Below, one piece after another: positions 1-64,000 of a DNA stretch of 64,000 nt. Each line of letters begins with the position of its first letter. Position 1 is the stretch's first letter. Source of the stretch: Oscillibacter valericigenes (GTDB lineage Bacteria > Bacillota > Clostridia > Oscillospirales > Oscillospiraceae); contig NZ_JAFBIQ010000002.1 in assembly GCF_021531315.1 (NCBI RefSeq), forward strand, positions 1 through 64,000, written 5' to 3'. Under the pieces are notes generated by a model that saw nothing but the letters and a program-made list of their open reading frames with translations, searched no databases and was not told where the DNA came from. Made by a program: the position numbers and the translations under genes.

Positions 1-135
1 GCCCTAAGCTCTTTTGATTCCCGTTTCCCTTGTTTGTGGGCTGCTCCTTCTGCCTGTTTTGCTCATCACTTTTTTTCTTCAGTATAGGTTTTCGGGAACT
101 TTTTGTCAATTTTTTGCGTCTTAGGAAGTAAGTGC

Positions 136-165
136 TTGACATAACACGGTATGGTTGGGTACAAT
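136..165 (+). promoter_or_regulatory. Sigma-A-type promoter of the SH3b gene
   Basis: A TTGACA box at 136-141 is followed 18 bases later by TACAAT at 160-165, about 33 bases before the start codon at 199. Bases 1-135 hold no gene I can support. Confidence 0.7.
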
Positions 166-198
166 GAAAAAAGAAAGAGAATAAAGGAGGGCTTTTCC

Positions 199-822
199 AT
201 GGAAGGTCGTCGTGTGAATCGCAGCGCGCCGAAGCGCAACCCGCTGTATGTGATGTTTTTGTGTCTGGTCGCGGCCGTTTTCGTGCTGCTGATCGTGGTG
301 GCCGTGCTGGGCGCAAAGCTCGGCGCGGCGCAGAAGGCGGTGAAGTCTGCCGAAACGAAGGTGGAGGAGCTGCAAAAGCAGGCCGAAAAGCTGGAGGAGC
401 AGGTCAAGAAGCTGGAGGAGGAGAAGGCGGCGCTCGAGGCCGAGCCCGACGACAAGCTCGAGGGGGAGAATAAGCCCGCCATCGAGCCGAGCGTGAACAC
501 CAATACGGACAAGACCGACAGCAAGCGGAAGATCGGCTGGCTGGACCTCACGGGGCACAACGAGGTCACAGTGCTGCCGGAGAAGGTGTTTGACCAGTAT
601 GCGACCAACTATACCACCGCCGGCGTCAACCTGCGCAGCGGCCCGAGCACCAGCTACAACAAGGTCACGCTCGTCAACAGAGGCACGAAGGTCAAGGCCG
701 CGGCGAAGAGCGGCAACTGGACCTTTGTCAACGCAGACGGGAAGTTCGGCTGGATCCGATCGGACTATCTCTCCGCCACGCCGCCCGCCGAGGGCTCGTC
801 GGGGAGCCTGAAAAGAGTCTGA
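199..822 (+). CDS. Membrane-anchored coiled-coil protein with C-terminal SH3b domain
   Basis: This 207-residue protein has a short basic N-terminus, one membrane segment at about residues 18-40 (FLCLVAAVFVLLIVV), a Lys/Glu-rich coiled coil at about 42-85, an acidic linker, and an SH3b domain at about 140-195 containing GVNLRSGPSTSYNKV and ending in GWIRSDYLS. SH3b domains of this kind usually bind peptidoglycan or wall peptides, so an envelope role outside the membrane is likely; the substrate is not predictable. The start at 199 is chosen because AAAGGAGGG lies at 184-191; an in-frame ATG at 151 overlaps the promoter. The gene has its own promoter and terminator and stands alone. Confidence 0.85.
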   Translation: MEGRRVNRSAPKRNPLYVMFLCLVAAVFVLLIVVAVLGAKLGAAQKAVKSAETKVEELQKQAEKLEEQVKKLEEEKAALEAEPDDKLEGENKPAIEPSVNTNTDKTDSKRKIGWLDLTGHNEVTVLPEKVFDQYATNYTTAGVNLRSGPSTSYNKVTLVNRGTKVKAAAKSGNWTFVNADGKFGWIRSDYLSATPPAEGSSGSLKRV

Positions 823-832
823 AGACAGCGAT

Positions 833-867
833 AAAAAGCGTTCCGCGCGAGCGGAACGCTTTTTTTG
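833..867. terminator. Bidirectional intrinsic terminator
   Basis: A 10-bp perfect stem (837-846 with 851-860, loop GCGA) is flanked by A5 on the left and T8 on the right. It can therefore end both the SH3b transcript and the converging minus-strand operon. Confidence 0.9.
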
Positions 868-1254
868 TCAAGGCTTGCCGCAGCCGCCCTTGCCGCTGAG
901 CGAGCAGGAGGACTGAAAGCCGCAGGCGTTGCACTTGTTGTTCGGATCGCGCGTGACTGCGCCGCCGAGAAAGGCGAGCGCGGCTTCCTCCGGCGCGCCG
1001 GAGAAGGCGGGGAAGAGCGGGATGCCCACGGCGGCGGTCTCGAGCCTTTCTTCGCCCGGCAGCGCGCCGCACACGAGCGCGTCCACACCGTAGGGCTCGA
1101 GCTGCGCGACGGCGGCAGCGGCGTCCGCGCCCTCGCGGGGGACAAGGAAGCTGCGGACGATCCTGCCGTGATCATCCTCAAAGAACTGAAAGCCCTCGAT
1201 GCCGGAGAGGGTGTCGGCGGTCCGGCCGCCGATGACGGGAATGGCGATGCGCAT
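868..1254 (-). CDS. NifX/NifB-type (dinitrogenase iron-molybdenum cofactor family) protein with Cys-rich tail
   Basis: This 128-residue protein starts MRIAIPVIGG and carries a glycine- and alanine-rich alpha/beta fold (ALVCGALPG) like the small NifX/NafY/NifB-C-terminal family, which bind Fe-S or Fe-Mo clusters. The C-terminus has a compact cysteine cluster (CNAC, SSC, GGC) that could bind an Fe-S cluster or zinc. No nif genes are nearby, and such orphan members are common in anaerobes without nitrogenase, so the exact role is unknown. TAAGGAGGA precedes the ATG. It lies 13 bases downstream of glycerate kinase and is probably co-transcribed with it. Confidence 0.75.
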   Translation of the reverse strand: MRIAIPVIGGRTADTLSGIEGFQFFEDDHGRIVRSFLVPREGADAAAAVAQLEPYGVDALVCGALPGEERLETAAVGIPLFPAFSGAPEEAALAFLGGAVTRDPNNKCNACGFQSSCSLSGKGGCGKP

Positions 1255-1267
1255 AAATAATTCCTCC

Positions 1268-2413
1268 TTAGTGTCTGAACTGCTCGGCGGCGCAGATGCA
1301 GCGCAGAAGATCGTCGAGCGTGTGGGCGTAGTCGATGCGGCTGCGCGCCTTGGCCTCGGCGCGCGGAATGGCCAGTCGGTTGATGCTGAGCATGGCGCTC
1401 ACGCCCGCGTCGTAGGCGCCGTAGGCGTCGTCCGCGACATCGCCGACGAGGGCGAAGACCGGCACGCCCCGCGCTCTCGCGCGGCGTGCCACGCCGCCGA
1501 CGACCTTGCCCTGAGTGCTCTGCGCGTCGATGCGGCCCTCGCCGGTGAGGACGAGGTCGGCGTCCGCGAGCAGCGCGTCGAAGCCGACCACATCGAGCAC
1601 GACCTCAATGCCGGAGCGCAGCTCCGCGCCCAGCAGGGCGACACAGCCTGCGCCGAAGCCGCCCGCCGCGCCCGCGCCGGGGAGCGCGGCGACCGAGGCG
1701 CCCAGCTCACGCGAAAAGGCGCTGTCGAGCGCGCGGAGCTGACGGTCGAGCAGGGCGACCGCCGCCGCGTCCGCGCCCTTTTGCGGCGCGAAGATGTGCG
1801 CCGCGCCGTTGGGGCCGTGCATGGGGTTGGTGATGTCGCACATGGCGGTCAGGGGGACGCCGCGCAGCTTCTCGCGCGCGGCGGAGACGTCGATGTGCGC
1901 GATGCGCTCGAGCGTCGCGCCGACGGGGACGAAAGGCTTGCCGCCGGCGTCGGTGAAGCGCACGCCCAGCGCGGCGGCGCAGCCGCAGCCGCCGTCGTTC
2001 GTGGCGCTGCCGCCAAGCCCGAGCACGACGCGCTTTGCGCCGCGCGAGAGCGCGTGGGCGATGAGCTGTCCCACGCCGTAGGTGGTGGTGAGGCGGGGGT
2101 CTTTGCGTCCGGCGACGAGGGGCAGGCCCGCCGCCGCGGCCATCTCAACGACCGCCGTGCCGTCCGGCAGCAGGGCGTAGGCCGCCTCGAGCGGCGCACC
2201 GTAGGGGTCCTGCACGCCGGAAACAAGTACGCGCTCGCCGCCGCAGGCATCGAGAAAGCAGTCCACCGTGCCCTCGCCGCCGTCGGCGACCGGAAGGGCG
2301 GCGACGGTGCAGTGCGGGAAGAAGTGCGCGATGCGCTCGCGCGCGAGGGCGCAGATGTCGCGGCTCGGCAGCGAGCCCTTGAAGGAATCGGAGATCACGA
2401 TGCACTTTTTCAC
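1268..2413 (-). CDS. glxK: Glycerate 2-kinase (GlxK/GarK family)
   Basis: This 381-residue protein matches the usual length of the family. It begins KKCIVISDSFKGSLPS and has the conserved PVADGGEGTVDCFLDA, GLGGSATNDGGCG and LTGEGRIDAQS blocks. The family phosphorylates glycerate with ATP in glycerate/glyoxylate use; the protein is cytoplasmic. The start is a GTG at 2413 supported by GAGGTGA eight to ten bases upstream. A promoter TTGCAT-17-TATACT lies just upstream. It is followed by the NifX-type gene in the same direction. Confidence 0.9.
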   Translation of the reverse strand: MKKCIVISDSFKGSLPSRDICALARERIAHFFPHCTVAALPVADGGEGTVDCFLDACGGERVLVSGVQDPYGAPLEAAYALLPDGTAVVEMAAAAGLPLVAGRKDPRLTTTYGVGQLIAHALSRGAKRVVLGLGGSATNDGGCGCAAALGVRFTDAGGKPFVPVGATLERIAHIDVSAAREKLRGVPLTAMCDITNPMHGPNGAAHIFAPQKGADAAAVALLDRQLRALDSAFSRELGASVAALPGAGAAGGFGAGCVALLGAELRSGIEVVLDVVGFDALLADADLVLTGEGRIDAQSTQGKVVGGVARRARARGVPVFALVGDVADDAYGAYDAGVSAMLSINRLAIPRAEAKARSRIDYAHTLDDLLRCICAAEQFRH

Positions 2414-2441
2414 GCCCTCACCTCCCGCAGCTGTTTTTTAT

Positions 2442-2470
2442 AGTATACGCAGCGGCGGCGGGAGATGCAA
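2442..2470 (-). promoter_or_regulatory. Sigma-A-type promoter of the glycerate kinase operon
   Basis: On the minus strand, TTGCAT (2465-2470) and TATACT (2442-2447) are separated by 17 bases. The -10 box lies about 29 bases before the GTG start of the kinase. Confidence 0.65.
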
Positions 2471-2568
2471 GCCCTTTTCGCCGCGGGGAGGGGGCAGGAG
2501 GGAGGGCGTTTTGGCACAATGCACAAAATAAGCTGTGTATTTTTTGAGAGTTTGCGGAAAATCACATC

Positions 2569-2597
2569 TTGACTTTAAAGCTTTAAAGGAATATACT
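2569..2597 (+). promoter_or_regulatory. Sigma-A-type promoter of the ABC importer leader
   Basis: TTGACT at 2569-2574 and TATACT at 2592-2597 are separated by exactly 17 bases. Transcription would start near 2604, about 45 bases before the leader peptide and 220 bases before the first structural gene. Confidence 0.8.
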
Positions 2598-2648
2598 GCG
2601 AACATCAAAGGAGTTCGGCCCGCAAGGGCGGACGGAAGGGAGCCTGCA

Positions 2649-2720
2649 ATGATGAGCCGCTTTTACTTTCGCTATACCGCGTCCCGCTTTGCGGGCCGCT
2701 ATTTTGCCATGTCCTTTTAG
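2649..2720 (+). CDS. Aromatic-rich leader peptide of a transcription attenuator
   Basis: This is a 23-codon reading frame too short for most gene finders. GGAAGGGAG (2634-2642) lies six bases before tandem ATG codons at 2649 and 2652, and the frame ends in TAG at 2718. Of 23 residues, five are Phe, three Tyr and four Arg; the first cluster is RFYFRY and a second is RYF. Eight Phe/Tyr codons in 23 is far beyond chance and is the hallmark of a leader peptide whose translation senses charged tRNA-Phe/tRNA-Tyr. It sits between a strong promoter and an intrinsic terminator, upstream of an ABC importer of the class that includes tryptophan/tyrosine transporters. The function is inferred from architecture. 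Confidence 0.7.
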   Translation: MMSRFYFRYTASRFAGRYFAMSF

Positions 2721-2804
2721 CGCCGCCGGTGAAAAGAAAACGCATTTGCATGAAGAAGTGAGCAAAGCGGTTTCGCCCGACGGGCGGAGCCGCTGATTTT
2801 ATTT
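2692..2804 (+). terminator. Attenuator terminator with competing antiterminator segment
   Basis: A perfect 13-bp stem with two G-T pairs (2766-2778 with 2782-2794, loop GAC) is followed by a T-rich tract at 2796-2804 and lies 32 bases before the lipoprotein start codon. The leader segment CGGGCCGCT (2692-2700), inside the leader-peptide frame, can instead pair with AGCGG (2766-2770) plus CCCG (2776-2779), which would block the terminator. A ribosome stalled at the early Phe/Tyr codons would leave this segment free. A ribosome reaching the stop codon would cover it. Confidence 0.7.
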
Positions 2805-2826
2805 GTTCAAAAAAGGAGATAAAACG

Positions 2827-3831
2827 ATGAAAAAGAAACTGCTTGCTCTGCTGCTTGGCGCAGCAATGTGCCTGAGCCTTGCCGCCTGCGGCGAGAAGGC
2901 CGATACCCCCGATACCCCCGATACTCCCGATACGCCCAGCGGCGGCGACAAGGCGGCCTATACCGTCGGCATCTGCCAGCTTGCGCAGCACGAGGCGCTC
3001 GACGCCGCGACCAAGGGCTTTATCGACGCACTGAGCGAGGCGCTGCCCGGTCAGGTGGAGTTTAAGGAAAAGAACGCCTCCGGCGACCCCAACACCTGCT
3101 CGACGATCGTCAACGGCTTTGTGTCCGAGGGCGTGGACCTGATCCTCGCCAACGCGACCTCGCCCTTGCAGGCGGCGGCCTCCGCCACGGCGGACATCCC
3201 CATCCTCGGCACCTCTGTGACGGACTACGCCTCCGCGCTGGAGCTGGATAACTGGACCGGTACGGTCGGCGGCAATATCTCCGGTACCTCCGACCTCGCG
3301 CCGCTGGACGGGCAGGCCGATATGCTCGTCGAGCTGTGCCCCGACGCGAAGAATGTGGGTCTCATCTACTGCTCCGCCGAGGCGAACAGCAAGTATCAGG
3401 TCGATGAGATGATCAAGCTGCTCGAGGCCAAGGGACTCAATTGCACCGAGTTCGCCTTCACCGACAGCAACGATGTCGCCTCCGTCACGCAGGCCGCCTG
3501 TGACGCCTCCGATGTTATCTTTATCCCGACCGACAACACCGCCGCCATCAACACTGAAGCCATCGCGAATGTTGTTCTGCCGTCCAAGACACCCGTTATC
3601 GCCGGCGAGCAGGGCATCTGCAAGGGCTGCGGCATTGCGACGCTCTCCATTGACTACTATGAGCTTGGCACCATCACCGGGCGGATGGCCGCGAAGATCC
3701 TCACCGGCGAGGCCGACATCGCCACCATGCCCATTGAGTTCGCGCCCAACGTGACTAAGATGGCCAACGCCGCCAACTGCGAGGCGCTCGGCATCACGGT
3801 GCCCGAGGGTTACGAAATGCTGGAGGGCTGA
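2827..3831 (+). CDS. ABC importer substrate-binding lipoprotein (COG2984, TrpX-like)
   Basis: This 334-residue protein has a lipoprotein signal (Lys-rich start, hydrophobic run, LAAC with Cys21), then four tandem DTP units encoded by four 9-base repeats at 2902-2937, a low-complexity tether. The mature part (AYTVGICQLAQHEALDAATK, QVEFKEKNASGD, IFIPTDNT, AGEQGICKGCGIATLSIDYY) matches the periplasmic-binding family of TrpXYZ-type importers. AAAAAAGGAGAT supports the ATG at 2827. It would deliver an amino acid, here probably aromatic given the leader peptide, to the permease/ATPase that follow. Confidence 0.85.
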   Translation: MKKKLLALLLGAAMCLSLAACGEKADTPDTPDTPDTPSGGDKAAYTVGICQLAQHEALDAATKGFIDALSEALPGQVEFKEKNASGDPNTCSTIVNGFVSEGVDLILANATSPLQAAASATADIPILGTSVTDYASALELDNWTGTVGGNISGTSDLAPLDGQADMLVELCPDAKNVGLIYCSAEANSKYQVDEMIKLLEAKGLNCTEFAFTDSNDVASVTQAACDASDVIFIPTDNTAAINTEAIANVVLPSKTPVIAGEQGICKGCGIATLSIDYYELGTITGRMAAKILTGEADIATMPIEFAPNVTKMANAANCEALGITVPEGYEMLEG

Positions 3832-3845
3832 GAGAAGCATCCCCG

Positions 3846-3874
3846 ATGGGAGAGGGGGCGCGCCCCTCTCCCAT
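3846..3874 (+). other. Intercistronic GC-rich hairpin
   Basis: A perfect 12-bp inverted repeat (3846-3857 with 3863-3874, five-base loop) lies between the binding-protein gene and the permease, with no T tract. Such hairpins commonly stabilise the upstream message so that the binding protein is made in excess of the membrane components. Confidence 0.6.
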
Positions 3875-3900
3875 AACGAAGTGTCTGGAGGAAAAGAACG

Positions 3901-4848
3901 ATGAGTTTCCTGATGTCGCTGTTCAACGCGCTGCCCGGTGCGGTCGCCCAAGGGCTGATCTGGGGCATCATGGCGATCGGCGTATATATCACCTTCCGCA
4001 TCCTTGATGTGGCCGACCTGACGGTGGACGGCTCGCTCGCCACCGGCGGCGCGGTGTGCGTCATGCTGCTGCGCGCGGGCTGGAACCCGTGGCTCGCGCT
4101 GCTGTGCGCCATGCTTGCGGGGATGCTCGCGGGGCTTGTGACGGGGCTTTTTCATACGAAGTGCGGTATCCCCGCCATTCTTGCGGGCATCCTCACGTAG
4201 CTCGCGCTCTACTCGATCAACCTGCGCATCATGGCGAGCAAGGCCAACCAGGCGGTCAGCGTGGATAAGTACCCGCTGCTCATTTCCCAGCGCTATGTGC
4301 GCAGCTTCGCGCCGCTCGGCGAGCTGGTGGCCAAAAATCCCCTGCCGCTGCTGCTGCTCTTCACCGCCGCGCTGATCGCGCTGCTCTACTGGTTCTTCGG
4401 TACCGAGAAGGGCTGCTCCATCCGCGCCACCGGCGCGAATCAGCACATGGCACGCGCGCAGGGCATCGACACCAACGCCAATGTGGTGCTCGGTCTGATG
4501 CTCTCCAACGGTCTTGTCGCGCTCTCCGGCGCGCTGCTCGCGCAGTATCAGGGCGCGAGCGATGTGAGCATGGGACGCGGCGCCATCGTCATCGGCCTTG
4601 CCGCCGTCATCATCGGTGAGGTCGTGTTCGGCAAGCTGTTCGTCAACTTCGGCCTCAAGCTGCTCGCCGTTTCCGTCGGCGCGATCATCTACTACATCGT
4701 TTTGCAGATCGTGCTGCAGCTCGGCCTCAACACCAACGACCTCAAGCTTGTCACGGCGCTGATCGTGGCGGTGTTCCTCGCCATTCCGTACTGGAAGGGC
4801 AGGGCGTTCCACGGCAAGGCGCAGAAGGGAGGCGCGCACCATGCTTGA
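3901..4848 (+). pseudogene. ABC importer permease (COG4120, TrpY-like) interrupted by an in-frame amber codon
   Basis: The frame encodes a 315-residue multispanning permease read continuously from MSFLMSLFNALPGAVAQG to the end, apart from one TAG at 4198-4200. The first part ends ...GIPAILAGILT and the second continues LALYSINLRIMASKANQ in the same frame. From my memory of the family the interrupted position is usually Gln, so a single CAG-to-TAG change explains it. There is no frameshift or deletion. The remaining parts (99 residues, then about 205 from an internal ATG at 4231) would not be expected to work as one permease. The gene overlaps the ATPase gene by eight bases. Alternatives are a sequencing error or suppression; TAG serves as the normal stop of other genes here. 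Confidence 0.85.
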
Positions 4849-5635
4849 ACTGAAGAATATCTGCAAGACCTTCAACCCCGGCACCATCAACGCCAAGACC
4901 GCGCTCAACGAGCTGAACCTGACGCTCGCGGACGGCGATTTCGTCACCGTCATCGGCGGCAACGGCGCGGGCAAGTCCACGATGCTCAACGCCATTGCGG
5001 GCGTGTTTCCGGTGGACGAGGGCTCGATCGTCATCGACGGGCAGAATGTCACCAGGCTCTCCGAGCACAGACGCGCGGCGCTGCTCGGGCGCGTGTTTCA
5101 GGACCCCATGATGGGCACCGCCCCGACCATGATGATCGAGGAGAACCTTGCCCTCGCCGCGCGGCGCGGGCAAAAGCGCGGCCTCAAGTGGGGCATCACA
5201 CCGCTTGAGCGCGCGGACTACCGCGAGCTGCTGCGCACGCTCGACCTCGGGCTGGAGGATCGGCTGACGAGCAAGGTCGGCCTGCTCTCCGGCGGTCAGC
5301 GGCAGGCGCTGACGCTGCTGATGGCGGCGCTCAAGCAGCCCAAGCTGCTGCTTTTGGACGAGCACACCGCGGCGCTCGACCCCAAGACGGCGGCAAAGGT
5401 GCTCGAGCTCTCCGAGCAGATCGTGCAGGAAAACCACCTCACGACGCTGATGATCACGCACAACATGAAGGACGCCATCGCCCACGGCAACCGTCTCATC
5501 ATGATGGACGCAGGGCGCGTGGTGGTGGACATTGCCGGCGAAGAGAAGAAAAAGCTCACCGTGCCTGACCTGCTCGCGCTCTTCTCACGCGCGAGCGGCT
5601 CGAGCGAGGCGAACGACAAGCTGCTGCTCTCCTGA
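4841..5635 (+). CDS. ABC importer ATP-binding protein (COG1101, TrpZ-like)
   Basis: This 264-residue ATPase has Walker A GGNGAGKST, a Q-loop in VFQDPMMGT, the signature LSGGQRQ, Walker B LLLLDEHTAALDP and the switch histidine in MITHN. DEHTAALDP is typical of the COG1101 subgroup paired with the TrpXY-type proteins. It starts within the permease gene and is therefore probably translationally coupled. Because the permease is interrupted, the ATPase may have no partner in this strain, although its own sequence looks intact. Confidence 0.9.
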   Translation: MLELKNICKTFNPGTINAKTALNELNLTLADGDFVTVIGGNGAGKSTMLNAIAGVFPVDEGSIVIDGQNVTRLSEHRRAALLGRVFQDPMMGTAPTMMIEENLALAARRGQKRGLKWGITPLERADYRELLRTLDLGLEDRLTSKVGLLSGGQRQALTLLMAALKQPKLLLLDEHTAALDPKTAAKVLELSEQIVQENHLTTLMITHNMKDAIAHGNRLIMMDAGRVVVDIAGEEKKKLTVPDLLALFSRASGSSEANDKLLLS

Positions 5636-5664
5636 ACGCACACAGGGGGCGGCGAGCATAAAAA

Positions 5665-5699
5665 AGAGCTTCGGACCACTGGGTCCGAAGCTCTTTTTC
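5665..5699. terminator. Bidirectional intrinsic terminator
   Basis: A 13-bp perfect stem (5665-5677 with 5682-5694) is flanked by an A run on the left and T5 on the right. It lies between the importer operon and the convergent SRP operon. Confidence 0.9.
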
Positions 5700-5704
5700 T
5701 GTTG

Positions 5705-5935
5705 TCAGTCAACGATGTCGACCGATACCTTTTCTCCGGTGCGCTGCGCATAGGAGCGAATGACCGTGCGGATCTCCTTGGCGATGCGGCCCTGACGGCC
5801 GATCACCTTACCCATGTCGTCGGGCGCGACGTGCAGCTCCAACGTCAGCTCGTCCGCTCCCTGCTTCTCCGTCACCGTGACCTCATCTGGATGCTCGACC
5901 AGATTTTTGGCGATGTAGAGCAGCAAGTCCTTCAT
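5705..5935 (-). CDS. khpA: KH-domain RNA-binding protein KhpA (YlqC)
   Basis: This 76-residue protein is essentially one KH domain with the RNA-binding GxxG loop in GKVIGRQGRIAKEIRTV, and has the usual KhpA length. KhpA with KhpB binds RNA and affects cell elongation in Firmicutes. The start MKDLLLYIAKNL is the family start; longer in-frame extensions overlap rpsP. It is the last gene of ylxM-ffh-rpsP-khpA, a conserved Firmicute order, 17 bases after rpsP. Confidence 0.92.
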   Translation of the reverse strand: MKDLLLYIAKNLVEHPDEVTVTEKQGADELTLELHVAPDDMGKVIGRQGRIAKEIRTVIRSYAQRTGEKVSVDIVD

Positions 5936-5952
5936 GCGTGGCCCTCCGCAGC

Positions 5953-6192
5953 TCAAATCGCGTTGATTCTCTTGAGCAGCGCGCGGACGGTCTCGGTGGG
6001 CTGAGCGCCGGTCTTGATCCACTCCTGCGCGCGCTCGGCGTCGATCTTGATCTCAGCGGGGCTGACGCAGGGGTTGTAGGTGCCGATCTCTTCGATGAAG
6101 CGGCCGTCGCGGGGATAGCGGGAATCGGCGACGACGACACGATAGAAGGGAGCCTTCTTGGCGCCCATACGGCGCAGACGAATTTTGACCAT
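5953..6192 (-). CDS. rpsP: 30S ribosomal protein S16
   Basis: The 79-residue product begins [20 protein letters not shown] and contains [19 protein letters not shown], which are diagnostic of S16, a 5'-domain protein of the small subunit. The start at 6192 is the family start and has GGAGG about ten bases upstream; an upstream in-frame ATG at 6246 lacks conservation. It lies between ffh and khpA on the minus strand. Confidence 0.97.
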
Positions 6193-6267
6193 GATGTTTT
6201 TTCCTCCAAAATGTAAAATAGATTTTTGTTGTATGATCGTATGCACATGGCATGAATCAACGGGGTG

Positions 6268-7647
6268 TTATTTGAAGCGCTTTTTGCGGCCGAAGCCGTG
6301 CATCCGGCCCATGCCGCCGCCCTTGCCGCCGAAGCCGCCGAGCCCCTTGGGCATTTTGCCGCGCGTCATCTGCTTGACCAAGTCCTGCATCAGCTCAAAC
6401 TGCTTTAGAAGGCGGTTGACATCCACGACCTCAAGCCCGCAGCCGGCGGCGATACGCTTTTTGCGGCTCGCGCCGAGGAGCTTGGGGTTCTCACGCTCCT
6501 CGGGCGTCATGGAGAGGATGATGGCCTCGGTGTGCGCCATGACCTTCGGGTCGATCTCGGCACCCGCTAACTGCTTGCCCATGCCGCCTGGCATCAGCTC
6601 GGCGATCTGGCTGAGGTCGCCCATGCCGCGCAGCTGCACGAGCTGGTCGTAGTAGTCGGTGAGAGTGAAGCGGTTTTTGCGGAGCTTTTCCTCGAGCTTT
6701 TTCGCCTTTTCTTCGTCGACCGTCTGCTCTGCCTTTTCGATGAGGCTGAGCACATCGCCCATGCCGAGAATGCGGGAGGCCATACGGTCGGGGTGGAAGG
6801 GCTCGATCATGTCGAGCTTTTCGCCCGTGCCGATATACTTGATGGGCTTTCCGGTCGCCGCGCGGATGGAGAGCGCCGCGCCGCCGCGGGCGTCGCCGTC
6901 GAGCTTGGTGAGCACGACGCCGTCGATACCAAGGGCCTCGTCGAACGCGGTAGCCGCGTTCACAGCGTCCTGTCCTGTCATGGCGTCCACGACCAGCAAT
7001 ATCTCGTTCGGCCTGACCGCCGCCTTGACGCGCTTGAGCTCGTCCATGAGCTGCTCGTCGATGTGCAGGCGGCCTGCGGTATCGAGAAAGACGACATCGT
7101 TGCCGTGGTCCCTGGCGTAGCGCACGGCCTCGGTGGCGATGGTGACGGGGTCGATCTGCCCCATCTCAAAGACGGGGAGCTCAAGCTGACCGCCGACGAC
7201 TTGCAGCTGCGTGATGGCGGCGGGGCGGTAAACGTCGCAGGCGACGAGCAGGGGCCGCCGCCCCTGCCGGCGCAGAAGGCCGGCGAGCTTGGCGACATTC
7301 GTCGTCTTGCCCGCGCCCTGAAGGCCGACCATCATCACGACCGTCGGTGGGGTGTTGGCAAAGGTCAGGCGCGCGTTCGCGCCGCCCATGAGCGCGGTCA
7401 GCTCTTCGTTGACGATCTTGATGACCTGCTGGGCGGGGGTGAGGCTGTCGAGCACCTCGGCGTCGACGGCGCGCTCGGAGACACGGGCGACAAAGTCCTT
7501 GACGACCTTGTAGCTCACGTCCGCCTCGAGCAGCGCCATGCGCACCTCGCGCATGGCGGTCTTGATGTCCGCCTCGGTCAGCCGGCCCTTGCCGCGCAGG
7601 CCCTTGAATACATTGTTGAGCTTTTCGCTCAAGCCCTCAAATGCCAT
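6268..7647 (-). CDS. ffh: Signal recognition particle GTPase Ffh
   Basis: This 459-residue protein has the N-domain (1-90), the G-domain with P-loop GLQGAGKTT at 108-116, DTAGR, TKLDGDARGGAAL and a GxGE motif, and a C-terminal M-domain rich in Met and Gly ending GMGRMHGFGRKKRFK. It binds SRP RNA and signal sequences and, with FtsY, targets nascent membrane proteins to the translocon. The length is normal. It follows ylxM by 12 bases, as in most Firmicutes. Confidence 0.98.
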   Translation of the reverse strand: MAFEGLSEKLNNVFKGLRGKGRLTEADIKTAMREVRMALLEADVSYKVVKDFVARVSERAVDAEVLDSLTPAQQVIKIVNEELTALMGGANARLTFANTPPTVVMMVGLQGAGKTTNVAKLAGLLRRQGRRPLLVACDVYRPAAITQLQVVGGQLELPVFEMGQIDPVTIATEAVRYARDHGNDVVFLDTAGRLHIDEQLMDELKRVKAAVRPNEILLVVDAMTGQDAVNAATAFDEALGIDGVVLTKLDGDARGGAALSIRAATGKPIKYIGTGEKLDMIEPFHPDRMASRILGMGDVLSLIEKAEQTVDEEKAKKLEEKLRKNRFTLTDYYDQLVQLRGMGDLSQIAELMPGGMGKQLAGAEIDPKVMAHTEAIILSMTPEERENPKLLGASRKKRIAAGCGLEVVDVNRLLKQFELMQDLVKQMTRGKMPKGLGGFGGKGGGMGRMHGFGRKKRFK

Positions 7648-7659
7648 GGGACGCTCCTT

Positions 7660-8025
7660 TTACTCCTTGAGTGCCGCGGTCTCGGTCTCGATCACGGTCA
7701 CAAGCTCTTCGATGCGGGAATCCTCATACCGGCGGTAGTTGAGCCTGCGCAGTTCGTCCGCCGCCGCCTCGATGCGCTCGAGGTGGGGCGTTTTTTGCAG
7801 AAAGCGCTTGACAAGGCCCGTTTTATCCTCGATCTCGGTCATGTACGCCTCGGCGCGGACGATGACGTCGCGCACGCCCTGACGGGAGATGCCGTAGTTC
7901 TCGGCGATCTCGGAGAGGGAGAGGTCCTCGTCGTAGTAAAGCTCGTAAAATTCCTTTTGCCGCTCGGTGAGGAGTTCACCGTAGAAGTCAAAGAGCATCG
8001 TCATGCGAAAGGTCTGATTTTTCAC
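7660..8025 (-). CDS. ylxM: YlxM/p13 family helix-turn-helix protein, SRP-associated
   Basis: This 121-residue protein starts MKNQTFRMTMLFDFYGELLT and has a sigma-70 region-4-like helix-turn-helix (LSLSEIAENYGISRQGVRDVI), the hallmark of the UPF0122/YlxM family. In streptococci the homologue stimulates SRP GTPase activity. It is the first gene of the ylxM-ffh-rpsP-khpA operon. AGGAGG precedes the ATG. Confidence 0.93.
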   Translation of the reverse strand: MKNQTFRMTMLFDFYGELLTERQKEFYELYYDEDLSLSEIAENYGISRQGVRDVIVRAEAYMTEIEDKTGLVKRFLQKTPHLERIEAAADELRRLNYRRYEDSRIEELVTVIETETAALKE

Positions 8026-8050
8026 GGGTCGTCCTCCTTTGAGTATTCCG

Positions 8051-8072
8051 TGTAAAGTTATATCACTTTACA
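8051..8072 (-). promoter_or_regulatory. Inverted repeat in the ylxM 5' leader
   Basis: TGTAAAG (8051-8057) and CTTTACA (8066-8072) form a 7-bp inverted repeat with an 8-base spacer. It lies just downstream of the predicted -10 box, so it could be an operator or a small leader hairpin. No regulator is identified. Confidence 0.35.
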
Positions 8073-8081
8073 ACGGAAATC

Positions 8082-8110
8082 AGTTTACACGAGTTTAGCA
8101 GAAAAGTCAA
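8082..8110 (-). promoter_or_regulatory. Sigma-A-type promoter of the ylxM-ffh-rpsP-khpA operon
   Basis: On the minus strand, TTGACT (8105-8110) and TAAACT (8082-8087) are separated by 17 bases, about 57 bases upstream of ylxM. Confidence 0.55.
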
Positions 8111-8223
8111 GTCCTATTCGCGGGAAAAGCGGCGAATGGGAAAGATTTTGTGAAATAGAGTGGTAATGTTCACAATTTCGTGCTATGCTATCCTAAAATC
8201 ACAGAGGAAAAGGAGTCGCAAGT

Positions 8224-9504
8224 ATGGAGCCTTTGCGAAAGAAGCTGGCGGAGGGCGTTTATCTGACCTACGTTCCCGCCGAAAAGTTCAAGACCAGCGT
8301 GCTGAGCGCGCAGCTCATCACGCCGCTGGAGGTGGAGAGCGCCGCCGCGGGCGCTCTGCTGCCCGCCGTGCTGCGGCGCGGCACGACGCGCCTGCGCGAT
8401 ATGCGCTCGATCGCCGCAGCGCTGGACCGGCTCTACGGCGCGTCGGTCGCCTACACGGTGCGAAAAAAGGGAGAGAACCAGTGCCTCGGTTTTGTTGCAA
8501 GCTTTCTGGACGAGCGCTACGTGCCCGCCGGCGAGCGCCTGCTTGAGCCGATGGCCGATCTCGTCGGCGAGCTGCTGCTCGACCCGCTCACGCACAACGG
8601 ACGCTTTCTCACGGACTATGTGGAAAGCGAGAAGGATAACCTGATCGACGCCATCGAGAGCATTCTGAACGACAAGCGTGATTACGCCGACGCGCGGCTT
8701 TTGCAGGAGATGTGCCGCGGCGAACGCTACGGCATCGACCGGCTCGGCACCGTCGAGGGCGTGGAGAGGCTGACAAACCAAACGCTCTACCCCTTCTATC
8801 AGGAGCTGCTGGGTGCGGCGCGCGTGGAGCTGTTTTACTGCGGCAGCGCGGAGAGCGGGCGTGTGGAGGGGGCATTGGACCGCGCGCTGGCGGCTTTGCC
8901 GCGCGAGCGCGTCATCGAGCCTGCCGCCGCCGAGCGCGTGGGCGCGCCCGAATCGGTGCGCGAGATCACCGAGACGATGGACATCACGCAGTCGAAGCTC
9001 GCCCTCGGCTATCGCGCCGCGAGCGAGGACGCGCCCGCGCTGCTGCTGGCGAACCTCATCTTCGGCGGCTACTCCAACTCCAAGCTCTTTCTGAATGTGC
9101 GCGAGAAGCTCTCGCTGTGCTACTACGCCTCGTCGAGCTATCACCGCTCGAAGGGCATCTTCACGGTGTCGAGCGGCATCGAGGCGGGAAATTACGACAT
9201 TGCCCGCCGCGAGATCGACGCGCAGCTGCGCGCCGTGCAAAACGGCGATTTTGCGCCGTGGGAGCTGGAGGGCGCAAGGAGCTGTATGCTCTCCTCCCTC
9301 CGCGCACGCGAGGACAGCGCGGGGCGGCTGGAGGAATACTATCTTGGACAGGCCGCGACAGGCATCTGGGAGGATACCGACGAGCTGATCGCGCAGCTTG
9401 AGGCCGTGACGCCGGAGCGCGTCGCCGCCGCGGCGCAGACCATCCGTCTCGATACGGTCTACTTCCTCACCGGAAAGGAGGGAACGGCGCATGAAGTGGA
9501 ATGA
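8224..9504 (+). CDS. M16 family peptidase-like protein lacking the zinc motif (YmfF-like)
   Basis: This 426-residue protein has the two-domain M16 layout, and its second half carries the typical RLYNVREKxSLCYY-like segment (KLFLNVREKLSLCYYASS). No HxxEH zinc motif is present in the first domain, so it is probably the non-catalytic partner. It overlaps the catalytic M16 gene by 14 bases, as in ymfF-ymfH of Bacillus, where such pairs act together on peptides. AGGAAAAGGAG precedes the ATG. A possible extended -10 (TGCTATGCT, 8181-8189) lies upstream, but I see no clear -35. Confidence 0.85.
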   Translation: MEPLRKKLAEGVYLTYVPAEKFKTSVLSAQLITPLEVESAAAGALLPAVLRRGTTRLRDMRSIAAALDRLYGASVAYTVRKKGENQCLGFVASFLDERYVPAGERLLEPMADLVGELLLDPLTHNGRFLTDYVESEKDNLIDAIESILNDKRDYADARLLQEMCRGERYGIDRLGTVEGVERLTNQTLYPFYQELLGAARVELFYCGSAESGRVEGALDRALAALPRERVIEPAAAERVGAPESVREITETMDITQSKLALGYRAASEDAPALLLANLIFGGYSNSKLFLNVREKLSLCYYASSSYHRSKGIFTVSSGIEAGNYDIARREIDAQLRAVQNGDFAPWELEGARSCMLSSLRAREDSAGRLEEYYLGQAATGIWEDTDELIAQLEAVTPERVAAAAQTIRLDTVYFLTGKEGTAHEVE

Positions 9505-10780
9505 GACAAGCTATCCGCGCATCGGCGAAACGGTGCTGCGCGCGACGCTGCCCAACGGCCTGCCCATCGCCGTTGTGCCCAAGCCCCTCTACCGTAAGCG
9601 CTATGCCTTTTTTACCACGCGCTACGGCGGCATGGATATGCGCTTTCGGCTCGACGGCGCGTGGCACGACACGCCCGCGGGCATCGCGCACTATCTGGAG
9701 CATAAGATGTTCGACACCAAGGAGGGCAATGCGCTGCAGGAGCTGAGCCAGAACGGCGCGGAGCCGAACGCCTTCACCTCCAACGCGATCACCGCCTATT
9801 ACTTTGACTGTACGGAGCACTTTGAGGACAACCTCAAAATTCTGCTATCGTTCGTCTCCGTTCCGTATTTCACGCAGGAGAGCGTGGATAAGGAGCGCGG
9901 CATCATCGGTCAGGAGATCCGCATGGTCGAGGATACGCCCGACTGGAGGGTGTACACCAACCTGCTCGAGTGCCTCTACCACTCCTCGCCCGCGCGCGTC
10001 GCCATCGCCGGCACGGTGGAGAGCATCGCGGAGATCACGCCCGAAACGCTCTATGCCTGCCACAAGGCGTTCTACGATCCCGCCAATATGCTGCTGTGCG
10101 TCGTCGGCGATGTGGACCCCGACGAGATCGCCGCCATCGCGGAGGAAATTCTGCCCCTCAGCCGCGGCGAGGTCATCGAGCGCGATTATGGGCAGGAGGA
10201 TATGCGCGTGGTGGAGCGGTGCCGCCGCGAGGCGATGGAGGTCTCGATGCCGCAGTTTCTGCTCGGCTTCAAGTGCCCTGCCGCGGCGGAGGGCGAGGCG
10301 CTGATGCGTCAGGACGTCATCGCGGACATTGCCTGCGAGGTGCTGCTCGGCGACTCCTCGCCGCTCTATCAGCGGCTCTACGACAAGGGGCTCATCAACG
10401 GCAGCTTCGGCGGCGGCTTCGACCAGCTGCCCGGCATTGCCTATCTCTACGCGGGCGGCGACAGCAACGAACCCGAGACCGTGGCGCGCGCCATTTTGGA
10501 CGAGGCGCGGCGGCTCGCGCGCGAGGGCGTGGACGAGGAGTTCTATCAGCAGATCCGCCGCGCAAGCTTTGGCTCGACGCTGCGCGCGCTCAACAGCTTT
10601 GAGAACATCGCCGTGTCGGTCGCCGACGGCGCGTTCCGCGGCTTTGACCCCTTCCGTTTCCCCGAGGTGTACGACGCCGTTACCCGCGCGGATGTGGAGG
10701 CATTCTTGCGCGAGTGCGTGGTCGAGGAGCGCAGTGCGCTGTCCATTCTCATTCCCAAGAAGGAAGGAGCTTCCCAATGA
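9491..10780 (+). CDS. M16 family zinc peptidase (YmfH-like)
   Basis: This 429-residue protein has the inverted zinc motif HYLEH at 67-71 in GIAHYLEHKMFDTKEGNA, followed by the NAFTSNAITAYYF block and a downstream glutamate near 142 in IIGQEIRMVEDTP, the expected third ligand region. It is expected to be an active cytoplasmic oligopeptidase forming a clam-shell with its inactive neighbour. The ATG at 9491 lies inside the preceding gene after AAAGGAGGG. Translation of lgt begins at its own stop codon. Confidence 0.92.
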   Translation: MKWNETSYPRIGETVLRATLPNGLPIAVVPKPLYRKRYAFFTTRYGGMDMRFRLDGAWHDTPAGIAHYLEHKMFDTKEGNALQELSQNGAEPNAFTSNAITAYYFDCTEHFEDNLKILLSFVSVPYFTQESVDKERGIIGQEIRMVEDTPDWRVYTNLLECLYHSSPARVAIAGTVESIAEITPETLYACHKAFYDPANMLLCVVGDVDPDEIAAIAEEILPLSRGEVIERDYGQEDMRVVERCRREAMEVSMPQFLLGFKCPAAAEGEALMRQDVIADIACEVLLGDSSPLYQRLYDKGLINGSFGGGFDQLPGIAYLYAGGDSNEPETVARAILDEARRLAREGVDEEFYQQIRRASFGSTLRALNSFENIAVSVADGAFRGFDPFRFPEVYDAVTRADVEAFLRECVVEERSALSILIPKKEGASQ

Positions 10781-11730
10781 GCTATCCCAACGCAGACATC
10801 AGCTTTCCGGGGCTTTTGGGCGACTGGCGCTTTACGCTCTCGCCCAAGCTGCTCGACATCGGCAACGGCATCTACTGGTACGGCGTGCTCATCGCCGCGG
10901 GGCTGCTGCTCGCTCTGTGGTTCTGCACGAGGCGCGCCCCGCGCTACGGCCTGAGCGAGGACGATGTGCTCGACACCGTGCTATGGGCCATCCCCTTTTC
11001 CATTATTGGCGCGCGCGTTTACTATGTGATCTTCTACCTTGACCTGTTTCGCACGGCGGACGGCGGCATCAAATGGTCGGAGACCTACCGCATCTGGGAC
11101 GGTGGGCTTGCCATCTATGGGGCGGTCATCGCCGCCTTTCTGACGGCCTTTCTGGTCTGCCGCCGCAAGCGGCTCAGCCTTTGGGCGATTGCTGACTGCT
11201 GCGTGGCGGGCTTTTTCATTGGGCAGGCCATCGGGCGCTGGGGCAACTTCTTCAACCGCGAGGCCTTCGGCAGCATGACAGACCTGCCGTGGCGGATGCG
11301 GCTGTGGATCGACGGCAGCTACTATATCGACGTTCACCCGACCTTTCTCTACGAGAGCCTGTGGAATGCCGCGGGGCTGCTGCTCCTCTGCCTTGTGATC
11401 GATAAGGCGCGGCGCTTCGACGGCGAGAACACCTGCTTTTACTTTCTCTGGTACGGCATCGGGCGCTTTTGGATCGAGGGGCTGCGGACCGACAGCCTGT
11501 ATCTCTTCGATCTGACGCTCTTTGGCGAGCGCGTGCGCGTGTCGCAGGCGCTGAGTCTGGTGATGGTCGTTGTGACGGCGGTCATTCTGATCAAAAACCG
11601 CAGCGCCGACCCCCAAAGGATGCTCGTCAAGCGTAAGGCCGCCGAGGCGGCTGCGCTGCCGGAGACAGGCGAGGGACGCCCCGTCGCGGACGAGCCGTCG
11701 GAGGAGGCCAGCAAGGAAACGGGGGCTTAA
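10777..11730 (+). CDS. lgt: Prolipoprotein diacylglyceryl transferase Lgt
   Basis: This 317-residue polytopic membrane protein has the Lgt signature around GRWGNFFNREAFG and the HPTFLYES motif. Lgt transfers diacylglycerol from phosphatidylglycerol to the lipobox cysteine of prolipoproteins, and this window encodes at least three lipoproteins. The start at 10777 overlaps the M16 stop (ATGA) and follows AAGGAAGGAG; a longer in-frame start at 10714 would lie within the peptidase gene. The C-terminus has a charged Ala/Glu-rich tail of about 45 residues, longer than usual. Confidence 0.95.
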   Translation: MSYPNADISFPGLLGDWRFTLSPKLLDIGNGIYWYGVLIAAGLLLALWFCTRRAPRYGLSEDDVLDTVLWAIPFSIIGARVYYVIFYLDLFRTADGGIKWSETYRIWDGGLAIYGAVIAAFLTAFLVCRRKRLSLWAIADCCVAGFFIGQAIGRWGNFFNREAFGSMTDLPWRMRLWIDGSYYIDVHPTFLYESLWNAAGLLLLCLVIDKARRFDGENTCFYFLWYGIGRFWIEGLRTDSLYLFDLTLFGERVRVSQALSLVMVVVTAVILIKNRSADPQRMLVKRKAAEAAALPETGEGRPVADEPSEEASKETGA

Positions 11731-11740
11731 AAACGCATAG

Positions 11741-11779
11741 AAAAAGCGAAGGACCGCGGGGAGCGGTCCTTCGCTTTTT
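11741..11779. terminator. Bidirectional intrinsic terminator
   Basis: A 17-bp perfect stem (11741-11757 with 11763-11779) includes A5 and T5 at its ends. It separates lgt from the convergent RND efflux operon. Confidence 0.92.
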
Positions 11780-11780
11780 C

Positions 11781-14700
11781 TCATTCCTCGTGCGTGGCGG
11801 CGGCGAGCTTTTTTGCGCGCCTGCGCTCCTTGTGGTGCGCGAGGTCGTCGATGACGCAGTAGTAAACGGGGGTGAAGAGCAGGGTGATGACGGTGGAGAT
11901 GAGCATACCTGAGATCATCGCCGTGCCCATGTCGCTCATCATCTCGTTCATCTTGCCCGTCAGGCCGAGCGCGGTCGGCACGAGGGCGAGGATGGTGGTG
12001 AGCGTGGTCATCAGCACGGGGCGGATACGCAGCGGGCAGGCGTGGAGGATGGCTTCCTCGCGCGTTTCGCCGCGGTCGCGGCGCTGCTTGATGTAGTCGA
12101 CGAGGACGATGGAGGCGTTGACCACCGTGCCTGCGAGCATGATGAGCGCGACGAGCGAGATCATCGAGAGATCCTTGCCCGTGAGCGGCAGCGCGAAGAG
12201 TGCGCCGGAGAAGGCAATGGGGAGGATCATCATGATGATGACAGGCATGAGGAAGGACTCGAACTGCGAGGCCAGCACGAAGTAGACGAGGCCGACGGCG
12301 ACGATGAGCGCGAGGCCGAGGTCGGAGAAATTCTTCATCATCTCTGTGTAGCCGCCTGCAAGCTCGGCGGTGTAGCCGCCCGGGAGGGGATAGGACGCGA
12401 GAATGGCGCGGATGCTCTTTGCCATGGCGCTCGTGTCGCCGTCGGCGGCGTTGCCGGAGATGGTGACCTGACGGGACTGGTTGCAGCGCGTGATGGTCTG
12501 CGGGCTCATGACGACGCTGACCGAAGCGATGCTGCCGAGCGGCACGCTGCCGCCGGTGGGCGTGGCGATAGACATGGAGCGCAGGGCGTCGAGACTCTCC
12601 TCCGCGCGGCCGTCGCCGCGCACGACCACATCGACCTCCCTGTTGTCGACGGTGACGGTGGTGGCGGTCGTTCCTGTCAAGCCGGAGCGCACTGCCGCGG
12701 CGACGCTGTAAGCGGTCAGGCCGTACTGCGAGCAGGCCTGACGGTCCGCCGTCACCTTGACCTGCGGCACCTGCTCGGCGACCGTGGAGGTGACATCCAC
12801 CGCGCCGGGGATCGACGCGATCTGCGCGGTGAGGTCGCCCGCGATCATGCGCAGCGTGGCGTAGTCCTCGCCCGTGATGTCGACGCTCACGCCGCTGCCG
12901 CCCATCATTGCGCCCATGTCATAGGCCGAGCAGGTGAGCTCGCAGCCGGCGACATCCTGCGTCGCCGTGCGCATGGCGTTGGCGATGTCCGTCGCGCTGC
13001 GCGCTCGCTCGCCTTTGTCGATCAGGTTGAGCACGAGGCTGGCGCTCTGTCCGCTGTCGGCGGTGTAATACCAGTTGTCAAGCTCGGGTACGGACTCTTC
13101 GGCGATGGCGGCGACGCGCTCCGCCATGGCTGCGGCCTGCTCGACCTTCGAGCCGATGGGCATGGAGATGGATACGGTGACCATGCCCTCGTCCATCTCG
13201 GGCAGGAGCACCATTTTGGTGTTCAGGCAGGCGGCGAGAAAGACCGCCACGAGCGCGACGGACACCAGCACGCCGCGCTTGAGGTGATGGACATAGTAAT
13301 CGAGCTTCTTAACATACCATGCCATAAATTTCTGCGCGCAGCGGCCGCCCTTCTGCGCCCTTTGCAGCGCGTCGAGCTGCACCCTGCCCTCGTCGAGCAG
13401 GAAGTAGCACAGCAGCGGCACGAGCGTGACGGCGATGGCCAGCGAGCAGAAAATGAGGAAGACGATGGTCAGGCAGAAGTCCTTGAAGATCTGGCCTGCG
13501 ATGCCGCCGGTGAGGCCCAGCGGCAGAAAGACAGCCACGGTGGTGAGCGTGGAGGCGGTGAGCGAGAGCGTGACCTCCTTCGTGCCCTCGACGCAGCTGG
13601 TCATGCGGTCGTGTCCCTCGGACGCCCAGCGGTAGATGTTTTCAAGCACGATGATGGAGTTATCGACGATCATGCCGACGCCCATGGCGATGCCGCCGAG
13701 GCTCATCATGTTGAGCGTCAGGTCGCAGGCGTACATCAGCACGAACACCGCGAGGATGCAAACGGGCATGGAGACCGCGATGGTCATGGTCGCGCCGCCG
13801 CGGCACAGGAACAGCCACACCACGACCGCCGCGAGCACGACGCCGAGGACGATGCCCTCAAGCGCGGCGTCGACGGCGACATTGATGTATTCGCTCGCGA
13901 CATAGGGGATGGCGTAGTGAATGGAGTCGTCCTTCGCGGCGAGCTCCGCCATGGCCTCGACCACCGCCTCGGCGGTCTTGACCTCGTTCGCGCCCGAGCG
14001 CTTGCTGACCTGCAAAATGATGCCCGGTGTGCCGTCCATCGCGGCGATGGCGTCGCGGTCGGAGGTCTCATAGGCAACGGCCGCGACCTCGCCGAGGCGC
14101 ACCGTGCCGCCGCTTTGGAGCGGGATATTGATATTCGCCACCGCCTCGACCGAGGAGAGCTGCGCGTCGGTGGAGACGGAGAGCTTCTGGCTGCCGTTGT
14201 AGACCTCGCCGGCGGGGTAGAGCAGGTTTTCCGCCTGCAAGATCTGAGTGATGTAGGAGGTGGAGAGCCCGTAGCCCGCCGCGCGCTGCGCGTCGAGCGT
14301 GACGCCGATGCGCCGCTCGACGCCGCCGGAGACGGAGACGGACGCCACGCCGTCGATGCGCTCGAGGGCGGGGGCGACCACATTCTCCGCCTGCTGCTGG
14401 AGCGCGGCGAGATCGTCGCCGAGAAGGCCGACGATGGCGCTCGGCAGCAGCTCGGAGACATTGATGTTGAGAATGACGGGGGAGCTGCAGCCCTCGGGCA
14501 GGCTGAGCGCGTCGAACTTCTCGCGCAGCTTGGTCGCGGCGATGTCGACATCGGTGCCCTCGACATACATGATCTGAATGCTCGAGATGCTGTCGGCGCT
14601 CGACGAGGTGACCTCCTCCACGCCCGGGACCGACAGGATGGCGGACTCGAGCGGGCGCGTGACGAGCTGCTCGATGTCCTCGGGGCCTGCGCCGTTATAG

Positions 14701-14849
14701 TAGCAGTAGACATAGGCCGCGGGGTACTCGATGTTCGGCAGCAGCGCCATCTGGAGCTGCGTGGTGTAAACCACGCCGAACACCGCGATCATGATGACCG
14801 CAAGGAGCGTTGTGACCCTGTGCCTGATGCAGAATTTGGCAATGTTCAT
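11781..14849 (-). CDS. RND family efflux transporter (AcrB/HAE type)
   Basis: This 1,022-residue protein has the RND duplicated layout: TM1 near residues 10-30, a large extracellular loop, a TM2-TM6 block containing IAMGVGMIVDNSIIVLENI, a second loop, and a last TM block with TVVNASIVLVDYI. Length and motifs match proton-driven drug/lipid exporters. The TM4 proton-relay DD of AcrB is DN here, as in several RND subgroups. It is the last gene of the tetR-OMF-adaptor-RND operon, five bases after the adaptor. Substrate unknown. Confidence 0.93.
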   Translation of the reverse strand: MNIAKFCIRHRVTTLLAVIMIAVFGVVYTTQLQMALLPNIEYPAAYVYCYYNGAGPEDIEQLVTRPLESAILSVPGVEEVTSSSADSISSIQIMYVEGTDVDIAATKLREKFDALSLPEGCSSPVILNINVSELLPSAIVGLLGDDLAALQQQAENVVAPALERIDGVASVSVSGGVERRIGVTLDAQRAAGYGLSTSYITQILQAENLLYPAGEVYNGSQKLSVSTDAQLSSVEAVANINIPLQSGGTVRLGEVAAVAYETSDRDAIAAMDGTPGIILQVSKRSGANEVKTAEAVVEAMAELAAKDDSIHYAIPYVASEYINVAVDAALEGIVLGVVLAAVVVWLFLCRGGATMTIAVSMPVCILAVFVLMYACDLTLNMMSLGGIAMGVGMIVDNSIIVLENIYRWASEGHDRMTSCVEGTKEVTLSLTASTLTTVAVFLPLGLTGGIAGQIFKDFCLTIVFLIFCSLAIAVTLVPLLCYFLLDEGRVQLDALQRAQKGGRCAQKFMAWYVKKLDYYVHHLKRGVLVSVALVAVFLAACLNTKMVLLPEMDEGMVTVSISMPIGSKVEQAAAMAERVAAIAEESVPELDNWYYTADSGQSASLVLNLIDKGERARSATDIANAMRTATQDVAGCELTCSAYDMGAMMGGSGVSVDITGEDYATLRMIAGDLTAQIASIPGAVDVTSTVAEQVPQVKVTADRQACSQYGLTAYSVAAAVRSGLTGTTATTVTVDNREVDVVVRGDGRAEESLDALRSMSIATPTGGSVPLGSIASVSVVMSPQTITRCNQSRQVTISGNAADGDTSAMAKSIRAILASYPLPGGYTAELAGGYTEMMKNFSDLGLALIVAVGLVYFVLASQFESFLMPVIIMMILPIAFSGALFALPLTGKDLSMISLVALIMLAGTVVNASIVLVDYIKQRRDRGETREEAILHACPLRIRPVLMTTLTTILALVPTALGLTGKMNEMMSDMGTAMISGMLISTVITLLFTPVYYCVIDDLAHHKERRRAKKLAAATHEE

Positions 14850-14854
14850 GGGGC

Positions 14855-16003
14855 TTATCCCTCCACGATGCGCACGGCTTCGCCGTCGGAGAGGTACTGC
14901 TGGCCCACGGTGACAAGCTGCGCGCCCGCCGTAAGGCCGCTCGTGACCTCGGTCATGCCGCTGCCGGTGAGGCCCGTGGTGATGTCCACGCGCTTGGCGG
15001 TACCGCCGTCCACGATGTAGACATACTGCTTGTCGTTGCTCGTGAGGATCGCCTCACTCGGCACGACGACCGCGCCGGCGGAAACGGCGGTGTGGAAGGT
15101 GACCTCGGCGAACATACCGGAGAGCAGGCCCTCGACCTCCGCGGGAACGGCGACGGTGACGGTGTAGAGCTTGGTCATTTGGTTGGCGGTCTTATCGACG
15201 GAGCGGACGGTACCCTCGAATTCCGCCTGTGCCGCGCTGACGCGGACCGAGACGGCCTCGCCGATGCTGAGCTTGGGCACCAGCGCCTCGGAGACCATGA
15301 CCGTGACCTTCATCTGCTCCGCGCCGGTGATGACGGCAACAGCGTAGTCGGGTGTGACGAGGCTGCCCTCGCTCACATTGAGCGAGGCGAGCACGCCGTC
15401 CGCGGGTGCGATGACATTGCCGCTGCTGTCGATGTTCTCCATGGCGAGGGCGAGCTGCTCGTAGCCTGACTTCGCGTTCTGCATCGCCGCCTCGAGCTGG
15501 GCGAGCGTGGAATCCCGCTGCGCCTTGGCGGAGAGGTATTGAAGCTCCGCCTGATCGACCTCGAGCTGGGAGGCCGCGCCGATGGCAAGGAGCGCCTTGG
15601 TGTCGTTCCAGGTCTTTTCGTACAGGGCGAGCTGGCGGTCGAGGATGCCCTTTTGGCTCGAATAGCTCGACGCGGCGCTCGTGTAGCCGATCTCCGCTGC
15701 GCGGTACTGCGCGAGGGAGCTGCCCATGTCGAGTGTGCAGATCTTCTCGCCAGCTGTGACCGCGTCGCCCGCCTGCACATAGACGGCTGTGCATTTGGCC
15801 GTTGAGGTGACATAGACGCTCGTTTCACTGCCCGCGACCACCTGACCGGAAACCGTGCTCTCCGAGGCGATGTCCTGCGCCTCGACCGTCTGCACCTGCA
15901 CGGCGACGCCGGCGGGCGCGGTGGGGGCATCTTCCTTTTTACAGCCCGCAAGGCTCAGCGAGAGCGCGAGAGCAAGCGCGAGGCAAAGTGTTTTCTTCTC
16001 CAT
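14855..16003 (-). CDS. RND periplasmic adaptor-type lipoprotein (HlyD/AcrA family)
   Basis: This 382-residue protein has a lipoprotein signal (LSLAGC, Cys21), a first lipoyl half near residues 45-100 (SGQVVAGSETSVYVTS, VQAGDAVTAGEKICTLDMG), an alpha-helical hairpin at about 105-190, a second lipoyl half (VIAPADGVLASLNVSEGSLV) and a beta-barrel/MPD region. In RND systems this protein bridges transporter and outer component. Here it would be lipid-anchored on the outer face of the cytoplasmic membrane. It lies 15 bases after the TolC-like gene. Confidence 0.92.
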   Translation of the reverse strand: MEKKTLCLALALALSLSLAGCKKEDAPTAPAGVAVQVQTVEAQDIASESTVSGQVVAGSETSVYVTSTAKCTAVYVQAGDAVTAGEKICTLDMGSSLAQYRAAEIGYTSAASSYSSQKGILDRQLALYEKTWNDTKALLAIGAASQLEVDQAELQYLSAKAQRDSTLAQLEAAMQNAKSGYEQLALAMENIDSSGNVIAPADGVLASLNVSEGSLVTPDYAVAVITGAEQMKVTVMVSEALVPKLSIGEAVSVRVSAAQAEFEGTVRSVDKTANQMTKLYTVTVAVPAEVEGLLSGMFAEVTFHTAVSAGAVVVPSEAILTSNDKQYVYIVDGGTAKRVDITTGLTGSGMTEVTSGLTAGAQLVTVGQQYLSDGEAVRIVEG

Positions 16004-16018
16004 TTTCTTAGCCTCCCA

Positions 16019-17257
16019 TCAGCCGGCCAGCAGGCCGAAGTCCGCGGCCCAGCGGTAGTTGTTGTACGCGGTGAAAAGGTCGCGCTCCGCGCCGGAGACG
16101 GTGTCCTGCGCGGCATAGAGGTCATCCTCCGCCGTGTGCAGCGCGTTTTCGGAGATCGTGCCCTGCTCGTATCTGAGCTGCGCCGCCGCGAGGTCGCCGC
16201 GCCTGCATTCGAGCGAGACCTTCGCCGCCTCGAGTGCGCTTGCGTAGCTTTGCACGCTGTCATAGAGCGTGCGGAAGCTCAGCTCGAAGCTTTGCACGGC
16301 GGCGTTGTAGGTGTATTGCGCCGACTGCCAGAGGTGCTTTGCCTTCTGGTATTCGTATTTCTCTTCGTTGTAGCCGTGCGCGCCCGCCTCGTCCTTGTAA
16401 TCCTCGTCGGCGTCGTTGAGCGTGAGCCTGGCGTCGTAGAGGTCGTAGCTGAGCGACTTTGCCCGTTCGAGGTCCTTTTCCACGTCCATCGCGGCGAGCT
16501 GCTCCGCCGTGACAGCGGGCAGCGCCTGAAGTGAGGGCACGGCGGTCAGCGCCTCGCCTGCCATGGCGTTGAGCTGGCGGCGCGCCTGTGCGATGCCTGC
16601 ATCGAGCTGCGCCTTGCCGCTCTCGGCCTGCACCTTGCCCGCCTCGGCCTGTCGGAGCGCCATCGCGCTGATCTGCCCGAGGTCATAGCGCAGCGACAGC
16701 TCCTCAAGCGTGCGCTCGAGCGAGGCGGTCTGCCGGTCAAGCGCGGCGGACTGCTCCTCCAGCCCCAGCAGGGAGATGTAGAGCGTCTGCCCCGCCATCA
16801 AAACGCGGTTCTCCGCATCACGGAGCTGGCGGACGAGGTCGGCGTTGTCCTGCTGGAGCTTGCCGTCCTTGATGTCGTCAAAGGTCTTTCGCAGGGTATC
16901 GTACTGGCTTTCCAGACTCTTGTAAGTATAGGTCTCGCTCGAGCCCGGGATCATCTGGATCATCGTCCACTGAGCGGAGGCGATCTTGTTGAGGCTGCGG
17001 CGCAGGTCCTCATACATTTTCTCGTAGTCCAGACACTCGATCGCGGCGATGTTTTCCTCGAGCGACATGACGGTGTAGTAGTTCGACTTCATGCGCGCGC
17101 CGAGATTTTCAAAGCTCAGCGTGCCCGCCGCGTCCGACACGGTCTGTGTGGTATCGGGTGCGGTCTCCTCTTTTTCCTGTTCATCCGCCAGCACACCGAT
17201 CCCCAGTGTGGAGAGCAGGGTGAGCGTCAGCAGCAGAGCGGTCAGTTTTTTCTTCAT
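16019..17257 (-). CDS. TolC-like coiled-coil exported protein of the RND operon
   Basis: This 412-residue protein has a signal peptide (GIGVLADEQ region) and is almost entirely alpha-helical, with two repeats of long Glu/Ala/Leu/Gln helices (AENRVLMAGQTLYISLLGLE; RRGDLAAAQLRYEQGTIS). The latter is the typical outer-membrane-factor turn LRYEQGxIS. The family normally forms an outer-membrane channel, but S-layer domains and a secretin-free pilus suggest a single-membrane cell, so it may form a periplasm-like or wall-spanning duct. It overlaps tetR by four bases. Confidence 0.8.
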   Translation of the reverse strand: MKKKLTALLLTLTLLSTLGIGVLADEQEKEETAPDTTQTVSDAAGTLSFENLGARMKSNYYTVMSLEENIAAIECLDYEKMYEDLRRSLNKIASAQWTMIQMIPGSSETYTYKSLESQYDTLRKTFDDIKDGKLQQDNADLVRQLRDAENRVLMAGQTLYISLLGLEEQSAALDRQTASLERTLEELSLRYDLGQISAMALRQAEAGKVQAESGKAQLDAGIAQARRQLNAMAGEALTAVPSLQALPAVTAEQLAAMDVEKDLERAKSLSYDLYDARLTLNDADEDYKDEAGAHGYNEEKYEYQKAKHLWQSAQYTYNAAVQSFELSFRTLYDSVQSYASALEAAKVSLECRRGDLAAAQLRYEQGTISENALHTAEDDLYAAQDTVSGAERDLFTAYNNYRWAADFGLLAG

Positions 17258-17886
17258 TTTACTTCCTCTCCTTCGGGTACGGCAGCGCTGCCGTGTTGGA
17301 TGATCTCAATGCATCGGCGCAGGCGCTCGCGCTCAAGCGCGAAGGTCTGCGGAGCTTTCATCGTGCGCCCGATGGCGCAGGCCAGCGCACCGACGAGCAG
17401 GGTGAATACGTCGTCTACAAAGCTCTCCTCCTGCGAACGCAGAAACGAGGGATCGATGCGCTCGAGGAGCTTTTGCGGGCAAAGCTCGCTCGCCGCGCGC
17501 TCAAAGAAAAGCTGCTGGACGTCCATGTTGACATTCAGGCACAAAAGCGCGAAGGCGCGCGAAAATTCTGGAACGATGCGGCCGTTCGGGGCAACCATCG
17601 CGTCGAGCAGCGCGAGCGGCATGGCGTAAAGATCGCCGCCGACGCGCTTGAGTGTGGCGTGGAAGAGGCCGAGAAATTGGTCGCGGATCTCGTCGATGAG
17701 GGTGAGAAAGAGGTCGTTCTTGTCCGCAAAATACTGGTAGAAGCTGCCGCGTGGAATACACGACGCGCGCACGATGCGGTTGATGGACGCTTCGGCGTAG
17801 GGGACGGCGGTGAATTCGCGCCAGGCGCTCTCCAAAATGCGCGCGCGCTTTTCCTCGGGTAATCGGAAAAAGGTATCGGTCGGCAT
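17254..17886 (-). CDS. TetR family transcriptional regulator of the RND operon
   Basis: This 210-residue protein has an N-terminal helix-turn-helix at about 10-55 (ASINRIVRASCIPRGSFYQYF, typical TetR recognition helix) followed by a variable helical ligand domain. The start at 17886 is supported by AGGAGG (17894-17899 region) and by alignment with the TetR start; an in-frame ATG at 17964 lies within the promoter. It is the first gene of its own operon, so autorepression is likely, with release by an exported compound. The operator candidate lies between promoter and start. Confidence 0.92.
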   Translation of the reverse strand: MPTDTFFRLPEEKRARILESAWREFTAVPYAEASINRIVRASCIPRGSFYQYFADKNDLFLTLIDEIRDQFLGLFHATLKRVGGDLYAMPLALLDAMVAPNGRIVPEFSRAFALLCLNVNMDVQQLFFERAASELCPQKLLERIDPSFLRSQEESFVDDVFTLLVGALACAIGRTMKAPQTFALERERLRRCIEIIQHGSAAVPEGEEVK

Positions 17887-17897
17887 GGGGTACCTCC

Positions 17898-17936
17898 TAT
17901 ATGACAGGGTGTCGCAAAGTGACAATGTGTCATATA
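17898..17936 (-). promoter_or_regulatory. Double-palindrome operator candidate for the TetR regulator
   Basis: TATATGACA (17898-17906) and TGTCATATA (17928-17936) form a 9-bp inverted repeat, and TGTC (17910-17913) with GACA (17921-17924) forms an inner one. Both are centred on base 17917. It sits immediately downstream of a perfect promoter, just before tetR, which is where a TetR repressor pair would bind. Confidence 0.7.
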
Positions 17937-17964
17937 TTATAAAAGCGCCTGCCGACCTTGTCAA
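17936..17964 (-). promoter_or_regulatory. Consensus promoter of the TetR-RND operon
   Basis: On the minus strand, TTGACA (17959-17964) and TATAAT (17936-17941) are separated by 17 bases, a perfect sigma-A consensus. The rest of the 353-base gap to the tRNA holds a hairpin and the tRNA promoter, with no gene I can support. Confidence 0.85.
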
Positions 17965-18017
17965 TAGTCGGCTGCGCTAAGATTCTGCAAATAGTTAGGG
18001 TGGTTTAACTTCAAAGT

Positions 18018-18055
18018 GACGAAACGCGCCGCTTTGAGAAACGGCGCGTTTCGTC
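18018..18055. terminator. Hairpin between the TetR promoter and tRNA promoter
   Basis: A 14-bp perfect inverted repeat (18018-18031 with 18042-18055, 10-base loop) has no T tract on either strand. It may be a degenerate terminator or an insulating cruciform between two divergent units. Confidence 0.35.
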
Positions 18056-18195
18056 CGGGCGATGCGGACGGGGGGGAATACCGCATTTTGGGCGGCACCG
18101 GCGGTTTTGGCAGGGCGGCGCGGCGGAGCGGGTCATAAATGGAACGGGCGCGACCGGCTTATTCCCTCGAAAACAAAAAAACTGAACGCCAGCAC

Positions 18196-18224
18196 TTGAC
18201 AGCGCGGGAAAAAGTCCTTATAAT
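18196..18224 (+). promoter_or_regulatory. Consensus promoter of tRNA-Pro
   Basis: TTGACA (18196-18201) and TATAAT (18219-18224) are separated by 17 bases and end 15 bases before the tRNA, as expected for a strong stable-RNA promoter. Confidence 0.85.
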
Positions 18225-18239
18225 AGCCGTGTTGCACAT

Positions 18240-18315
18240 CCGGGTGTAGCGCAGTTGGTAGCGCGCATGGTTCGGGACCATGAGGCCGTGGGTTCAAATC
18301 CCGCCACTCGGACCA
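18240..18315 (+). tRNA. tRNA-Pro (anticodon CGG), CCA encoded
   Basis: A full cloverleaf is visible. The acceptor stem is CCGGGTG with CACTCGG (one G-T pair), the anticodon stem CATGG/CCATG encloses loop TTCGGGA, so the anticodon is CGG, and the T stem GTGGG/CCCGC encloses TTCAAAT. Discriminator A and an encoded CCA follow. CGG reads the CCG proline codon, which is frequent in this GC-rich genome. It has its own consensus promoter and a long hairpin downstream. Confidence 0.95.
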
Positions 18316-18318
18316 AAG

Positions 18319-18372
18319 AATGATAATCCGAACTACATGATCCGAGTGGGTCATGTGTTCGGATTTATCATT
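18319..18372 (+). terminator. Long hairpin downstream of tRNA-Pro
   Basis: A 21-bp imperfect inverted repeat (18319-18340 with 18351-18372) has one single-base bulge in each arm and loop TCCGAGTGGG. The loop region is the inverse complement of the tRNA 3' end CCACTCGGA. There is no run of T, so it could be a terminator/processing hairpin or a remnant of an integration site. Confidence 0.5.
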
Positions 18373-18444
18373 TCTATTGAGAATGTTCTATGAATTGAGC
18401 AAGGGTAGGAATTCGTTCACTTACCGACCACCTTTCGTTTCCTC

Positions 18445-18473
18445 TTGAAAAAAGGAATGAGAGGGAGTATAAT
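18445..18473 (+). promoter_or_regulatory. Promoter of the REC-HD-GYP gene
   Basis: TTGAAA (18445-18450) and TATAAT (18468-18473) are 17 bases apart. The box is embedded in CCTCTTGAAAAA and GGGAGTATAATA, the same flanks as the promoter at 24507-24535 of the PilZ gene, which suggests common control. Confidence 0.7.
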
Positions 18474-18605
18474 AAGAAGCAAAATAATGTTTGGTCCCGC
18501 GCCGCGACAGACGCCGCTTTCCGAATGCGGCAGAGAGAAGCGGGAAGCGGGGAAATAAAAGATGCATTTTCGTTACAGGCGGAAATAGCAGGAGGGGATA
18601 GCAGC

Positions 18606-21005
18606 ATGGAACAGCAGACGCTAATGATCGTTGATGATTCAGAGCTCAATCGAATGATGCTGATGGACATTTTGGGGGATCAGTATCATTACATTGAGGC
18701 TGCCGACGGGCGGCAAGCGATCCGACTGCTGGAAAAGGATCTGACGGTCGATCTGATGCTGCTGGATATCCACATGCCAGAGATGGACGGCTTTCAGGTG
18801 CTCGAGCAGATGGACCGCTTCCGCTGGATCAAGGAGGTCCCTGTCATCATGATCTCCGCGGAGGAGCGCAAGGAGGCTACCGAGCGGGCATATATGTTAG
18901 GGGTCACGGATTTTATCCGCAGACCCTTTGACGCCTTTATCGTGCGCCACCGAGTAGAAAACACGCTCAGGCTCTACGCCAACCAGAAGCGGCTGATGAA
19001 TTTGGTTTCCGCGCAGATCTATGAAAAAGAGGAAAGCAACGATCTGATGATCGAAATCCTCAGCCGCGTGGTGGAATTTCGCAACCACGAGAGCGGAGAG
19101 CATGTTCGCAATGTCCGCACCATTACGGAGCTGCTGCTTCATAAGCTGGTGCAGAAGACCGATATTTATCCTCTCTCCGAGGAGAATATCACCATGATCA
19201 AGACGGCTGCCGCCCTGCATGACATCGGCAAGATCACCACGCCCGAGGAGATTTTGAACAAGCCCGGCAAGCTGACGGCAGAGGAATTTGAGATCATGAA
19301 GGATCACGCGGCCGCCGGCGCGCGGATACTGGAGGATATGCCCTATGGGCAGGACAAGCCGCTCTTCCGCTACGCGCTGGAGATCTGCCACTGGCACCAT
19401 GAGCGCTGGGACGGACACGGCTATCCTGACGGGCTGTGGGGAGAGCAGATCCCCATTGCCGCGCAGGTGGTGTCGCTGGCGGATGTCTACGACGCCCTGA
19501 CAAACGAGCGGTGCTACAAAAAAGCCATCGAGCAGGATACGGCGATCAAGATGATCCTCAACGGCGAGTGCGGCGCGTTCAACCCGCTGCTGCTGGAATG
19601 CCTGACGGAGATCGCGCCGCAGCTTCGCACGACCGCGCATCGTCCCGGGGAGGCGTATCCCTACTGGTCTGAGGTCAACCGTCTGTCCGACGAGGTCCTC
19701 TCTCAGGCCGATATGCCGAAAAACGAGCGGATGCAGCGCCTGCTGGAATCCATGCAGGAGCGCATCGACTTTTTCGCTTCGTGCAACGGCGGGATCGGGT
19801 TTGAATATGATGCGATTTCCGGACTGGTGGATATTACCGACTGGGACAAGCCGCCCCAGTACCGCCGTTCTGTGAAGAACACCTCTCATTTAGAGGCGTT
19901 CCAGATCATGAGCAGAAAGGACATCGGCCGCCTGCGGGAGGCTATGGACAAAACGACGAAGGAAAACCCGGAGTTCACCATGAGTATGTTCCTGCCCTGC
20001 GGAGAGGAGAAGCACTGGTGCGATCTGCGGGTGCGGACATTGTGGTCCGAGCGCCGTCCAGACCACTATGTGGGCGCCGTGGGACAACTGACCGATCCGC
20101 AGCTTTCCGCAAAGCAGCCGCTGATGGTGAACGCTGCAAGCGCGGGCGCGGCGGCAAAGGGAGCATCGCGCATTGCGGAGGAGATGCGGCGGCTGAAAAC
20201 GATTTTCGATGTCGTCCGACTGGTGGACCCCATCTCCCATTCCGTGCTGGAAGTGGACAAGCAGGACAGGCTCCATCCGACGGGCGGCAACTGCGCGGCA
20301 TTTTGGGGCAACTGCGGCGTCGGCTGCGCAAACTGCATTTCCAATCGGGCGTTCGCACAAAAGACCACCTTGAACAAGCTGGAGTTTACCGACACGAATG
20401 TGTACTTTGTTATTTCCAAGTATCTGAGCCTGAATGGCGTCCCCTGCGTGTTGGAGATGCTGTCGAAATTGCGGGACGGGCGCTGGATCGATGCCAACGG
20501 CAGCAGGCTTTTGTTAGACAGCGGACGGGGAGAAAATCTGGAGCAGTTTATAGATCCCCTTACGAGGGCCTATTCCAGGCGGTACTTTGACACCTACCGC
20601 GCCCAACTGGAGGGCATGGAGTGTGTGGCCATCTTGGATGTGAACAACTTTAAGCAGGTGAGCGACACCTTCGGCCATCAGGCGGGAGACGCCGCGCTGA
20701 AGGAGATCGCCGCGACGATCCATGCCTGCATCCGCAGTACGGATGTTCTGATCCGGTATAACGACGATGAATTTTTGCTCCTGTTCTCTCAGATGAATGA
20801 GCAGGTTTTGGCGAGAAAGAAGTCCGAAATTCAGGAAGCGGTCAAGCATATTGCGATGCCGGAGTATCCGGGGCTGCATCTGTCCGTCAGCTTCGGCGGC
20901 GTCAGCGGCGTGCGCCCCATCGGAGAGGCCATCCGACAGGCGGACTGCCTGATGTATGAGAACAAAGAGAAATACCACGCGAAAGCGGGCGCCCTGCGGA
21001 GCTGA
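18606..21005 (+). CDS. Response regulator with HD-GYP phosphodiesterase and degenerate GGDEF domain
   Basis: This 799-residue protein starts with a receiver domain (phosphoacceptor Asp54 in LLDIHMPEMDG). An HD-GYP domain follows at about 140-340 with HD at 205-206 (LHDIGK) and HGYP at 271-274, so c-di-GMP hydrolysis is likely. A middle PAS-like region contains Cys563, 570, 574 and 577 (spacing 6, 3, 2). The C-terminal GGDEF-type domain at about 620-795 has NDDEF at 719-723 instead of GGDEF and may only bind nucleotide. AGGAGGGG precedes the ATG at 18606. It lies upstream of a solute-binding protein and hybrid kinase that probably feed it phosphate. Confidence 0.9.
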   Translation: MEQQTLMIVDDSELNRMMLMDILGDQYHYIEAADGRQAIRLLEKDLTVDLMLLDIHMPEMDGFQVLEQMDRFRWIKEVPVIMISAEERKEATERAYMLGVTDFIRRPFDAFIVRHRVENTLRLYANQKRLMNLVSAQIYEKEESNDLMIEILSRVVEFRNHESGEHVRNVRTITELLLHKLVQKTDIYPLSEENITMIKTAAALHDIGKITTPEEILNKPGKLTAEEFEIMKDHAAAGARILEDMPYGQDKPLFRYALEICHWHHERWDGHGYPDGLWGEQIPIAAQVVSLADVYDALTNERCYKKAIEQDTAIKMILNGECGAFNPLLLECLTEIAPQLRTTAHRPGEAYPYWSEVNRLSDEVLSQADMPKNERMQRLLESMQERIDFFASCNGGIGFEYDAISGLVDITDWDKPPQYRRSVKNTSHLEAFQIMSRKDIGRLREAMDKTTKENPEFTMSMFLPCGEEKHWCDLRVRTLWSERRPDHYVGAVGQLTDPQLSAKQPLMVNAASAGAAAKGASRIAEEMRRLKTIFDVVRLVDPISHSVLEVDKQDRLHPTGGNCAAFWGNCGVGCANCISNRAFAQKTTLNKLEFTDTNVYFVISKYLSLNGVPCVLEMLSKLRDGRWIDANGSRLLLDSGRGENLEQFIDPLTRAYSRRYFDTYRAQLEGMECVAILDVNNFKQVSDTFGHQAGDAALKEIAATIHACIRSTDVLIRYNDDEFLLLFSQMNEQVLARKKSEIQEAVKHIAMPEYPGLHLSVSFGGVSGVRPIGEAIRQADCLMYENKEKYHAKAGALRS

Positions 21006-21099
21006 AAGCGGCTTCGAGTGGGATGGGCGCATCGGAAAATTTGATCCGACCTGAGCGGAAGGAGTAAGGATAAATCATAAGATCGGGGGCGGGATACGA

Positions 21100-21889
21100 A
21101 TGAAACGCTGTGCAGTATGGATTTTAGCTTGCTTGATAGCCGTGGGAGTGCTTTGCGGCTGCGGCGCGCAGCAGCCGGACACCTCGCTGCCCAAGCTCAT
21201 CATCGGCAGCGATACCTATCCGCCCTATGTCTATATGGACAACAACGGCGACATTACCGGTCTTGATGTGGAGCTTGCCCGAGAGGCCTTCCGCCGCATG
21301 GGGTATGAGGCGGAATTTACCTCTATCGACTGGGAGCGCAAGAAAGCGCTGGTGGACAATGGCGACATTGACTGCATTTGGGGCTGCTTTTCCATGAATG
21401 GAAGGGAGGAGGACTACCTGTGGGCCGGACCCTATATGGTCAGCCGCCAGGTGGTCGCGGTCAACCGGCACAGCGACATCCAAACCCTCGGAGACCTTGC
21501 GGGCAGGAGCATTGCCGTGCAGGCCACCACCAAGCCGGAGGAGCTTTTTCTCACCCGCTCCACCGACGATATTCCTGAGGTGAAGGTGGTGTTCAGTCTG
21601 GAGGACCGCAGTGTGCAGTACGCCGCGCTGGAGAGCGGCTATGTGGACGCCATCGCCGCCCATGAGGAGGCGATCACGCAGTACATGGAGGATTACGGCG
21701 CGGAGTTCCGCTTTTTGGACCCGCCGCTGCTGCTCTCAGGGATCGGTGTGGCGTTTTCTGACAACGATACCCGCGGACTGGCGGGGGAGCTGACCAAAAC
21801 GCTGGCGGAAATGCGGCAGGACGGTACAATGCTTGCGATCGTGAGCAAATATATAGAGCATCCAGAGATCTATTTGGAGGTGGAGACCC

Positions 21890-21900
<11 letters not shown>
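21100..21900 (+). CDS. Family 3 solute-binding lipoprotein, probable kinase-associated sensor
   Basis: This 266-residue lipoprotein (Cys21 after GVLCG) has a SBP_bac_3 fold: [50 protein letters not shown]-like substrate pocket, and [14 protein letters not shown]. It would bind an amino acid or similar solute on the cell surface. No importer membrane genes lie beside it; instead it overlaps a hybrid histidine kinase gene by 11 bases, so it probably works as the detached ligand sensor of that kinase. The Shine-Dalgarno (GGGGGCGGG) is weak. Confidence 0.85.
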
Positions 21901-24457
<2,557 letters not shown>

Positions 24458-24486
24458 CGCGTTGGCCGACGGCGGTTTCGTTACAC

Positions 24487-24535
24487 ATACTCCCTTTCGC
24501 TCCCTCTTGAAAAAGCGGGCGAAAGGGAGTATAAT
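24487..24535 (+). promoter_or_regulatory. Promoter of the PilZ gene enclosed by a 14-bp inverted repeat
   Basis: TTGAAA (24507-24512) and TATAAT (24530-24535) are 17 bases apart. A perfect 14-bp inverted repeat (24487-24500 with 24519-24532) flanks the -35 and runs into the -10, so protein bound to it would cover the promoter. The core resembles the promoter at 18445-18473. Confidence 0.7.
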
Positions 24536-24642
24536 ATGCAGTAAAATAAGCATTTATGCTTTTGCGGCGTCGGAGCGAGCCCTCACGCCGCGTAAAAACA
24601 AACTGATCAGGGGGGTGCTCGGCGCTGGCGGAGCATAATTGG

Positions 24643-25311
24643 GTGAGTTCGGAGCTGAAGGTCGGTATGCGGCTGGAGATGCTTTCAGAGAACCAAACGC
24701 CACTTTTCAAAGGCGTTATCAGCAAGAAGGACGATGAATGTATTTGGGTCTCCCACGCGGAGGGCAGCGAGGTGCCGCCGGTCGTTTACAACAGCCGCGT
24801 GCGGCTGAAGGGGTACAAGAAGGATGACAACATCCTCATGCTCTGCGGCACGGTGTTCGGCAGCACGCCGCAGTTCTGGAAGATCGGGCAGATCTCGGAA
24901 TTCAGTATTTTCAACAAGCGGGAAAATTACCGCCATCCCGTCGCCATCGTGACGACGGCCCGCCGCCTGCCGCATAGGCCGGGGGAGGAGCCGGAGGAGA
25001 AGACGGGGGAGGAATGTGTGGCCGTCGGCACGGAGCAGTGCGCGGTGGTGAACATCAGCAGCGGCGGCGTGCTGTTCTGCTGCGACCATCGCTTTCCCGT
25101 CAACGCCAATGTGCAGCTGGGGGAGATCCGGTTTTACCCGGATCACCCGCCCTTTGTCCTGCGGTGCAAGGTCCTGCGGACAAGCGAGCAGGACGGCAGA
25201 CACTTTCATGGCTGCCGCTTCATCGACCTCAGCGCGAAGGAGCAGGAGCGGATGGTGCGGGAGATCTTCCTGATGCAGCGCGACGAGATCCGCCGCAGGA
25301 ACGGCCGATAA
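24643..25311 (+). CDS. PilZ domain c-di-GMP receptor with N-terminal YcgR-like domain
   Basis: This 222-residue protein has an N-terminal beta-rich YcgR/YpfA-like domain (1-90) and a PilZ domain with both c-di-GMP binding motifs: RxxxR at 93-97 (RENYR) and NxSxxG at 137-142 (NISSGG). It probably binds c-di-GMP and acts on flagella, pili or export. The start is GTG at 24643; GGAG about ten bases upstream supports it only moderately. It has its own promoter and a strong terminator. Confidence 0.88.
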   Translation: MSSELKVGMRLEMLSENQTPLFKGVISKKDDECIWVSHAEGSEVPPVVYNSRVRLKGYKKDDNILMLCGTVFGSTPQFWKIGQISEFSIFNKRENYRHPVAIVTTARRLPHRPGEEPEEKTGEECVAVGTEQCAVVNISSGGVLFCCDHRFPVNANVQLGEIRFYPDHPPFVLRCKVLRTSEQDGRHFHGCRFIDLSAKEQERMVREIFLMQRDEIRRRNGR

Positions 25312-25337
25312 CGGCGCCGTTCTCTCAAGCAAAAAGC

Positions 25338-25378
25338 AAGCGGGAGGGAGCAAGGAATTTCCTTGCTCCCTCCCGCTT
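25338..25378. terminator. Strong bidirectional terminator-like hairpin
   Basis: Arms 25338-25355 and 25361-25378 form an 18-bp perfect stem closed by a short AT loop and followed by TTATTTCC. It separates the PilZ gene from the convergent GGDEF gene. Confidence 0.8.
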
Positions 25379-25405
25379 TATTTCCGTTGGGCCGCTCGAG
25401 GGGGG

Positions 25406-26758
25406 TCAGCGCCGCCTGCGCTCGATGCCGCTCGTGCGGTAGTATTCCGATTTGTCCGCGTACATCAGCTTTTCCGCTTCCATTACGGCGTGGAACAGGT
25501 CGTTACCCATTGTCTCCAGCCGGGCCGAGCCAATCGCCAAATTCACGGAATGCTTCCTCGTGACCTCCCGCAGCTGTGCCGCCAGTGCGTCGGCATCTGC
25601 CTGAGTAATGTTCTGGCAAACTGCCAGCAGCTCGTCGCCGCCAATGCGGAACAAGCAGCTGTCATCGAAAACCTGCTTGAGACATTCGCAGGCATCGAGG
25701 ATCAGCTTGTCGCCCGCCTCGTGTCCCTGCGTGTCGTTCACATGCTTTAAGCCCGTAACGTCGCAGTATACGACGGCAACGCTCTGCGTCCGATCCATCT
25801 GCTGGACATACTCGGTCAGGGCGAAGCGGTTGCCGAGCTTGGTGAGGGCGTCCTTATAGCTCAGCTCCAGCAGCTTATTCAGCAGCTTTCTCCGCCTGAT
25901 GCAGGAGATCAGGAAGGTCGCTGCGATCTGAAGCATATCGTGGGTGTATTCCAAAAACGTCGGCGGCGGATTGTCTGCGCCGCAGAAGCCGATGACCTTG
26001 CCCTTGTCGTACAGGGGAACGATCACAATAGAATGGATGCCCTGCCGCTTGAGGTTTTCGTATTGCAGCGGGTCGGTTTCCTTTGTTTCCTCCAAGTCGG
26101 GAATGATGATGTTGTGCCCCTCCTCGAAGATGCTGTACCAGTTGGCGCAGACCTCGGGCGGCAAATTTTGCAGGTTATCCTTCTCGGGGTGGATGCCCGG
26201 CGCGCACCACTCGTAGGTGTTGTCGTCGCCACCGTTTTCGTTTTCCTCGAAAATGTAGGTCCGCTCGGCGCTGAGGGCGGCTCCCAGATGCTCTAAGATG
26301 ATATTGATGCTCTCGTCCGGCGACTCTACGGCAATGGCCTTTCTCAGACCCTCGTTGGCCAAGGCCTCCATATCACGATATGTCTGAATGAGCTCGTCCT
26401 GCACACGCTCCTCCGTAATGTCGACCGTGATCTCAAGACGATACTTCCGCTTCGTTTCCGGGTCCTCGAGCAGCGTGTCCTTCAGGATGAAGTATTTGTC
26501 GATGACGGAGTTATAGTAACGCCACGACTTGAACTGTCCGACGCTGAGACTGTCGTTGTTGCAGATCCCGCAGGGGGCGGTGAGGCCCTGCAGCACCTCA
26601 TAGCACTTTTTGCCCTTGACCTCGTCCAAGGACTTTAGACCCAAGGTATCCAGAGCCTTGCGGTTCAGATAGACAAGCTCGTGAGTCTCAACATCCGCCG
26701 CGTACACGGATTCGTCTAAATTATGAAAAAATTGCCAGACATTCTTCATATTGTCCAT
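25406..26758 (-). CDS. PAS-GAF-GGDEF diguanylate cyclase
   Basis: This 450-residue soluble protein has a PAS domain (about 5-110) with Cys52, Cys63 and Cys66 (APCGIC), a GAF domain (about 135-275) and a GGDEF domain (about 290-445) with GGDEL at 373-377. The GGDEL active loop keeps the catalytic Asp/Glu, so cyclase activity is plausible. It would make c-di-GMP for the neighbouring PilZ and PilB proteins. The start at 26758 is preceded by AGAGGAG, at a rather long 13 bases; a second Met lies three codons downstream. A longer frame upstream is low-complexity and lies beyond the ribosome-binding site. Confidence 0.87.
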   Translation of the reverse strand: MDNMKNVWQFFHNLDESVYAADVETHELVYLNRKALDTLGLKSLDEVKGKKCYEVLQGLTAPCGICNNDSLSVGQFKSWRYYNSVIDKYFILKDTLLEDPETKRKYRLEITVDITEERVQDELIQTYRDMEALANEGLRKAIAVESPDESINIILEHLGAALSAERTYIFEENENGGDDNTYEWCAPGIHPEKDNLQNLPPEVCANWYSIFEEGHNIIIPDLEETKETDPLQYENLKRQGIHSIVIVPLYDKGKVIGFCGADNPPPTFLEYTHDMLQIAATFLISCIRRRKLLNKLLELSYKDALTKLGNRFALTEYVQQMDRTQSVAVVYCDVTGLKHVNDTQGHEAGDKLILDACECLKQVFDDSCLFRIGGDELLAVCQNITQADADALAAQLREVTRKHSVNLAIGSARLETMGNDLFHAVMEAEKLMYADKSEYYRTSGIERRRR

Positions 26759-26790
26759 TTCCGTTCCGTCTCCTCTTTTGACCTCTAAAA

Positions 26791-26806
26791 ATGACAGTCC
26801 TGTCAT
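26791..26806. promoter_or_regulatory. Palindromic operator candidate upstream of the GGDEF gene
   Basis: ATGACAG and CTGTCAT form a perfect 7-bp inverted repeat with a two-base spacer, 33 bases upstream of the GGDEF start codon. The half-site resembles the ATGACA half of the TetR operator candidate, but a link is unproven. Confidence 0.4.
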
Positions 26807-26898
26807 ACCGTTCGGCGTCAAGCGAACCGTCCGCCTTCGCCGTAAAAAAGTGTAAAAAACGCAAAAAAATGGGCAGCGTTGGCCACTGCACATTACGC

Positions 26899-26920
26899 TA
26901 TATATATATATATATATATA
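26899..26920. repeat. (TA)11 dinucleotide microsatellite
   Basis: Eleven uninterrupted TA units are flanked by the inverted pair CACTGC (26884-26889) and GCAGTG (26921-26926). A tract of this purity is unexpected in such GC-rich DNA and could slip during replication or extrude as a cruciform. Confidence 0.95.
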
Positions 26921-27016
26921 GCAGTGAAGCGCGGATATGTCAAGGGGCTACCCTCAAATTTGTGCATATACCGGCATTTGACCAAGGGCGTATTGGGCAG
27001 ATTGACGAATGAATTT

Positions 27017-27061
27017 CCTTGACTTCTCAAGGCTTTTCCTGTACGATATACATTGTATAAT
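27017..27061 (+). promoter_or_regulatory. pilB operon promoter region with nested palindromes
   Basis: TTGACT (27019-27024) and TACGAT (27042-27047) are 17 bases apart. The -35 lies in CCTTGA-CTTC-TCAAGG (27017-27032), and a second palindrome TATAC-ATT-GTATA (27047-27059) follows. A TATAAT at 27056-27061 could be an alternative -10 without a clear -35. Confidence 0.5.
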
Positions 27062-27208
27062 AGTGGAATTCCGTCTATATTTAGAAAAAAGTGCTGCCGC
27101 TCCCCCTCGAATTTCCGCGAAACCGCTGAGCGGCCGCGCGTCCCGGAGGAACGATTTTTTTGTGTCCCGACGCGGGAGGACAGAGCAGTACCGATTTGGA
27201 GTGATGAT

Positions 27209-28897
27209 ATGGCTTATATGCGGTTGGGCGACCTGCTGGCAGCCTCCGGCGTGATCACACCGGAGCAGATCGAGGAAGCCCTGAAAATTCAAAAGGAGAC
27301 CCACCAGCGCTTGGGCGACGTGCTGATCCAGAACAACTTCATCACGGAGCAGAACCTGATCGACGCGCTGCAAATTCAGTTGGGCGTGGAGTTCGTGGAT
27401 CTGACGGCGGTTTCCATCCCCGTGGAGCTGGCGAAGTACGTTCCCCGCAATCTGGCGCGGAAGTTCTGCGTGGTGCCGGTGAAGCTGGTGCAGGACACCC
27501 TGTATCTTGCCATGAGCGACCCTCTGGACTTCGTGGCGCAGGAGCAGGTCAAGGCCGCATCCCGGCGGAAGGTGATCCCCATGATCGCCACCCGTCAAGC
27601 CACGGAGCAGGCCATCGCCCGGCTCTACGGCAACGAGGGCACGGCGAGGGTCATCGAGGAGATGAAGCGGGAGGCCGGGACCACCGCGCCGGACATCGTT
27701 CCCGCGCAGATGGTACAGGACGCCTCCGATTCCGCCCCCACCATCCGCTTTGTCAACAGCCTCATCGAGCGGGCGTTTCAGGAGCGGGCCAGCGACATCC
27801 ACCTGGAGCCGCAGGAGACCGAAATGGTGGTGCGGATGCGTGTGGACGGCCTGCTGCACCGGATGTTTACCGTCCCCACGGAGCTGCAGGGCACCGTCAT
27901 TTCCCGACTGAAGATCATGGGCGGCATGAATATCGCCGAGCATAAGATCCCGCAGGACGGTCAGGTGGTCATGCAGCTCAAGGGCCACGAGGTCGATCTG
28001 CGTATCTCCTCTCTGCCCACGATTTACGGCGAGAAGATCGTGCTCCGTCTGCTGGATAAGTCCAACCGGAACCTCGACAAGGAGAGCCTTGGCATCGAGG
28101 GCCGGGACTTGGAGCTGTACAACGCCCTTTTGAAAAACACCAGCGGCGTGATTTTGCTGGTGGGCCCCACCGGTTCGGGTAAATCCACCACGCTGTACGC
28201 CATGATCCGCGATCTGGCCCGTGAGGAGGTCAACATCGTCACGCTGGAGGACCCCGTGGAGTACCACATTCCCGGCGTCAGCCAGTGCCAGATCAACGAA
28301 AAAACAGGTATGACCTTTGCCAACGGTCTCCGCTCCATCCTCCGTCAGGACCCGGACATTATCTCCGTGGGCGAGATCCGGGACGGCGAGACCGCCGGTA
28401 TCGCCATGCGCTCCGCCATCACGGGCCACTTGGTCATGTCCACCTTACATACCAACGACGCCGTCTCCGCCGTCTACCGTCTGCGGGACATCGGCGTGGA
28501 GCCGTGGCTCATCGCCAGCGCCCTCCGGGGCGTCATTTCCCAGCGTCTGGTGCGAAAGGTATGCCCTCACTGCAAGACGGCCTACCAGCCCAGCGGGGAG
28601 GAGCTGGCCCTGCTGGGTATGCCCGAGGACGCCAAGGCTACCTTTTATAAGGGCACCGGCTGCCCGGAGTGCCATCATACCGGCTATACCGGCCGCCGGG
28701 CCGCCTTTGAGATCTTGATGGTCAACGGCGAGGTGCGCCGCCTTGTCAACAGCGACGCGCCCTATGACGAGCTGCTGGCCGCCGCTAAGAAAAACGGCTA
28801 CCGCACCATGCGGGACAGCTGCCGGGAGCTGGTCCTCCGGGGCGTGACCACGGCGGAGGAGGCCTCCCGAACCATCAACTCCACATTGGATGAATGA
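27209..28897 (+). CDS. pilB: Type IV pilus assembly ATPase PilB with MshEN c-di-GMP-binding domain
   Basis: This 562-residue protein has two tandem N-terminal motifs starting RLGDLLAASG (5-28) and RLGDVLIQNN (34-57), which fit the MshEN pattern RLGxx..G...L..Q with few deviations. A GSPII_E core follows with Walker A GPTGSGKST (319-327), Asp box, Walker B near 381-391 and His box STLHTNDA, plus a zinc site with CxxC at 452/455 and 485/488. It powers pilus extension, probably under c-di-GMP control. The ATG at 27209 follows GGAG by seven bases; upstream in-frame ATG lacks both conservation and ribosome site. It is the first gene of the pilus operon. Confidence 0.95.
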   Translation: MAYMRLGDLLAASGVITPEQIEEALKIQKETHQRLGDVLIQNNFITEQNLIDALQIQLGVEFVDLTAVSIPVELAKYVPRNLARKFCVVPVKLVQDTLYLAMSDPLDFVAQEQVKAASRRKVIPMIATRQATEQAIARLYGNEGTARVIEEMKREAGTTAPDIVPAQMVQDASDSAPTIRFVNSLIERAFQERASDIHLEPQETEMVVRMRVDGLLHRMFTVPTELQGTVISRLKIMGGMNIAEHKIPQDGQVVMQLKGHEVDLRISSLPTIYGEKIVLRLLDKSNRNLDKESLGIEGRDLELYNALLKNTSGVILLVGPTGSGKSTTLYAMIRDLAREEVNIVTLEDPVEYHIPGVSQCQINEKTGMTFANGLRSILRQDPDIISVGEIRDGETAGIAMRSAITGHLVMSTLHTNDAVSAVYRLRDIGVEPWLIASALRGVISQRLVRKVCPHCKTAYQPSGEELALLGMPEDAKATFYKGTGCPECHHTGYTGRRAAFEILMVNGEVRRLVNSDAPYDELLAAAKKNGYRTMRDSCRELVLRGVTTAEEASRTINSTLDE

Positions 28898-28915
28898 CAA
28901 AGCAGGTGAAAGAGC

Positions 28916-30124
28916 GTGACGACCTATCGCTATAAAGGACAGACGCCGGAGGGCACGAAGGTTTCCGGCGTCATCCGCGCATACGATGAATACGACGCGG
29001 CGGCAAAGCTGCGGGCGACCTGCGCCTTCGTGACCAAGCTGGAGGCGGTGCGGGAGAAGAAGGACAGCGTCCTCACCCGTCCGCTCCAGACCAGGATCAA
29101 GGAAAAGGAGCTGGCGCTGATCTGCTCCCAGTTTTCCATCATTCTGGCTACGGGCCTGCCCGTGATGCGCTGCGTGGAAATGGTAGCCGCCCAGAACCGC
29201 AACAAGCAGCTGGCGCGGATGCTGCGGAAGGTAGCCGAGGACATCGGCGCGGGCCATTCCATGGCCCAGAGCTTTGAGAGCAACATCCCCGGCCTGCCTA
29301 AGACCTTTGTGGAGACCGTTCGTGCCGGTGAGCAGTCCGGTACGCTGGAGCCGTGCTTCAAGCGTCTTTACAAGTATTACGACAAGTCCGCCAAGACCAG
29401 GGCCAAGGTTGCCAGCGCCATGACCTATCCCATCATGGTCATTGTCACGGCCATCGTGGTGTTCACCATCATTATGGTGGTGGCAGTCCCCGCCTTTACC
29501 TCCGTGTTCGCGGAAATGGGCACGGAGCTGCCCGCCGTGACGAAGTGGCTGATGAACACCAGCGCGTTTCTGACGAAATGGTGGTGGCTGCTCCTCAGCG
29601 TGATCGCCCTGCTGTATATCGCCTATCTGCTGTTCAAGCAGACGGAGCGGGGCAAGGTGGTCATTTCCACCTACATTCTGCGGCGGGCGCCCCTGCGGCG
29701 GCTCCACACCATGCAGATCTCCGGCCAGTTCGCCTCGGCCATGGCGACCATGCTCTCCGCCGGTCTCCCGGTGCCCAAGGCGCTGGAGGTGGTGAGCCAG
29801 ATCTCCGATAACTACATCTTCTCCCTTGGCGTCCGCAAGGTGAAGGAGGGCGTGGAGCGGGGCCGCGGCATTTCCGAGAGCATGGCGGAGGTGGGCTGCT
29901 TCCCCCAGATGCTGACGGAAATGGTGGGCGTGGGCGAGCGCTCCGGCTCTATGGAGGACACGCTGGACGTGGTAGGCGACTACTTCGACAACGAGGCCGC
30001 CGTCATTACCACCCGCCTGCTGTCGGTCATGGAGCCGGTCATCACCCTCGTGCTGGCGGTGGTGGTGGTCGTTCTGCTGCTGTCCGTCTACCTGCCCATG
30101 TTCGGTATGTACGGCGCAATGTAA
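28916..30124 (+). CDS. pilC: Type IV pilus inner-membrane platform protein PilC
   Basis: This 402-residue protein has two T2SSF repeats (about 65-190 and 270-392), each ending in strong membrane segments (VIVTAIVVFTIIMVVAV and VITLVLAVVVVVLLLSV), and the conserved GERSGSMEDTL / GEQSGTLEPCF pair. It anchors PilB and passes pilin subunits into the fibre. The start is GTG at 28916 with AGGTGA upstream, 18 bases after pilB. Confidence 0.95.
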   Translation: MTTYRYKGQTPEGTKVSGVIRAYDEYDAAAKLRATCAFVTKLEAVREKKDSVLTRPLQTRIKEKELALICSQFSIILATGLPVMRCVEMVAAQNRNKQLARMLRKVAEDIGAGHSMAQSFESNIPGLPKTFVETVRAGEQSGTLEPCFKRLYKYYDKSAKTRAKVASAMTYPIMVIVTAIVVFTIIMVVAVPAFTSVFAEMGTELPAVTKWLMNTSAFLTKWWWLLLSVIALLYIAYLLFKQTERGKVVISTYILRRAPLRRLHTMQISGQFASAMATMLSAGLPVPKALEVVSQISDNYIFSLGVRKVKEGVERGRGISESMAEVGCFPQMLTEMVGVGERSGSMEDTLDVVGDYFDNEAAVITTRLLSVMEPVITLVLAVVVVVLLLSVYLPMFGMYGAM

Positions 30125-30136
30125 ATTCGGTATTTT

Positions 30137-30158
30137 CCCGGATGCCACCCCATCCGGG
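30137..30158 (+). other. Hairpin between pilC and the major pilin gene
   Basis: CCCGGATG (30137-30144) pairs with CATCCGGG (30151-30158), loop CCACCC. It is followed by ACGATATAAATAA, the same 11-base core found upstream of cheA and flgM, so this gap may hold a processing site or an extra promoter that raises pilin expression. Confidence 0.5.
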
Positions 30159-30197
30159 ACGATATAAATAAAAATGATGAAAAGGAGGAGCATTACA

Positions 30198-30551
30198 ATG
30201 CTCAAGAAGTTCACCAACAAAAAGGGCTTTACCCTAATGGAAATGCTGATCGTGGTCGCCATCATCGCGGTGCTGGTCGCCATTGCCATCCCCACCTTCA
30301 ATAACCAGCTTGAGAAGTCCCGTCAGTCCGCTGACCTTGCCAACGTTCGTGCGGCCTATTCAGAGGCGGTCGTAAAACAGCTCAACGGGGAAACGCCTAC
30401 GGCAACAACTCCGAAGATGCAAAGTGACAGCTGGGATAAAGTCGACAAGACAATAAAAATTGGCGGTAAGAATATTACTGCCATCACGAAGACGAAGGAC
30501 GCTGTTTTGACCATTACGGTTGGCGAGGATGGCAAGATAACTACTCCCTAA
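30198..30551 (+). CDS. pilA: Type IV major pilin, prepilin with class III signal
   Basis: This 117-residue prepilin has the leader MLKKFTNKKG and cleavage before FTLMEMLIVV, with Glu at +5 and a hydrophobic stem to about residue 38. The globular part is small and Lys/Thr-rich. It is the best candidate for the main fibre subunit because it is the shortest complete pilin, has an excellent AAAAGGAGG site, and is bracketed by hairpins. PilD next door would cleave and methylate it. Confidence 0.92.
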   Translation: MLKKFTNKKGFTLMEMLIVVAIIAVLVAIAIPTFNNQLEKSRQSADLANVRAAYSEAVVKQLNGETPTATTPKMQSDSWDKVDKTIKIGGKNITAITKTKDAVLTITVGEDGKITTP

Positions 30552-30571
30552 TTTGTAATTTTCCGAGCCTT

Positions 30572-30648
30572 CGCCGGAGCGTCTGCCGCTCCGGCGGGGG
30601 AACGCCCCCTTCCTTCTTGGATAAGCCGTTTCTGCAGAGGGCTTATCC
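30572..30648 (+). terminator. Tandem hairpins after the pilin gene
   Basis: A 10-bp stem (30572-30581 with 30587-30596) and a 9-bp stem (30619-30627 with 30640-30648) follow the pilin stop codon within 100 bases. Neither has a long T run, so partial termination or 3'-end protection of an abundant pilin message is likelier than a full stop. Confidence 0.55.
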
Positions 30649-30736
30649 CTCACCCATAAGATAGAGAAAAGGGGGTGGCCGAGGGTTGGCGGCCATCCCC
30701 AGCGAAGGAATATATTCCAAGAAGGAGGAAACCAAA

Positions 30737-31519
30737 ATGCCGCGCCTGTCTCCGTTCATCACCGTTTACTGCTGCACGGTGGCGGCCCTGCTGGGCGCCT
30801 GCACGGGCAGCTTTTTGGGCTGTCTGGCGTGGCGGACTGTCCACGGGGAGTCCGTTCTCCGGGGCCGCTCCCACTGCGACGTCTGCGGCCATACGCTGGG
30901 CGTCCGGGATTTAGTTCCGGTGTTCAGCTATCTGTTCTCCGGGGGCAAATGCCGCTACTGCGGCGCGAAGCTCTCCACCCGCCATGTGTGGGGGGAGCTG
31001 GTTTCCGGCGCGGTGTTTGTGACGCTGCTGCTCCGATATGATATTTCGCTCCAAACCCTTGAAGGGTGGCTGCTGGCCTGTGTGCTGCTGGCCTGCGCCT
31101 TCGCGGATCTGGAGGGGTACATCATACCCGACCGCTTTCTCGCGGCGGGCGTCGTGCTGTTCGCCGTGACGCTGCTGATCGAGCCGGAGCCTTTTCACCG
31201 TCTGACGGACGGGCTGCTGGGCGGCGTGGGCGTGGGCGGCGGACTGCTGCTGCTGTCCCTTTACATGGACAAACGGCTGAAACGGGAGACGCTGGGCGGC
31301 GGCGACGTCAAGCTGCTGTTTCTCACCGGGCTTTTCTTCGGCTGGAAAGGGAACCTGCTGTGCCTGACCCTCGCCTGCGTGGCGGGGATCGTGTGGGGCC
31401 TTGCCGGAAAACGGCGGGGCGAGGCCATCCCGTGGGGGCCGTCCATCGCCGTCGGCGCGTGGATCACCGCCTTGGCGGGGCAAATGTTTATCGACTGGTA
31501 TCTGGGTTTTTTCGCCTGA
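30737..31519 (+). CDS. pilD: Prepilin peptidase/N-methyltransferase PilD
   Basis: This 260-residue polytopic protein has the cytoplasmic zinc site CxxC at 47/50 and 72/75, typical of bifunctional enzymes, and the two catalytic aspartates Asp124 (ADLEGYIIPD) and Asp190 (GGGDVKL). It cleaves class III signals of the five prepilins encoded here and methylates their new N-termini. The ATG at 30737 follows AAGAAGGAGG; longer in-frame starts lie in the hairpin region. Confidence 0.95.
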   Translation: MPRLSPFITVYCCTVAALLGACTGSFLGCLAWRTVHGESVLRGRSHCDVCGHTLGVRDLVPVFSYLFSGGKCRYCGAKLSTRHVWGELVSGAVFVTLLLRYDISLQTLEGWLLACVLLACAFADLEGYIIPDRFLAAGVVLFAVTLLIEPEPFHRLTDGLLGGVGVGGGLLLLSLYMDKRLKRETLGGGDVKLLFLTGLFFGWKGNLLCLTLACVAGIVWGLAGKRRGEAIPWGPSIAVGAWITALAGQMFIDWYLGFFA

Positions 31520-31550
31520 TCCTTTTATATTGAGAAAGAGAGGACATGAC

Positions 31551-32558
31551 ATGGGGAAGATCGTAGGCTTTGAAATTGGCGATCACAGTGTCAAGCTGGT
31601 ATATTTTGCCGGAAAGGAACTGAAAAAGGCGGTGAGCGTGGCGCTGCCGGACGCGATGGTGTCCAACGGGCGCATTTTGTCCATGGACGCCATGGCGGAT
31701 TTTCTGCGGGAGGCGGCAAAGGCCAACGGCATCCCCTCGGGGGGCGCGGCGCTGACCCTCTCCGCCGCGGACGCCTTCACCAGAGACGTGACGGTGCCCG
31801 CCATGACGGAGCAGCAGCTGGCGTACAACCTGCCCTTTGAGTTCCACGACTTTCTGACGGAGGAAAAGAGCAAGTATTTCTTCGACTATTCCGTGCGGGA
31901 GGTGCGCAGAGACCCGGACGGCTACCCCCTGGAGATGGATCTGTTCGCCTGCGCCATGCTGAAGGAGCGGGTGGAGGCCTACCGGGCCATGTTCCGCCGG
32001 GCGGGCTTTAAGCTCAAGGTGCTCACGCCGCTGGAGACCGCCTACGGCGCGCTACTGACGGAATACACCCGCCGCACCGGCGCACCGGAGATCGGCCGCT
32101 GCGTGGTGGACCTGGGCCATCGCGGAACCCTGATGCACTTCCTGCAAGGCGGCGAGTGCGTGGGCGTCCGGGAGATCGATCTGGGCCTTGCGGAGCTGGA
32201 TCAGCGCATCGCGGAGGAAATGGGCGTGGAGATCCATGCCGTCCGGGACTATAAGCAGAGCAACTTCAACGGCGTGCTGGATACGGAGTATGCCAAGGAG
32301 TTTTACAGCCGTCTGGCGGTGGAGATCATGAAGGCCGTCAACTTCTACCACTACAACAACCGGGAGCGGGAATTGGAGGAGCTGTATCTCTGCGGCGGCG
32401 GCGCGGCCATCCGGCCCCTGCGGGAGACCATCGCCGCGACGGTAAAGCTGAAGGTCAAGGGCGGCGAGGAGCTGCTGGCCGACGGGATGCGTCCCGCCGA
32501 GGAGCCGTGGCTGTATCTGCGGCCCATCGGCGGCGTCTGTGAGGGAGGATTGAAATGA
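31551..32558 (+). CDS. pilM: Type IV pilus assembly protein PilM (actin-like)
   Basis: This 335-residue protein begins MGKIVGFEIGDHSVKLVYF and has the FtsA/PilM-type phosphate loops (VVDLGHRGTLMHFL; LYLCGGGAAIRPL). PilM is a cytoplasmic actin-like ring protein that binds the N-terminus of PilN. The start at 31551 has AGAGAGGA upstream and fits the family; upstream extensions overlap pilD. It overlaps the next gene by four bases. Confidence 0.9.
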   Translation: MGKIVGFEIGDHSVKLVYFAGKELKKAVSVALPDAMVSNGRILSMDAMADFLREAAKANGIPSGGAALTLSAADAFTRDVTVPAMTEQQLAYNLPFEFHDFLTEEKSKYFFDYSVREVRRDPDGYPLEMDLFACAMLKERVEAYRAMFRRAGFKLKVLTPLETAYGALLTEYTRRTGAPEIGRCVVDLGHRGTLMHFLQGGECVGVREIDLGLAELDQRIAEEMGVEIHAVRDYKQSNFNGVLDTEYAKEFYSRLAVEIMKAVNFYHYNNRERELEELYLCGGGAAIRPLRETIAATVKLKVKGGEELLADGMRPAEEPWLYLRPIGGVCEGGLK

Positions 32559-33226
32559 TTTTGGAAAAAGAGCGGGAGGAAGTCACCTCCGAGGCGGAGC
32601 AGCTTGCAGACAGCGTGTCCAACGAGGCGGCCCCGGTTGAGACTGCCCCCCGGAAAATGGTGAAATGCCCCAGCAAGACGGGCATCAATATGAACCAGCG
32701 GGAAAAGCGCACCGGACAGGTGCTGACGCTGGTGATCGGTCTGGCGGTGATCCTGCTGATGGCGGGTCTGGTGGCCCGGTTCGGCGTGATGGAGCAGTAC
32801 CGGCGTCTCTCCGAGGCCCAGAGCGCCTACGGCGAGGTACATAGCCAGCTTGCGGCGTGTCAGGAAAAGCTGACGGATTACGAGCTGGTGCTGACGGAGT
32901 ACCGCAGCTGCTCACTGGACGGCATGACGGAGGGCGAGGATCAGTTGATCACGGTGTCCCGTCAGGCGGTGCTGGATCTGGTGGAGGGCATTATGATGCC
33001 CCGGGGCAAGGTGATCTCCGTGAATATTTTGGATGATACCGCCGACGTGGAGATGTCCGGCATGAGCTTGGATCAGATCTCCACCATGTTCGCGGTCATG
33101 GAGGCGGAGCCCATCGTGCGGAGCGTGGAGCTGAACATGGCCGCCACGGAGGAAAATACCGCGTCCGCGCAGCTGAACTTCTCCGTGCGGATCTATCTGG
33201 GGCCGGAAAGGGCGGTGGAGGAATGA
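32555..33226 (+). CDS. PilN-like pilus alignment protein
   Basis: This 223-residue protein has an unusually long cytoplasmic N-terminus (about 50 residues), one TM segment (about 53-75, VLTLVIGLAVILLMAG), a coiled coil and a C-terminal alpha/beta domain of the PilN type (GKVISVNILDDTADVEMSG). Recognition rests on its place between pilM and a PilO-like gene and on topology; sequence identity to PilN looks low. It overlaps both neighbours by four bases, so translation is coupled. Confidence 0.75.
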   Translation: MILEKEREEVTSEAEQLADSVSNEAAPVETAPRKMVKCPSKTGINMNQREKRTGQVLTLVIGLAVILLMAGLVARFGVMEQYRRLSEAQSAYGEVHSQLAACQEKLTDYELVLTEYRSCSLDGMTEGEDQLITVSRQAVLDLVEGIMMPRGKVISVNILDDTADVEMSGMSLDQISTMFAVMEAEPIVRSVELNMAATEENTASAQLNFSVRIYLGPERAVEE

Positions 33227-33765
33227 ATCGGGAACTGACAAAGCGGGAAACGGCCATGCTGCTGTTTCTGTTGATCCTTGTCATCGCGCTGGGCTATTTT
33301 AAGCTGATCTTCGAACCGATTCAGGATCAGACGGCCCGGTATCAGAGCGATACGGTGCAGGAGCAGAGCGAGCTGGAGCTGGAGCTGGTCCGGCTGGATC
33401 AGATGCAGAAAATGCAGCGGAAGATCGACGAGGTGCGCGCCTCCGGCGAGGAGCGGACGATCCCCGAGTTCGACAACAGCGGAAAGCTGATGCTGGATCT
33501 CCACCGGATCTTAGGTACGGCGATGGACTACTCTCTGGACTTTTCCCAGAGCACGACCCAGAATAACTACGTTGTCCTGCGGCCTGTGACCATGAGCTTC
33601 CAGACCCGCACCTACGCCCAGGCCCGGGCCATTGTGGACGCCCTGAGCGAAAGCGAGAATATGAACCAGATCTCCGATCTGAGCATCCGCATGGATGAGG
33701 GCCGCGAGGGCGCGTCCGTGCGGACGGATCTGGTCATCACCTATTTTGAAGTCATTTTGAAGTGA
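33223..33765 (+). CDS. PilO-like pilus alignment protein
   Basis: This 180-residue protein has one N-terminal TM segment (about 12-30, LLFLLILVIALGYF), a coiled coil rich in Glu/Leu/Gln, and a C-terminal ferredoxin-like domain (VLRPVTMSFQTRTYAQARAIVDAL). Length, topology and position after the PilN-like gene fit PilO. No pilP or pilQ follows, consistent with a cell without an outer membrane. Confidence 0.78.
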   Translation: MNRELTKRETAMLLFLLILVIALGYFKLIFEPIQDQTARYQSDTVQEQSELELELVRLDQMQKMQRKIDEVRASGEERTIPEFDNSGKLMLDLHRILGTAMDYSLDFSQSTTQNNYVVLRPVTMSFQTRTYAQARAIVDALSESENMNQISDLSIRMDEGREGASVRTDLVITYFEVILK

Positions 33766-33800
33766 CCCGCGCAAAAGCGGCGGAAGGAGAAGGGAATTCC

Positions 33801-36800
33801 ATGAAAAACAGGGCAAAATGGAACAATACAAACGGCTTTACACTGTTGGAAATGATGGTGACGGTCGTGGTCATCGTCGTTCTGTCTGCCTTGGCCATGA
33901 TCCCCATTTCCAAAATGCAAAAGGACATCCGCCAAACGGAGCTGGACAGCCGGGCGGAGATGATCTTTACCGCCGTGCAGAACCGGATGACCCGGCTCCA
34001 GGCGGCGGGCCAGAGCGATGTCTATAAAAGCGGCAGGAAGGGCGTCAAGGAACTGACGAGCGATTCCGTGGGCGCGGAGGATAACGAGCAGAGAACACTG
34101 GTCTATGTGACCTCCGACAGCAAGGCTGACACGGATTCCGCTGCCGCTTGGCTCTACCCGGAAACGGAGGCCGAGGCGGAGCTGTGGAACGGTCATTGGG
34201 TGGTGGAGTACGACGCGGCGGGCGGCAGCGTGTACGCCGTGTTTTACAGCAAAGAGTCCATGAGTGATTACTCTGCGCAGGAGCTTAACAACCTGCGGTA
34301 TCGCCCCAACCGCGTCAGCGAGGGCGCGAAAATCGGCTACTACGGCGGCGATTCCGTGGGCGCGGCGGATACCGACAGCCTGAGCCTTACCGTGGAGGTC
34401 ATCGATCAGGAGAAGCTGCTGGTGCGGGCCGTGTGTAAGAGCGTGGGGCAGATGAAACCGACATTTCGCGCCACGGTGAGCGACGAGTCCGGCCATACCG
34501 CCGAATTTGCGTTTGCCGACGACCTGCGGCAAAACCTGAGGACCTATACGGTGACGCTGACGCTGGATGATCTCAGCGAGGGAAAGCGCTTCGGTGAGCA
34601 GGATCGTTTTGCGAATTTGATCCCCGGCGAAAACTTAACGGTGAAGATCCGGGCAGATGTTTCCGGCAATTTGATTTTGGGCGCGGAAGAAACCGTTTCC
34701 AATATCAACAGCCTGTTCGCGGAGGTTCGTGAAAACGGGACTGGCCGGACGGCGGTGATCAAATACGGGCGGCATCTGCAAAATCTGGAGCTGGAAAACT
34801 CCGGGTTGAAAAAGGAAGAAGACACCAACAAAATCATCACCGCCGCGGTGCAGGAGCGGGATATTTCCTTTGGCGCAAGCTCAAGCTGGGCCCATGAGTA
34901 CGATGACCGGAAATTTACGCCCATCGAAAACACTCAACTCAAAAGCTATGACAGCACCAGCGGGACATATCACCCGGTGATCTACGATCTGACGGTCAAT
35001 ACAACCGGCGACACAACCGGCGACGCGGGCCTGTTCAAGACCTTTGCCGGTGAACTGAAAAATATCCGTCTGGTCGACGCCAAGATCACCGGCAAGGGAA
35101 CTGTTGGTGGTCTGGTTGGAAAGCTGACCGGTGAGACAACGATCGACGGCTGTCAGGTGTATCTGAAGAATGTCAAAAAAGGACTGGATAAGGACAAAAT
35201 CTTTGATGAGCACACGCGGATCGGCGGCACCGTGGCCGGCGGTCTGGTGGGCAGCACAGAGGGAAAAACGCTGAAGATCCAAAACAGTCTGGCCGCCACG
35301 GTCATCCGGGGCGGGGCTTATGCCGGCGGTTTGATCGGCAACGGAGAAGGAAAGCTTACCGTGGAGGGTTCCTACGCGGACTGCTATATTTCCAGCAACG
35401 GAAAAACCGGCGGACTGATTGGCAGCAGATTAGGGGCCACCCTCGAACTTGCTGTTAAAAACTGCTATACCGCCGGATTTCTGGAGGGCAAGACCACGGC
35501 GGGCCTTGCGGTGTGTGATCTGTCCAGCAATACGCTGGAAAATGTATACAGCGCCTGCGCGACGCTGAAGGGAGAAAGCCTGACATACGGAACGGCACAC
35601 AAAACAAGCGGCACTTCGGGAAACGATGACATAAAGAAGGTGTACTACCTCAGCGAAACAGAGAATGAAACCGACACCATCGGTACGAGGATGGACTATC
35701 AGAAATTGAGCACCGCAGACCCGGTAAAACTGCTCTCTGCCGATTTCACCAAGCAGAACGGCGATACCCATGCCTACAACCTGATGAGCGGTCTGGGTCT
35801 GAGCCAGTATTCCTATCCCAAGCTGAAGGAGCTGCCCCATTACGGCGACTGGCAGGCGAAGTTTGAGGACAAAGCGCTGGTGTACTACGAGCGGTACGGC
35901 GAGACTGACTACGGTTTCTTCGGCGCCAACATTTCCGCCCTGTCCAAAACCGGTGCGGTGGGCGACGGCTACGGCATGATCTACGAGAAGCTGCCGGAGA
36001 CCGATGTGACGGTGACGGTTGGCAAAACGAAGTATCCCCTGCCAGTCGGCGGGGCAAAGAAAATCAGCGTCACTGACAAGAACGGTGCACGGAAGGACTA
36101 CTACCTGCTGCCCCTGCCCAAAGAGCTGGTGCAGGAGGTCGATGGGGTGCCGCAGGTCGATGGCAAACCGGGCTTTTACACAAAGCTGACGGTGGATGGA
36201 AAAGACTATTATTACAATCCCCATTTCGCCAGCACCGCCGTGACAGACGGCACGGAAAAGCCCACGCAGATCCATATTCGCACGGCGCGGCAGCTGTACG
36301 CCCTGAGTGAATATTACGACGAATATGTGAAGATCCTGCCTGATAGCGTAGACTTCCAACAGGAGTGCGACATTGATTACGCGACCTATGACTGGGCAAC
36401 CTACGGTAAGGGCGGGAAAGCGGTCACGGAGCAGAAGCCCATCGGACAGACGAAAGACGCTCCCTTTAAGCACAGCTATGACGGCGGCGAGCATATCATC
36501 ACTCGCACAGGTACGGATGGCCTCTCGTTTGTCGGCGAGGTCGGCACAGAGAGCAGCACCGCCGTCGGCCTGTTCGGTTTTGTGACGGGAACGCTGGAGA
36601 ACATCGTCGTGACAACGGATCAGGCGCTGAAAACCGCCCCCACTTCCAGATTGGGCGGCAGCGTCCAGCGGAGAACGGTGTATATCGGCGTGCTGGCGGG
36701 AAAAAACAGCGGCACGATCAGAAACTGCGCCGTTTCCGGCTACAAGCTCTCCTGCTACGCTTACAGCGGAAGTACCTGCTATATCGGCGGTCTGGCGGGT

Positions 36801-39800
36801 TACAATGAAGGAACGGTCAGCGCTTGCAGCGCCGCCATTCCCAGCATTTCCGGCAACACCACCAACGCCCGGGGCTACTATGCCGGCGCGCTGGCGGGCG
36901 TGAACGCGGGCGGCGGCTACATCCGCCAAAGCTACGCCCTCGGCAGCATCGAGCTGCGGGAGATCCGCGGCAGCGCTGTGATCTCCGGCTTTGTGGGCGA
37001 CAATCAGGGCACCATCCGCAACAGCTACTGCGCCACGGCCCTGAGCGCCGTGACGGGTGCGGAGGTCAACGGCTTCGCGTCGGCCCACGGCAGCGTTTCC
37101 AACTGCTATTACCTCAGCGGCGGCACCTATACCTTCGCGGGAACGGTGCGCCTGTACGATTACGAGGCGGGAGCCTCTGGCGCTCTCCCCAAGACCCACG
37201 AGGAAATGAAGGAGTTGAAGCTGTCCGGCTTTAGCAAGGTGGATGAAACCGAAACCAAAAACCATCCCAATACCGAGGTGGCCGAGGGGACAAAGGCCGT
37301 GTATCCCTACGTTGGCAGCGTCAGCGGGCAGGGCAGGACTGTCCATTACGGCGATTGGCCGACCCCGGCGGACATGGGGACCGTGGGTATGCTCTATTGG
37401 GAGTATGAGGAGGGCGGCGCCAACAGCGGCTATCACTTCTCCTACATCGGTTTCACCGGAACTACCCGCAAGGAGGGCAGCAGCCTCTGCACCGCCCACG
37501 ACGACGGCGGCAGGATCACCGCCTACGGCTACGGCTGCTATCGGAAAAAGGATACCGAGAATACCGAGAAGGTCAAGCCGGATGCCACTATGGAAAACGG
37601 CACCTTCCAGCTGGGCGATGAGAATAAGGATGAGAATAAGGATGAGAATAAGGATGTGGCGGAGGCGCTGGCCAAGCAGGTGTCCGGCTATACCTTCACC
37701 TGCTATCGGACCGGCGAGGCGGGTCTGCGGCTGGAATCCTCCATTGACGCCAACGGCACATGGAAACTGACACAGGGGAGCAATACATACACCTACGCCG
37801 TCTGCCCCTTCTTCGGAGACTCCTTCTGCACAGTCGGCACGGGTCAGGATGTGGCTGACGCGGAGGACCTTGGCAAAGCGGGGACGGAAAAGCAGTACCA
37901 GATCCGCTCCGTGGAGCAGCTGCAATTCATCAACTGGAGCTATTTCAAAGGCACGGGCAGCGTGAGCACCGACGTCACGAAGGATACTTACCAAAACTTC
38001 CCCTATCTGCAATATGCCACCGTCACAGGCAAGGGGCAGCAGGAACGAGCCGACGCGGAGAAACACCGCCCCCAGCGGAGCTGGACGCAGACCCACGACC
38101 TCAACGGCGAAAAGAACGTTTCGTTCCAACCCATTGCCGGGGCCGTGGAGGCCAAGACCCAAAAGGATTGGGATAAATATAATCTCACACTGTACAACTG
38201 GTTCGGCGGCGTCTACGATGGGCAGAGCTACTACATCAAAAACATCGCCATCAACTCCTACTGCTATAATGTGGGCCTGTTCGGCACCACGGCGGGCGCG
38301 ACGATCAAAAACATCGTGCTTTACAGCGACAACGATTCTGTTATTCAGCGCACCAGCAAGCCTACCGCAAAGGATCTCTACAAGAATAACCAAGTGGAGA
38401 CCGACCCCCAAAAATACGCCACGTCCTACGCCTTGGGCGGTCTGGTGGGCATTGCCTATGATTATCAGGATAATAAGCTTGGCACGAGTACCATTGAAAA
38501 CTGCGCCATCGCGGGCTATTCCGTGCAGGATAACAGCAAGAATAAGCAGGCCTTGGGCGAGGCGGCGGTAGGCGGTCTGATCGGCGTTTCCAGCGTGAAC
38601 CTGCGGAACTGCTCCGCCGTGGTGGACATTGCCATCAACTGCACCCACTTCTGGGATAGGACGAATGTACTGAACGCCGCCGCCTATGGCAACTATGTCC
38701 GCGTAGGCGGTTTGGTGGGCGGCCTGCGTTACCGGGCGGCCAACTGCTATACCGGCGGCTCCATCCGCGTCAGCGACGATACCCTGTCCGAGCAGGTCCT
38801 CGCTGACGACAGCACATTGACAAAGCTGGTGCGGGTGGATCGGACGCAGGAGGATCACGGCAACCGGGATGTGACCGTAAAGCTGGCGGACACGAACGGG
38901 AAAAAAGATGAGAATCCCGCGACCTATGTGTTCGTAGGCGGCGTGGGCGGCAGCGGCTTCTCCGCCAACTTCACCAATTTTACCAACGCCGAAAACAGCA
39001 GCGACGGCCAGCCCTACTACGAGAACTGCTACACCTATATCGACCTGCCCGACATGGAGGGAACCATCACCGGCATCTCCATCATCGGCAGCGTGGCGGA
39101 TCGTCACGGCATAAAATCGGCGGCGGCGCTGACCGTAAAAAACTGCTATTATCTGGACAGCACGGCGAATATCTCCTTTGAGTACGCCGCCAAGTACCAT
39201 GCGAAAAGAAAAAAATCTCTCCATAACCTGCTTTATGGGGACGAAAATCGGAGCAACCGGGAAGCCATGCTGCGAGGAGACCTTCGGTTCCTGTCTCAAC
39301 ACTTATGGAATAGGACAGGGGCGAACAATAATGCCAACATGCCCATGTGGAACATTGAGAGCCTGACGCCGCTGACCTACGAGCAGATGTCGAACCGGCT
39401 CGGTCAGGAGAACTTTATCATAACCCAAAACACCCAAAACGGAAGCACGGCGGCGTACAAGACCTTCCGGCTGGCACTGAATAAAAACGAGGAAGACGGT
39501 GCCTTCGGCTGGGTCACCAATGCGGAAAACGGCTCTACGATCCACGGCAAGTACAGCTTCCCCGGCGGCGACACGGCTCTGCAAGGGCAGGATTACCCCT
39601 TCCCCACGGTGCTGACCCAAACGAACAGCTTGGGAGAGCCGGTGAACCTCCACTACGGCGCGTGGCCCAAGGTGGGTATGTTCTGGAGCCAGGGCATTGT
39701 CTCCATGGATCTGATCGCGGACTACGGCACGGTTGACACCGGCAAATCCGCCATCAAGCTGGAGCTGAACCTGAGCAACATACCCGGTACGCCGACGGGC

Positions 39801-40328
39801 GAGCCGACCTTTACTTACAGCGACGAGGGCAGCGAGAATCAGGTGGTCAAGGTAGCGGAATCGAAAGAACTCAAGACAGCGGATGGCAAGCTGGTGGGCT
39901 TTGAGGTTACGCTGGAGGGGTTGCACTCCGGCGCGTCTGAGGTGACAGCCACCTTCGACGACTATACCGCCCGCTTGATGGTCACGGTCACAGATAAGTT
40001 GACGGTGGTCTTGGAGCCCGCCTCGGTAGAACTTACGCTAAATCCGCCTACACCGCCGACCGGCGGCCCCAGTAAATCGGCCACGGTCACGCCGACGCTC
40101 GTTGACAAAAACGGCAAGGTGCTTACGGTCACTTCTTGGGAGGCCGTCAGCGCTAACACGGATGTGGCGACGTGTGAGGTCAAGACGAACAACACCATCA
40201 CGGTCACGGGTCTGAAACAGGACGAAACGCGAATCAGCATCACGGCGACCTATAAGCTGAACGGCAAGGAATACACACCCACGACGCTCCTGCCGGTGAC
40301 GGTCAAGGAAATAAGCGGCGGAGGCTGA
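33801..40328 (+). CDS. Giant prepilin-like adhesin with GLUG-type beta-helix blocks and Ig-like tail
   Basis: This 2,175-residue protein begins with a genuine class III signal: MKNRAKWNNTNG, then FTLLEMMVTVVVIVVLSA, with Glu at +5. A pilin-like region runs to about 230. Three blocks rich in GGLVG/GGLIG/GLFG units followed by N-C-Y turns (about 434-600, 920-1120, 1490-1650) resemble GLUG-repeat beta-helices. A DENK repeat (three 12-base units, 37617-37652) lies near residue 1273, and the last 200 residues look like a bacterial Ig domain. AAGGAGAAGGG precedes the ATG. Pilins are normally 100-250 residues, so this is probably a pilus-tip or pilus-displayed adhesin. The receptor is unknown. Confidence 0.9.
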   Translation: MKNRAKWNNTNGFTLLEMMVTVVVIVVLSALAMIPISKMQKDIRQTELDSRAEMIFTAVQNRMTRLQAAGQSDVYKSGRKGVKELTSDSVGAEDNEQRTLVYVTSDSKADTDSAAAWLYPETEAEAELWNGHWVVEYDAAGGSVYAVFYSKESMSDYSAQELNNLRYRPNRVSEGAKIGYYGGDSVGAADTDSLSLTVEVIDQEKLLVRAVCKSVGQMKPTFRATVSDESGHTAEFAFADDLRQNLRTYTVTLTLDDLSEGKRFGEQDRFANLIPGENLTVKIRADVSGNLILGAEETVSNINSLFAEVRENGTGRTAVIKYGRHLQNLELENSGLKKEEDTNKIITAAVQERDISFGASSSWAHEYDDRKFTPIENTQLKSYDSTSGTYHPVIYDLTVNTTGDTTGDAGLFKTFAGELKNIRLVDAKITGKGTVGGLVGKLTGETTIDGCQVYLKNVKKGLDKDKIFDEHTRIGGTVAGGLVGSTEGKTLKIQNSLAATVIRGGAYAGGLIGNGEGKLTVEGSYADCYISSNGKTGGLIGSRLGATLELAVKNCYTAGFLEGKTTAGLAVCDLSSNTLENVYSACATLKGESLTYGTAHKTSGTSGNDDIKKVYYLSETENETDTIGTRMDYQKLSTADPVKLLSADFTKQNGDTHAYNLMSGLGLSQYSYPKLKELPHYGDWQAKFEDKALVYYERYGETDYGFFGANISALSKTGAVGDGYGMIYEKLPETDVTVTVGKTKYPLPVGGAKKISVTDKNGARKDYYLLPLPKELVQEVDGVPQVDGKPGFYTKLTVDGKDYYYNPHFASTAVTDGTEKPTQIHIRTARQLYALSEYYDEYVKILPDSVDFQQECDIDYATYDWATYGKGGKAVTEQKPIGQTKDAPFKHSYDGGEHIITRTGTDGLSFVGEVGTESSTAVGLFGFVTGTLENIVVTTDQALKTAPTSRLGGSVQRRTVYIGVLAGKNSGTIRNCAVSGYKLSCYAYSGSTCYIGGLAGYNEGTVSACSAAIPSISGNTTNARGYYAGALAGVNAGGGYIRQSYALGSIELREIRGSAVISGFVGDNQGTIRNSYCATALSAVTGAEVNGFASAHGSVSNCYYLSGGTYTFAGTVRLYDYEAGASGALPKTHEEMKELKLSGFSKVDETETKNHPNTEVAEGTKAVYPYVGSVSGQGRTVHYGDWPTPADMGTVGMLYWEYEEGGANSGYHFSYIGFTGTTRKEGSSLCTAHDDGGRITAYGYGCYRKKDTENTEKVKPDATMENGTFQLGDENKDENKDENKDVAEALAKQVSGYTFTCYRTGEAGLRLESSIDANGTWKLTQGSNTYTYAVCPFFGDSFCTVGTGQDVADAEDLGKAGTEKQYQIRSVEQLQFINWSYFKGTGSVSTDVTKDTYQNFPYLQYATVTGKGQQERADAEKHRPQRSWTQTHDLNGEKNVSFQPIAGAVEAKTQKDWDKYNLTLYNWFGGVYDGQSYYIKNIAINSYCYNVGLFGTTAGATIKNIVLYSDNDSVIQRTSKPTAKDLYKNNQVETDPQKYATSYALGGLVGIAYDYQDNKLGTSTIENCAIAGYSVQDNSKNKQALGEAAVGGLIGVSSVNLRNCSAVVDIAINCTHFWDRTNVLNAAAYGNYVRVGGLVGGLRYRAANCYTGGSIRVSDDTLSEQVLADDSTLTKLVRVDRTQEDHGNRDVTVKLADTNGKKDENPATYVFVGGVGGSGFSANFTNFTNAENSSDGQPYYENCYTYIDLPDMEGTITGISIIGSVADRHGIKSAAALTVKNCYYLDSTANISFEYAAKYHAKRKKSLHNLLYGDENRSNREAMLRGDLRFLSQHLWNRTGANNNANMPMWNIESLTPLTYEQMSNRLGQENFIITQNTQNGSTAAYKTFRLALNKNEEDGAFGWVTNAENGSTIHGKYSFPGGDTALQGQDYPFPTVLTQTNSLGEPVNLHYGAWPKVGMFWSQGIVSMDLIADYGTVDTGKSAIKLELNLSNIPGTPTGEPTFTYSDEGSENQVVKVAESKELKTADGKLVGFEVTLEGLHSGASEVTATFDDYTARLMVTVTDKLTVVLEPASVELTLNPPTPPTGGPSKSATVTPTLVDKNGKVLTVTSWEAVSANTDVATCEVKTNNTITVTGLKQDETRISITATYKLNGKEYTPTTLLPVTVKEISGGG
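37617..37652 (+). repeat. Three tandem 12-base repeats coding DENK
   Basis: GATGAGAATAAG occurs three times in a row and in frame inside the giant adhesin gene. It makes a charged linker and could expand or contract by slippage without breaking the frame. Confidence 0.95.
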
Positions 40329-40395
40329 ACAACACAATGGGACGGCGTTTGCCGTGGAGATTTCCAAAAAATGAGAAAGCAGGAGGACGATCAGG

Positions 40396-41103
40396 ATGAA
40401 AAAGGTGAAAAACAACAGCGGAGCCACCATCCTGATGGCCCTCCTGCTCATTTTGCTGGCCACGGCGGTAGGCGCGGCGGTGTTGACCGCCGCTGTCAGT
40501 GCCGCCCGCCATCTGCGCAGCGACCGGGAGGCCCAGCAGAACTACCTGACGGTCAGCTCCGCCGCGGAGCTGATCCGGGACAGCATTGCGGGGGACGAGT
40601 ATACACGGACCATGACGGAGACCTATACCAAGCACGAAGATGATGACGGGAATATAACATATACGGTCACATACAGCACTGATGTAAAATCCCCCACGGG
40701 GATCATGAAGGAGTGGCTGTCCGCCTGCATTGAAGATGGTGGAGAAAAAGACCGCTACGCCAGTTTCAAGGCTTTCAGCGATACTATCAATGTAGATCTG
40801 GAGGTCGGCAAAGGCACCAGCCTGCGGACGGTGCAGGCGAAATTTTCCGCGGAGCCGAGTACCATCACCATGGAGGGGAAGGTGCTCTACATCAGCATCA
40901 TTCAGGTGGAGCTGTCCTTGGCGCCGGAGAACGGCAAAGCAGACGACTGCCGCATGACCCTGACCATGCAGGGGAAGCTGGAAATGAAGGGAGATCCGGT
41001 TCCCCCTGAACCGAACAAGGAGAGTTACCCGTTTACCACCACGGTCAAATGGGGCTCTCCAATAATCAAAAAGGGCATTGGAACCAAGGAGGCGGGCACA
41101 TGA
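40396..41103 (+). CDS. Minor pilin-like membrane protein (PilX-like position)
   Basis: This 235-residue protein starts MKKVKNNSGATILMALLLIL, a class-III-like N-terminus in which Gly9 precedes the hydrophobic stem but the usual Glu at +5 is missing (Leu/Met region). PilX/GspK-type minor pilins often lack that Glu and start the pseudopilus tip. The rest is alpha/beta and unrecognised. AGGAGGACGATCAGG supports the ATG. It overlaps the next small pilin by four bases. Confidence 0.75.
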   Translation: MKKVKNNSGATILMALLLILLATAVGAAVLTAAVSAARHLRSDREAQQNYLTVSSAAELIRDSIAGDEYTRTMTETYTKHEDDDGNITYTVTYSTDVKSPTGIMKEWLSACIEDGGEKDRYASFKAFSDTINVDLEVGKGTSLRTVQAKFSAEPSTITMEGKVLYISIIQVELSLAPENGKADDCRMTLTMQGKLEMKGDPVPPEPNKESYPFTTTVKWGSPIIKKGIGTKEAGT

Positions 41104-41408
41104 ACAAGCTGAGAGACAACCGGGGCGAAACGCTGATCGAATCGCTGGTCTCCGTTCTGATCGCGGTGCTGGCCTTCGCGGTGCTGGCAACCTCTGTGGT
41201 CACGGCGGAGAAGATCAACGCAAAGACCCGGCAGGAACGGGCAAACAACGGAATGTTTTCCTATACGGACGCTCCGCCAAGCATCGGGGAGGTTACGCTG
41301 ACCGGCAAAAACGGCAACAGCGGCAAAAAAGTCACCGGCACGGTGTCGCTTTATGAAAGCAAAGGCTATTACTATTACAATTACAAGAAACCGGGGGTCG
41401 GGTCATGA
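41100..41408 (+). CDS. Small minor pilin with Tyr-rich C-terminus
   Basis: This 102-residue prepilin has leader MNKLRDNRG and stem ETLIESLVSVLIAVLAFAVL, with Glu at +5. Only about 60 residues follow the stem, ending in a Tyr/Lys-rich stretch (KGYYYYNYKKPG). AAGGAGG precedes the ATG at 41100. It overlaps both neighbours by four bases, which places it in a three-gene minor pilin set. Confidence 0.82.
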   Translation: MNKLRDNRGETLIESLVSVLIAVLAFAVLATSVVTAEKINAKTRQERANNGMFSYTDAPPSIGEVTLTGKNGNSGKKVTGTVSLYESKGYYYYNYKKPGVGS

Positions 41409-41893
41409 ACAAGCTGCGAGATCAAAAGGGCCTGACCATGGTGGAGCTGCTTGTGACGGTGGTCATCGTGCTGCTGTTCAGCGGCCTTGTGGCGGTGGGG
41501 GCCGACGCCGGTGTGCGGAGCTTTCGCACCTCCATGGCGGACGCGCAGGCGCAGGAGCTTTGCTCCACGTTGACCACCGCCCTCAGCGATAAGCTGCGCT
41601 ACTGCACCGTGGAGAACGACAAAAAGCGGATCTTCTTTCAGGATGTCGGCTATGTAGATGGCACCGTTGACAGCGTTTTTTCCGTGAATACCGACGGCCA
41701 GCTGGAGCTGGGCGGAAAGCGCTTTCTGGGAAAGGCCGCCTACCCGCAGGGGTTGAAGATCAAGGATTTTTCCATAAATTTTGCGGGTAATACCTTTACA
41801 GTCAGCTTTCAGATCATAAACCGGGAGGACAAGGACACCACGATGGCCTCCGCAGATTTTCAGGTAAAACGGATCAATTTGGAAGTGAAATAA
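41405..41893 (+). CDS. Minor pilin
   Basis: This 162-residue prepilin has leader MNKLRDQKG and stem LTMVELLVTVVIVLLFSGL, with Glu at +5 and a small beta-rich head (FQDVGYVDGTVDSVFSVNTD). The leader is nearly identical to that of the preceding gene (MNKLRD), pointing to duplication. It is the last gene of the pilus operon. Confidence 0.87.
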   Translation: MNKLRDQKGLTMVELLVTVVIVLLFSGLVAVGADAGVRSFRTSMADAQAQELCSTLTTALSDKLRYCTVENDKKRIFFQDVGYVDGTVDSVFSVNTDGQLELGGKRFLGKAAYPQGLKIKDFSINFAGNTFTVSFQIINREDKDTTMASADFQVKRINLEVK

Positions 41894-41936
41894 ACAGCAT
41901 TGTAACCACCAGTCATTCCGGTGGTTACAATGCTGT
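41894..41936. terminator. Bidirectional terminator-like hairpin
   Basis: A 17-bp perfect stem (41894-41910 with 41920-41936, nine-base loop) lies between the convergent pilus and hemerythrin genes. The T tract is weak on both strands. Confidence 0.75.
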
Positions 41937-41952
41937 AATCATATATTTCTGC

Positions 41953-42822
41953 TTAGAGCTTCCACGCCGAGACCGCGTAGGTGCCGTGGGTATCCTCAAA
42001 AATAAGACTGCACAACGGCGCGTAGGTCGGTCGAAGCGCCCAAAACTGTTCCCGCGTGAGAACGATGTTTTTTTCGACCTGTGCGAATACGCCGTCAGCG
42101 TAATTTCTGACAAAGTGAATGGTGATCAAGCGGTTGAGCTCCTCCAACGCGGAGCGGACGAGTTCGTCCTCCGGCTCCAGCTGCGCACAAAAGAGACCGT
42201 TCATAGCCCAAACGGCTGCTGATTCGTCCACCGCCGTCATGATGCGGAAGCGTTCGCCCTGCGGGATCCGGCAATCAATGAGCGTGTAGGTTCTGTCGCC
42301 GTCGGGAAGTGTGTCGGGGCTCATGGCCTCAAGGCTTAACTCGGCGGACTGACCGAAGAGCTCATTCACTACGGAAATGACCGTCTTTTGCATGGCGAGG
42401 GCGGCATTGTTTGCAGTCTCGCTGGGTGGGTCCTCCTTACCGATAAAGCGGTCAACGCTCTCCGTGTGATAAATGAGCGCGGGGAGCAGAGTGCCGACCA
42501 GATGCTTGATGGAGCGGGGACTGTAATCGCTGGCGACCATCTCCGCCTTCATTGCGGCGACCATTTGCACCATAGCGTCATGCAGCTCCTTATGGCGGGC
42601 ATAATGCGAGTAGCCGATCTTACGCATATAGGCTTCCTCATCCGAGAAGTGGCGGGTCACATGATCCTCGAGGAAACGGACGAGCTCCTTACATACGCGC
42701 TTGTTGCGCTCAAAGTCCTCCTCCAGCAAAATGCTCTTCAAGCGGGAGATCGCGGAGAAGAGCGCCCGGTGCTGAGCGTCCAGCTGCTCAACGCCGATCA
42801 AATAGTTTTCTTTTACAGACAT
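41953..42822 (-). CDS. Bacteriohemerythrin fused to a CheX-like C-terminal domain
   Basis: This 289-residue protein has a full hemerythrin domain at about 1-130 with the diiron ligands His18, His58, Glu62, His77, His81, His119 and Asp124 (DAQHRAL, HFSDEEA, HYARHKELH, HTESVD). It should bind O2 or sense it. Residues about 140-285 resemble CheX/CheC-type phosphatase folds in pattern (ALEELNRLITIHFVRNY), though this part is less certain. It is the last gene of the minus-strand surface operon and may feed oxygen information into chemotaxis. AAAGGAAG precedes the ATG. Confidence 0.85.
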   Translation of the reverse strand: MSVKENYLIGVEQLDAQHRALFSAISRLKSILLEEDFERNKRVCKELVRFLEDHVTRHFSDEEAYMRKIGYSHYARHKELHDAMVQMVAAMKAEMVASDYSPRSIKHLVGTLLPALIYHTESVDRFIGKEDPPSETANNAALAMQKTVISVVNELFGQSAELSLEAMSPDTLPDGDRTYTLIDCRIPQGERFRIMTAVDESAAVWAMNGLFCAQLEPEDELVRSALEELNRLITIHFVRNYADGVFAQVEKNIVLTREQFWALRPTYAPLCSLIFEDTHGTYAVSAWKL

Positions 42823-42941
42823 GGCTGCTATTCGACTTCCTTTCGCCGGTGGATACCGGCCTCTTTGCGAAACGGTTTGTTGACCTTATCAATATAACAC
42901 GGTAAAAGCGCGGAAGCAAGTGGATGAAACCGAGCATTTGC

Positions 42942-45905
42942 TCAGACAGCTTGCGCACGGTAAAGGAAGGTGACGATCTGCGAACGGGTACACGGCTCAT
43001 CGGGAGAGAAGGTGGTGGCGCTGGTCCCGTTCGTGATGCCGCGGGAGAGCGCCCAGCGGACCGCAGAGGCGTAGTAGGCGTTGTCGCTCACATCGGTAAA
43101 GGGTGCGTAATAGCTTGAGGAAACGAGGCCGGCGCTGCGGTGCAGGTAGGTCATGGCCTGCGCGCGGCTGACAGTCATCTCAGGGGAGAAGGTGGCGGCG
43201 CCGGTGCCGTTTGTGATCCCATTTTCGACAGCCCAGAGCACGGCTTGATAGTAGTAGCTGCCCGGGAGCACATCAACAAAGGGGGTGAGTGTGCTGCGCG
43301 GCATCGGACTGCCGGCGGCGCGCCAGAGGAAGGTCACGATCCGCGCCCGTGAGCAGGGCTCGTTTACGCCGAAGCGTGTTTGGCTCACGCCCTCGGCAAT
43401 GCCGTTATAGACGGCCCAACGAATGGGCTCGTAGTAATAGGCTGTTGGGTTGACATCGCTGAAGGGGAGAAGAAAGTCCGGCGCTGCGGCACTGATGCCG
43501 ACGGAGATCTCCACCGTTCCGGTATAGGTCTTGCCGTTTGTGCTGCGGCCGGTATAGTCGATCGTGACCGTTCCGGAAAAGCCGGTGGCTGCGGCAAAGG
43601 TCACATCGTCGATCAGGCGGCTGCTTCCGCTGCGATAGCAGTTTGCCGAGGATGAGAGCTCGATATTGCTTTTGCCGGAGACACTGTATTGGGAGTACAG
43701 CGTGCCGCGGCGCGCGGAGGGCTGCTCAAAGCGGACATAGCTCAGGCGTTCACCGATGATAGAAAGGCAGGCATCGTTGAAGTCGTCCGCGTCAAAGCGG
43801 ATATAGCCGTTCTGCGGGATCGAATAGCGCACGACCTCCGCACCGTAAGCGTTGTCCACCACAATGCGCACCGTGCCGGACCAACGGGAGCCGCCATCGT
43901 CATAGCCGCTGAAGGGGATGGACACCACGCCGGTAAAGCCGCCGGCGGGGACAAAGCACACATTGGAGACGCCGGGACTGCCGCTGCGGTAATAGCTGGT
44001 CGATGCAGAGACCTTTGAACTGCTGTAAGAGCTTGCGTAATTATAATACAGCGTGCCCTGCGAGGAGGCGGGCAGCTCAAAGCTGACGCGGCTGAAGCTG
44101 CGCCCGCGATCGCGGAGGCAAAGCTCATTGAAGTCCGCGGCCTCAAAGTATACTGCCTTGCCGCGCGTGGTGGTGTAGCTGACAACGCCGTCGTCACCGA
44201 AAACGCGGATGACCACGCGGCCGGTAAAGCTGCCGGAGTATTGATAACCGGTATAGGGGATGGTCACGGTGCCGGAGAAGCCGGCAGCGGGAACAAAGGT
44301 AATGCCCGAAATGCGCGGCGAGGAACCGCTGCGGTAATAGCGCGCAGAGCTGTCCACGCGGCTCGTGTAGCTGCCCGAGCCCGTGTAGTTATAATAGAGG
44401 ACACCCTCTGAGGCGGCGGGCAGATCGAATTTGACATAATTGAGGCTTGTGCCGTTATAGTCAATACTGGCGGCATTGAAGTCCTCTGGCTTGAAGGAAA
44501 CGCCGCGGCCAACGGTGGCAGCGTAGCTCACATCGGTGCTGCCGGTGGAGCCGTTGGCGGCGGAGACCTGAATGGTCACCTTGCCGTTGTAGGTGCCGCC
44601 GGAGCTGTCCGTGCAGCGGTAGGGTATCGTCACGGTGCCGGTAAACCCGTCGGCGGGGACAAAGCTGATGCGGTCGAGAGAGGGATTGCTGGTGATATAG
44701 TAGCGGGTGTCGCCGCGTACCTGCTGAGAAAAGGGCGCGGCGGCGCTGTAATCGTAATACAGCGTGCCCTGATAGGCGTTGGGCTGGTCAAAGGTGAGAT
44801 AGCTGATGCTGCGGCCCGTCCGGGATTGGCACACGGCGATAAATTCCTCGCTGGTGAAGGTCAGCGCCCGACCTGCGGAGGCGGTGTAGGTCACGTCGCT
44901 GTCGCCGCTGACATTCACGAGGATCGTGCCGTGGAAGGAGCCGCCGTTGGAGGCGTAGCCGGTGTAGGCGATCTCCGCTGTGCCGCTGAAATCTGACGCG
45001 GCCACGAAGGAAATGTCGGAAATGCCCTCCTGCCCGCTGCCGGGGGCGTAATAGTACTTCTCCGAGCCGCCTACGCCGTGGCCCGGTGCGTCGGCGGAGA
45101 CATAGCCATAGTACAAAACACCCTGCTTGGGGGAGACGGAAATGCTGCTGAGATAGCTGAGCGAGCCGCCGGTCTTTTCGGTGCAGCGGCTGCGCAGGGT
45201 GGAGAGGAAGGAGGAAAAGGCAAGGGGGCTGGCACCGTCCACAGAGGAGCGGATGGCCTCGGCCTCGTCCTTTTTCACGGTGACGCTGCACTCGGCGGTG
45301 TAGCCGGTGGCGTTGGCGGTGGCGGTGATGGTGGCGGTGCCCTCATAGTGGGCGGAAATGCTGCCGCCGAACACCTCCGCCACGGAGGGATTGCTGGTCG
45401 TCCACACGATGCTCTTGCCAGCGGCGGTGCCGAAGGTGGAGTAGGTCAGGCTTTCGGTGCGGCCTACCAGCAGCGTGACGGAGGTTTTGCTGAGGGTGAC
45501 GCCGGAAACCGCCACGGTGCACTCGGCCGTCTTTGTGGGATCCGCCTTTGAGGCGGCGGTGATCTTGGCCTCGCCCGGGGCCACGGCGGTGACAACGCCC
45601 TTGCCGTCCACCGAGGTCACCGTGGCGATGGAGGGGCTGGCGCTCGTCCAGGTGACGGTGCGATCCAGCGTGGTATTATAGGAATCGGGGGCGTCTGTGT
45701 CGTAGGCCACGGACGCCGTGAGCGTCAGGTTCTTGCCAACATCCAGCGCAGCGGGCGTGGACGGGTCGATCGTCACGGCGGAGACCGTGGGTGCGGGCGT
45801 GGGGGCAGTTTCGCCCTCGTCGGCATACACCGGCAGGGTCAGGGCGCAAAGCAGCGCCAGCGCGAGAACAAGGGCGCGCAGACGCGGGAGCGTGGTTTGT
45901 CTCAT
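42942..45905 (-). CDS. S-layer homology surface protein with Ig-like and cadherin-like repeats
   Basis: This 987-residue exported protein has a signal peptide (ALVLALALLCALTLPVYADEG), two Ig-like (Big2) domains (about 40-210), five repeats of about 110 residues sharing YY..Y / GISGITFVPAAGFSGTVTI-type strands (about 216-800) and three C-terminal SLH domains (about 805-985) starting FSDVNPTAYYY, FVDVLPGSYYY and FTDVSDNAYYA. SLH domains bind wall pyruvylated polymers. The start at 45905 is set by GGAGTGC and the signal peptide; an in-frame ATG at 46007 precedes a GC hairpin. Confidence 0.93.
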   Translation of the reverse strand: MRQTTLPRLRALVLALALLCALTLPVYADEGETAPTPAPTVSAVTIDPSTPAALDVGKNLTLTASVAYDTDAPDSYNTTLDRTVTWTSASPSIATVTSVDGKGVVTAVAPGEAKITAASKADPTKTAECTVAVSGVTLSKTSVTLLVGRTESLTYSTFGTAAGKSIVWTTSNPSVAEVFGGSISAHYEGTATITATANATGYTAECSVTVKKDEAEAIRSSVDGASPLAFSSFLSTLRSRCTEKTGGSLSYLSSISVSPKQGVLYYGYVSADAPGHGVGGSEKYYYAPGSGQEGISDISFVAASDFSGTAEIAYTGYASNGGSFHGTILVNVSGDSDVTYTASAGRALTFTSEEFIAVCQSRTGRSISYLTFDQPNAYQGTLYYDYSAAAPFSQQVRGDTRYYITSNPSLDRISFVPADGFTGTVTIPYRCTDSSGGTYNGKVTIQVSAANGSTGSTDVSYAATVGRGVSFKPEDFNAASIDYNGTSLNYVKFDLPAASEGVLYYNYTGSGSYTSRVDSSARYYRSGSSPRISGITFVPAAGFSGTVTIPYTGYQYSGSFTGRVVIRVFGDDGVVSYTTTRGKAVYFEAADFNELCLRDRGRSFSRVSFELPASSQGTLYYNYASSYSSSKVSASTSYYRSGSPGVSNVCFVPAGGFTGVVSIPFSGYDDGGSRWSGTVRIVVDNAYGAEVVRYSIPQNGYIRFDADDFNDACLSIIGERLSYVRFEQPSARRGTLYSQYSVSGKSNIELSSSANCYRSGSSRLIDDVTFAAATGFSGTVTIDYTGRSTNGKTYTGTVEISVGISAAAPDFLLPFSDVNPTAYYYEPIRWAVYNGIAEGVSQTRFGVNEPCSRARIVTFLWRAAGSPMPRSTLTPFVDVLPGSYYYQAVLWAVENGITNGTGAATFSPEMTVSRAQAMTYLHRSAGLVSSSYYAPFTDVSDNAYYASAVRWALSRGITNGTSATTFSPDEPCTRSQIVTFLYRAQAV

Positions 45906-45939
45906 AGGAAGGGCTGCACTCCTTTCAGAAATAAAGCGT

Positions 45940-45965
45940 GGGGGCGGGCGGTGACGCCCGCCCCC
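45940..45965 (-). terminator. GC-rich hairpin between the two SLH genes
   Basis: An 11-bp perfect GC stem (45940-45950 with 45955-45965, loop of four) followed on the minus strand by ACGCTTTATTTC lies between the two SLH genes. It may partly terminate transcription or separate the messages. Confidence 0.55.
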
Positions 45966-45976
45966 GTTGGGGAAAA

Positions 45977-48900
45977 TCATTTGGGATAGATGGTGGGCTT
46001 GCCCCATTCCGAGCCGGCGTTGGCTATGTCGAACCGGGGACGATACAGGCCGTCCTTGTCCTTGAACTTGCTCATGACAATAGACAGAGCCTCTGTGCCG
46101 GTGATGCCGCGGCTGTTGGAGATGGAGGAGGAGAAGGTGATCGCGGTTCCAAAGGTGATATTCTTGTATTTAATCTTCAGAGATTCGCAGGGAGCGTTCG
46201 GGTCGTTCTTTTTCAACCCGGGAACGACATAGGGATTGGTACCCGTAAGAAGGAGCGTGGAGCTCTTGAAGTTGGAATCCACACCCAAATCTATGAGACT
46301 TTTATCAACGACCTGATAATACTTCGGACTGCCGCCGGTTGTGTCCTTATCCTTATAGTAGAGCGGCGTACTGAAGGCGATGGTGACTTCGCCGCTGTAC
46401 GGTTTTTCAGCCTTCAGCGGATCCGTTTCGGGGGGGGTGGTGGCCGTCGTGCTCGTTGAGATCGAGATCACCTGCGGCGGCGTGTTATCCGGGTAGTAGA
46501 GGAAACCGCCGGCGCTGAACGCGTAGCCGGAACCAAGGGGGCTCTTGCCGATGGCGACAAACCAGTACGTCATGTTGGGGTTGTTCGGATTCATGCCGTT
46601 TTTACAGTTTGTCGAGGTCTGCGTCCAGTTGTTCCGTGTGTCCAGATTCATCGTTCCGCTGGCCATGATGCTGGTGCCGTTTGTGCTGGCCGCGTTCAGG
46701 GAGTTGGCGATCTCGTTCTGTACGGTCTGCTTGGCAAAAAGGTCAAAGATAGAGCCTTGATTATAGCCGCCTACCGAATAGGACTGCGCCATCGCCTGAA
46801 TCAGCGTCAAACTCCTGTATTGCTGACAATTCGCAATATCCTTATCTGTCAGTCCGGCGGCCTTGGCCACGCCCTCGTCCCAGCAGGTATCCATCGTCTG
46901 CTTGAGCGTGTCGCTCTCCTGACCGGAGACGATCAGCAGATACTTTACGCTCGCGTCCTTTGCAGTGGTGTTGTGGCTCCGCGGAACAGACTGAACGATG
47001 GCCTCAGGGTTGTTCAGCGATACGCTCAAGGTCGGCCGCACCACATTTTCAGTCTGGAAACGGAAAGCGTAAACGCCGGAGGTGGATTCCGGGGACTCGC
47101 CCTGAAGGACAATGTAGGCGATGTACTTGGTGCTGGCCTCCAGTCCGGTGAGCTTAACGGTTTTCATGCTGCCGTCGTAGCGGCCGGTGCCCGCAAGGAA
47201 ACGGGGAGCCTGATTCTGATAGGTGCCGCTGGTAATGGTGCTGGCAAGCGGCGCGGAAACGTTGCCGTTGTCTACTGCCGTCAGACCAACACCGTTTTCC
47301 GGCAGTTTATCCCAGTTGGCGTCGGTGATTTGGGTGTTAGCGGTATCATTCAGGGTGGTGGTAATGTTTCCTACCTGCGTGACCACATAGTAGAACTTCG
47401 TGTTGGGGCGGTTGAGCATGATGTCGATGTTGGCGCTGGAATCGCCCACGGTGAAGGTGGGCCTGCCGCCGCTGAAGGTGGGCGGATTCTGGTCACGGAA
47501 GGTGCGGGAGACCGTGTACTCCCTGGGCACGCCGATCTCCTTCACAGCGTAATTGCTGGTCTGCAATTCCTTGTAGTTGCCCGGGGTCAGGGAGAGATTC
47601 GCCAGATTTTTTAGGGTTCCATCGGTTCCGGATACGGGAAGAAGGGTCAGCTCCACCTTGCCGCTCCAGTCTTTTTCCGTTGCGGACCCGCCCAGCGAGG
47701 TGACCTTGATGGCGTATTCCCGGTCAGCGCCAAACTGCTTGAGCTGCTCCGGTGTTTTCCCCAGCGCACCGGCAAGGGTGACGCCTGTCCGGGGTTCATC
47801 GCTGGTGGTGCTGATCGTGATCGCTTGCTTGCCAATCTGCGTCCAAGTGGGTTCACCCACCTCCCGCTGGTAGATCTCAAAGGAGAGGGTCTTATCCGAC
47901 CAGATCACCATGTCCCAGAGAATGCTGTCGCTGACACTGGAGGCGGTGACGGGAGAGATGCGGAAGGTCATATCCGGGGCGGCACCACTCGTGAGTGTTC
48001 CGCTGTTTTCCACGGCGGAGAACACCAGCTGCGCGTCGATGGTGGTGAATTCCGGCAGCTTGGTCACGCCGCGGCTGCCTACCATGGCGTTCTCCGCCAC
48101 GGAGGTATCTACAATGCCGCTGAGCTCGAAGTAGTATGTCACGCCGCTGGAGAGGTTGATGGCGCTCTCGATGGGCTTATCCTTGTTGTAAGGGAAGGTG
48201 ACGATCATCTCGCCGCTGTCCGCGTCCAGCGTGACGGTGGCGTAGCGGTAGTCGATGACCCAGTCGCCGACGCTGGTGGCGGTTTTTTCCGCTACAAGGG
48301 TGGGCTGGCCGCTGGCGGGCCGATAGTAGAGCTTGATGTGAGATCTCAGGGCGTTTGCCAGCGCCTCCCGCGCGGCGCCCTTTTTATCTGCGGGAGCCGA
48401 GAATATCTTATCATAGAGCGTCTTGAAATCGTTGTAGACCGGCTTGCCGGTGCCGTCCTGCGTCTTGCCCTTTACGCTTTCGGAGAACACAAGGCGGATG
48501 GACGTGTCGGGATAGGGAGTGGGGAGTTTGCCGCTGTCCGTGCCGTCGTGGGTGAACTCCTGCTTGACGGTGGGCGGCTCGCTGTCCAGCGTGTTCAGCA
48601 CCAGGGGGAATTCAAATTCCCCGGTGTAGACGTTGTAGTTGCCCGCCTTGTCCTTGACCACATAGTAGAGGTCGTAGCGGGTCTGTCCTTCCAGGCCGCT
48701 GACGGTGAATTTCACATCGGCAGCGGCCTTGGCGGCGTTGGCGCTGCCCTTTTTCAGCGCGCCCACGCCGGACTCGATCTGAATTTTTGCGGCCAGAGTT
48801 TCCTTGTCCGTGATGCCGTTGGCAAAGAAGTCCGCGCCGTGCTTGACCACGGCCCAATAGAGGGTGGCAGGCTCGTTCACCGAGAAGGTCACGGAGACGG

Positions 48901-51001
48901 AGCGGGCCGCCACATCGGACACCCGGATGCTTTGCAGCACGGGGGGCGTCATATCCAGCGTGGTGACGCTGAGCTTCTTCACCGCGGAGCTCTTGCCGTT
49001 GTCGGCGTCGTTGAGCCAGAGGTAGAGGTCGTAGGTGGTTTCCTCCTTCAAATAGGCGGTGTTCACCCGGGGGATCAGCAGCGGCGTGTTCTTCTTCACG
49101 TCCACCACGCCGTAGCCCAGGTTGCCGGTGATGGAGCCGGTTTTGAAGTTGGCCGCCGTGGGCGCGACGGAGCCCTTGGGCAGCAGCGCGTAATAGAGGC
49201 GGCAGTCCTTGGTGGGCATGACCATGGCCTGCACGATCTGCTCCTTGCCGGCGGCGTCCGTTTTGGAGAAGGTCATGTTGGTGTAGGGATAACCGGCGGC
49301 GAAAGCGGGGACCGTGTCATCCGGGGTGGTGAAGGCCGTGACTTTCACGGGGCTGTGCCGTCCGCGGGCGTCCACCAGCATGGCGGAGATGTAGTAGGAG
49401 CCGTCCTTGGTGAGACCGGAGAGCTTGGCGGTCAGCTCCGTTTTGGAGGCCGCGACCTTGATATTGCCGCTCTTGACCACGGAATGAGAGGTGGCGGGGT
49501 TCAGCAGGACGGTCTCGTTCACGGAGCCGTCCGTCAGGGCGGTGACGGCCCAGTAGATCGTGCCGCTCTTGTTGGCGCTGAACACGGCGTCCGCCGAGGT
49601 GGGAGCCACGTTCCGCGCGGCGGGATAGCCCGCCAGCAGGCGGGGATCCTCAGAGGATTCGATGGCGGCGGCGGAGTCCATCACCGTGCCGCTGATGCTG
49701 CCGGTCACGCCGGGGCGCACCACGACGGTGTCGGGCAGCATGGGGATGGTGGAGCCGCTGGCGTTGACCGTGGCGTTGGTGATGTCGCCCTTGCCGGTCA
49801 CGGTGGCGGCGGTGTCCAAATTCAGATCCCGAACGGTGCCGTTGGCGCCGATGTCCAGCGTGGAGCCGGCGGCCCGCTCGTCTACCGTCACCTTATTGGC
49901 CACGCCGCCGCCGATGCCCAGGAAGGAAGCGGGGGAGCGGTTGATGACCTCCTTGATGTTGCCGGCAAGCTGGAACTGAGCGCCATCGGCGCCGTCCAGC
50001 TTGATGAGGGACAGGCCCTTGCCGTCTGCCGTCAGATCCTCGATATAGCCGGAGGTGCGGGCGACGGTGTCCTTGATGCTGGTGAGGCCCTCGGCCCGGA
50101 CGCTGAGGTACTGGTTGGTCATGCTGTCGATCTCCAGACCGTTGGCCGTCACGTTCCGCAGGATCACGCTGCTCTCGCCCTTCTGACTGGCGCCGGTGCC
50201 GCAGACCACGATCTTGCCGCCCACGGTGACGTTGTTGAGCACCACGTCGTCAAGACCGATGCCGCCGGTGAGGTAGAGGTTGCCGGTGACAATGGTGTTG
50301 CTCAGGGTGACGCCGGGAGCGGTGATGGTGAGGTTGCCGTAAACGTTACCGACATTCTGCTCACCGGAGCGGTTCACCAGCGTTCCGATAGCGCGCGAGA
50401 GAACGCTCGCGGCCTGCCCGCGCGTAATAGGCTCCTGCGGGCGGAAGGTGCCGTCCGCATAGCCGTTGATGATGCCCATGTCGGTTGCCTGACTGACGAT
50501 GCCTCGGCTCCATGTGCTGATGCGCTTGCCGTCTTGATAATCCTGCGTGGAGCCGGGCGTGTTTTTCAGACGCAGGCTGCGCCCGACAAGGGCGACGGCC
50601 TGCTCACGGGTCACAAGGGCATTCGGGGAGGCGGTGGTAGCGGAGCTTCCTTGAAAGTAGCCCGCCTTATAGGCAATGCGGATGTCATCGGCGTACCATG
50701 CGTTGTTCGGCACATCGGTGAAGGGATTTGCGCCCATCTCCTGATAGCCGAAAGCGCGGTTGAGCATGGCGACAAATTCCGCGCGGGTGATCGCTCGCTC
50801 ACCGTTCAGCTCGCCGTTGGCGTCGCCCTTCATCACGCCCCATTCCTGCATCTGATTGAGGTAGGGGTCCATCCATGAGGCGGCCTCCGCCGTTTGGGTG
50901 AGCGTCAGTGAAACGCCAAAGAGAACGGCGAGGCACAGCCAAAGGCTTGCCGCGCGCCGTGCGGCGTTGGTGATGCAGGTGAGGATATGGGGTCTTTTCA
51001 T
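45977..51001 (-). CDS. Large S-layer homology protein with beta-helix and fibronectin-type repeats
   Basis: This 1,674-residue exported protein has a signal peptide (LWLCLAVLFGVSLTLTQTAEA), three N-terminal SLH domains (about 37-200; e.g. ITRAEFVAMLNRAFGYQ, NPFTDVPNNAWYADDI, YADGTFRPQEPITRGQA), a polymer-forming beta-helix (about 215-400, NVYGNLTITAPGVTLSNTI), and several fibronectin/Ig-like units with repeated GTIYWAV / LYYALLPKG / TLYWAVVKHG motifs. It is likely a surface scaffold. It overlaps the upstream PilZ gene by four bases. GGGAGA supports the start; longer in-frame starts are within the PilZ gene. Confidence 0.92.
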   Translation of the reverse strand: MKRPHILTCITNAARRAASLWLCLAVLFGVSLTLTQTAEAASWMDPYLNQMQEWGVMKGDANGELNGERAITRAEFVAMLNRAFGYQEMGANPFTDVPNNAWYADDIRIAYKAGYFQGSSATTASPNALVTREQAVALVGRSLRLKNTPGSTQDYQDGKRISTWSRGIVSQATDMGIINGYADGTFRPQEPITRGQAASVLSRAIGTLVNRSGEQNVGNVYGNLTITAPGVTLSNTIVTGNLYLTGGIGLDDVVLNNVTVGGKIVVCGTGASQKGESSVILRNVTANGLEIDSMTNQYLSVRAEGLTSIKDTVARTSGYIEDLTADGKGLSLIKLDGADGAQFQLAGNIKEVINRSPASFLGIGGGVANKVTVDERAAGSTLDIGANGTVRDLNLDTAATVTGKGDITNATVNASGSTIPMLPDTVVVRPGVTGSISGTVMDSAAAIESSEDPRLLAGYPAARNVAPTSADAVFSANKSGTIYWAVTALTDGSVNETVLLNPATSHSVVKSGNIKVAASKTELTAKLSGLTKDGSYYISAMLVDARGRHSPVKVTAFTTPDDTVPAFAAGYPYTNMTFSKTDAAGKEQIVQAMVMPTKDCRLYYALLPKGSVAPTAANFKTGSITGNLGYGVVDVKKNTPLLIPRVNTAYLKEETTYDLYLWLNDADNGKSSAVKKLSVTTLDMTPPVLQSIRVSDVAARSVSVTFSVNEPATLYWAVVKHGADFFANGITDKETLAAKIQIESGVGALKKGSANAAKAAADVKFTVSGLEGQTRYDLYYVVKDKAGNYNVYTGEFEFPLVLNTLDSEPPTVKQEFTHDGTDSGKLPTPYPDTSIRLVFSESVKGKTQDGTGKPVYNDFKTLYDKIFSAPADKKGAAREALANALRSHIKLYYRPASGQPTLVAEKTATSVGDWVIDYRYATVTLDADSGEMIVTFPYNKDKPIESAINLSSGVTYYFELSGIVDTSVAENAMVGSRGVTKLPEFTTIDAQLVFSAVENSGTLTSGAAPDMTFRISPVTASSVSDSILWDMVIWSDKTLSFEIYQREVGEPTWTQIGKQAITISTTSDEPRTGVTLAGALGKTPEQLKQFGADREYAIKVTSLGGSATEKDWSGKVELTLLPVSGTDGTLKNLANLSLTPGNYKELQTSNYAVKEIGVPREYTVSRTFRDQNPPTFSGGRPTFTVGDSSANIDIMLNRPNTKFYYVVTQVGNITTTLNDTANTQITDANWDKLPENGVGLTAVDNGNVSAPLASTITSGTYQNQAPRFLAGTGRYDGSMKTVKLTGLEASTKYIAYIVLQGESPESTSGVYAFRFQTENVVRPTLSVSLNNPEAIVQSVPRSHNTTAKDASVKYLLIVSGQESDTLKQTMDTCWDEGVAKAAGLTDKDIANCQQYRSLTLIQAMAQSYSVGGYNQGSIFDLFAKQTVQNEIANSLNAASTNGTSIMASGTMNLDTRNNWTQTSTNCKNGMNPNNPNMTYWFVAIGKSPLGSGYAFSAGGFLYYPDNTPPQVISISTSTTATTPPETDPLKAEKPYSGEVTIAFSTPLYYKDKDTTGGSPKYYQVVDKSLIDLGVDSNFKSSTLLLTGTNPYVVPGLKKNDPNAPCESLKIKYKNITFGTAITFSSSISNSRGITGTEALSIVMSKFKDKDGLYRPRFDIANAGSEWGKPTIYPK

Positions 51002-51636
51002 ACCTGTTCTCCCTTCGTGTTTTCGTTGACGGTATCCTTGTGGGGACGACTTTTGAGCTGCACGCGAAAGACGGCCTCGCGCACAACGGTTTCCTCGTCG
51101 TCGCACATTTCGATGAATTTTGCGGCGTAGAGACAGCGCTCTCCGCTCAGCTCGTTTCTGCGCAGGACCTGACATTTGAGAATAACGGGCCGAACCGTTA
51201 CGGGAATGACGATCTCGCAGCACTCCCCCACCTGAAGCACGGGGGCGCAGTAAAAGGCCACGCCGCCGCAGCTGAGGTCGATGGAGCTGATGGCCCGCCG
51301 TCCCTGCCACTGGGCACTGCGAAGGGGATAGATAAAGCTGGAGAAGCGGACCGGGACGCGCAGGTTGCGCCAAAAGGAGCTGTCCAGCAGGGCGATGCGC
51401 TCCAGCACGAAACGGTCGTCCCTGCGGCGCAGCAGCCTGCATTGCAAAGAGACCTTCCCGCCGGCGACCTCGACCAGATTGATCACCTCGTGGCGGGCGA
51501 CATCGTCCTCCTTCCCGTCAAGCACCTGAATCTCAAGCGTCTGACCGCTTGTAGGGGTGAGAAGCTTTGCGCTGCCGAGCGGATTGCTTCCGCTGTCGAG
51601 CAGAAGGATTATGTTGTTTTTATATAGGGCTTCCAT
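50998..51636 (-). CDS. PilZ domain c-di-GMP receptor, second copy
   Basis: This 212-residue protein has a YcgR-like N-terminal domain and a PilZ domain with RxxxR at 93-97 (RVPVR) and DxSxxG at 120-125 (DLSCGG). It is a distant paralogue of the PilZ protein at 24.6 kb. Its position between flagellar export accessory genes and an SLH gene suggests c-di-GMP control of surface protein or flagellar output. Start at 51636 follows AGGAGG. Confidence 0.88.
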   Translation of the reverse strand: MEALYKNNIILLLDSGSNPLGSAKLLTPTSGQTLEIQVLDGKEDDVARHEVINLVEVAGGKVSLQCRLLRRRDDRFVLERIALLDSSFWRNLRVPVRFSSFIYPLRSAQWQGRRAISSIDLSCGGVAFYCAPVLQVGECCEIVIPVTVRPVILKCQVLRRNELSGERCLYAAKFIEMCDDEETVVREAVFRVQLKSRPHKDTVNENTKGEQV

Positions 51637-51656
51637 AGGCTGTATCCCTCCTGTGA

Positions 51657-51965
51657 TCAAGTCTGCGGCGGCGCGCCGTCCCCGTCCGGCTTCTCCGGGT
51701 CGAACTGGAGGAAGTAGACGTAGATCTCGACGATCACCTGATATAAGCTCTCTGGGATCTCCTGCCCCAGCTGGAGCTGGGAGAGGATGGTGGCAAGAGA
51801 ATTGTCCTCGTAAATGGGTACGCCGCTGTCGGCGGCGGTCTCCACGATCTTTTCGGCAAGATAGCCCATGCCGGAGGCCACAATGACCGGCGCGGTGTCG
51901 CTCTCGCCGTAATGCAGGGCGACGGCCCGCTTGGCCGGTCTGGAGGCAGGATCACGCTCTGACAT
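51657..51965 (-). CDS. FlhB-like cytoplasmic-domain protein (FlhX/YlqH)
   Basis: This 102-residue protein matches the C-terminal half of FlhB without the membrane part: KRAVALHYGESDTAPVIVASGMG, then PIYEDNSLATILSQLQLGQEIP. The NPTH-type autocleavage motif of FlhB is absent, as in YlqH. It may tune the flagellar export gate. It overlaps the upstream YlqG-like gene by 14 bases, reproducing the ylqG-ylqH pair of Bacillus. Confidence 0.9.
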   Translation of the reverse strand: MSERDPASRPAKRAVALHYGESDTAPVIVASGMGYLAEKIVETAADSGVPIYEDNSLATILSQLQLGQEIPESLYQVIVEIYVYFLQFDPEKPDGDGAPPQT

Positions 51966-53382
51966 TCACACCGCTCCTTTTCTCAAAAATCTTGGGGAAT
52001 ACCTCCGTCAGCGTGACGGGCTTATCCATGCGCCGCACCGTAACCTTGGCGGGGGTCAGGTCGTTGCGGCGGACGATGTCGGTCAGGGACTGCTCAATGC
52101 GCTGGGCGAAGGGCAGCGCCTGGGCGGGACAGCCCACCTGCACCTCCACCTCGCTGCCCCGAGTGGTGAGGATCACGTCGAAAAAGCCGAGAGACTGCAC
52201 ATCTATTTTAAAGAGCAGCTTCATGCCGTGGTCCTTCCGGCCGGAGCCGTCCCCCCGGTCGTTTTCCGCGTCAGGGTCCACCCACAGCTCGGAAAAGAGC
52301 ATCCGCCCGTTCCATTCCAAGGGGAGCAGGTAGTGGTTGATGGGCATATACACGCTCTCGTTGACCAACATGGCGCTGACGAGGTTGCGGAAGATCTGCT
52401 GCACGTCGGCGCTGCCCTCGCCCCGGAGGGCGGCAGCCGCGGCGGCGGAGAGATGATCCGCGAACTGCACGGCCCGGGCGTCCCGGCCCGCGCCGTCCTT
52501 CAGCAGCGTGAGAAGGGACTGGTCGTCGATGCCTTCAAGCTGGCCCTTCAGCGTACCGTAGCCGCCCAGCTGGTGGAACAGCTCCAGAAGATTTTCCACG
52601 GAGCCGTTCTGGTAGCGGGCCACGTTCAGCGTCAGCATGGTCAGAAGCTCACGGGGCGTTCCCATATCGTGGGTGCGCTCTACATATTCCGACATATAGG
52701 GGATCGCGCCCTTTTGCAGCAGCGCCAAATTCCCCTCGCGGTCGCCTGCGGCAATGCCGTTTTCCAGCTGAGCCAGCAGCTCGTAGAGCTTGGCGCCCCA
52801 GCTGGCGGGCATGGTGTCGGCCATGCCCCGCAGCTCCCGCAGGAGGTTGCCCTCGATATGGACGGTGGAGGAAAAGTCGGCGTAGCTTTTGAGAAACTTG
52901 AGGATGTCGGTCTGCACGGCATCGGATGAGGCGCGGGCGTAGGCCCCCCGCAGCAGCGCGAACAGGGCGCCGCCGAAGCGGGTGCCCGCGCGCATCTGCC
53001 CCTTGAGGAACTCAAGCAGCTGCCCCTCGTCCATCTCCAACAGCTCAAAAGCCTTGGCCATCTCGGTGGCCACGCCCTCGCTCATGCCGGAGAGCACCAC
53101 CGTCCGCTCGCCGGCGAACAGGCGGGAGAGGCTTTCGGACATGGATGGAGCGGCGCGAAGCCGCTGGAGGAAGGCTTGGAAATTCGAGTCGTAGCGAATG
53201 GGACCGTCGCCCTGCAAATTGCTGTCCTGCCGGTCGGTCCGCCGATCGGCGCGGTTGACCTTGCTCAGGTCCGGCGCGTTTTGAATATGGGGGTTTTCCG
53301 GCGCTGTTTGGGGCATACGGTTGTTGTTCAGGGATTTATCATAACCGGGCACGGGGTTGGTCGCGCCCAAGAGATCGGGCAT
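51952..53382 (-). CDS. FliK-like/YlqG-like hook-length control protein
   Basis: This 476-residue protein has a disordered, Asn/Gln/Pro-rich N-terminus, a long helical middle and a C-terminal globular Flg_hook-type domain (LLFKIDVQSLGFFDVILTTRGSE-like beta strands). Position directly before the FlhB-like gene and size match ylqG. It probably helps switch export specificity in flagellum assembly. GCGAGGTGA precedes the ATG. Its promoter region is shared with the divergent cheA. Confidence 0.75.
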   Translation of the reverse strand: MPDLLGATNPVPGYDKSLNNNRMPQTAPENPHIQNAPDLSKVNRADRRTDRQDSNLQGDGPIRYDSNFQAFLQRLRAAPSMSESLSRLFAGERTVVLSGMSEGVATEMAKAFELLEMDEGQLLEFLKGQMRAGTRFGGALFALLRGAYARASSDAVQTDILKFLKSYADFSSTVHIEGNLLRELRGMADTMPASWGAKLYELLAQLENGIAAGDREGNLALLQKGAIPYMSEYVERTHDMGTPRELLTMLTLNVARYQNGSVENLLELFHQLGGYGTLKGQLEGIDDQSLLTLLKDGAGRDARAVQFADHLSAAAAAALRGEGSADVQQIFRNLVSAMLVNESVYMPINHYLLPLEWNGRMLFSELWVDPDAENDRGDGSGRKDHGMKLLFKIDVQSLGFFDVILTTRGSEVEVQVGCPAQALPFAQRIEQSLTDIVRRNDLTPAKVTVRRMDKPVTLTEVFPKIFEKRSGVNVRA

Positions 53383-53436
53383 TTTTCTTCACCTCGCAAA
53401 AAAAGTTGACGACGGCACTTATCTTTTTGCCTTTTC

Positions 53437-53452
53437 TGGTCGATATAAATAA
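53437..53452 (+). promoter_or_regulatory. Sigma-D-like promoter upstream of cheA
   Basis: GTCGATATAAATAA matches the sigma-D -10 consensus GCCGATAT closely and shares CGATATAAATAA with the element upstream of flgM. A TTAT box lies 18 bases before the CGATAT in both. The canonical TAAA -35 is not obvious. Confidence 0.5.
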
Positions 53453-53482
53453 AAAAGTCAAAAAGGCGGTGCTATATAGACC

Positions 53483-55564
53483 ATGGGTAGTGGAAACGAA
53501 ATCCTCGATACTTATATCTACGAAACCAATACGCTGCTTGAGCAGCTCGAGAGCATTGTTCTCGAAGCGGAAAAGGCGGACACCTTTTCTCAGGACGATG
53601 TGAACGAGATCTTCCGCATCATGCACACCATCAAGGGCTCCTCGGCCATGATGGAGTTTGATACGCTCACGACGATCTCTCACCGCATCGAGGATCTTTT
53701 CTTTATTATAAGAGAGAACACGATGTCCGTCGTGTCGGAGGAAAACCGTCCCGCGCTGTTCGACCTGATGTTCCAGTCCATCGACTACTTCCGGTCGGAG
53801 ATCGATAAGATCGAGGCGGGACAGCCCCTTGATAAAAATATCGACAGCTTTCTTGCAAATATTAATAGCCTGATCGCCAAAATTAAGGGCGAGCCGGAGG
53901 GGGCTGGGCAGTCGCCCGCTCCTGCGGCTGCCGCGCCTGCCGAAAAGAAGGACGCGGCTGTGTCGGCGGGCTCGACGGAGGATGGGAACGCGGACTTCCC
54001 CTATGCCCTGCGCGTCTTTTTCGACGAGGGCTGCGGCATGGAAAATCTCCGCGCCTTCATGCTTGTCACCGCAATTCGCGACTTCTGTGCGGAATCCGAC
54101 TTCCTCTTTGTGCCCGCGGGCATTGAAAATGACGCATCCACCGCCGAGCAGGTGATCGAAAACGGCTTCCTGCTGATGTTCAAGCACGCGGAGGATCGTG
54201 AGAAGGCGATCCCGGCCGTGCGCTCGTCCGGCTCCGTGCGGTCGTATCAGCCACACGACTATGAGCCGCCGAAGCAGGTGGAGGAGGAAGAAGAGCCTCA
54301 ATCCGCAGCTCCCGCCGCCTCGGCGGCGGTGTCCGCTCCCAGCGCGTCCGCGCCTGTGGCCGCGGCGGCAGCACAGCAGCACCAGAAGGAGAGCCTCATC
54401 AGCGTCAACCTCAGCAAGCTGGATCAGCTCTCCGCTATTGTGGGCGAGATCGTCATCACCGAGTCGATGGTCACGTCCTCTCCAGATCTCAAGGGGCTGC
54501 ATTTGGACGCGTTCTCCAAGAATGCCCGCCAGCTCCGCAAGCTGACGGACGAATTGCAGGACATCTCCATGTCCCTGCGGATGATCCCCGTGTCCAGCAC
54601 CTTCCAGAAGATGAACCGCATCGTCCGCGACATGAGCAAGAAGCTCAACAAGCAGGCCAAGCTCACCCTGATCGGAGAGGACACCGAGGTGGACAAGACC
54701 ATCGTGGACAGCATCGGCGACCCCATCATGCACATGATCCGCAACTCCATGGACCACGGCATCGAGGAGACCGAGGCGGAGCGCATTGCCGCCGGCAAGC
54801 CTGCGGTGGGTGAGATCATCCTCTCCGCGCAGGACACCGGCAGCGAGGTCATCATCGTCATTCAGGACGACGGCCAGGGCGTGAACGATGAAAAGGTGCT
54901 CAAGAAGGCCATCAAAAGCGGCATTGCCTCTCCCGATGTGGAGTATTCCCACCGGGACATCCTGAACTTCCTGATGATGCCCGGCTTCTCCACCAACACC
55001 GAGGTGACGGAGTTCTCCGGCCGCGGCGTGGGCATGGACGTGGTGAAAAAGAGCATCGAGGATCTGGGCGGCAACGTGTCCATCACCAGCGAACTGGGCA
55101 AGGGCATGACCACCACCATCCACATCCCCCTGACCATGGCCATCATGGACGGCATGGAGGTCTCCGTGGGCGAGTCCATCTTCACCATCCCCATCAAGAA
55201 CATCAACCAGAGCTTCAAGGTCTCTGCCAGCGACATCCTGCACGACTCCGTGGAGGGCGAGATGATCAAGGTGATGGACAACTATTATCCGGTCATCCGC
55301 GCGCGGCGTTTCTACCAGATCGAGGGCGGAACGGACACCATCGACGACGGCATCATGCTCTGGCTGGAGTCCAGCGGCAATTCTTTCTGCCTGTTTGTCG
55401 ACGAGCTGCTCGGCGAGCAGCAGATCGTGGTGAAGCCTCTGCCGTCCTACGTGAACAATTTTGACATGAAGAAGAACGGTATCGCCGGATGCAGCATCCG
55501 GGGCGACGGCAACATCAGCCTGATCCTCGATGTGGGAAATCTGTATTCCGCGATGCAAAACTGA
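53483..55564 (+). CDS. cheA: Chemotaxis sensor histidine kinase CheA
   Basis: This 693-residue protein has an HPt domain with His48 (IMHTIKGSSAMM), a P2-like regulator-binding domain (about 170-235), an Ala/Pro linker, P3 dimerisation, P4 ATPase (N box HMIRNSMDHGIE, G boxes QDDGQGVN and GRGVGMDVV) and a CheW-like P5 domain at the end. It autophosphorylates in response to chemoreceptors and passes phosphate to CheY and CheB. The Shine-Dalgarno (AAGGCGG) is weak and far. It is the first gene of cheA-cheW-cheR-cheB. Confidence 0.96.
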   Translation: MGSGNEILDTYIYETNTLLEQLESIVLEAEKADTFSQDDVNEIFRIMHTIKGSSAMMEFDTLTTISHRIEDLFFIIRENTMSVVSEENRPALFDLMFQSIDYFRSEIDKIEAGQPLDKNIDSFLANINSLIAKIKGEPEGAGQSPAPAAAAPAEKKDAAVSAGSTEDGNADFPYALRVFFDEGCGMENLRAFMLVTAIRDFCAESDFLFVPAGIENDASTAEQVIENGFLLMFKHAEDREKAIPAVRSSGSVRSYQPHDYEPPKQVEEEEEPQSAAPAASAAVSAPSASAPVAAAAAQQHQKESLISVNLSKLDQLSAIVGEIVITESMVTSSPDLKGLHLDAFSKNARQLRKLTDELQDISMSLRMIPVSSTFQKMNRIVRDMSKKLNKQAKLTLIGEDTEVDKTIVDSIGDPIMHMIRNSMDHGIEETEAERIAAGKPAVGEIILSAQDTGSEVIIVIQDDGQGVNDEKVLKKAIKSGIASPDVEYSHRDILNFLMMPGFSTNTEVTEFSGRGVGMDVVKKSIEDLGGNVSITSELGKGMTTTIHIPLTMAIMDGMEVSVGESIFTIPIKNINQSFKVSASDILHDSVEGEMIKVMDNYYPVIRARRFYQIEGGTDTIDDGIMLWLESSGNSFCLFVDELLGEQQIVVKPLPSYVNNFDMKKNGIAGCSIRGDGNISLILDVGNLYSAMQN

Positions 55565-55590
55565 TTAGATAAATGAATGAGGTGAAGAAC

Positions 55591-56085
55591 TTGAACACCG
55601 AAAACGAGACTGCTGTTATGACCGGCCTGGAAAGCGGGACGGGCGACATTTCCACCCAGGAGATGGAAGATAAGGGAAGACGGTATCTTATTTTCGTCAT
55701 TGACGATCTTAAGCTGGGCGTGGACGCTGAATTCGTGGTGGAGATCCTCAGCAGCCATACCGCCACGGCGCTGCCCCTGGTACCCAACTATGTCCGGGGC
55801 ATCTTCAATATGCGCGGCCAGATCATCCCCGTGCTGGATATCCGCCGCCGCCTTGGCAAGAGCGACAACGAGGGGGACAATCTGCTCATTGTGCTCAATT
55901 ACGACAATACGCAGATCGGCGTTTTGGTGGATGCGGTCGACCAAATGGTTGAGATCAACGATGAGGTCATTCTTCCGATGCCGGCACAGAGTATGCAGCG
56001 GTTCGTGTCTGGAATGTGCACCATTCCCGACGGCTCCGGCACCATGCTGGTGCTGGATTGCGGACAGCTTTTGCGGAACGAGTGA
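55591..56085 (+). CDS. cheW: Chemotaxis coupling protein CheW
   Basis: This 164-residue protein is a single CheW domain (RYLIFVIDDLKLGVDAEFVVEI, GIFNMRGQIIPVLDIRRRLG) that links receptors to CheA. An ATG at 55573 opens the frame, but GAGGTGA (55579-55585) lies after that codon and five bases before TTG at 55591, so TTG is the likelier start; the six-residue difference is outside the domain. It follows cheA by 26 bases. Confidence 0.93.
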   Translation: MNTENETAVMTGLESGTGDISTQEMEDKGRRYLIFVIDDLKLGVDAEFVVEILSSHTATALPLVPNYVRGIFNMRGQIIPVLDIRRRLGKSDNEGDNLLIVLNYDNTQIGVLVDAVDQMVEINDEVILPMPAQSMQRFVSGMCTIPDGSGTMLVLDCGQLLRNE

Positions 56086-56093
56086 AGCGGCGT

Positions 56094-56960
56094 ATGATCG
56101 AACTGAACAAGAACAAAGATAAGGTGCTTGAGGAGACGGGCGTGAGCGCGGCGTTCAGCCCCATGTCGATCTCCGACGCGGATTTCCGCCGCATGGTGGA
56201 TTTCATCAAATCCTCTTACGGCATCGACCTGTCGCAGAAAAAGCAGCTTATCACGGGACGGCTTTCCCCCGCCATCCGCAAGCTTGGCTATAAGAGCTTT
56301 TCCGAATTTGTCAATCATCTGCTGGAAAAGCGGGACGAATCCGAGGTCACGCTGGTCATCAACAAGCTGACCACCAACTATACGTTTTTCATGCGCGAGC
56401 AGGAGCATCTGGACTATTTCTATAAGAGCATCATTCCAGAGCTGGTCCGCCGTCATCAGCGGGACAAGGTGCTCTCTATCTGGTCCGCGGGCTGCTCGAG
56501 CGGCGAGGAGCCGTACAACATCTCCATGCTGCTGTTCGATTACCTCGGCGCGCAGGCTAAGGACTGGGACACGAGGATTTTGGCCACGGATATTTCCGCT
56601 CAGGCTCTCTCTAAGGCGCAGAAGGGCGTTTACGACCTGCCCGACACGATCCCTTCGGACTGGAAGAAGAAGTATTTTACCGCCAACAAGGACGGCAGCT
56701 ACACCGTTGCCCCCGCCGTGCGGAACAATGTGATCTTCCGGCCCTTTAACCTGATGGACCCCATCGCGTTCCGCCGGAAGTTCGACCTGATCTTCTGCCG
56801 AAATGTGATGATCTACTTCGACCAGCCGACCAAGGACGCTTTGGTTCGCCGTTTTTACGACGCTACGGTACCCGGGGGCTATCTGCTCATCAGCTACTCG
56901 GAGAACCTGAGCCCCAATACGCCCTATCGCAGACTGGCTACGGCAACATTCCAGAAATAG
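56094..56960 (+). CDS. cheR: Chemotaxis protein methyltransferase CheR
   Basis: This 288-residue protein has the N-terminal CheR helical domain and the SAM-dependent methyltransferase domain with SAGCSSGEEPY as SAM loop and NVMIYFD near the end. It methylates receptor glutamates using S-adenosylmethionine. The start at 56094 gives the expected length, although a GTG at 56082 overlapping the cheW stop codon is also in frame. The ribosome site is weak, so coupling to cheW is likely. Confidence 0.95.
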   Translation: MIELNKNKDKVLEETGVSAAFSPMSISDADFRRMVDFIKSSYGIDLSQKKQLITGRLSPAIRKLGYKSFSEFVNHLLEKRDESEVTLVINKLTTNYTFFMREQEHLDYFYKSIIPELVRRHQRDKVLSIWSAGCSSGEEPYNISMLLFDYLGAQAKDWDTRILATDISAQALSKAQKGVYDLPDTIPSDWKKKYFTANKDGSYTVAPAVRNNVIFRPFNLMDPIAFRRKFDLIFCRNVMIYFDQPTKDALVRRFYDATVPGGYLLISYSENLSPNTPYRRLATATFQK

Positions 56961-56983
56961 CCAAAGGAGGCTGGAGGCAAGTT

Positions 56984-58042
56984 ATGCCTATTATCAATCA
57001 AAAGATCCGCGTGCTGGTGGTGGATGATTCCATGGTGGCTCGCAGCATGATCATGCAGGGCCTTTCGACCCATCCCCGCATTGAGATCATCGGCTGCGCC
57101 ATCAACACCATGGATGCCAAGGCGAAGATCGCGGCCCTCAAGCCGGATGTCGTCACTATGGATGTGGAGATGCCGGGCAAGAGCGGCCCGGAGTTTTTGC
57201 GGGAATACATCCCCCAGCATCCGGTCCCCGTGATTTTGGTTTCCTCTTTGAACCTTCGGGTGTTCGACGCGCTGGACGCCGGCGCGGTGGACTTCGTCCA
57301 AAAACCACAGAACCATGGAGATCGGGATGCCTTCATCACGGCGTTGGCTCAGAAGGTGCTCATTGCCGCCACCGCCAAGGTGCGGATGGCACAGCCCGCC
57401 GCCCCGACTGCTGTGGACGCAGCCGGCGCGAAGCCCTTTCCGCCCTTGGGCGCCAACCCCGCGCTGAACAATGTCCTGATCGGACTGGGCGCCTCCACCG
57501 GCGGTACCGAGGCCACGCTGGAGGTGATGAAGCGCCTGCCGGAGGACATCCCAGGTATGGTCATCGTGCAGCACATGCCGCCGGGCTTTACGAAGATGTA
57601 TGCCGAGCGCTTGAACCGCCTTTGCAAAATGGAGGTGCGGGAGGCGCGAAACGGCGACGAGATCCGCCGCGGTCTTGCACTGGTGGCTCCCGCGGACTTA
57701 CAGGCGCGGGTGGTGCGGATCGGCAATCGGTACACGCTCTCCTGCGTGCCGGGGGAGAAGGTCAGCGGACACCGCCCGTCGGTAGACGCCCTGTTCCAAT
57801 CCATGTCGGAGACCGTGCGGTGCAAAATGGTGGGCATTATCATGACCGGCATGGGGCAGGACGGCGCCGCCGGACTGCTGGCCATGCGGAAAAAGGGCGC
57901 CTACACCATCGGACAGGACAAGGCTTCCAGCGTAGTCTACGGGATGCCCATGGTGGCTCACGACATCGGTGCAGTCTGTACGCAGGCATCCTGCGAAGAC
58001 ATCGCAGGTGTTCTCATCCGACATTTGAAGGGGCTTGCGTGA
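56984..58042 (+). CDS. cheB: Chemotaxis response regulator protein-glutamate methylesterase CheB
   Basis: This 352-residue protein has a receiver domain (Asp14, Asp15, phosphoacceptor Asp60) and a methylesterase domain with the catalytic triad Ser171 (GASTGG), His197 (QHMPPGF) and Asp293 (GMGQDGA). It removes methyl groups from receptors, opposing CheR, when phosphorylated by CheA. AAAGGAGGCTGGAGG precedes the ATG. A terminator follows. Confidence 0.96.
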   Translation: MPIINQKIRVLVVDDSMVARSMIMQGLSTHPRIEIIGCAINTMDAKAKIAALKPDVVTMDVEMPGKSGPEFLREYIPQHPVPVILVSSLNLRVFDALDAGAVDFVQKPQNHGDRDAFITALAQKVLIAATAKVRMAQPAAPTAVDAAGAKPFPPLGANPALNNVLIGLGASTGGTEATLEVMKRLPEDIPGMVIVQHMPPGFTKMYAERLNRLCKMEVREARNGDEIRRGLALVAPADLQARVVRIGNRYTLSCVPGEKVSGHRPSVDALFQSMSETVRCKMVGIIMTGMGQDGAAGLLAMRKKGAYTIGQDKASSVVYGMPMVAHDIGAVCTQASCEDIAGVLIRHLKGLA

Positions 58043-58068
58043 GAACGGATAACCACATGGATAAAGCT

Positions 58069-58109
58069 GCTGCCACGAGACGCGAAAAGCCTCGTGGCAG
58101 CGTTTTTTT
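58069..58109 (+). terminator. Intrinsic terminator after cheB
   Basis: An 11-bp perfect stem (58069-58079 with 58091-58101, 11-base loop) is followed by seven T, ending the che operon before the flgM promoter. Confidence 0.9.
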
Positions 58110-58158
58110 CTTTTTTGTAAGAAAAGTGCGGAGAAAGTTCTTATTTTTAATAGGTGGA

Positions 58159-58174
58159 CTGCCGATATAAATAA
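58159..58174 (+). promoter_or_regulatory. Sigma-D-type promoter upstream of flgM
   Basis: GCCGATAT at 58161-58168 is an exact match to the Bacillus sigma-D -10 consensus and is followed by AAATAA, as in the cheA element. The spacing to TTAT upstream is 18 bases before CGATAT in both. FlgM being under the sigma factor it inhibits is the expected feedback. Confidence 0.6.
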
Positions 58175-58239
58175 TGTAGTATAGTAGAAAACATATGGAT
58201 TGTTTTCTGATTTCCAAGTAGAGAAGGATGTGAGGCTTC

Positions 58240-58542
58240 ATGCTGACTTTTTTGACCGGCGGCGTTTCTTCTGCGAGGGCACCGGGTTCCTATTATGTAG
58301 AGGTAAAGCACGGCGCACCAGCCAGGGAAACGGATGGACGCAGCTATGACAGCGCAGAATTTACCACCGAGGGCGGTGAAAGCGATTTTCGCCGCTGCCT
58401 TGTCAGCCGACTGGCAAACGAGGTTCGCACAGCCAACTCGACCGGCGATATTCAGGCGCTGCGGGCGCAGGTGAGCGCGGGCACCTATACGCCCGACTGC
58501 ATGGCCATTGCCGGACGGCTCCTTTACATGGCCGGGGAATAA
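58240..58542 (+). CDS. flgM: Anti-sigma-D factor FlgM
   Basis: This 100-residue protein has a disordered N-terminus and the C-terminal FlgM helices ending VSAGTYTPDCMAIAGRLLYM, the typical G.Y..D...IA..L pattern that contacts the flagellar sigma factor. It holds the sigma factor inactive until the hook is complete. It is first of the flgM-flgN-flgK-flgL operon, as in Bacillus yvyF-flgM-yvyG-flgK-flgL. Confidence 0.88.
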   Translation: MLTFLTGGVSSARAPGSYYVEVKHGAPARETDGRSYDSAEFTTEGGESDFRRCLVSRLANEVRTANSTGDIQALRAQVSAGTYTPDCMAIAGRLLYMAGE

Positions 58543-58565
58543 GCGCCCGTAAGGAGCAAACGAGT

Positions 58566-59045
58566 ATGAAAGACCAATTTGAAGAATATATCGCCCTTCT
58601 GGAGACACTGAAGGAAGAGCTGGATCGCCTCGCTGCCCTTGCGCGGAAGAAAAACGAGGCCGTGTGCGGCGACGACCTGATGGCTCTGGATGGCGTCATG
58701 CGGCAGGAACAGGCCATCGCTCTTCAATTCCGTGGATTGGAGCAGAAGCGGGGCCAGCTTCTTGCTGCTCTGGGACTGAGCGCCGTGCCCCTGTCCGACC
58801 TCCCAAGGCATTTCCCGCCTGAGCGGCGGGAGGCTGCCCAAAGGGCCGTGGACGGCGTGAAGGACAGTTACCGCGTTTATCAGGCCAACAGTGCCGTGGC
58901 GCGGAACGCGCTGGAGAGCAACCTGCGGGAGGTCGAGCATGTGCTCGATATGCTGGGCGGTACTCAGGAGGATATTTCCGGACCGGGCTATGCCCCGCCG
59001 GAGGCCGAGCCGCCCGAGACGATGAAAACAGACTTCCGCGCCTGA
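58566..59045 (+). CDS. flgN: Flagellar export chaperone FlgN
   Basis: This 159-residue protein is a helical coiled coil (EEYIALLETLKEELDRLAAL, DDLMALDGVMRQEQAI) like FlgN, the chaperone of FlgK and FlgL. Identification rests on fold pattern, size and its place directly before flgK. Confidence 0.88.
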   Translation: MKDQFEEYIALLETLKEELDRLAALARKKNEAVCGDDLMALDGVMRQEQAIALQFRGLEQKRGQLLAALGLSAVPLSDLPRHFPPERREAAQRAVDGVKDSYRVYQANSAVARNALESNLREVEHVLDMLGGTQEDISGPGYAPPEAEPPETMKTDFRA

Positions 59046-59064
59046 GAGACAAAGGAGATACGAT

Positions 59065-61269
59065 ATGGGTTCCATCGGTACATTCGGTTCGTTCACACAG
59101 GCACGCCTTGCGATCTACGCGGCGCATAAGGGCCTGAGCGTGACGGGCAACAATATCGCAAACGTCAATACCACTGGCTACACCCGCCAGCGGCTGGAGC
59201 AGTCCAGCTTCGGCGCCAGCGGCGCGGATCGGTATTATTCCAGCTTTGATTCGCGGGTGGGCAACGGTGTTCTGTGCACCGGCCTCACGCAGCTCCGCGA
59301 CCCCTATTTGGACATCCGCTATCGGGGTGAGATGGCCAACGTGGGCAGCATGGATGCCAAATTAGGCGGCTTGGAGAACATTCAGGCGGTGCTGGACGAG
59401 GTGGGCGACGGCGACGACGCCTTCGGCATCATCGAGGCCCAGCTCTCCGACCTTGTGGCCAAGCTGCGCCAGCTTTCCGACCAGACCGGCCACAGCCTGT
59501 ACGACATTCAGGTGCGTGCTTCGGCGGACACCTTGACCAAGCAGCTCAACGCCTACGCCAGCCGCTTGCAGGAGGTCTATAAGAATAACATGGCGTCCTA
59601 TCAGCAGGACGTTTCCAAGGTCAACGGCATCCTCACCAACATCCGAGACCTGAACGCCACCATCCGCAAGAACGAGATCCACGGCGACAACTCTCTGGAG
59701 CTGCGGGACGAGCGGAACGTGCTGATCGACCAGCTTTCCCAGTACATGAAGATCGATGTGACCTACACCACCGAGGAGCTCGGCGGCGGTCAGACCGTGG
59801 AGAAGCTCATCATCAAGCTGGGAGACGCCAACCCCGACGGCAAGCCGGGCGGAACGGACACCACCACGCTGATCGACGGCGTGTACGGCGCGCAGCTTTC
59901 CACCACGCAGGTGCCCAAGCCCAACCCGGACTTTGACAAAACGAAACCCGATAACGCTACTGATAATCAGCGCTATCTTGATGTAGATGGCAACAAGACC
60001 AACGATGAGAAAAAGGCCGCCAAGATCGACGACCCCAACCTCGGACTGACCGTTTTTACCTTGGTCGACGGACGAGGTGAGCCGCAGTACACCACGAAGG
60101 TAGGGGCGGAACAGCCGAGTGACGACATTGCGTACAACGCCGCCACGGTCATCGACGGCAAGAGAAAGACCATCGAAAAGAATGCGGATACCGGTGTTGT
60201 CACGGAAACGGTATTCCGCAAGGAGAAGCAGAAGGACGGCACGATCAGCTATTTCGCCACGGTATACACCCACACCCCCACCACCCAGCCGGTGGATCTG
60301 AGGGACAACGACCTCTATGGTGCGCTCCAGTCCCAGCGAGAGCTGCTGACCAGATCCGGCGAGTTCTCCACGGATGCCGCCATCCAGAGTGACCCCAACG
60401 CCGCCAGTCAGCGGGGCATCCCCTATTACCAGAAGTCTCTGGATCTGCTGGCACGGCAGTTTGCCCAGACGCTGAACGCGGCCAATCAGGGCTATGTTTA
60501 CGATGAGAAGGGCAATTATGTCAAGGGTACGATGGATGCCGACGGCAAGATCACAAGAGGCAACCCCAGCTTTTTTGAGCTGAAGGATCCTACCGATCCG
60601 ACCAAGACCCACACCCTCAAGCGAACCGACACGCTGAAGAATGCTCCAGAATGGGTAACGAAGGAGCTGGGCATAGCTGACCCCCAAAAGGCCACCGAGG
60701 AGGAATTTCAGCAGAAGCTGGGGAAATATCTCGAAAATAACGGCGGCATCAAGCTGGGCGAGCCTCTGTTCAGCAACCGGGGCGACGGAAACGAAACGAA
60801 GGACATCACCGCCGCCAACATCTCCATCTCCGCGAAATGGGCCGAAGGCCCGCAGATCGTGCGTTCCTTCCAACTGCCCAGCGCCATGGACAAGATCCCC
60901 TCCACGGAGAGCAGCAACATCGACCACATGATCTACCTCTTTGAAAAGAAGCAGGACTATAAGCCCGGCACCGTTCAGGACGATGCCAAGGGCAAGGATG
61001 TCACCATGTTCACCGGCTCCTTTCAGGAGATGTGGTCCAACATCGGCTCGGTGCTGGGCAACGATATGAAGGTGACCTCCACGCTGCTGGACGCTTACTA
61101 CGCCTCCTCCGTCTCGCTGGACACCAGCCGGGATTCCGTTTCCAGCGTGGACTTCAACGACGAGGCCATGAACCTCATGCAATATTCCAAATCTTATAGC
61201 GCCGCCTGCCGCCTGATGACCACCATCGATTCGGTGCTGGATAAGCTCATCAACGGCACGGGCGCTTGA
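59065..61269 (+). CDS. flgK: Flagellar hook-associated protein 1, FlgK (enlarged)
   Basis: This 734-residue protein has the conserved N-terminal rod domain (ARLAIYAAHKGLSVTGNNIA, NVNTTGYTRQR) and C-terminal SAACRLMTTIDSVLDKLINGT motif that form the coiled-coil stack at the hook-filament junction. FlgK proteins are usually about 450-650 residues; here a lysine- and aspartate-rich insertion at about 250-420 enlarges the exposed domain. AAAGGAGAT precedes the ATG, 19 bases after flgN. Confidence 0.95.
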   Translation: MGSIGTFGSFTQARLAIYAAHKGLSVTGNNIANVNTTGYTRQRLEQSSFGASGADRYYSSFDSRVGNGVLCTGLTQLRDPYLDIRYRGEMANVGSMDAKLGGLENIQAVLDEVGDGDDAFGIIEAQLSDLVAKLRQLSDQTGHSLYDIQVRASADTLTKQLNAYASRLQEVYKNNMASYQQDVSKVNGILTNIRDLNATIRKNEIHGDNSLELRDERNVLIDQLSQYMKIDVTYTTEELGGGQTVEKLIIKLGDANPDGKPGGTDTTTLIDGVYGAQLSTTQVPKPNPDFDKTKPDNATDNQRYLDVDGNKTNDEKKAAKIDDPNLGLTVFTLVDGRGEPQYTTKVGAEQPSDDIAYNAATVIDGKRKTIEKNADTGVVTETVFRKEKQKDGTISYFATVYTHTPTTQPVDLRDNDLYGALQSQRELLTRSGEFSTDAAIQSDPNAASQRGIPYYQKSLDLLARQFAQTLNAANQGYVYDEKGNYVKGTMDADGKITRGNPSFFELKDPTDPTKTHTLKRTDTLKNAPEWVTKELGIADPQKATEEEFQQKLGKYLENNGGIKLGEPLFSNRGDGNETKDITAANISISAKWAEGPQIVRSFQLPSAMDKIPSTESSNIDHMIYLFEKKQDYKPGTVQDDAKGKDVTMFTGSFQEMWSNIGSVLGNDMKVTSTLLDAYYASSVSLDTSRDSVSSVDFNDEAMNLMQYSKSYSAACRLMTTIDSVLDKLINGTGA

Positions 61270-61290
61270 TAAAGAAGGAGGAACGCTCCC

Positions 61291-62349
61291 ATGATCCGTT
61301 CAACCACTAACGGAACTTTGAAAACCTATCGCTACAATTTGCAGCGCTCGAGCTACACTAAGAACAAGGCTCAGGAGACCTTGCAGACCCAGCGGAAGTT
61401 CAACTCCTTCGCCGAGGACCCCGCCGCTGCGGCCAAGGCCTTCCAGCTGCGCCGATCCCTCCTGCGCACCAACAGCCAGTATGACGTGGGCGATTCCGTC
61501 AAGCACAAGTATGAGGTCGCATGGAACACGCTGGAATCCGTGGTGCAGGATGTGAACAACCGCAAGAGCGACTCCGCCTTCGCCATGATCTTACAGGGCA
61601 AGAGCGACACCATCGGCTCCGGCGCCGTGGCGCTTGGTCAGTCCATGCGGACGCTGGCCACAGGCATCGTCCAGAGCATGAACTGCCGGTACGGCGAGAA
61701 CTTCGTCTTTGCCGGGGCGGACGGTCTGAACGTTCCCTTTGAATGGCAGGGCGAGGGCGATGACCGCAAGCTCTGCTACCGGGGCATCCCCGTGGATACC
61801 GACGACGCCGATCAGCTCAAGGCACTGGAATATATGGCGAAAAATGAGCGAAAGAACGCCGACCTCGGCTTTGGTATGCAGGAGGATGAGAAGGGCAATG
61901 TCATCAGCTCCAGCGTGGCCAACGTGGGCCTTCAGGGCATCACGTACCTCGGCTACGGTAAGGATGCAGACGGCGATCCCAAGAACATCGTCTCCATCGC
62001 CGACCGGCTCGGCACGCTGCTCCGCCGCTGCGATACCAACAGCGGCGATTGGGCCAGCGCGGCAGACAAAGAGGAGTTTTCCCGTTTGGCCAAAAAATTC
62101 GAGGATGCCGCCTCGGAGCTGACCGATAAGCACACGGAGATGGACACGCAGGCCGCTTTTATCAAGAGCAATCAGGATCAGCTCAAGGCCAACACCGACA
62201 CCCTGCAGGAGCAGTTCCTTGGCATCGAGGATGTGGATCTGGCGGACGCCATCACCTCCTTCTCCTGGGCGCAGTACTGCTATAACGTGTCCATCAAGGT
62301 GGGCAACAGTATCCTCTCTCAGAGCCTGATGGATTATATCAATACCTGA
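61291..62349 (+). CDS. flgL: Flagellar hook-associated protein 3, FlgL
   Basis: This 352-residue protein has the flagellin-like N-terminal helix (YNLQRSSYTKNKAQETLQTQ, then KFNSFAEDPAAAAKAFQLRR) and a C-terminal helix (AITSFSWAQYCYNVSIKVGNSILSQSLMDYI region). It sits between FlgK and the filament. GAAGGAGGA precedes the ATG, 21 bases after flgK. Confidence 0.94.
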   Translation: MIRSTTNGTLKTYRYNLQRSSYTKNKAQETLQTQRKFNSFAEDPAAAAKAFQLRRSLLRTNSQYDVGDSVKHKYEVAWNTLESVVQDVNNRKSDSAFAMILQGKSDTIGSGAVALGQSMRTLATGIVQSMNCRYGENFVFAGADGLNVPFEWQGEGDDRKLCYRGIPVDTDDADQLKALEYMAKNERKNADLGFGMQEDEKGNVISSSVANVGLQGITYLGYGKDADGDPKNIVSIADRLGTLLRRCDTNSGDWASAADKEEFSRLAKKFEDAASELTDKHTEMDTQAAFIKSNQDQLKANTDTLQEQFLGIEDVDLADAITSFSWAQYCYNVSIKVGNSILSQSLMDYINT

Positions 62350-62427
62350 TTTCCCTGTTTTTGACTTCTTTTCCCGGCGGAGCGCCGGGATGAAGAATAA
62401 GTAATTTTGACGACCGGAAGGAGATGC

Positions 62428-63045
62428 GTGACGGCTATGATGCCCCTGATCGAGATACAGAGCGTACCCATCGAGATCGAAATGAAGGTCTCTCACGCTC
62501 GACTGGAGTACACCCGCGCCACGGCGGATCTGGAAATTTCCCGCGCCAAGGGCGGACTGAGCATCAAAAGCAGACCCATTCATTTGAACATCGACACCTT
62601 TGAGGCCCGCAATTCCATCGTACCATCACCCATGCGGGCCACCAAGCAAAACGCCCAGCGGGGACAGGAGTCGGCCTATCAGGCCACGGCCACCTATGCC
62701 CAGCAGGGTCAGCTTCTGCTCAAGGCGCAGGTGGGCGAGGAGCTGGTGACGCAGTTCGCTCAGGACGCGGTGAACAAAAACCTGAAGACCAACGTGGGCA
62801 TCGACTTCCTGCCCAAGGTCGGCCCGGAGATCACCTGCGATCCCGGCGAGATGAACATCCGCTTTGAGATGGACAAGCTGAATTTCGACTGGAGACAGTC
62901 TAAGGGGAGCTTTGAGTTCATCCCCGGCGACATTGAGATCTCCGTGAAGCAGCGTCCCGACGTGGTCATCAAGTACATCGGCGGGCCGATCTATGTTCCG
63001 CCGTCCTCCGACCCGGATTATGAGCCGGTGGACGTACACGCCTGA
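62428..63045 (+). CDS. YviE/DUF6470 family flagellar-cluster protein
   Basis: This 205-residue protein matches the yviE-type family that lies between flgL and fliW in Bacillus: LIEIQSVPIEIEMKVSHARL, then SRPIHLNIDTFEARNSI. Its function is not established. GAAGGAG lies four bases before a GTG at 62428, which I take as the start; in-frame ATG codons at 62437 and 62440 are alternatives. Confidence 0.82.
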   Translation: MTAMMPLIEIQSVPIEIEMKVSHARLEYTRATADLEISRAKGGLSIKSRPIHLNIDTFEARNSIVPSPMRATKQNAQRGQESAYQATATYAQQGQLLLKAQVGEELVTQFAQDAVNKNLKTNVGIDFLPKVGPEITCDPGEMNIRFEMDKLNFDWRQSKGSFEFIPGDIEISVKQRPDVVIKYIGGPIYVPPSSDPDYEPVDVHA

Positions 63046-63062
63046 TTGAGAAGAGGAGCAAC

Positions 63063-63515
63063 ATGAAGCTTCAGACCAAGTATTTCGGCGAGATCGACTA
63101 TGAGCCGTCCCAAGCGCTGGCCTTCCCCAACGGGTTGTTCGGCTTTGAGGAGGAGCGGAGCTTTTTGCTCCTTCCCTTCGAGGGGAGCGGCGGCACGATG
63201 CTCTGCCTGCAAAGCACCGCCACCGGCCCGCTGGCCTTTGTGCTGCTGGACCCCTTCTCTCTGGACGGAGAGTACAGCCCGGAGCTGAGCGCGGCGGAGC
63301 TGGAGCAGTTCGGCGCGGAGGACATCTCAAAGCTGTGCTTTTATGTGCTCTGCGCGGTGAAGAACCCCGTCTCCACCAGCACGGTCAATCTCAAGTGCCC
63401 CGTGGTGGTGGATCCCCGGAGCGGCGAGGCCCGTCAGATCATTCTGGAAACAGACCGCTACGGGATGCGCCATCCGCTCTCGGAGTTTAAGCGCGAGGGG
63501 GCGGAGAAATGCTGA
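63063..63515 (+). CDS. fliW: Flagellar assembly factor FliW
   Basis: This 150-residue protein begins [21 protein letters not shown] and has the FliW block [18 protein letters not shown]-like segment. FliW binds CsrA and flagellin, so that free flagellin releases CsrA to repress its own translation. It overlaps csrA by seven bases, keeping both proteins at similar levels. AAGAGGAG precedes the ATG. Confidence 0.95.
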
Positions 63516-63793
63516 TCCTGCAACGCAAGCGCGGAGAGTCGCTGCTCATTGGCGAGGACATTTCCGTCACGGTGGTGTCGGTGGACGGCGAGCGTGTGCG
63601 GCTGGCCATCTCGGCTCCGCCGGAGGTGTCCATTCTGAGAAGCGAGCTGGTGGCCGCCAGAGCGGCCAATCGGGATTCCGCCAAGGAGGAATCCGATCCC
63701 AAGGCGCTGCTGGCGCTGCTGGACGGCATGACGGAGCACGGAGCGCTTTTTATGAAACCAAACGGTGAGACAGAAAAGGAGAGATCGGTATGA
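63509..63793 (+). CDS. csrA: Carbon storage regulator CsrA with extended C-terminus
   Basis: The first 60 residues are a normal CsrA ([38 protein letters not shown]). The protein is 94 residues, longer than the usual 60-75, with an acidic tail. CsrA blocks flagellin translation by binding GGA motifs, under FliW control. It overlaps both fliW and the next small gene. Confidence 0.95.
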
Positions 63794-63975
63794 TGGAAGC
63801 GATCGCCGGCGCTGCGATGGATATGAAGTCCGCGCAGCTTGCCGCGGAATATTCGATTGCAGTGACCAAAAAGGTCATGGATACCCAGGAACTTGCTGCA
63901 CAGGAGCTGCTCAATATGCTGCCGGCCACACCACCGGTCATCCAAAAGGGACAGCTCATTGATACCTACGCTTGA
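63790..63975 (+). CDS. YjfB-like small motility-associated protein
   Basis: This 61-residue protein resembles the YjfB family: a small alpha-helical protein with [20 protein letters not shown] and ALNML-like segments ([14 protein letters not shown]). It is common beside csrA and flagellin genes in Firmicutes but of unknown function. It overlaps csrA by four bases. AAAGGAGAG precedes it. Confidence 0.8.
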
Positions 63976-63982
63976 AAAGAAG

Positions 63983-63996
63983 GAGCCGAAAGGCTC
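63983..63996 (+). other. Small hairpin at the window edge
   Basis: GAGCC (63983-63987) and GGCTC (63992-63996) with loop GAAA follow the last gene. The window ends before a T tract or next gene can be seen; it may be the start of a terminator before flagellin. Confidence 0.35.
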
Positions 63997-64000
63997 TCTG

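Follow-up and report, generated by a model that had tools for sequence, protein, structure and literature searches.

A 2,175-residue modular prepilin in a monoderm type IV pilus operon of Oscillibacter valericigenes, a candidate tip adhesin

We consider it probable that the gene at positions 33801-40328 (+ strand, as are all genes given below by coordinates unless stated) of the window, the 64,000-nucleotide stretch of Oscillibacter valericigenes DNA analysed here, encodes a minor pilin of giant size and modular build in a monoderm type IV pilus; the protein would belong to the filament-starting minor-pilin complex and present an adhesin at the tip. The gene is a single open frame of 2,175 residues closed by a stop, and a purine-rich ribosome site precedes its ATG (33801). 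The mature protein would have 2,163 residues, a mass of 233.9 kDa and a pI of 5.2. The first-pass annotation had called the product a 2,175-residue prepilin, as translation and a Pfam N_methyl match confirm, and had put pilins at about ten times smaller. The protein is indeed far oversized, by a ratio that is in fact 15-fold when set against the median pilin length of 144 aa given in PMC3244431.

The frame is not a product of chance, because a 2,147-residue relative aligns with it end to end at 43-48% (43% over residues 3-2168), an alignment of the window's protein with 16 relatives, covering residues 1-1190, has a mean column identity of 37%, and dN/dS is 0.20 over 2,767 codons in one close pair of relatives. 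Giant-type genes are under purifying selection in that pair. The same DNA also holds a long antisense frame (35430-39302, 1,290 codons) overlapping the gene, which could favour a chance frame or a decayed gene; we attribute it to codon usage, because it is the + strand frame that the relatives match. The end-to-end homologues and the dN/dS value contradict such an artefact, which we regard as next to impossible.

Type IV prepilins carry the class III signal, and in this protein a short polar leader ending in Gly is followed by a hydrophobic stretch. The leader (33801-33836, residues 1-12) ends in NTNG, with cleavage expected between G12 and F13, so that Glu5 corresponds to E17. The N_methyl match scores 26.0 bits (cut-off 21.2) over residues 8-33, and both G12 and E17 are invariant in the 17 aligned sequences (window and 16 relatives), in agreement with the class III signal noted earlier. 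A profile of the N-terminal module places F13 on residue 1 of mature solved pilins, such as PilE1 (8pfb). The AlphaFold model predicts a 54-residue helix alpha-1 (33843-34004, residues 15-68), followed by strands and helices over residues 69-190, which we tentatively assign to a pilin head (34005-34370, residues about 69-190) with an inferred boundary. Fold comparison of the N-terminal model returned no solved pilin among the matches listed, a result that we do not read as absence of a pilin fold. The likeness to solved pilins lies in alpha-1, by sequence.

Beyond the pilin part, the models predict a long series of extracellular modules. A probable FN3/Ig-like domain (34371-34766, residues about 191-322), matched at only Z 6.3-7.0 to FN3/Ig domains, is followed by a conserved RHLQNL motif (324-329). 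The next three modules are predicted to be right-handed beta-helices that resemble the beta-helix found outside the catalytic part of M26 IgA1 proteases, with Z 20.2-27.3 to GLUG proteins. Module 1 (34767-35852, residues about 323-684) ends in HYGDW and matches 7uvk with Z 23.3 over residues 206-669; module 2 (35853-37358, residues 685-1186) also ends in HYGDW and matches 3n6z with Z 27.3 over 776-1183; module 3 (37359-39665, residues 1187-1955) ends in HYGAW and matches 7uvk with Z 21.4. Pfam finds GLUG, which we take to be IPR011493, at 26.6 bits (cut-off 20.5), and searching PDB sequences with a profile of module 3 gave one weak S-layer match. Within module 3 a DNA repeat (37617-37656) encodes GDENKDENKDENKD, a charged DENK linker. 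Two Ig-like domains (39666-40325, residues about 1956-2175; about 1958-2175 in the model) are predicted to close the protein; Pfam has no match at this end, and Ig domains fill the matches listed by Foldseek for the C-terminal model. The GLUG-like beta-helices, the charged repeat linker and the Ig-like end read from the letters alone are therefore all recovered, and structure prediction, proposed at that time as a check, yields in order a pilin helix, a small head, the three beta-helix modules and the two Ig-like domains. Sharing a beta-helix with known proteins shows no function in itself.

The gene is part of an operon for a monoderm type IV pilus, in the order pilB-C-A-D-M-N-O, the giant and three further prepilins. 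These are the extension ATPase pilB (27209-28897, with a start inferred from MAYMRLGDLL in relatives), the platform protein pilC (28916-30124), pilA, a probable major pilin of 125 aa (30174-30551), the prepilin peptidase pilD (30686-31519) and pilM (31551-32558), the last four identified by Pfam. A pilN-like gene (32555-33226), assigned by position and homologues with no Pfam pilN match, and a pilO-like gene (33223-33765), with a weak T2SSM match below cut-off, precede the giant. After it come a K-like prepilin of the PilX/GspK type with no Glu at position 5 (40396-41103), an I-like prepilin (G/ETLIE, 41100-41408) and a J-like prepilin (G/LTMVE, 41405-41893). A 19-pair inverted repeat (41894-41936), likely a terminator, marks the end of the operon. 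The minor-pilin position read at first sight is thus borne out, the giant being a prepilin in a pil operon beside K-, I- and J-like prepilins.

Neighbouring genes of this operon encode S-layer-homology proteins. A promoter scan returned 9 sites against 5.7 expected, a weak excess, and Rfam at gathering scores gave only a tRNA (18240-18312); RNA control, for example by a riboswitch before pilB, was rejected on that result. A plasmid-borne origin was likewise rejected, a search of a plasmid collection having given no match. PilT was not found in the genome, and a retracting grappling tip is therefore not expected here. Secretin gave no match in this genome and did give matches in control genomes. 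PilY1 gave no match in this genome or in a sample of 196 class members that includes it, in searches where no control genome reached the cut-off (Haloferax alone matched in one search, below it); its absence thus rests mainly on the statement in PMC9934059 that PilC/PilY1 is absent in monoderms. The giant itself has no Pfam match to PF05567.

Prepilins of this kind recur well beyond the window. Our table comprises 38 loci, 37 relatives besides the window, with frames of up to 5,713 codons; the smallest cargo among relatives is none at all, in a protein of 372 aa. In the relative of 5,713 codons there are 9 + 6 stretches of Listeria-Bacteroides (InlB-type) repeats. Core pil genes fall within the retrieved DNA of 21 of the 38 loci. 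In a 60-genome sample that includes the giant's own genome, a PilC homologue is present in 12 of 14 giant-positive genomes, and 17 of 29 PilC-positive genomes have no match to the giant; the pilus therefore does not need it everywhere. Apparent isolates among the carriers are [Clostridium] asparagiforme DSM 15981, Oscillibacter sp. MSJ-31 and Oscillospiraceae MH27-2; the relative in the first of these has 2,562 codons. The table counts the close relatives L071 and L072 both, and draws L090, L096 and L097 from one genome and L092-L094 from another, with L089 represented by the overlapping stretch L090. L098 and some short loci lie outside it; the frame of L062 is broken near its end, and L098 holds a seemingly unbroken copy of the same species' gene. 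L082 (Pacebacteria, signal region only) was excluded from the giant family, L027-L030 were excluded from the neighbour counts as the same genes as L063, L081, L069 and L073, and L031, L039, L040 and L041 represent GLUG or fragment hits rather than loci of prepilins.

The four prepilins encoded as a set in the window recur in the 32 loci that are not cut at the giant's end. In a strict count, which excluded a locus's own matches, resolved overlapping places and lost one query (the I-like of L090) to a trimming rule, a K-like prepilin accompanies the giant in 30/32 loci, a J-like in 28/32 and an I-like in 25/32. A looser count, which allowed own genes and let one place serve two prepilins (as in L088 and some others), gave 30, 30 and 29, respectively. 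The K-like gene lies downstream of the giant in 26 loci and upstream in 4. Two uncut loci (L034 and L097) have a giant without any of the trio, and L093 has no I-like; in L036, L038, L083 and L094 a prepilin is present at the place that failed the strict test, and the flank of L088 ends before any J-like gene could lie. Glu5 is absent in the window's K-like and in all 16 K-like relatives inspected; its loss is described as the mark of a capping subunit (PMC9934059, PMC10191384). Judged by family models, the assignments to K, I and J are weak: GspK scores 22.7 bits on the K-like (cut-off 130), GspH 20.3 bits on the giant (cut-off 80), the I-like reaches 16.6 bits with ComGE (cut-off 49) and 13.1 with PilV (cut-off 52.2), the K-like profile found no pilin in the PDB, and Pfam on the K-like and J-like sets gave nothing useful or only weak matches. 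Distances measured on the N-terminal module of the giant correlate with those measured on the K-like protein (r 0.66, 14 loci, 0 of 5,000 permutations as high), a co-variation that may reflect shared ancestry alone.

The recurrent K-, I- and J-like neighbours, together with a K-like that lacks Glu5, make the giant most likely a member of the complex that starts the filament. In the model we propose, the N-terminal ~190 residues would behave as a pilin, exported and cut by PilD after Gly12, with the 54-residue helix packing the protein into the filament. The giant would join the K-like (without Glu5), I-like and J-like prepilins in the minor-pilin complex that starts assembly and comes to lie at the tip; by elimination its seat there may be that of H. 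The FN3/Ig-like domain, the three GLUG beta-helices and the two Ig-like domains would then build a long tower that projects outward from the tip and binds surfaces, such as glycans, mucin, fibre or other cells, and so take the adhesive part played by PilY1 in diderms. Monoderms have no secretin to thread, and there may be no pore limit, leaving tip cargo free to grow. The first-pass annotation had proposed a tip cap acting as an adhesin in place of PilY1. Of this, the recurrent neighbours speak for the tip role, adhesion and tip location would follow from the model, and the replacement of PilY1 is plausible in light of the searches above and PMC9934059.

Other placements of the tower fit these data less well. 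Raynaud et al. (PMC8179133) describe a location in the filament body as possible if the linker is flexible, and the giant could accordingly be a non-core minor pilin along the shaft, its tower held sideways on a flexible hinge. This seems unlikely to us, as linkage with a Glu5-less K-like and with I- and J-like prepilins, at the frequencies of the strict count, is typical of core tip pilins and a 234-kDa side load would be sterically awkward. Nor is it likely that the protein, once cut by PilD, stays out of the filament as a membrane-anchored surface tower whose pilin helix is the anchor through the cell wall: the absence of PilT, the adjoining S-layer-homology genes and the giants of L034 and L097 without other prepilins would suit this arrangement, and against it stand Gly-1 and Glu5 kept in 17/17 aligned sequences, a gene that belongs to the pil operon and is linked with the K/I/J trio, and the lack of an LPxTG sortase motif in the window's giant.

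A pilus-borne peptidase is exceedingly unlikely, and we rejected it for want of an HExxH motif in the window's giant. The idea comes from the M26 label on prepilin-IPR011493 proteins, an architecture that Raynaud et al. (PMC8179133) call a predicted M26 peptidase, and the best solved-structure matches are indeed GLUG regions in proteins that bear the name IgA1 protease. The structural match, however, is confined to the beta-helix region (6xja 703-1092, 6xjb 774-1091), outside which lie the M26 catalytic residues H1604, E1605, H1608 and E1628 reported in PMC7695701. Pfam gives no M26 match. Of 21 giants, 2 contain HExxH, and the close relative of one of these lacks it. The giant thus shares with M26 IgA1 metalloproteases the beta-helix fold and GLUG repeats, but neither their catalytic domain nor their HExxH.

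We return to the giant as a minor pilin of the tip complex, which has close parallels in known systems. Streptococcus sanguinis, also a monoderm, has PilB (vWA) and PilC (Ig-like and lectin), with the same class III signal, a small pilin part and a bulky grafted adhesin, and its PilA/PilB/PilC, like the giant set, include a small partner pilin without Glu5 in a modelled tip complex (PMC8179133, PMC9934059). Those proteins are far smaller (PilB 454 residues, PilC 52.8 kDa): the mature giant has 2,163 residues, and frames in its relatives reach 5,713 codons. The giant has no vWA or lectin domain that we found, and it has K-, I- and J-like partners and a serial beta-helix tower. The HIJK tip complex of T4aP/T2SS likewise comprises four co-encoded prepilins, one without Glu5; here one member bears a giant extracellular tower, and no member resembles the classical families in sequence closely enough to reach the cut-offs. 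PilC/PilY1 of diderm T4aP is also a very large adhesin held at the tip by minor pilins, as would be the case here, but it is a non-pilin with a type I signal and a beta-propeller, unlike a prepilin without PF05567. ComZ of Thermus thermophilus, a minor pilin with a beta-solenoid argued to lie at the tip, differs in having one solenoid of ~380 residues inside the pilin sheet and in being a diderm DNA receptor, in contrast to three appended solenoids (PMC6561018).

That this kind of system is undescribed, as was first suggested, is not supported. Grafted adhesin domains are a known feature of modular pilins, and the 2021 survey in PMC8179133 names the prepilin-IPR011493 architecture; signal plus GLUG was probably already listed there, as 'peptidase'. 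The apparent novelty lies in the giant's size, in beta-helices placed in series as a tower and in a giant-K-I-J cassette that recurs. In the literature we found no prepilins >1,000 aa or GLUG pilins by name, and Dataset S1 of the PMC8179133 supplement may list GLUG pilins. According to PMC3244431, the pilin finder PilFind requires <350 aa and would therefore miss the class; domain database searches would not.

More tentatively, and at somewhat less than even odds, the recurrent cassette sets apart a class of its own among type IV pilus tips, carried by gut and rumen monoderms of the Clostridia, Erysipelotrichaceae and Coriobacteriia. One subunit of the complex that initiates assembly would here double as adhesin, in the form of a prepilin that reaches 5,700 residues and has serial beta-helices akin to the antibody-contacting part of IgA1 proteases, PilY1 being dispensed with and the size limit lifted where no secretin stands. 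That the beta-helices hold secretory IgA or mucin is very unlikely. Adhesion is described as among the least understood type IV pilus functions (PMC8179133), and we found little literature on what the pili of gut Clostridia bind; a recurrent giant tip pilin offers a defined, expressible set of domains for ligand tests. The failure of bulky tip fusions in Myxococcus has been put down to the secretin pore (PMC7541494), and the giant makes it testable whether that pore limits tip cargo in diderms.

The frame at 33801-40328 (+) translates into a prepilin of 2,175 residues, here called the giant, from an ATG with a purine-rich ribosome site ahead of it. It lies on the + strand behind pilB, pilC, pilA, pilD, pilM, pilN-like and pilO-like genes, followed by three small prepilin genes (K-like, 40396..41103; I-like, 41100..41408; J-like, 41405..41893), and a 19-pair inverted repeat ends the operon. 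Both the class III signal and the GLUG-like content proposed in the first-pass annotation are borne out, the former by an N_methyl score of 26.0 bits (cut-off 21.2) for MKNRAKWNNTNG/FTLLEMMVTVV and the latter by a GLUG score of 26.6 bits (cut-off 20.5) and by beta-helix fold matches. The predicted mature protein has 2,163 residues, 233.9 kDa and 26 cysteines. N_methyl matched six places in the whole genome: three above cut-off, all in the pilus operon, one above cut-off in a 64-aa frame on another contig, and two below. Apart from the giant's own, none of these places lies in a frame longer than 330 codons.

Structure prediction by segments, proposed in the same annotation as a check, gave a helix, a head, beta-helices and C-terminal Ig-like domains. 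Two AlphaFold models, made possible by the relatives, jointly span the protein: residues 1-1190 (pLDDT 75.7; pTM 0.52, too low to place modules relative to each other) and 1187-2175 (pLDDT 78.0, pTM 0.79). A predicted helix at residues 15-68 leads into a small head and, at about 191-306, a probable FN3/Ig-like domain, with Z of only 6.3-7.0, a level that the tool calls common. The beta-helices lie beyond it. In VIA-align, two IgA1 proteases match residues about 205-670, 7uvk at Z 23.3 and 6xja at Z 23.1, and 3n6z, entered for Bacteroides ovatus as a putative IgA1 protease, matches 776-1183 at Z 27.3; residues about 1340-1942 match 7uvk (Z 21.4) and 6xjb (Z 20.8) by fold comparison. The last 218 residues match the tandem Ig-like domains of the S-layer protein SbsC (Z about 12). 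In IgA1 protease, residues 665-1070 form an N-terminal domain, composed of a small subdomain and a beta-helix; the domain binds IgA1 Fab, and the catalytic residues lie at 1604-1628 (PMC7695701); what the giant shares with 7uvk, 6xja and 6xjb is the beta-helix part (Z 20.8-23.3). Judging by residue counts, the tower would be some tens of nanometres long.

Module ends are marked by HYGDW or HYGAW at giant residues 680, 1182 and 1951. Across 29 proteins scanned, including this one, the motifs fall at 628-953, 1100-1475 and 1931-2248; because just 10 of the 29 carry three (8 carry two, 3 one and 8 none), the three-module plan belongs to the closer relatives only. One motif-bounded module is found in L033 (731 aa), two in L034 (1,106 aa) and three in the giant. 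The shortest relative, L038 (372 codons), stops just past the place of the RHLQNL motif, which argues that the basic unit is a pilin plus the FN3/Ig-like domain; longer forms carry extra cargo at that place. Downstream of the 731-aa relative in L033, a frame spanning 2,526 codons or more (1-7578, -) has a secreted-protein-like start and is possibly split-off cargo.

The search for other prepilins over 1,000 residues was successful. Among 200 genomes of the family, own included, 26 matched the N-terminal module at E <= 1e-12; 21 of these matched at least 300 of its 341 positions, and in 17 of the 21 the open frame runs to 1,000 codons or more (longest 5,261 and 5,739). Of 393 genomes sampled from the class, 211 gave a match; among the matches listed, the majority cover the signal region only, and seven genomes beyond our own matched over at least 170 positions. 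The full protein has matches in 14 of 60 genomes (own included), 12 of them with a PilC homologue; of the other two, one is 75% complete and one has GLUG matches only. Strict coupling of giant and pilus is disfavoured, since 17 of 29 PilC-positive genomes in this sample lack a giant match. A single scan of genome contigs gave 21 named loci, including L082, a signal match only. Carriers include Firmicutes CAG:176, Oscillibacter sp. MSJ-31, Oscillospiraceae MH27-2, three Lachnospiraceae MAGs, one Erysipelotrichaceae MAG and one Coriobacteriia MAG. On the complete chromosome of [Clostridium] asparagiforme DSM 15981, pilB-T-C-A-D-M-N-O precede a 2,562-codon giant.

Prepilin frames of 5,713 codons (L088, G619:C53) and about 5,260 codons (L089/L090, G527:C14), each adjoined by other prepilin genes, are to our knowledge among the largest pilin-like proteins; the former contains 9 + 6 stretches of Listeria-Bacteroides repeats. 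Genomes G527 and G495 have three giant-family loci apiece. In the CAG:176 giant (L062, 3119-10235) a break close to the 3' end splits the reading frame into two that overlap, and an apparently unbroken copy lies in L098 (MT836433.1). Genes for a giant pilin and for minor pilins occur in both L098 and L083 (IMG/VR), whose records are classed as phage or viral; given a 98% match to the CAG:176 K-like protein, MT836433.1 is most likely misfiled bacterial DNA.

The giant recurs with its small neighbours. Six of 38 loci (this one and 37 others) have the giant's end cut by a contig edge (L037, L064, L070, L075, L077, L096). A strict count, barring a locus's own genes as queries and using every place once, found K-like prepilins in 30, I-like in 25 and J-like in 28 of the 32 uncut loci (30, 29 and 30 by a looser count). 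Relative to the giant, the K-like gene is downstream in 26 loci and upstream in four (L033, L036, L038, L083). L034 and L097 lack all three by the strict count; their giant-family prepilins are orphans, which may belong to a pilus encoded at another locus or act by themselves. Core pil genes lie within the fetched DNA at 21 of the 38 loci. The distances measured on the N-terminal module of the giant correlate with those of the K-like protein (r 0.66, n=14; none of 5,000 permutations as high), for which shared descent is an alternative cause. In known systems a four-pilin set starts assembly and forms the tip, the cap being a subunit without the glutamate at mature residue 5 (PMC10191384), and the S. 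sanguinis model places two modular pilins within the corresponding complex (PMC9934059). The giant's cassette likewise comprises four prepilins, and that glutamate is missing from the K-like protein here and in 16 of 16 relatives inspected. By analogy with HIJK-type complexes, the giant would most naturally be the fourth pilin of the tip and, by elimination, take the H seat; the family models leave the seats unconfirmed, with scores below cut-off (GspK on K-like, 22.7 of 130 bits; GspH on the giant, 20.3 of 80).

No secretin match was found in the genome, as expected of a monoderm, whereas control genomes gave matches. In Myxococcus, PilY1 bearing sfGFP no longer functions, the PilQ pore being the possible obstacle (PMC7541494). 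With no such pore, tip cargo may be free to grow, which would permit a giant. PilT is missing from the 98.9%-complete genome: only PilB passes for T2SSE (cut-off 24.9 bits, next best frame 21.5), and a relative's PilT as query found PilB only; in MH27-2 and C. asparagiforme, pilT sits between pilB and pilC. Given no PilT, the pili may work without motor-driven retraction. Immediately upstream of pilB lie a PilZ-domain gene (24643-25311, +) and a GAF/GGDEF gene (25406-26893, -), which point to c-di-GMP control of the pilus; Rfam found no riboswitch in the window. Beyond the operon lie a hemerythrin-domain gene (41953-42822) and two S-layer-homology genes, one with Big_2 (42942-46007, -; 1,021 aa) and one of about 1,680 aa with an inferred start (45977-about 51010, -).

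In the relatives L071 and L072 (85.8% identical), dN/dS is 0.20 over 2,767 codons. By 250-codon block it is 0.09-0.22 in the first nine, 0.29 and 0.36 in the next two, and 0.61 in the last 20 codons. In this pair, one pair being little to go on, the whole tower is maintained and its far end changes fastest, as a binding end predicts.

We take IPR011493 to be GLUG. If so, GLUG pilins already appear under a misleading name in a modular pilin survey, where the prepilin-IPR011493 architecture is predicted to be an M26 peptidase and the extreme many-domain example has 860 residues (PMC8179133). The proposal of an undescribed system stands in part: modular pilins are on record in that survey, and neither prepilins longer than 1,000 residues nor the giant-K-I-J cassette turned up in the literature searches made. 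PilFind requires <350 aa (PMC3244431), which may be part of the reason. The giant is notable for its size, its recurrence and its direct testability.
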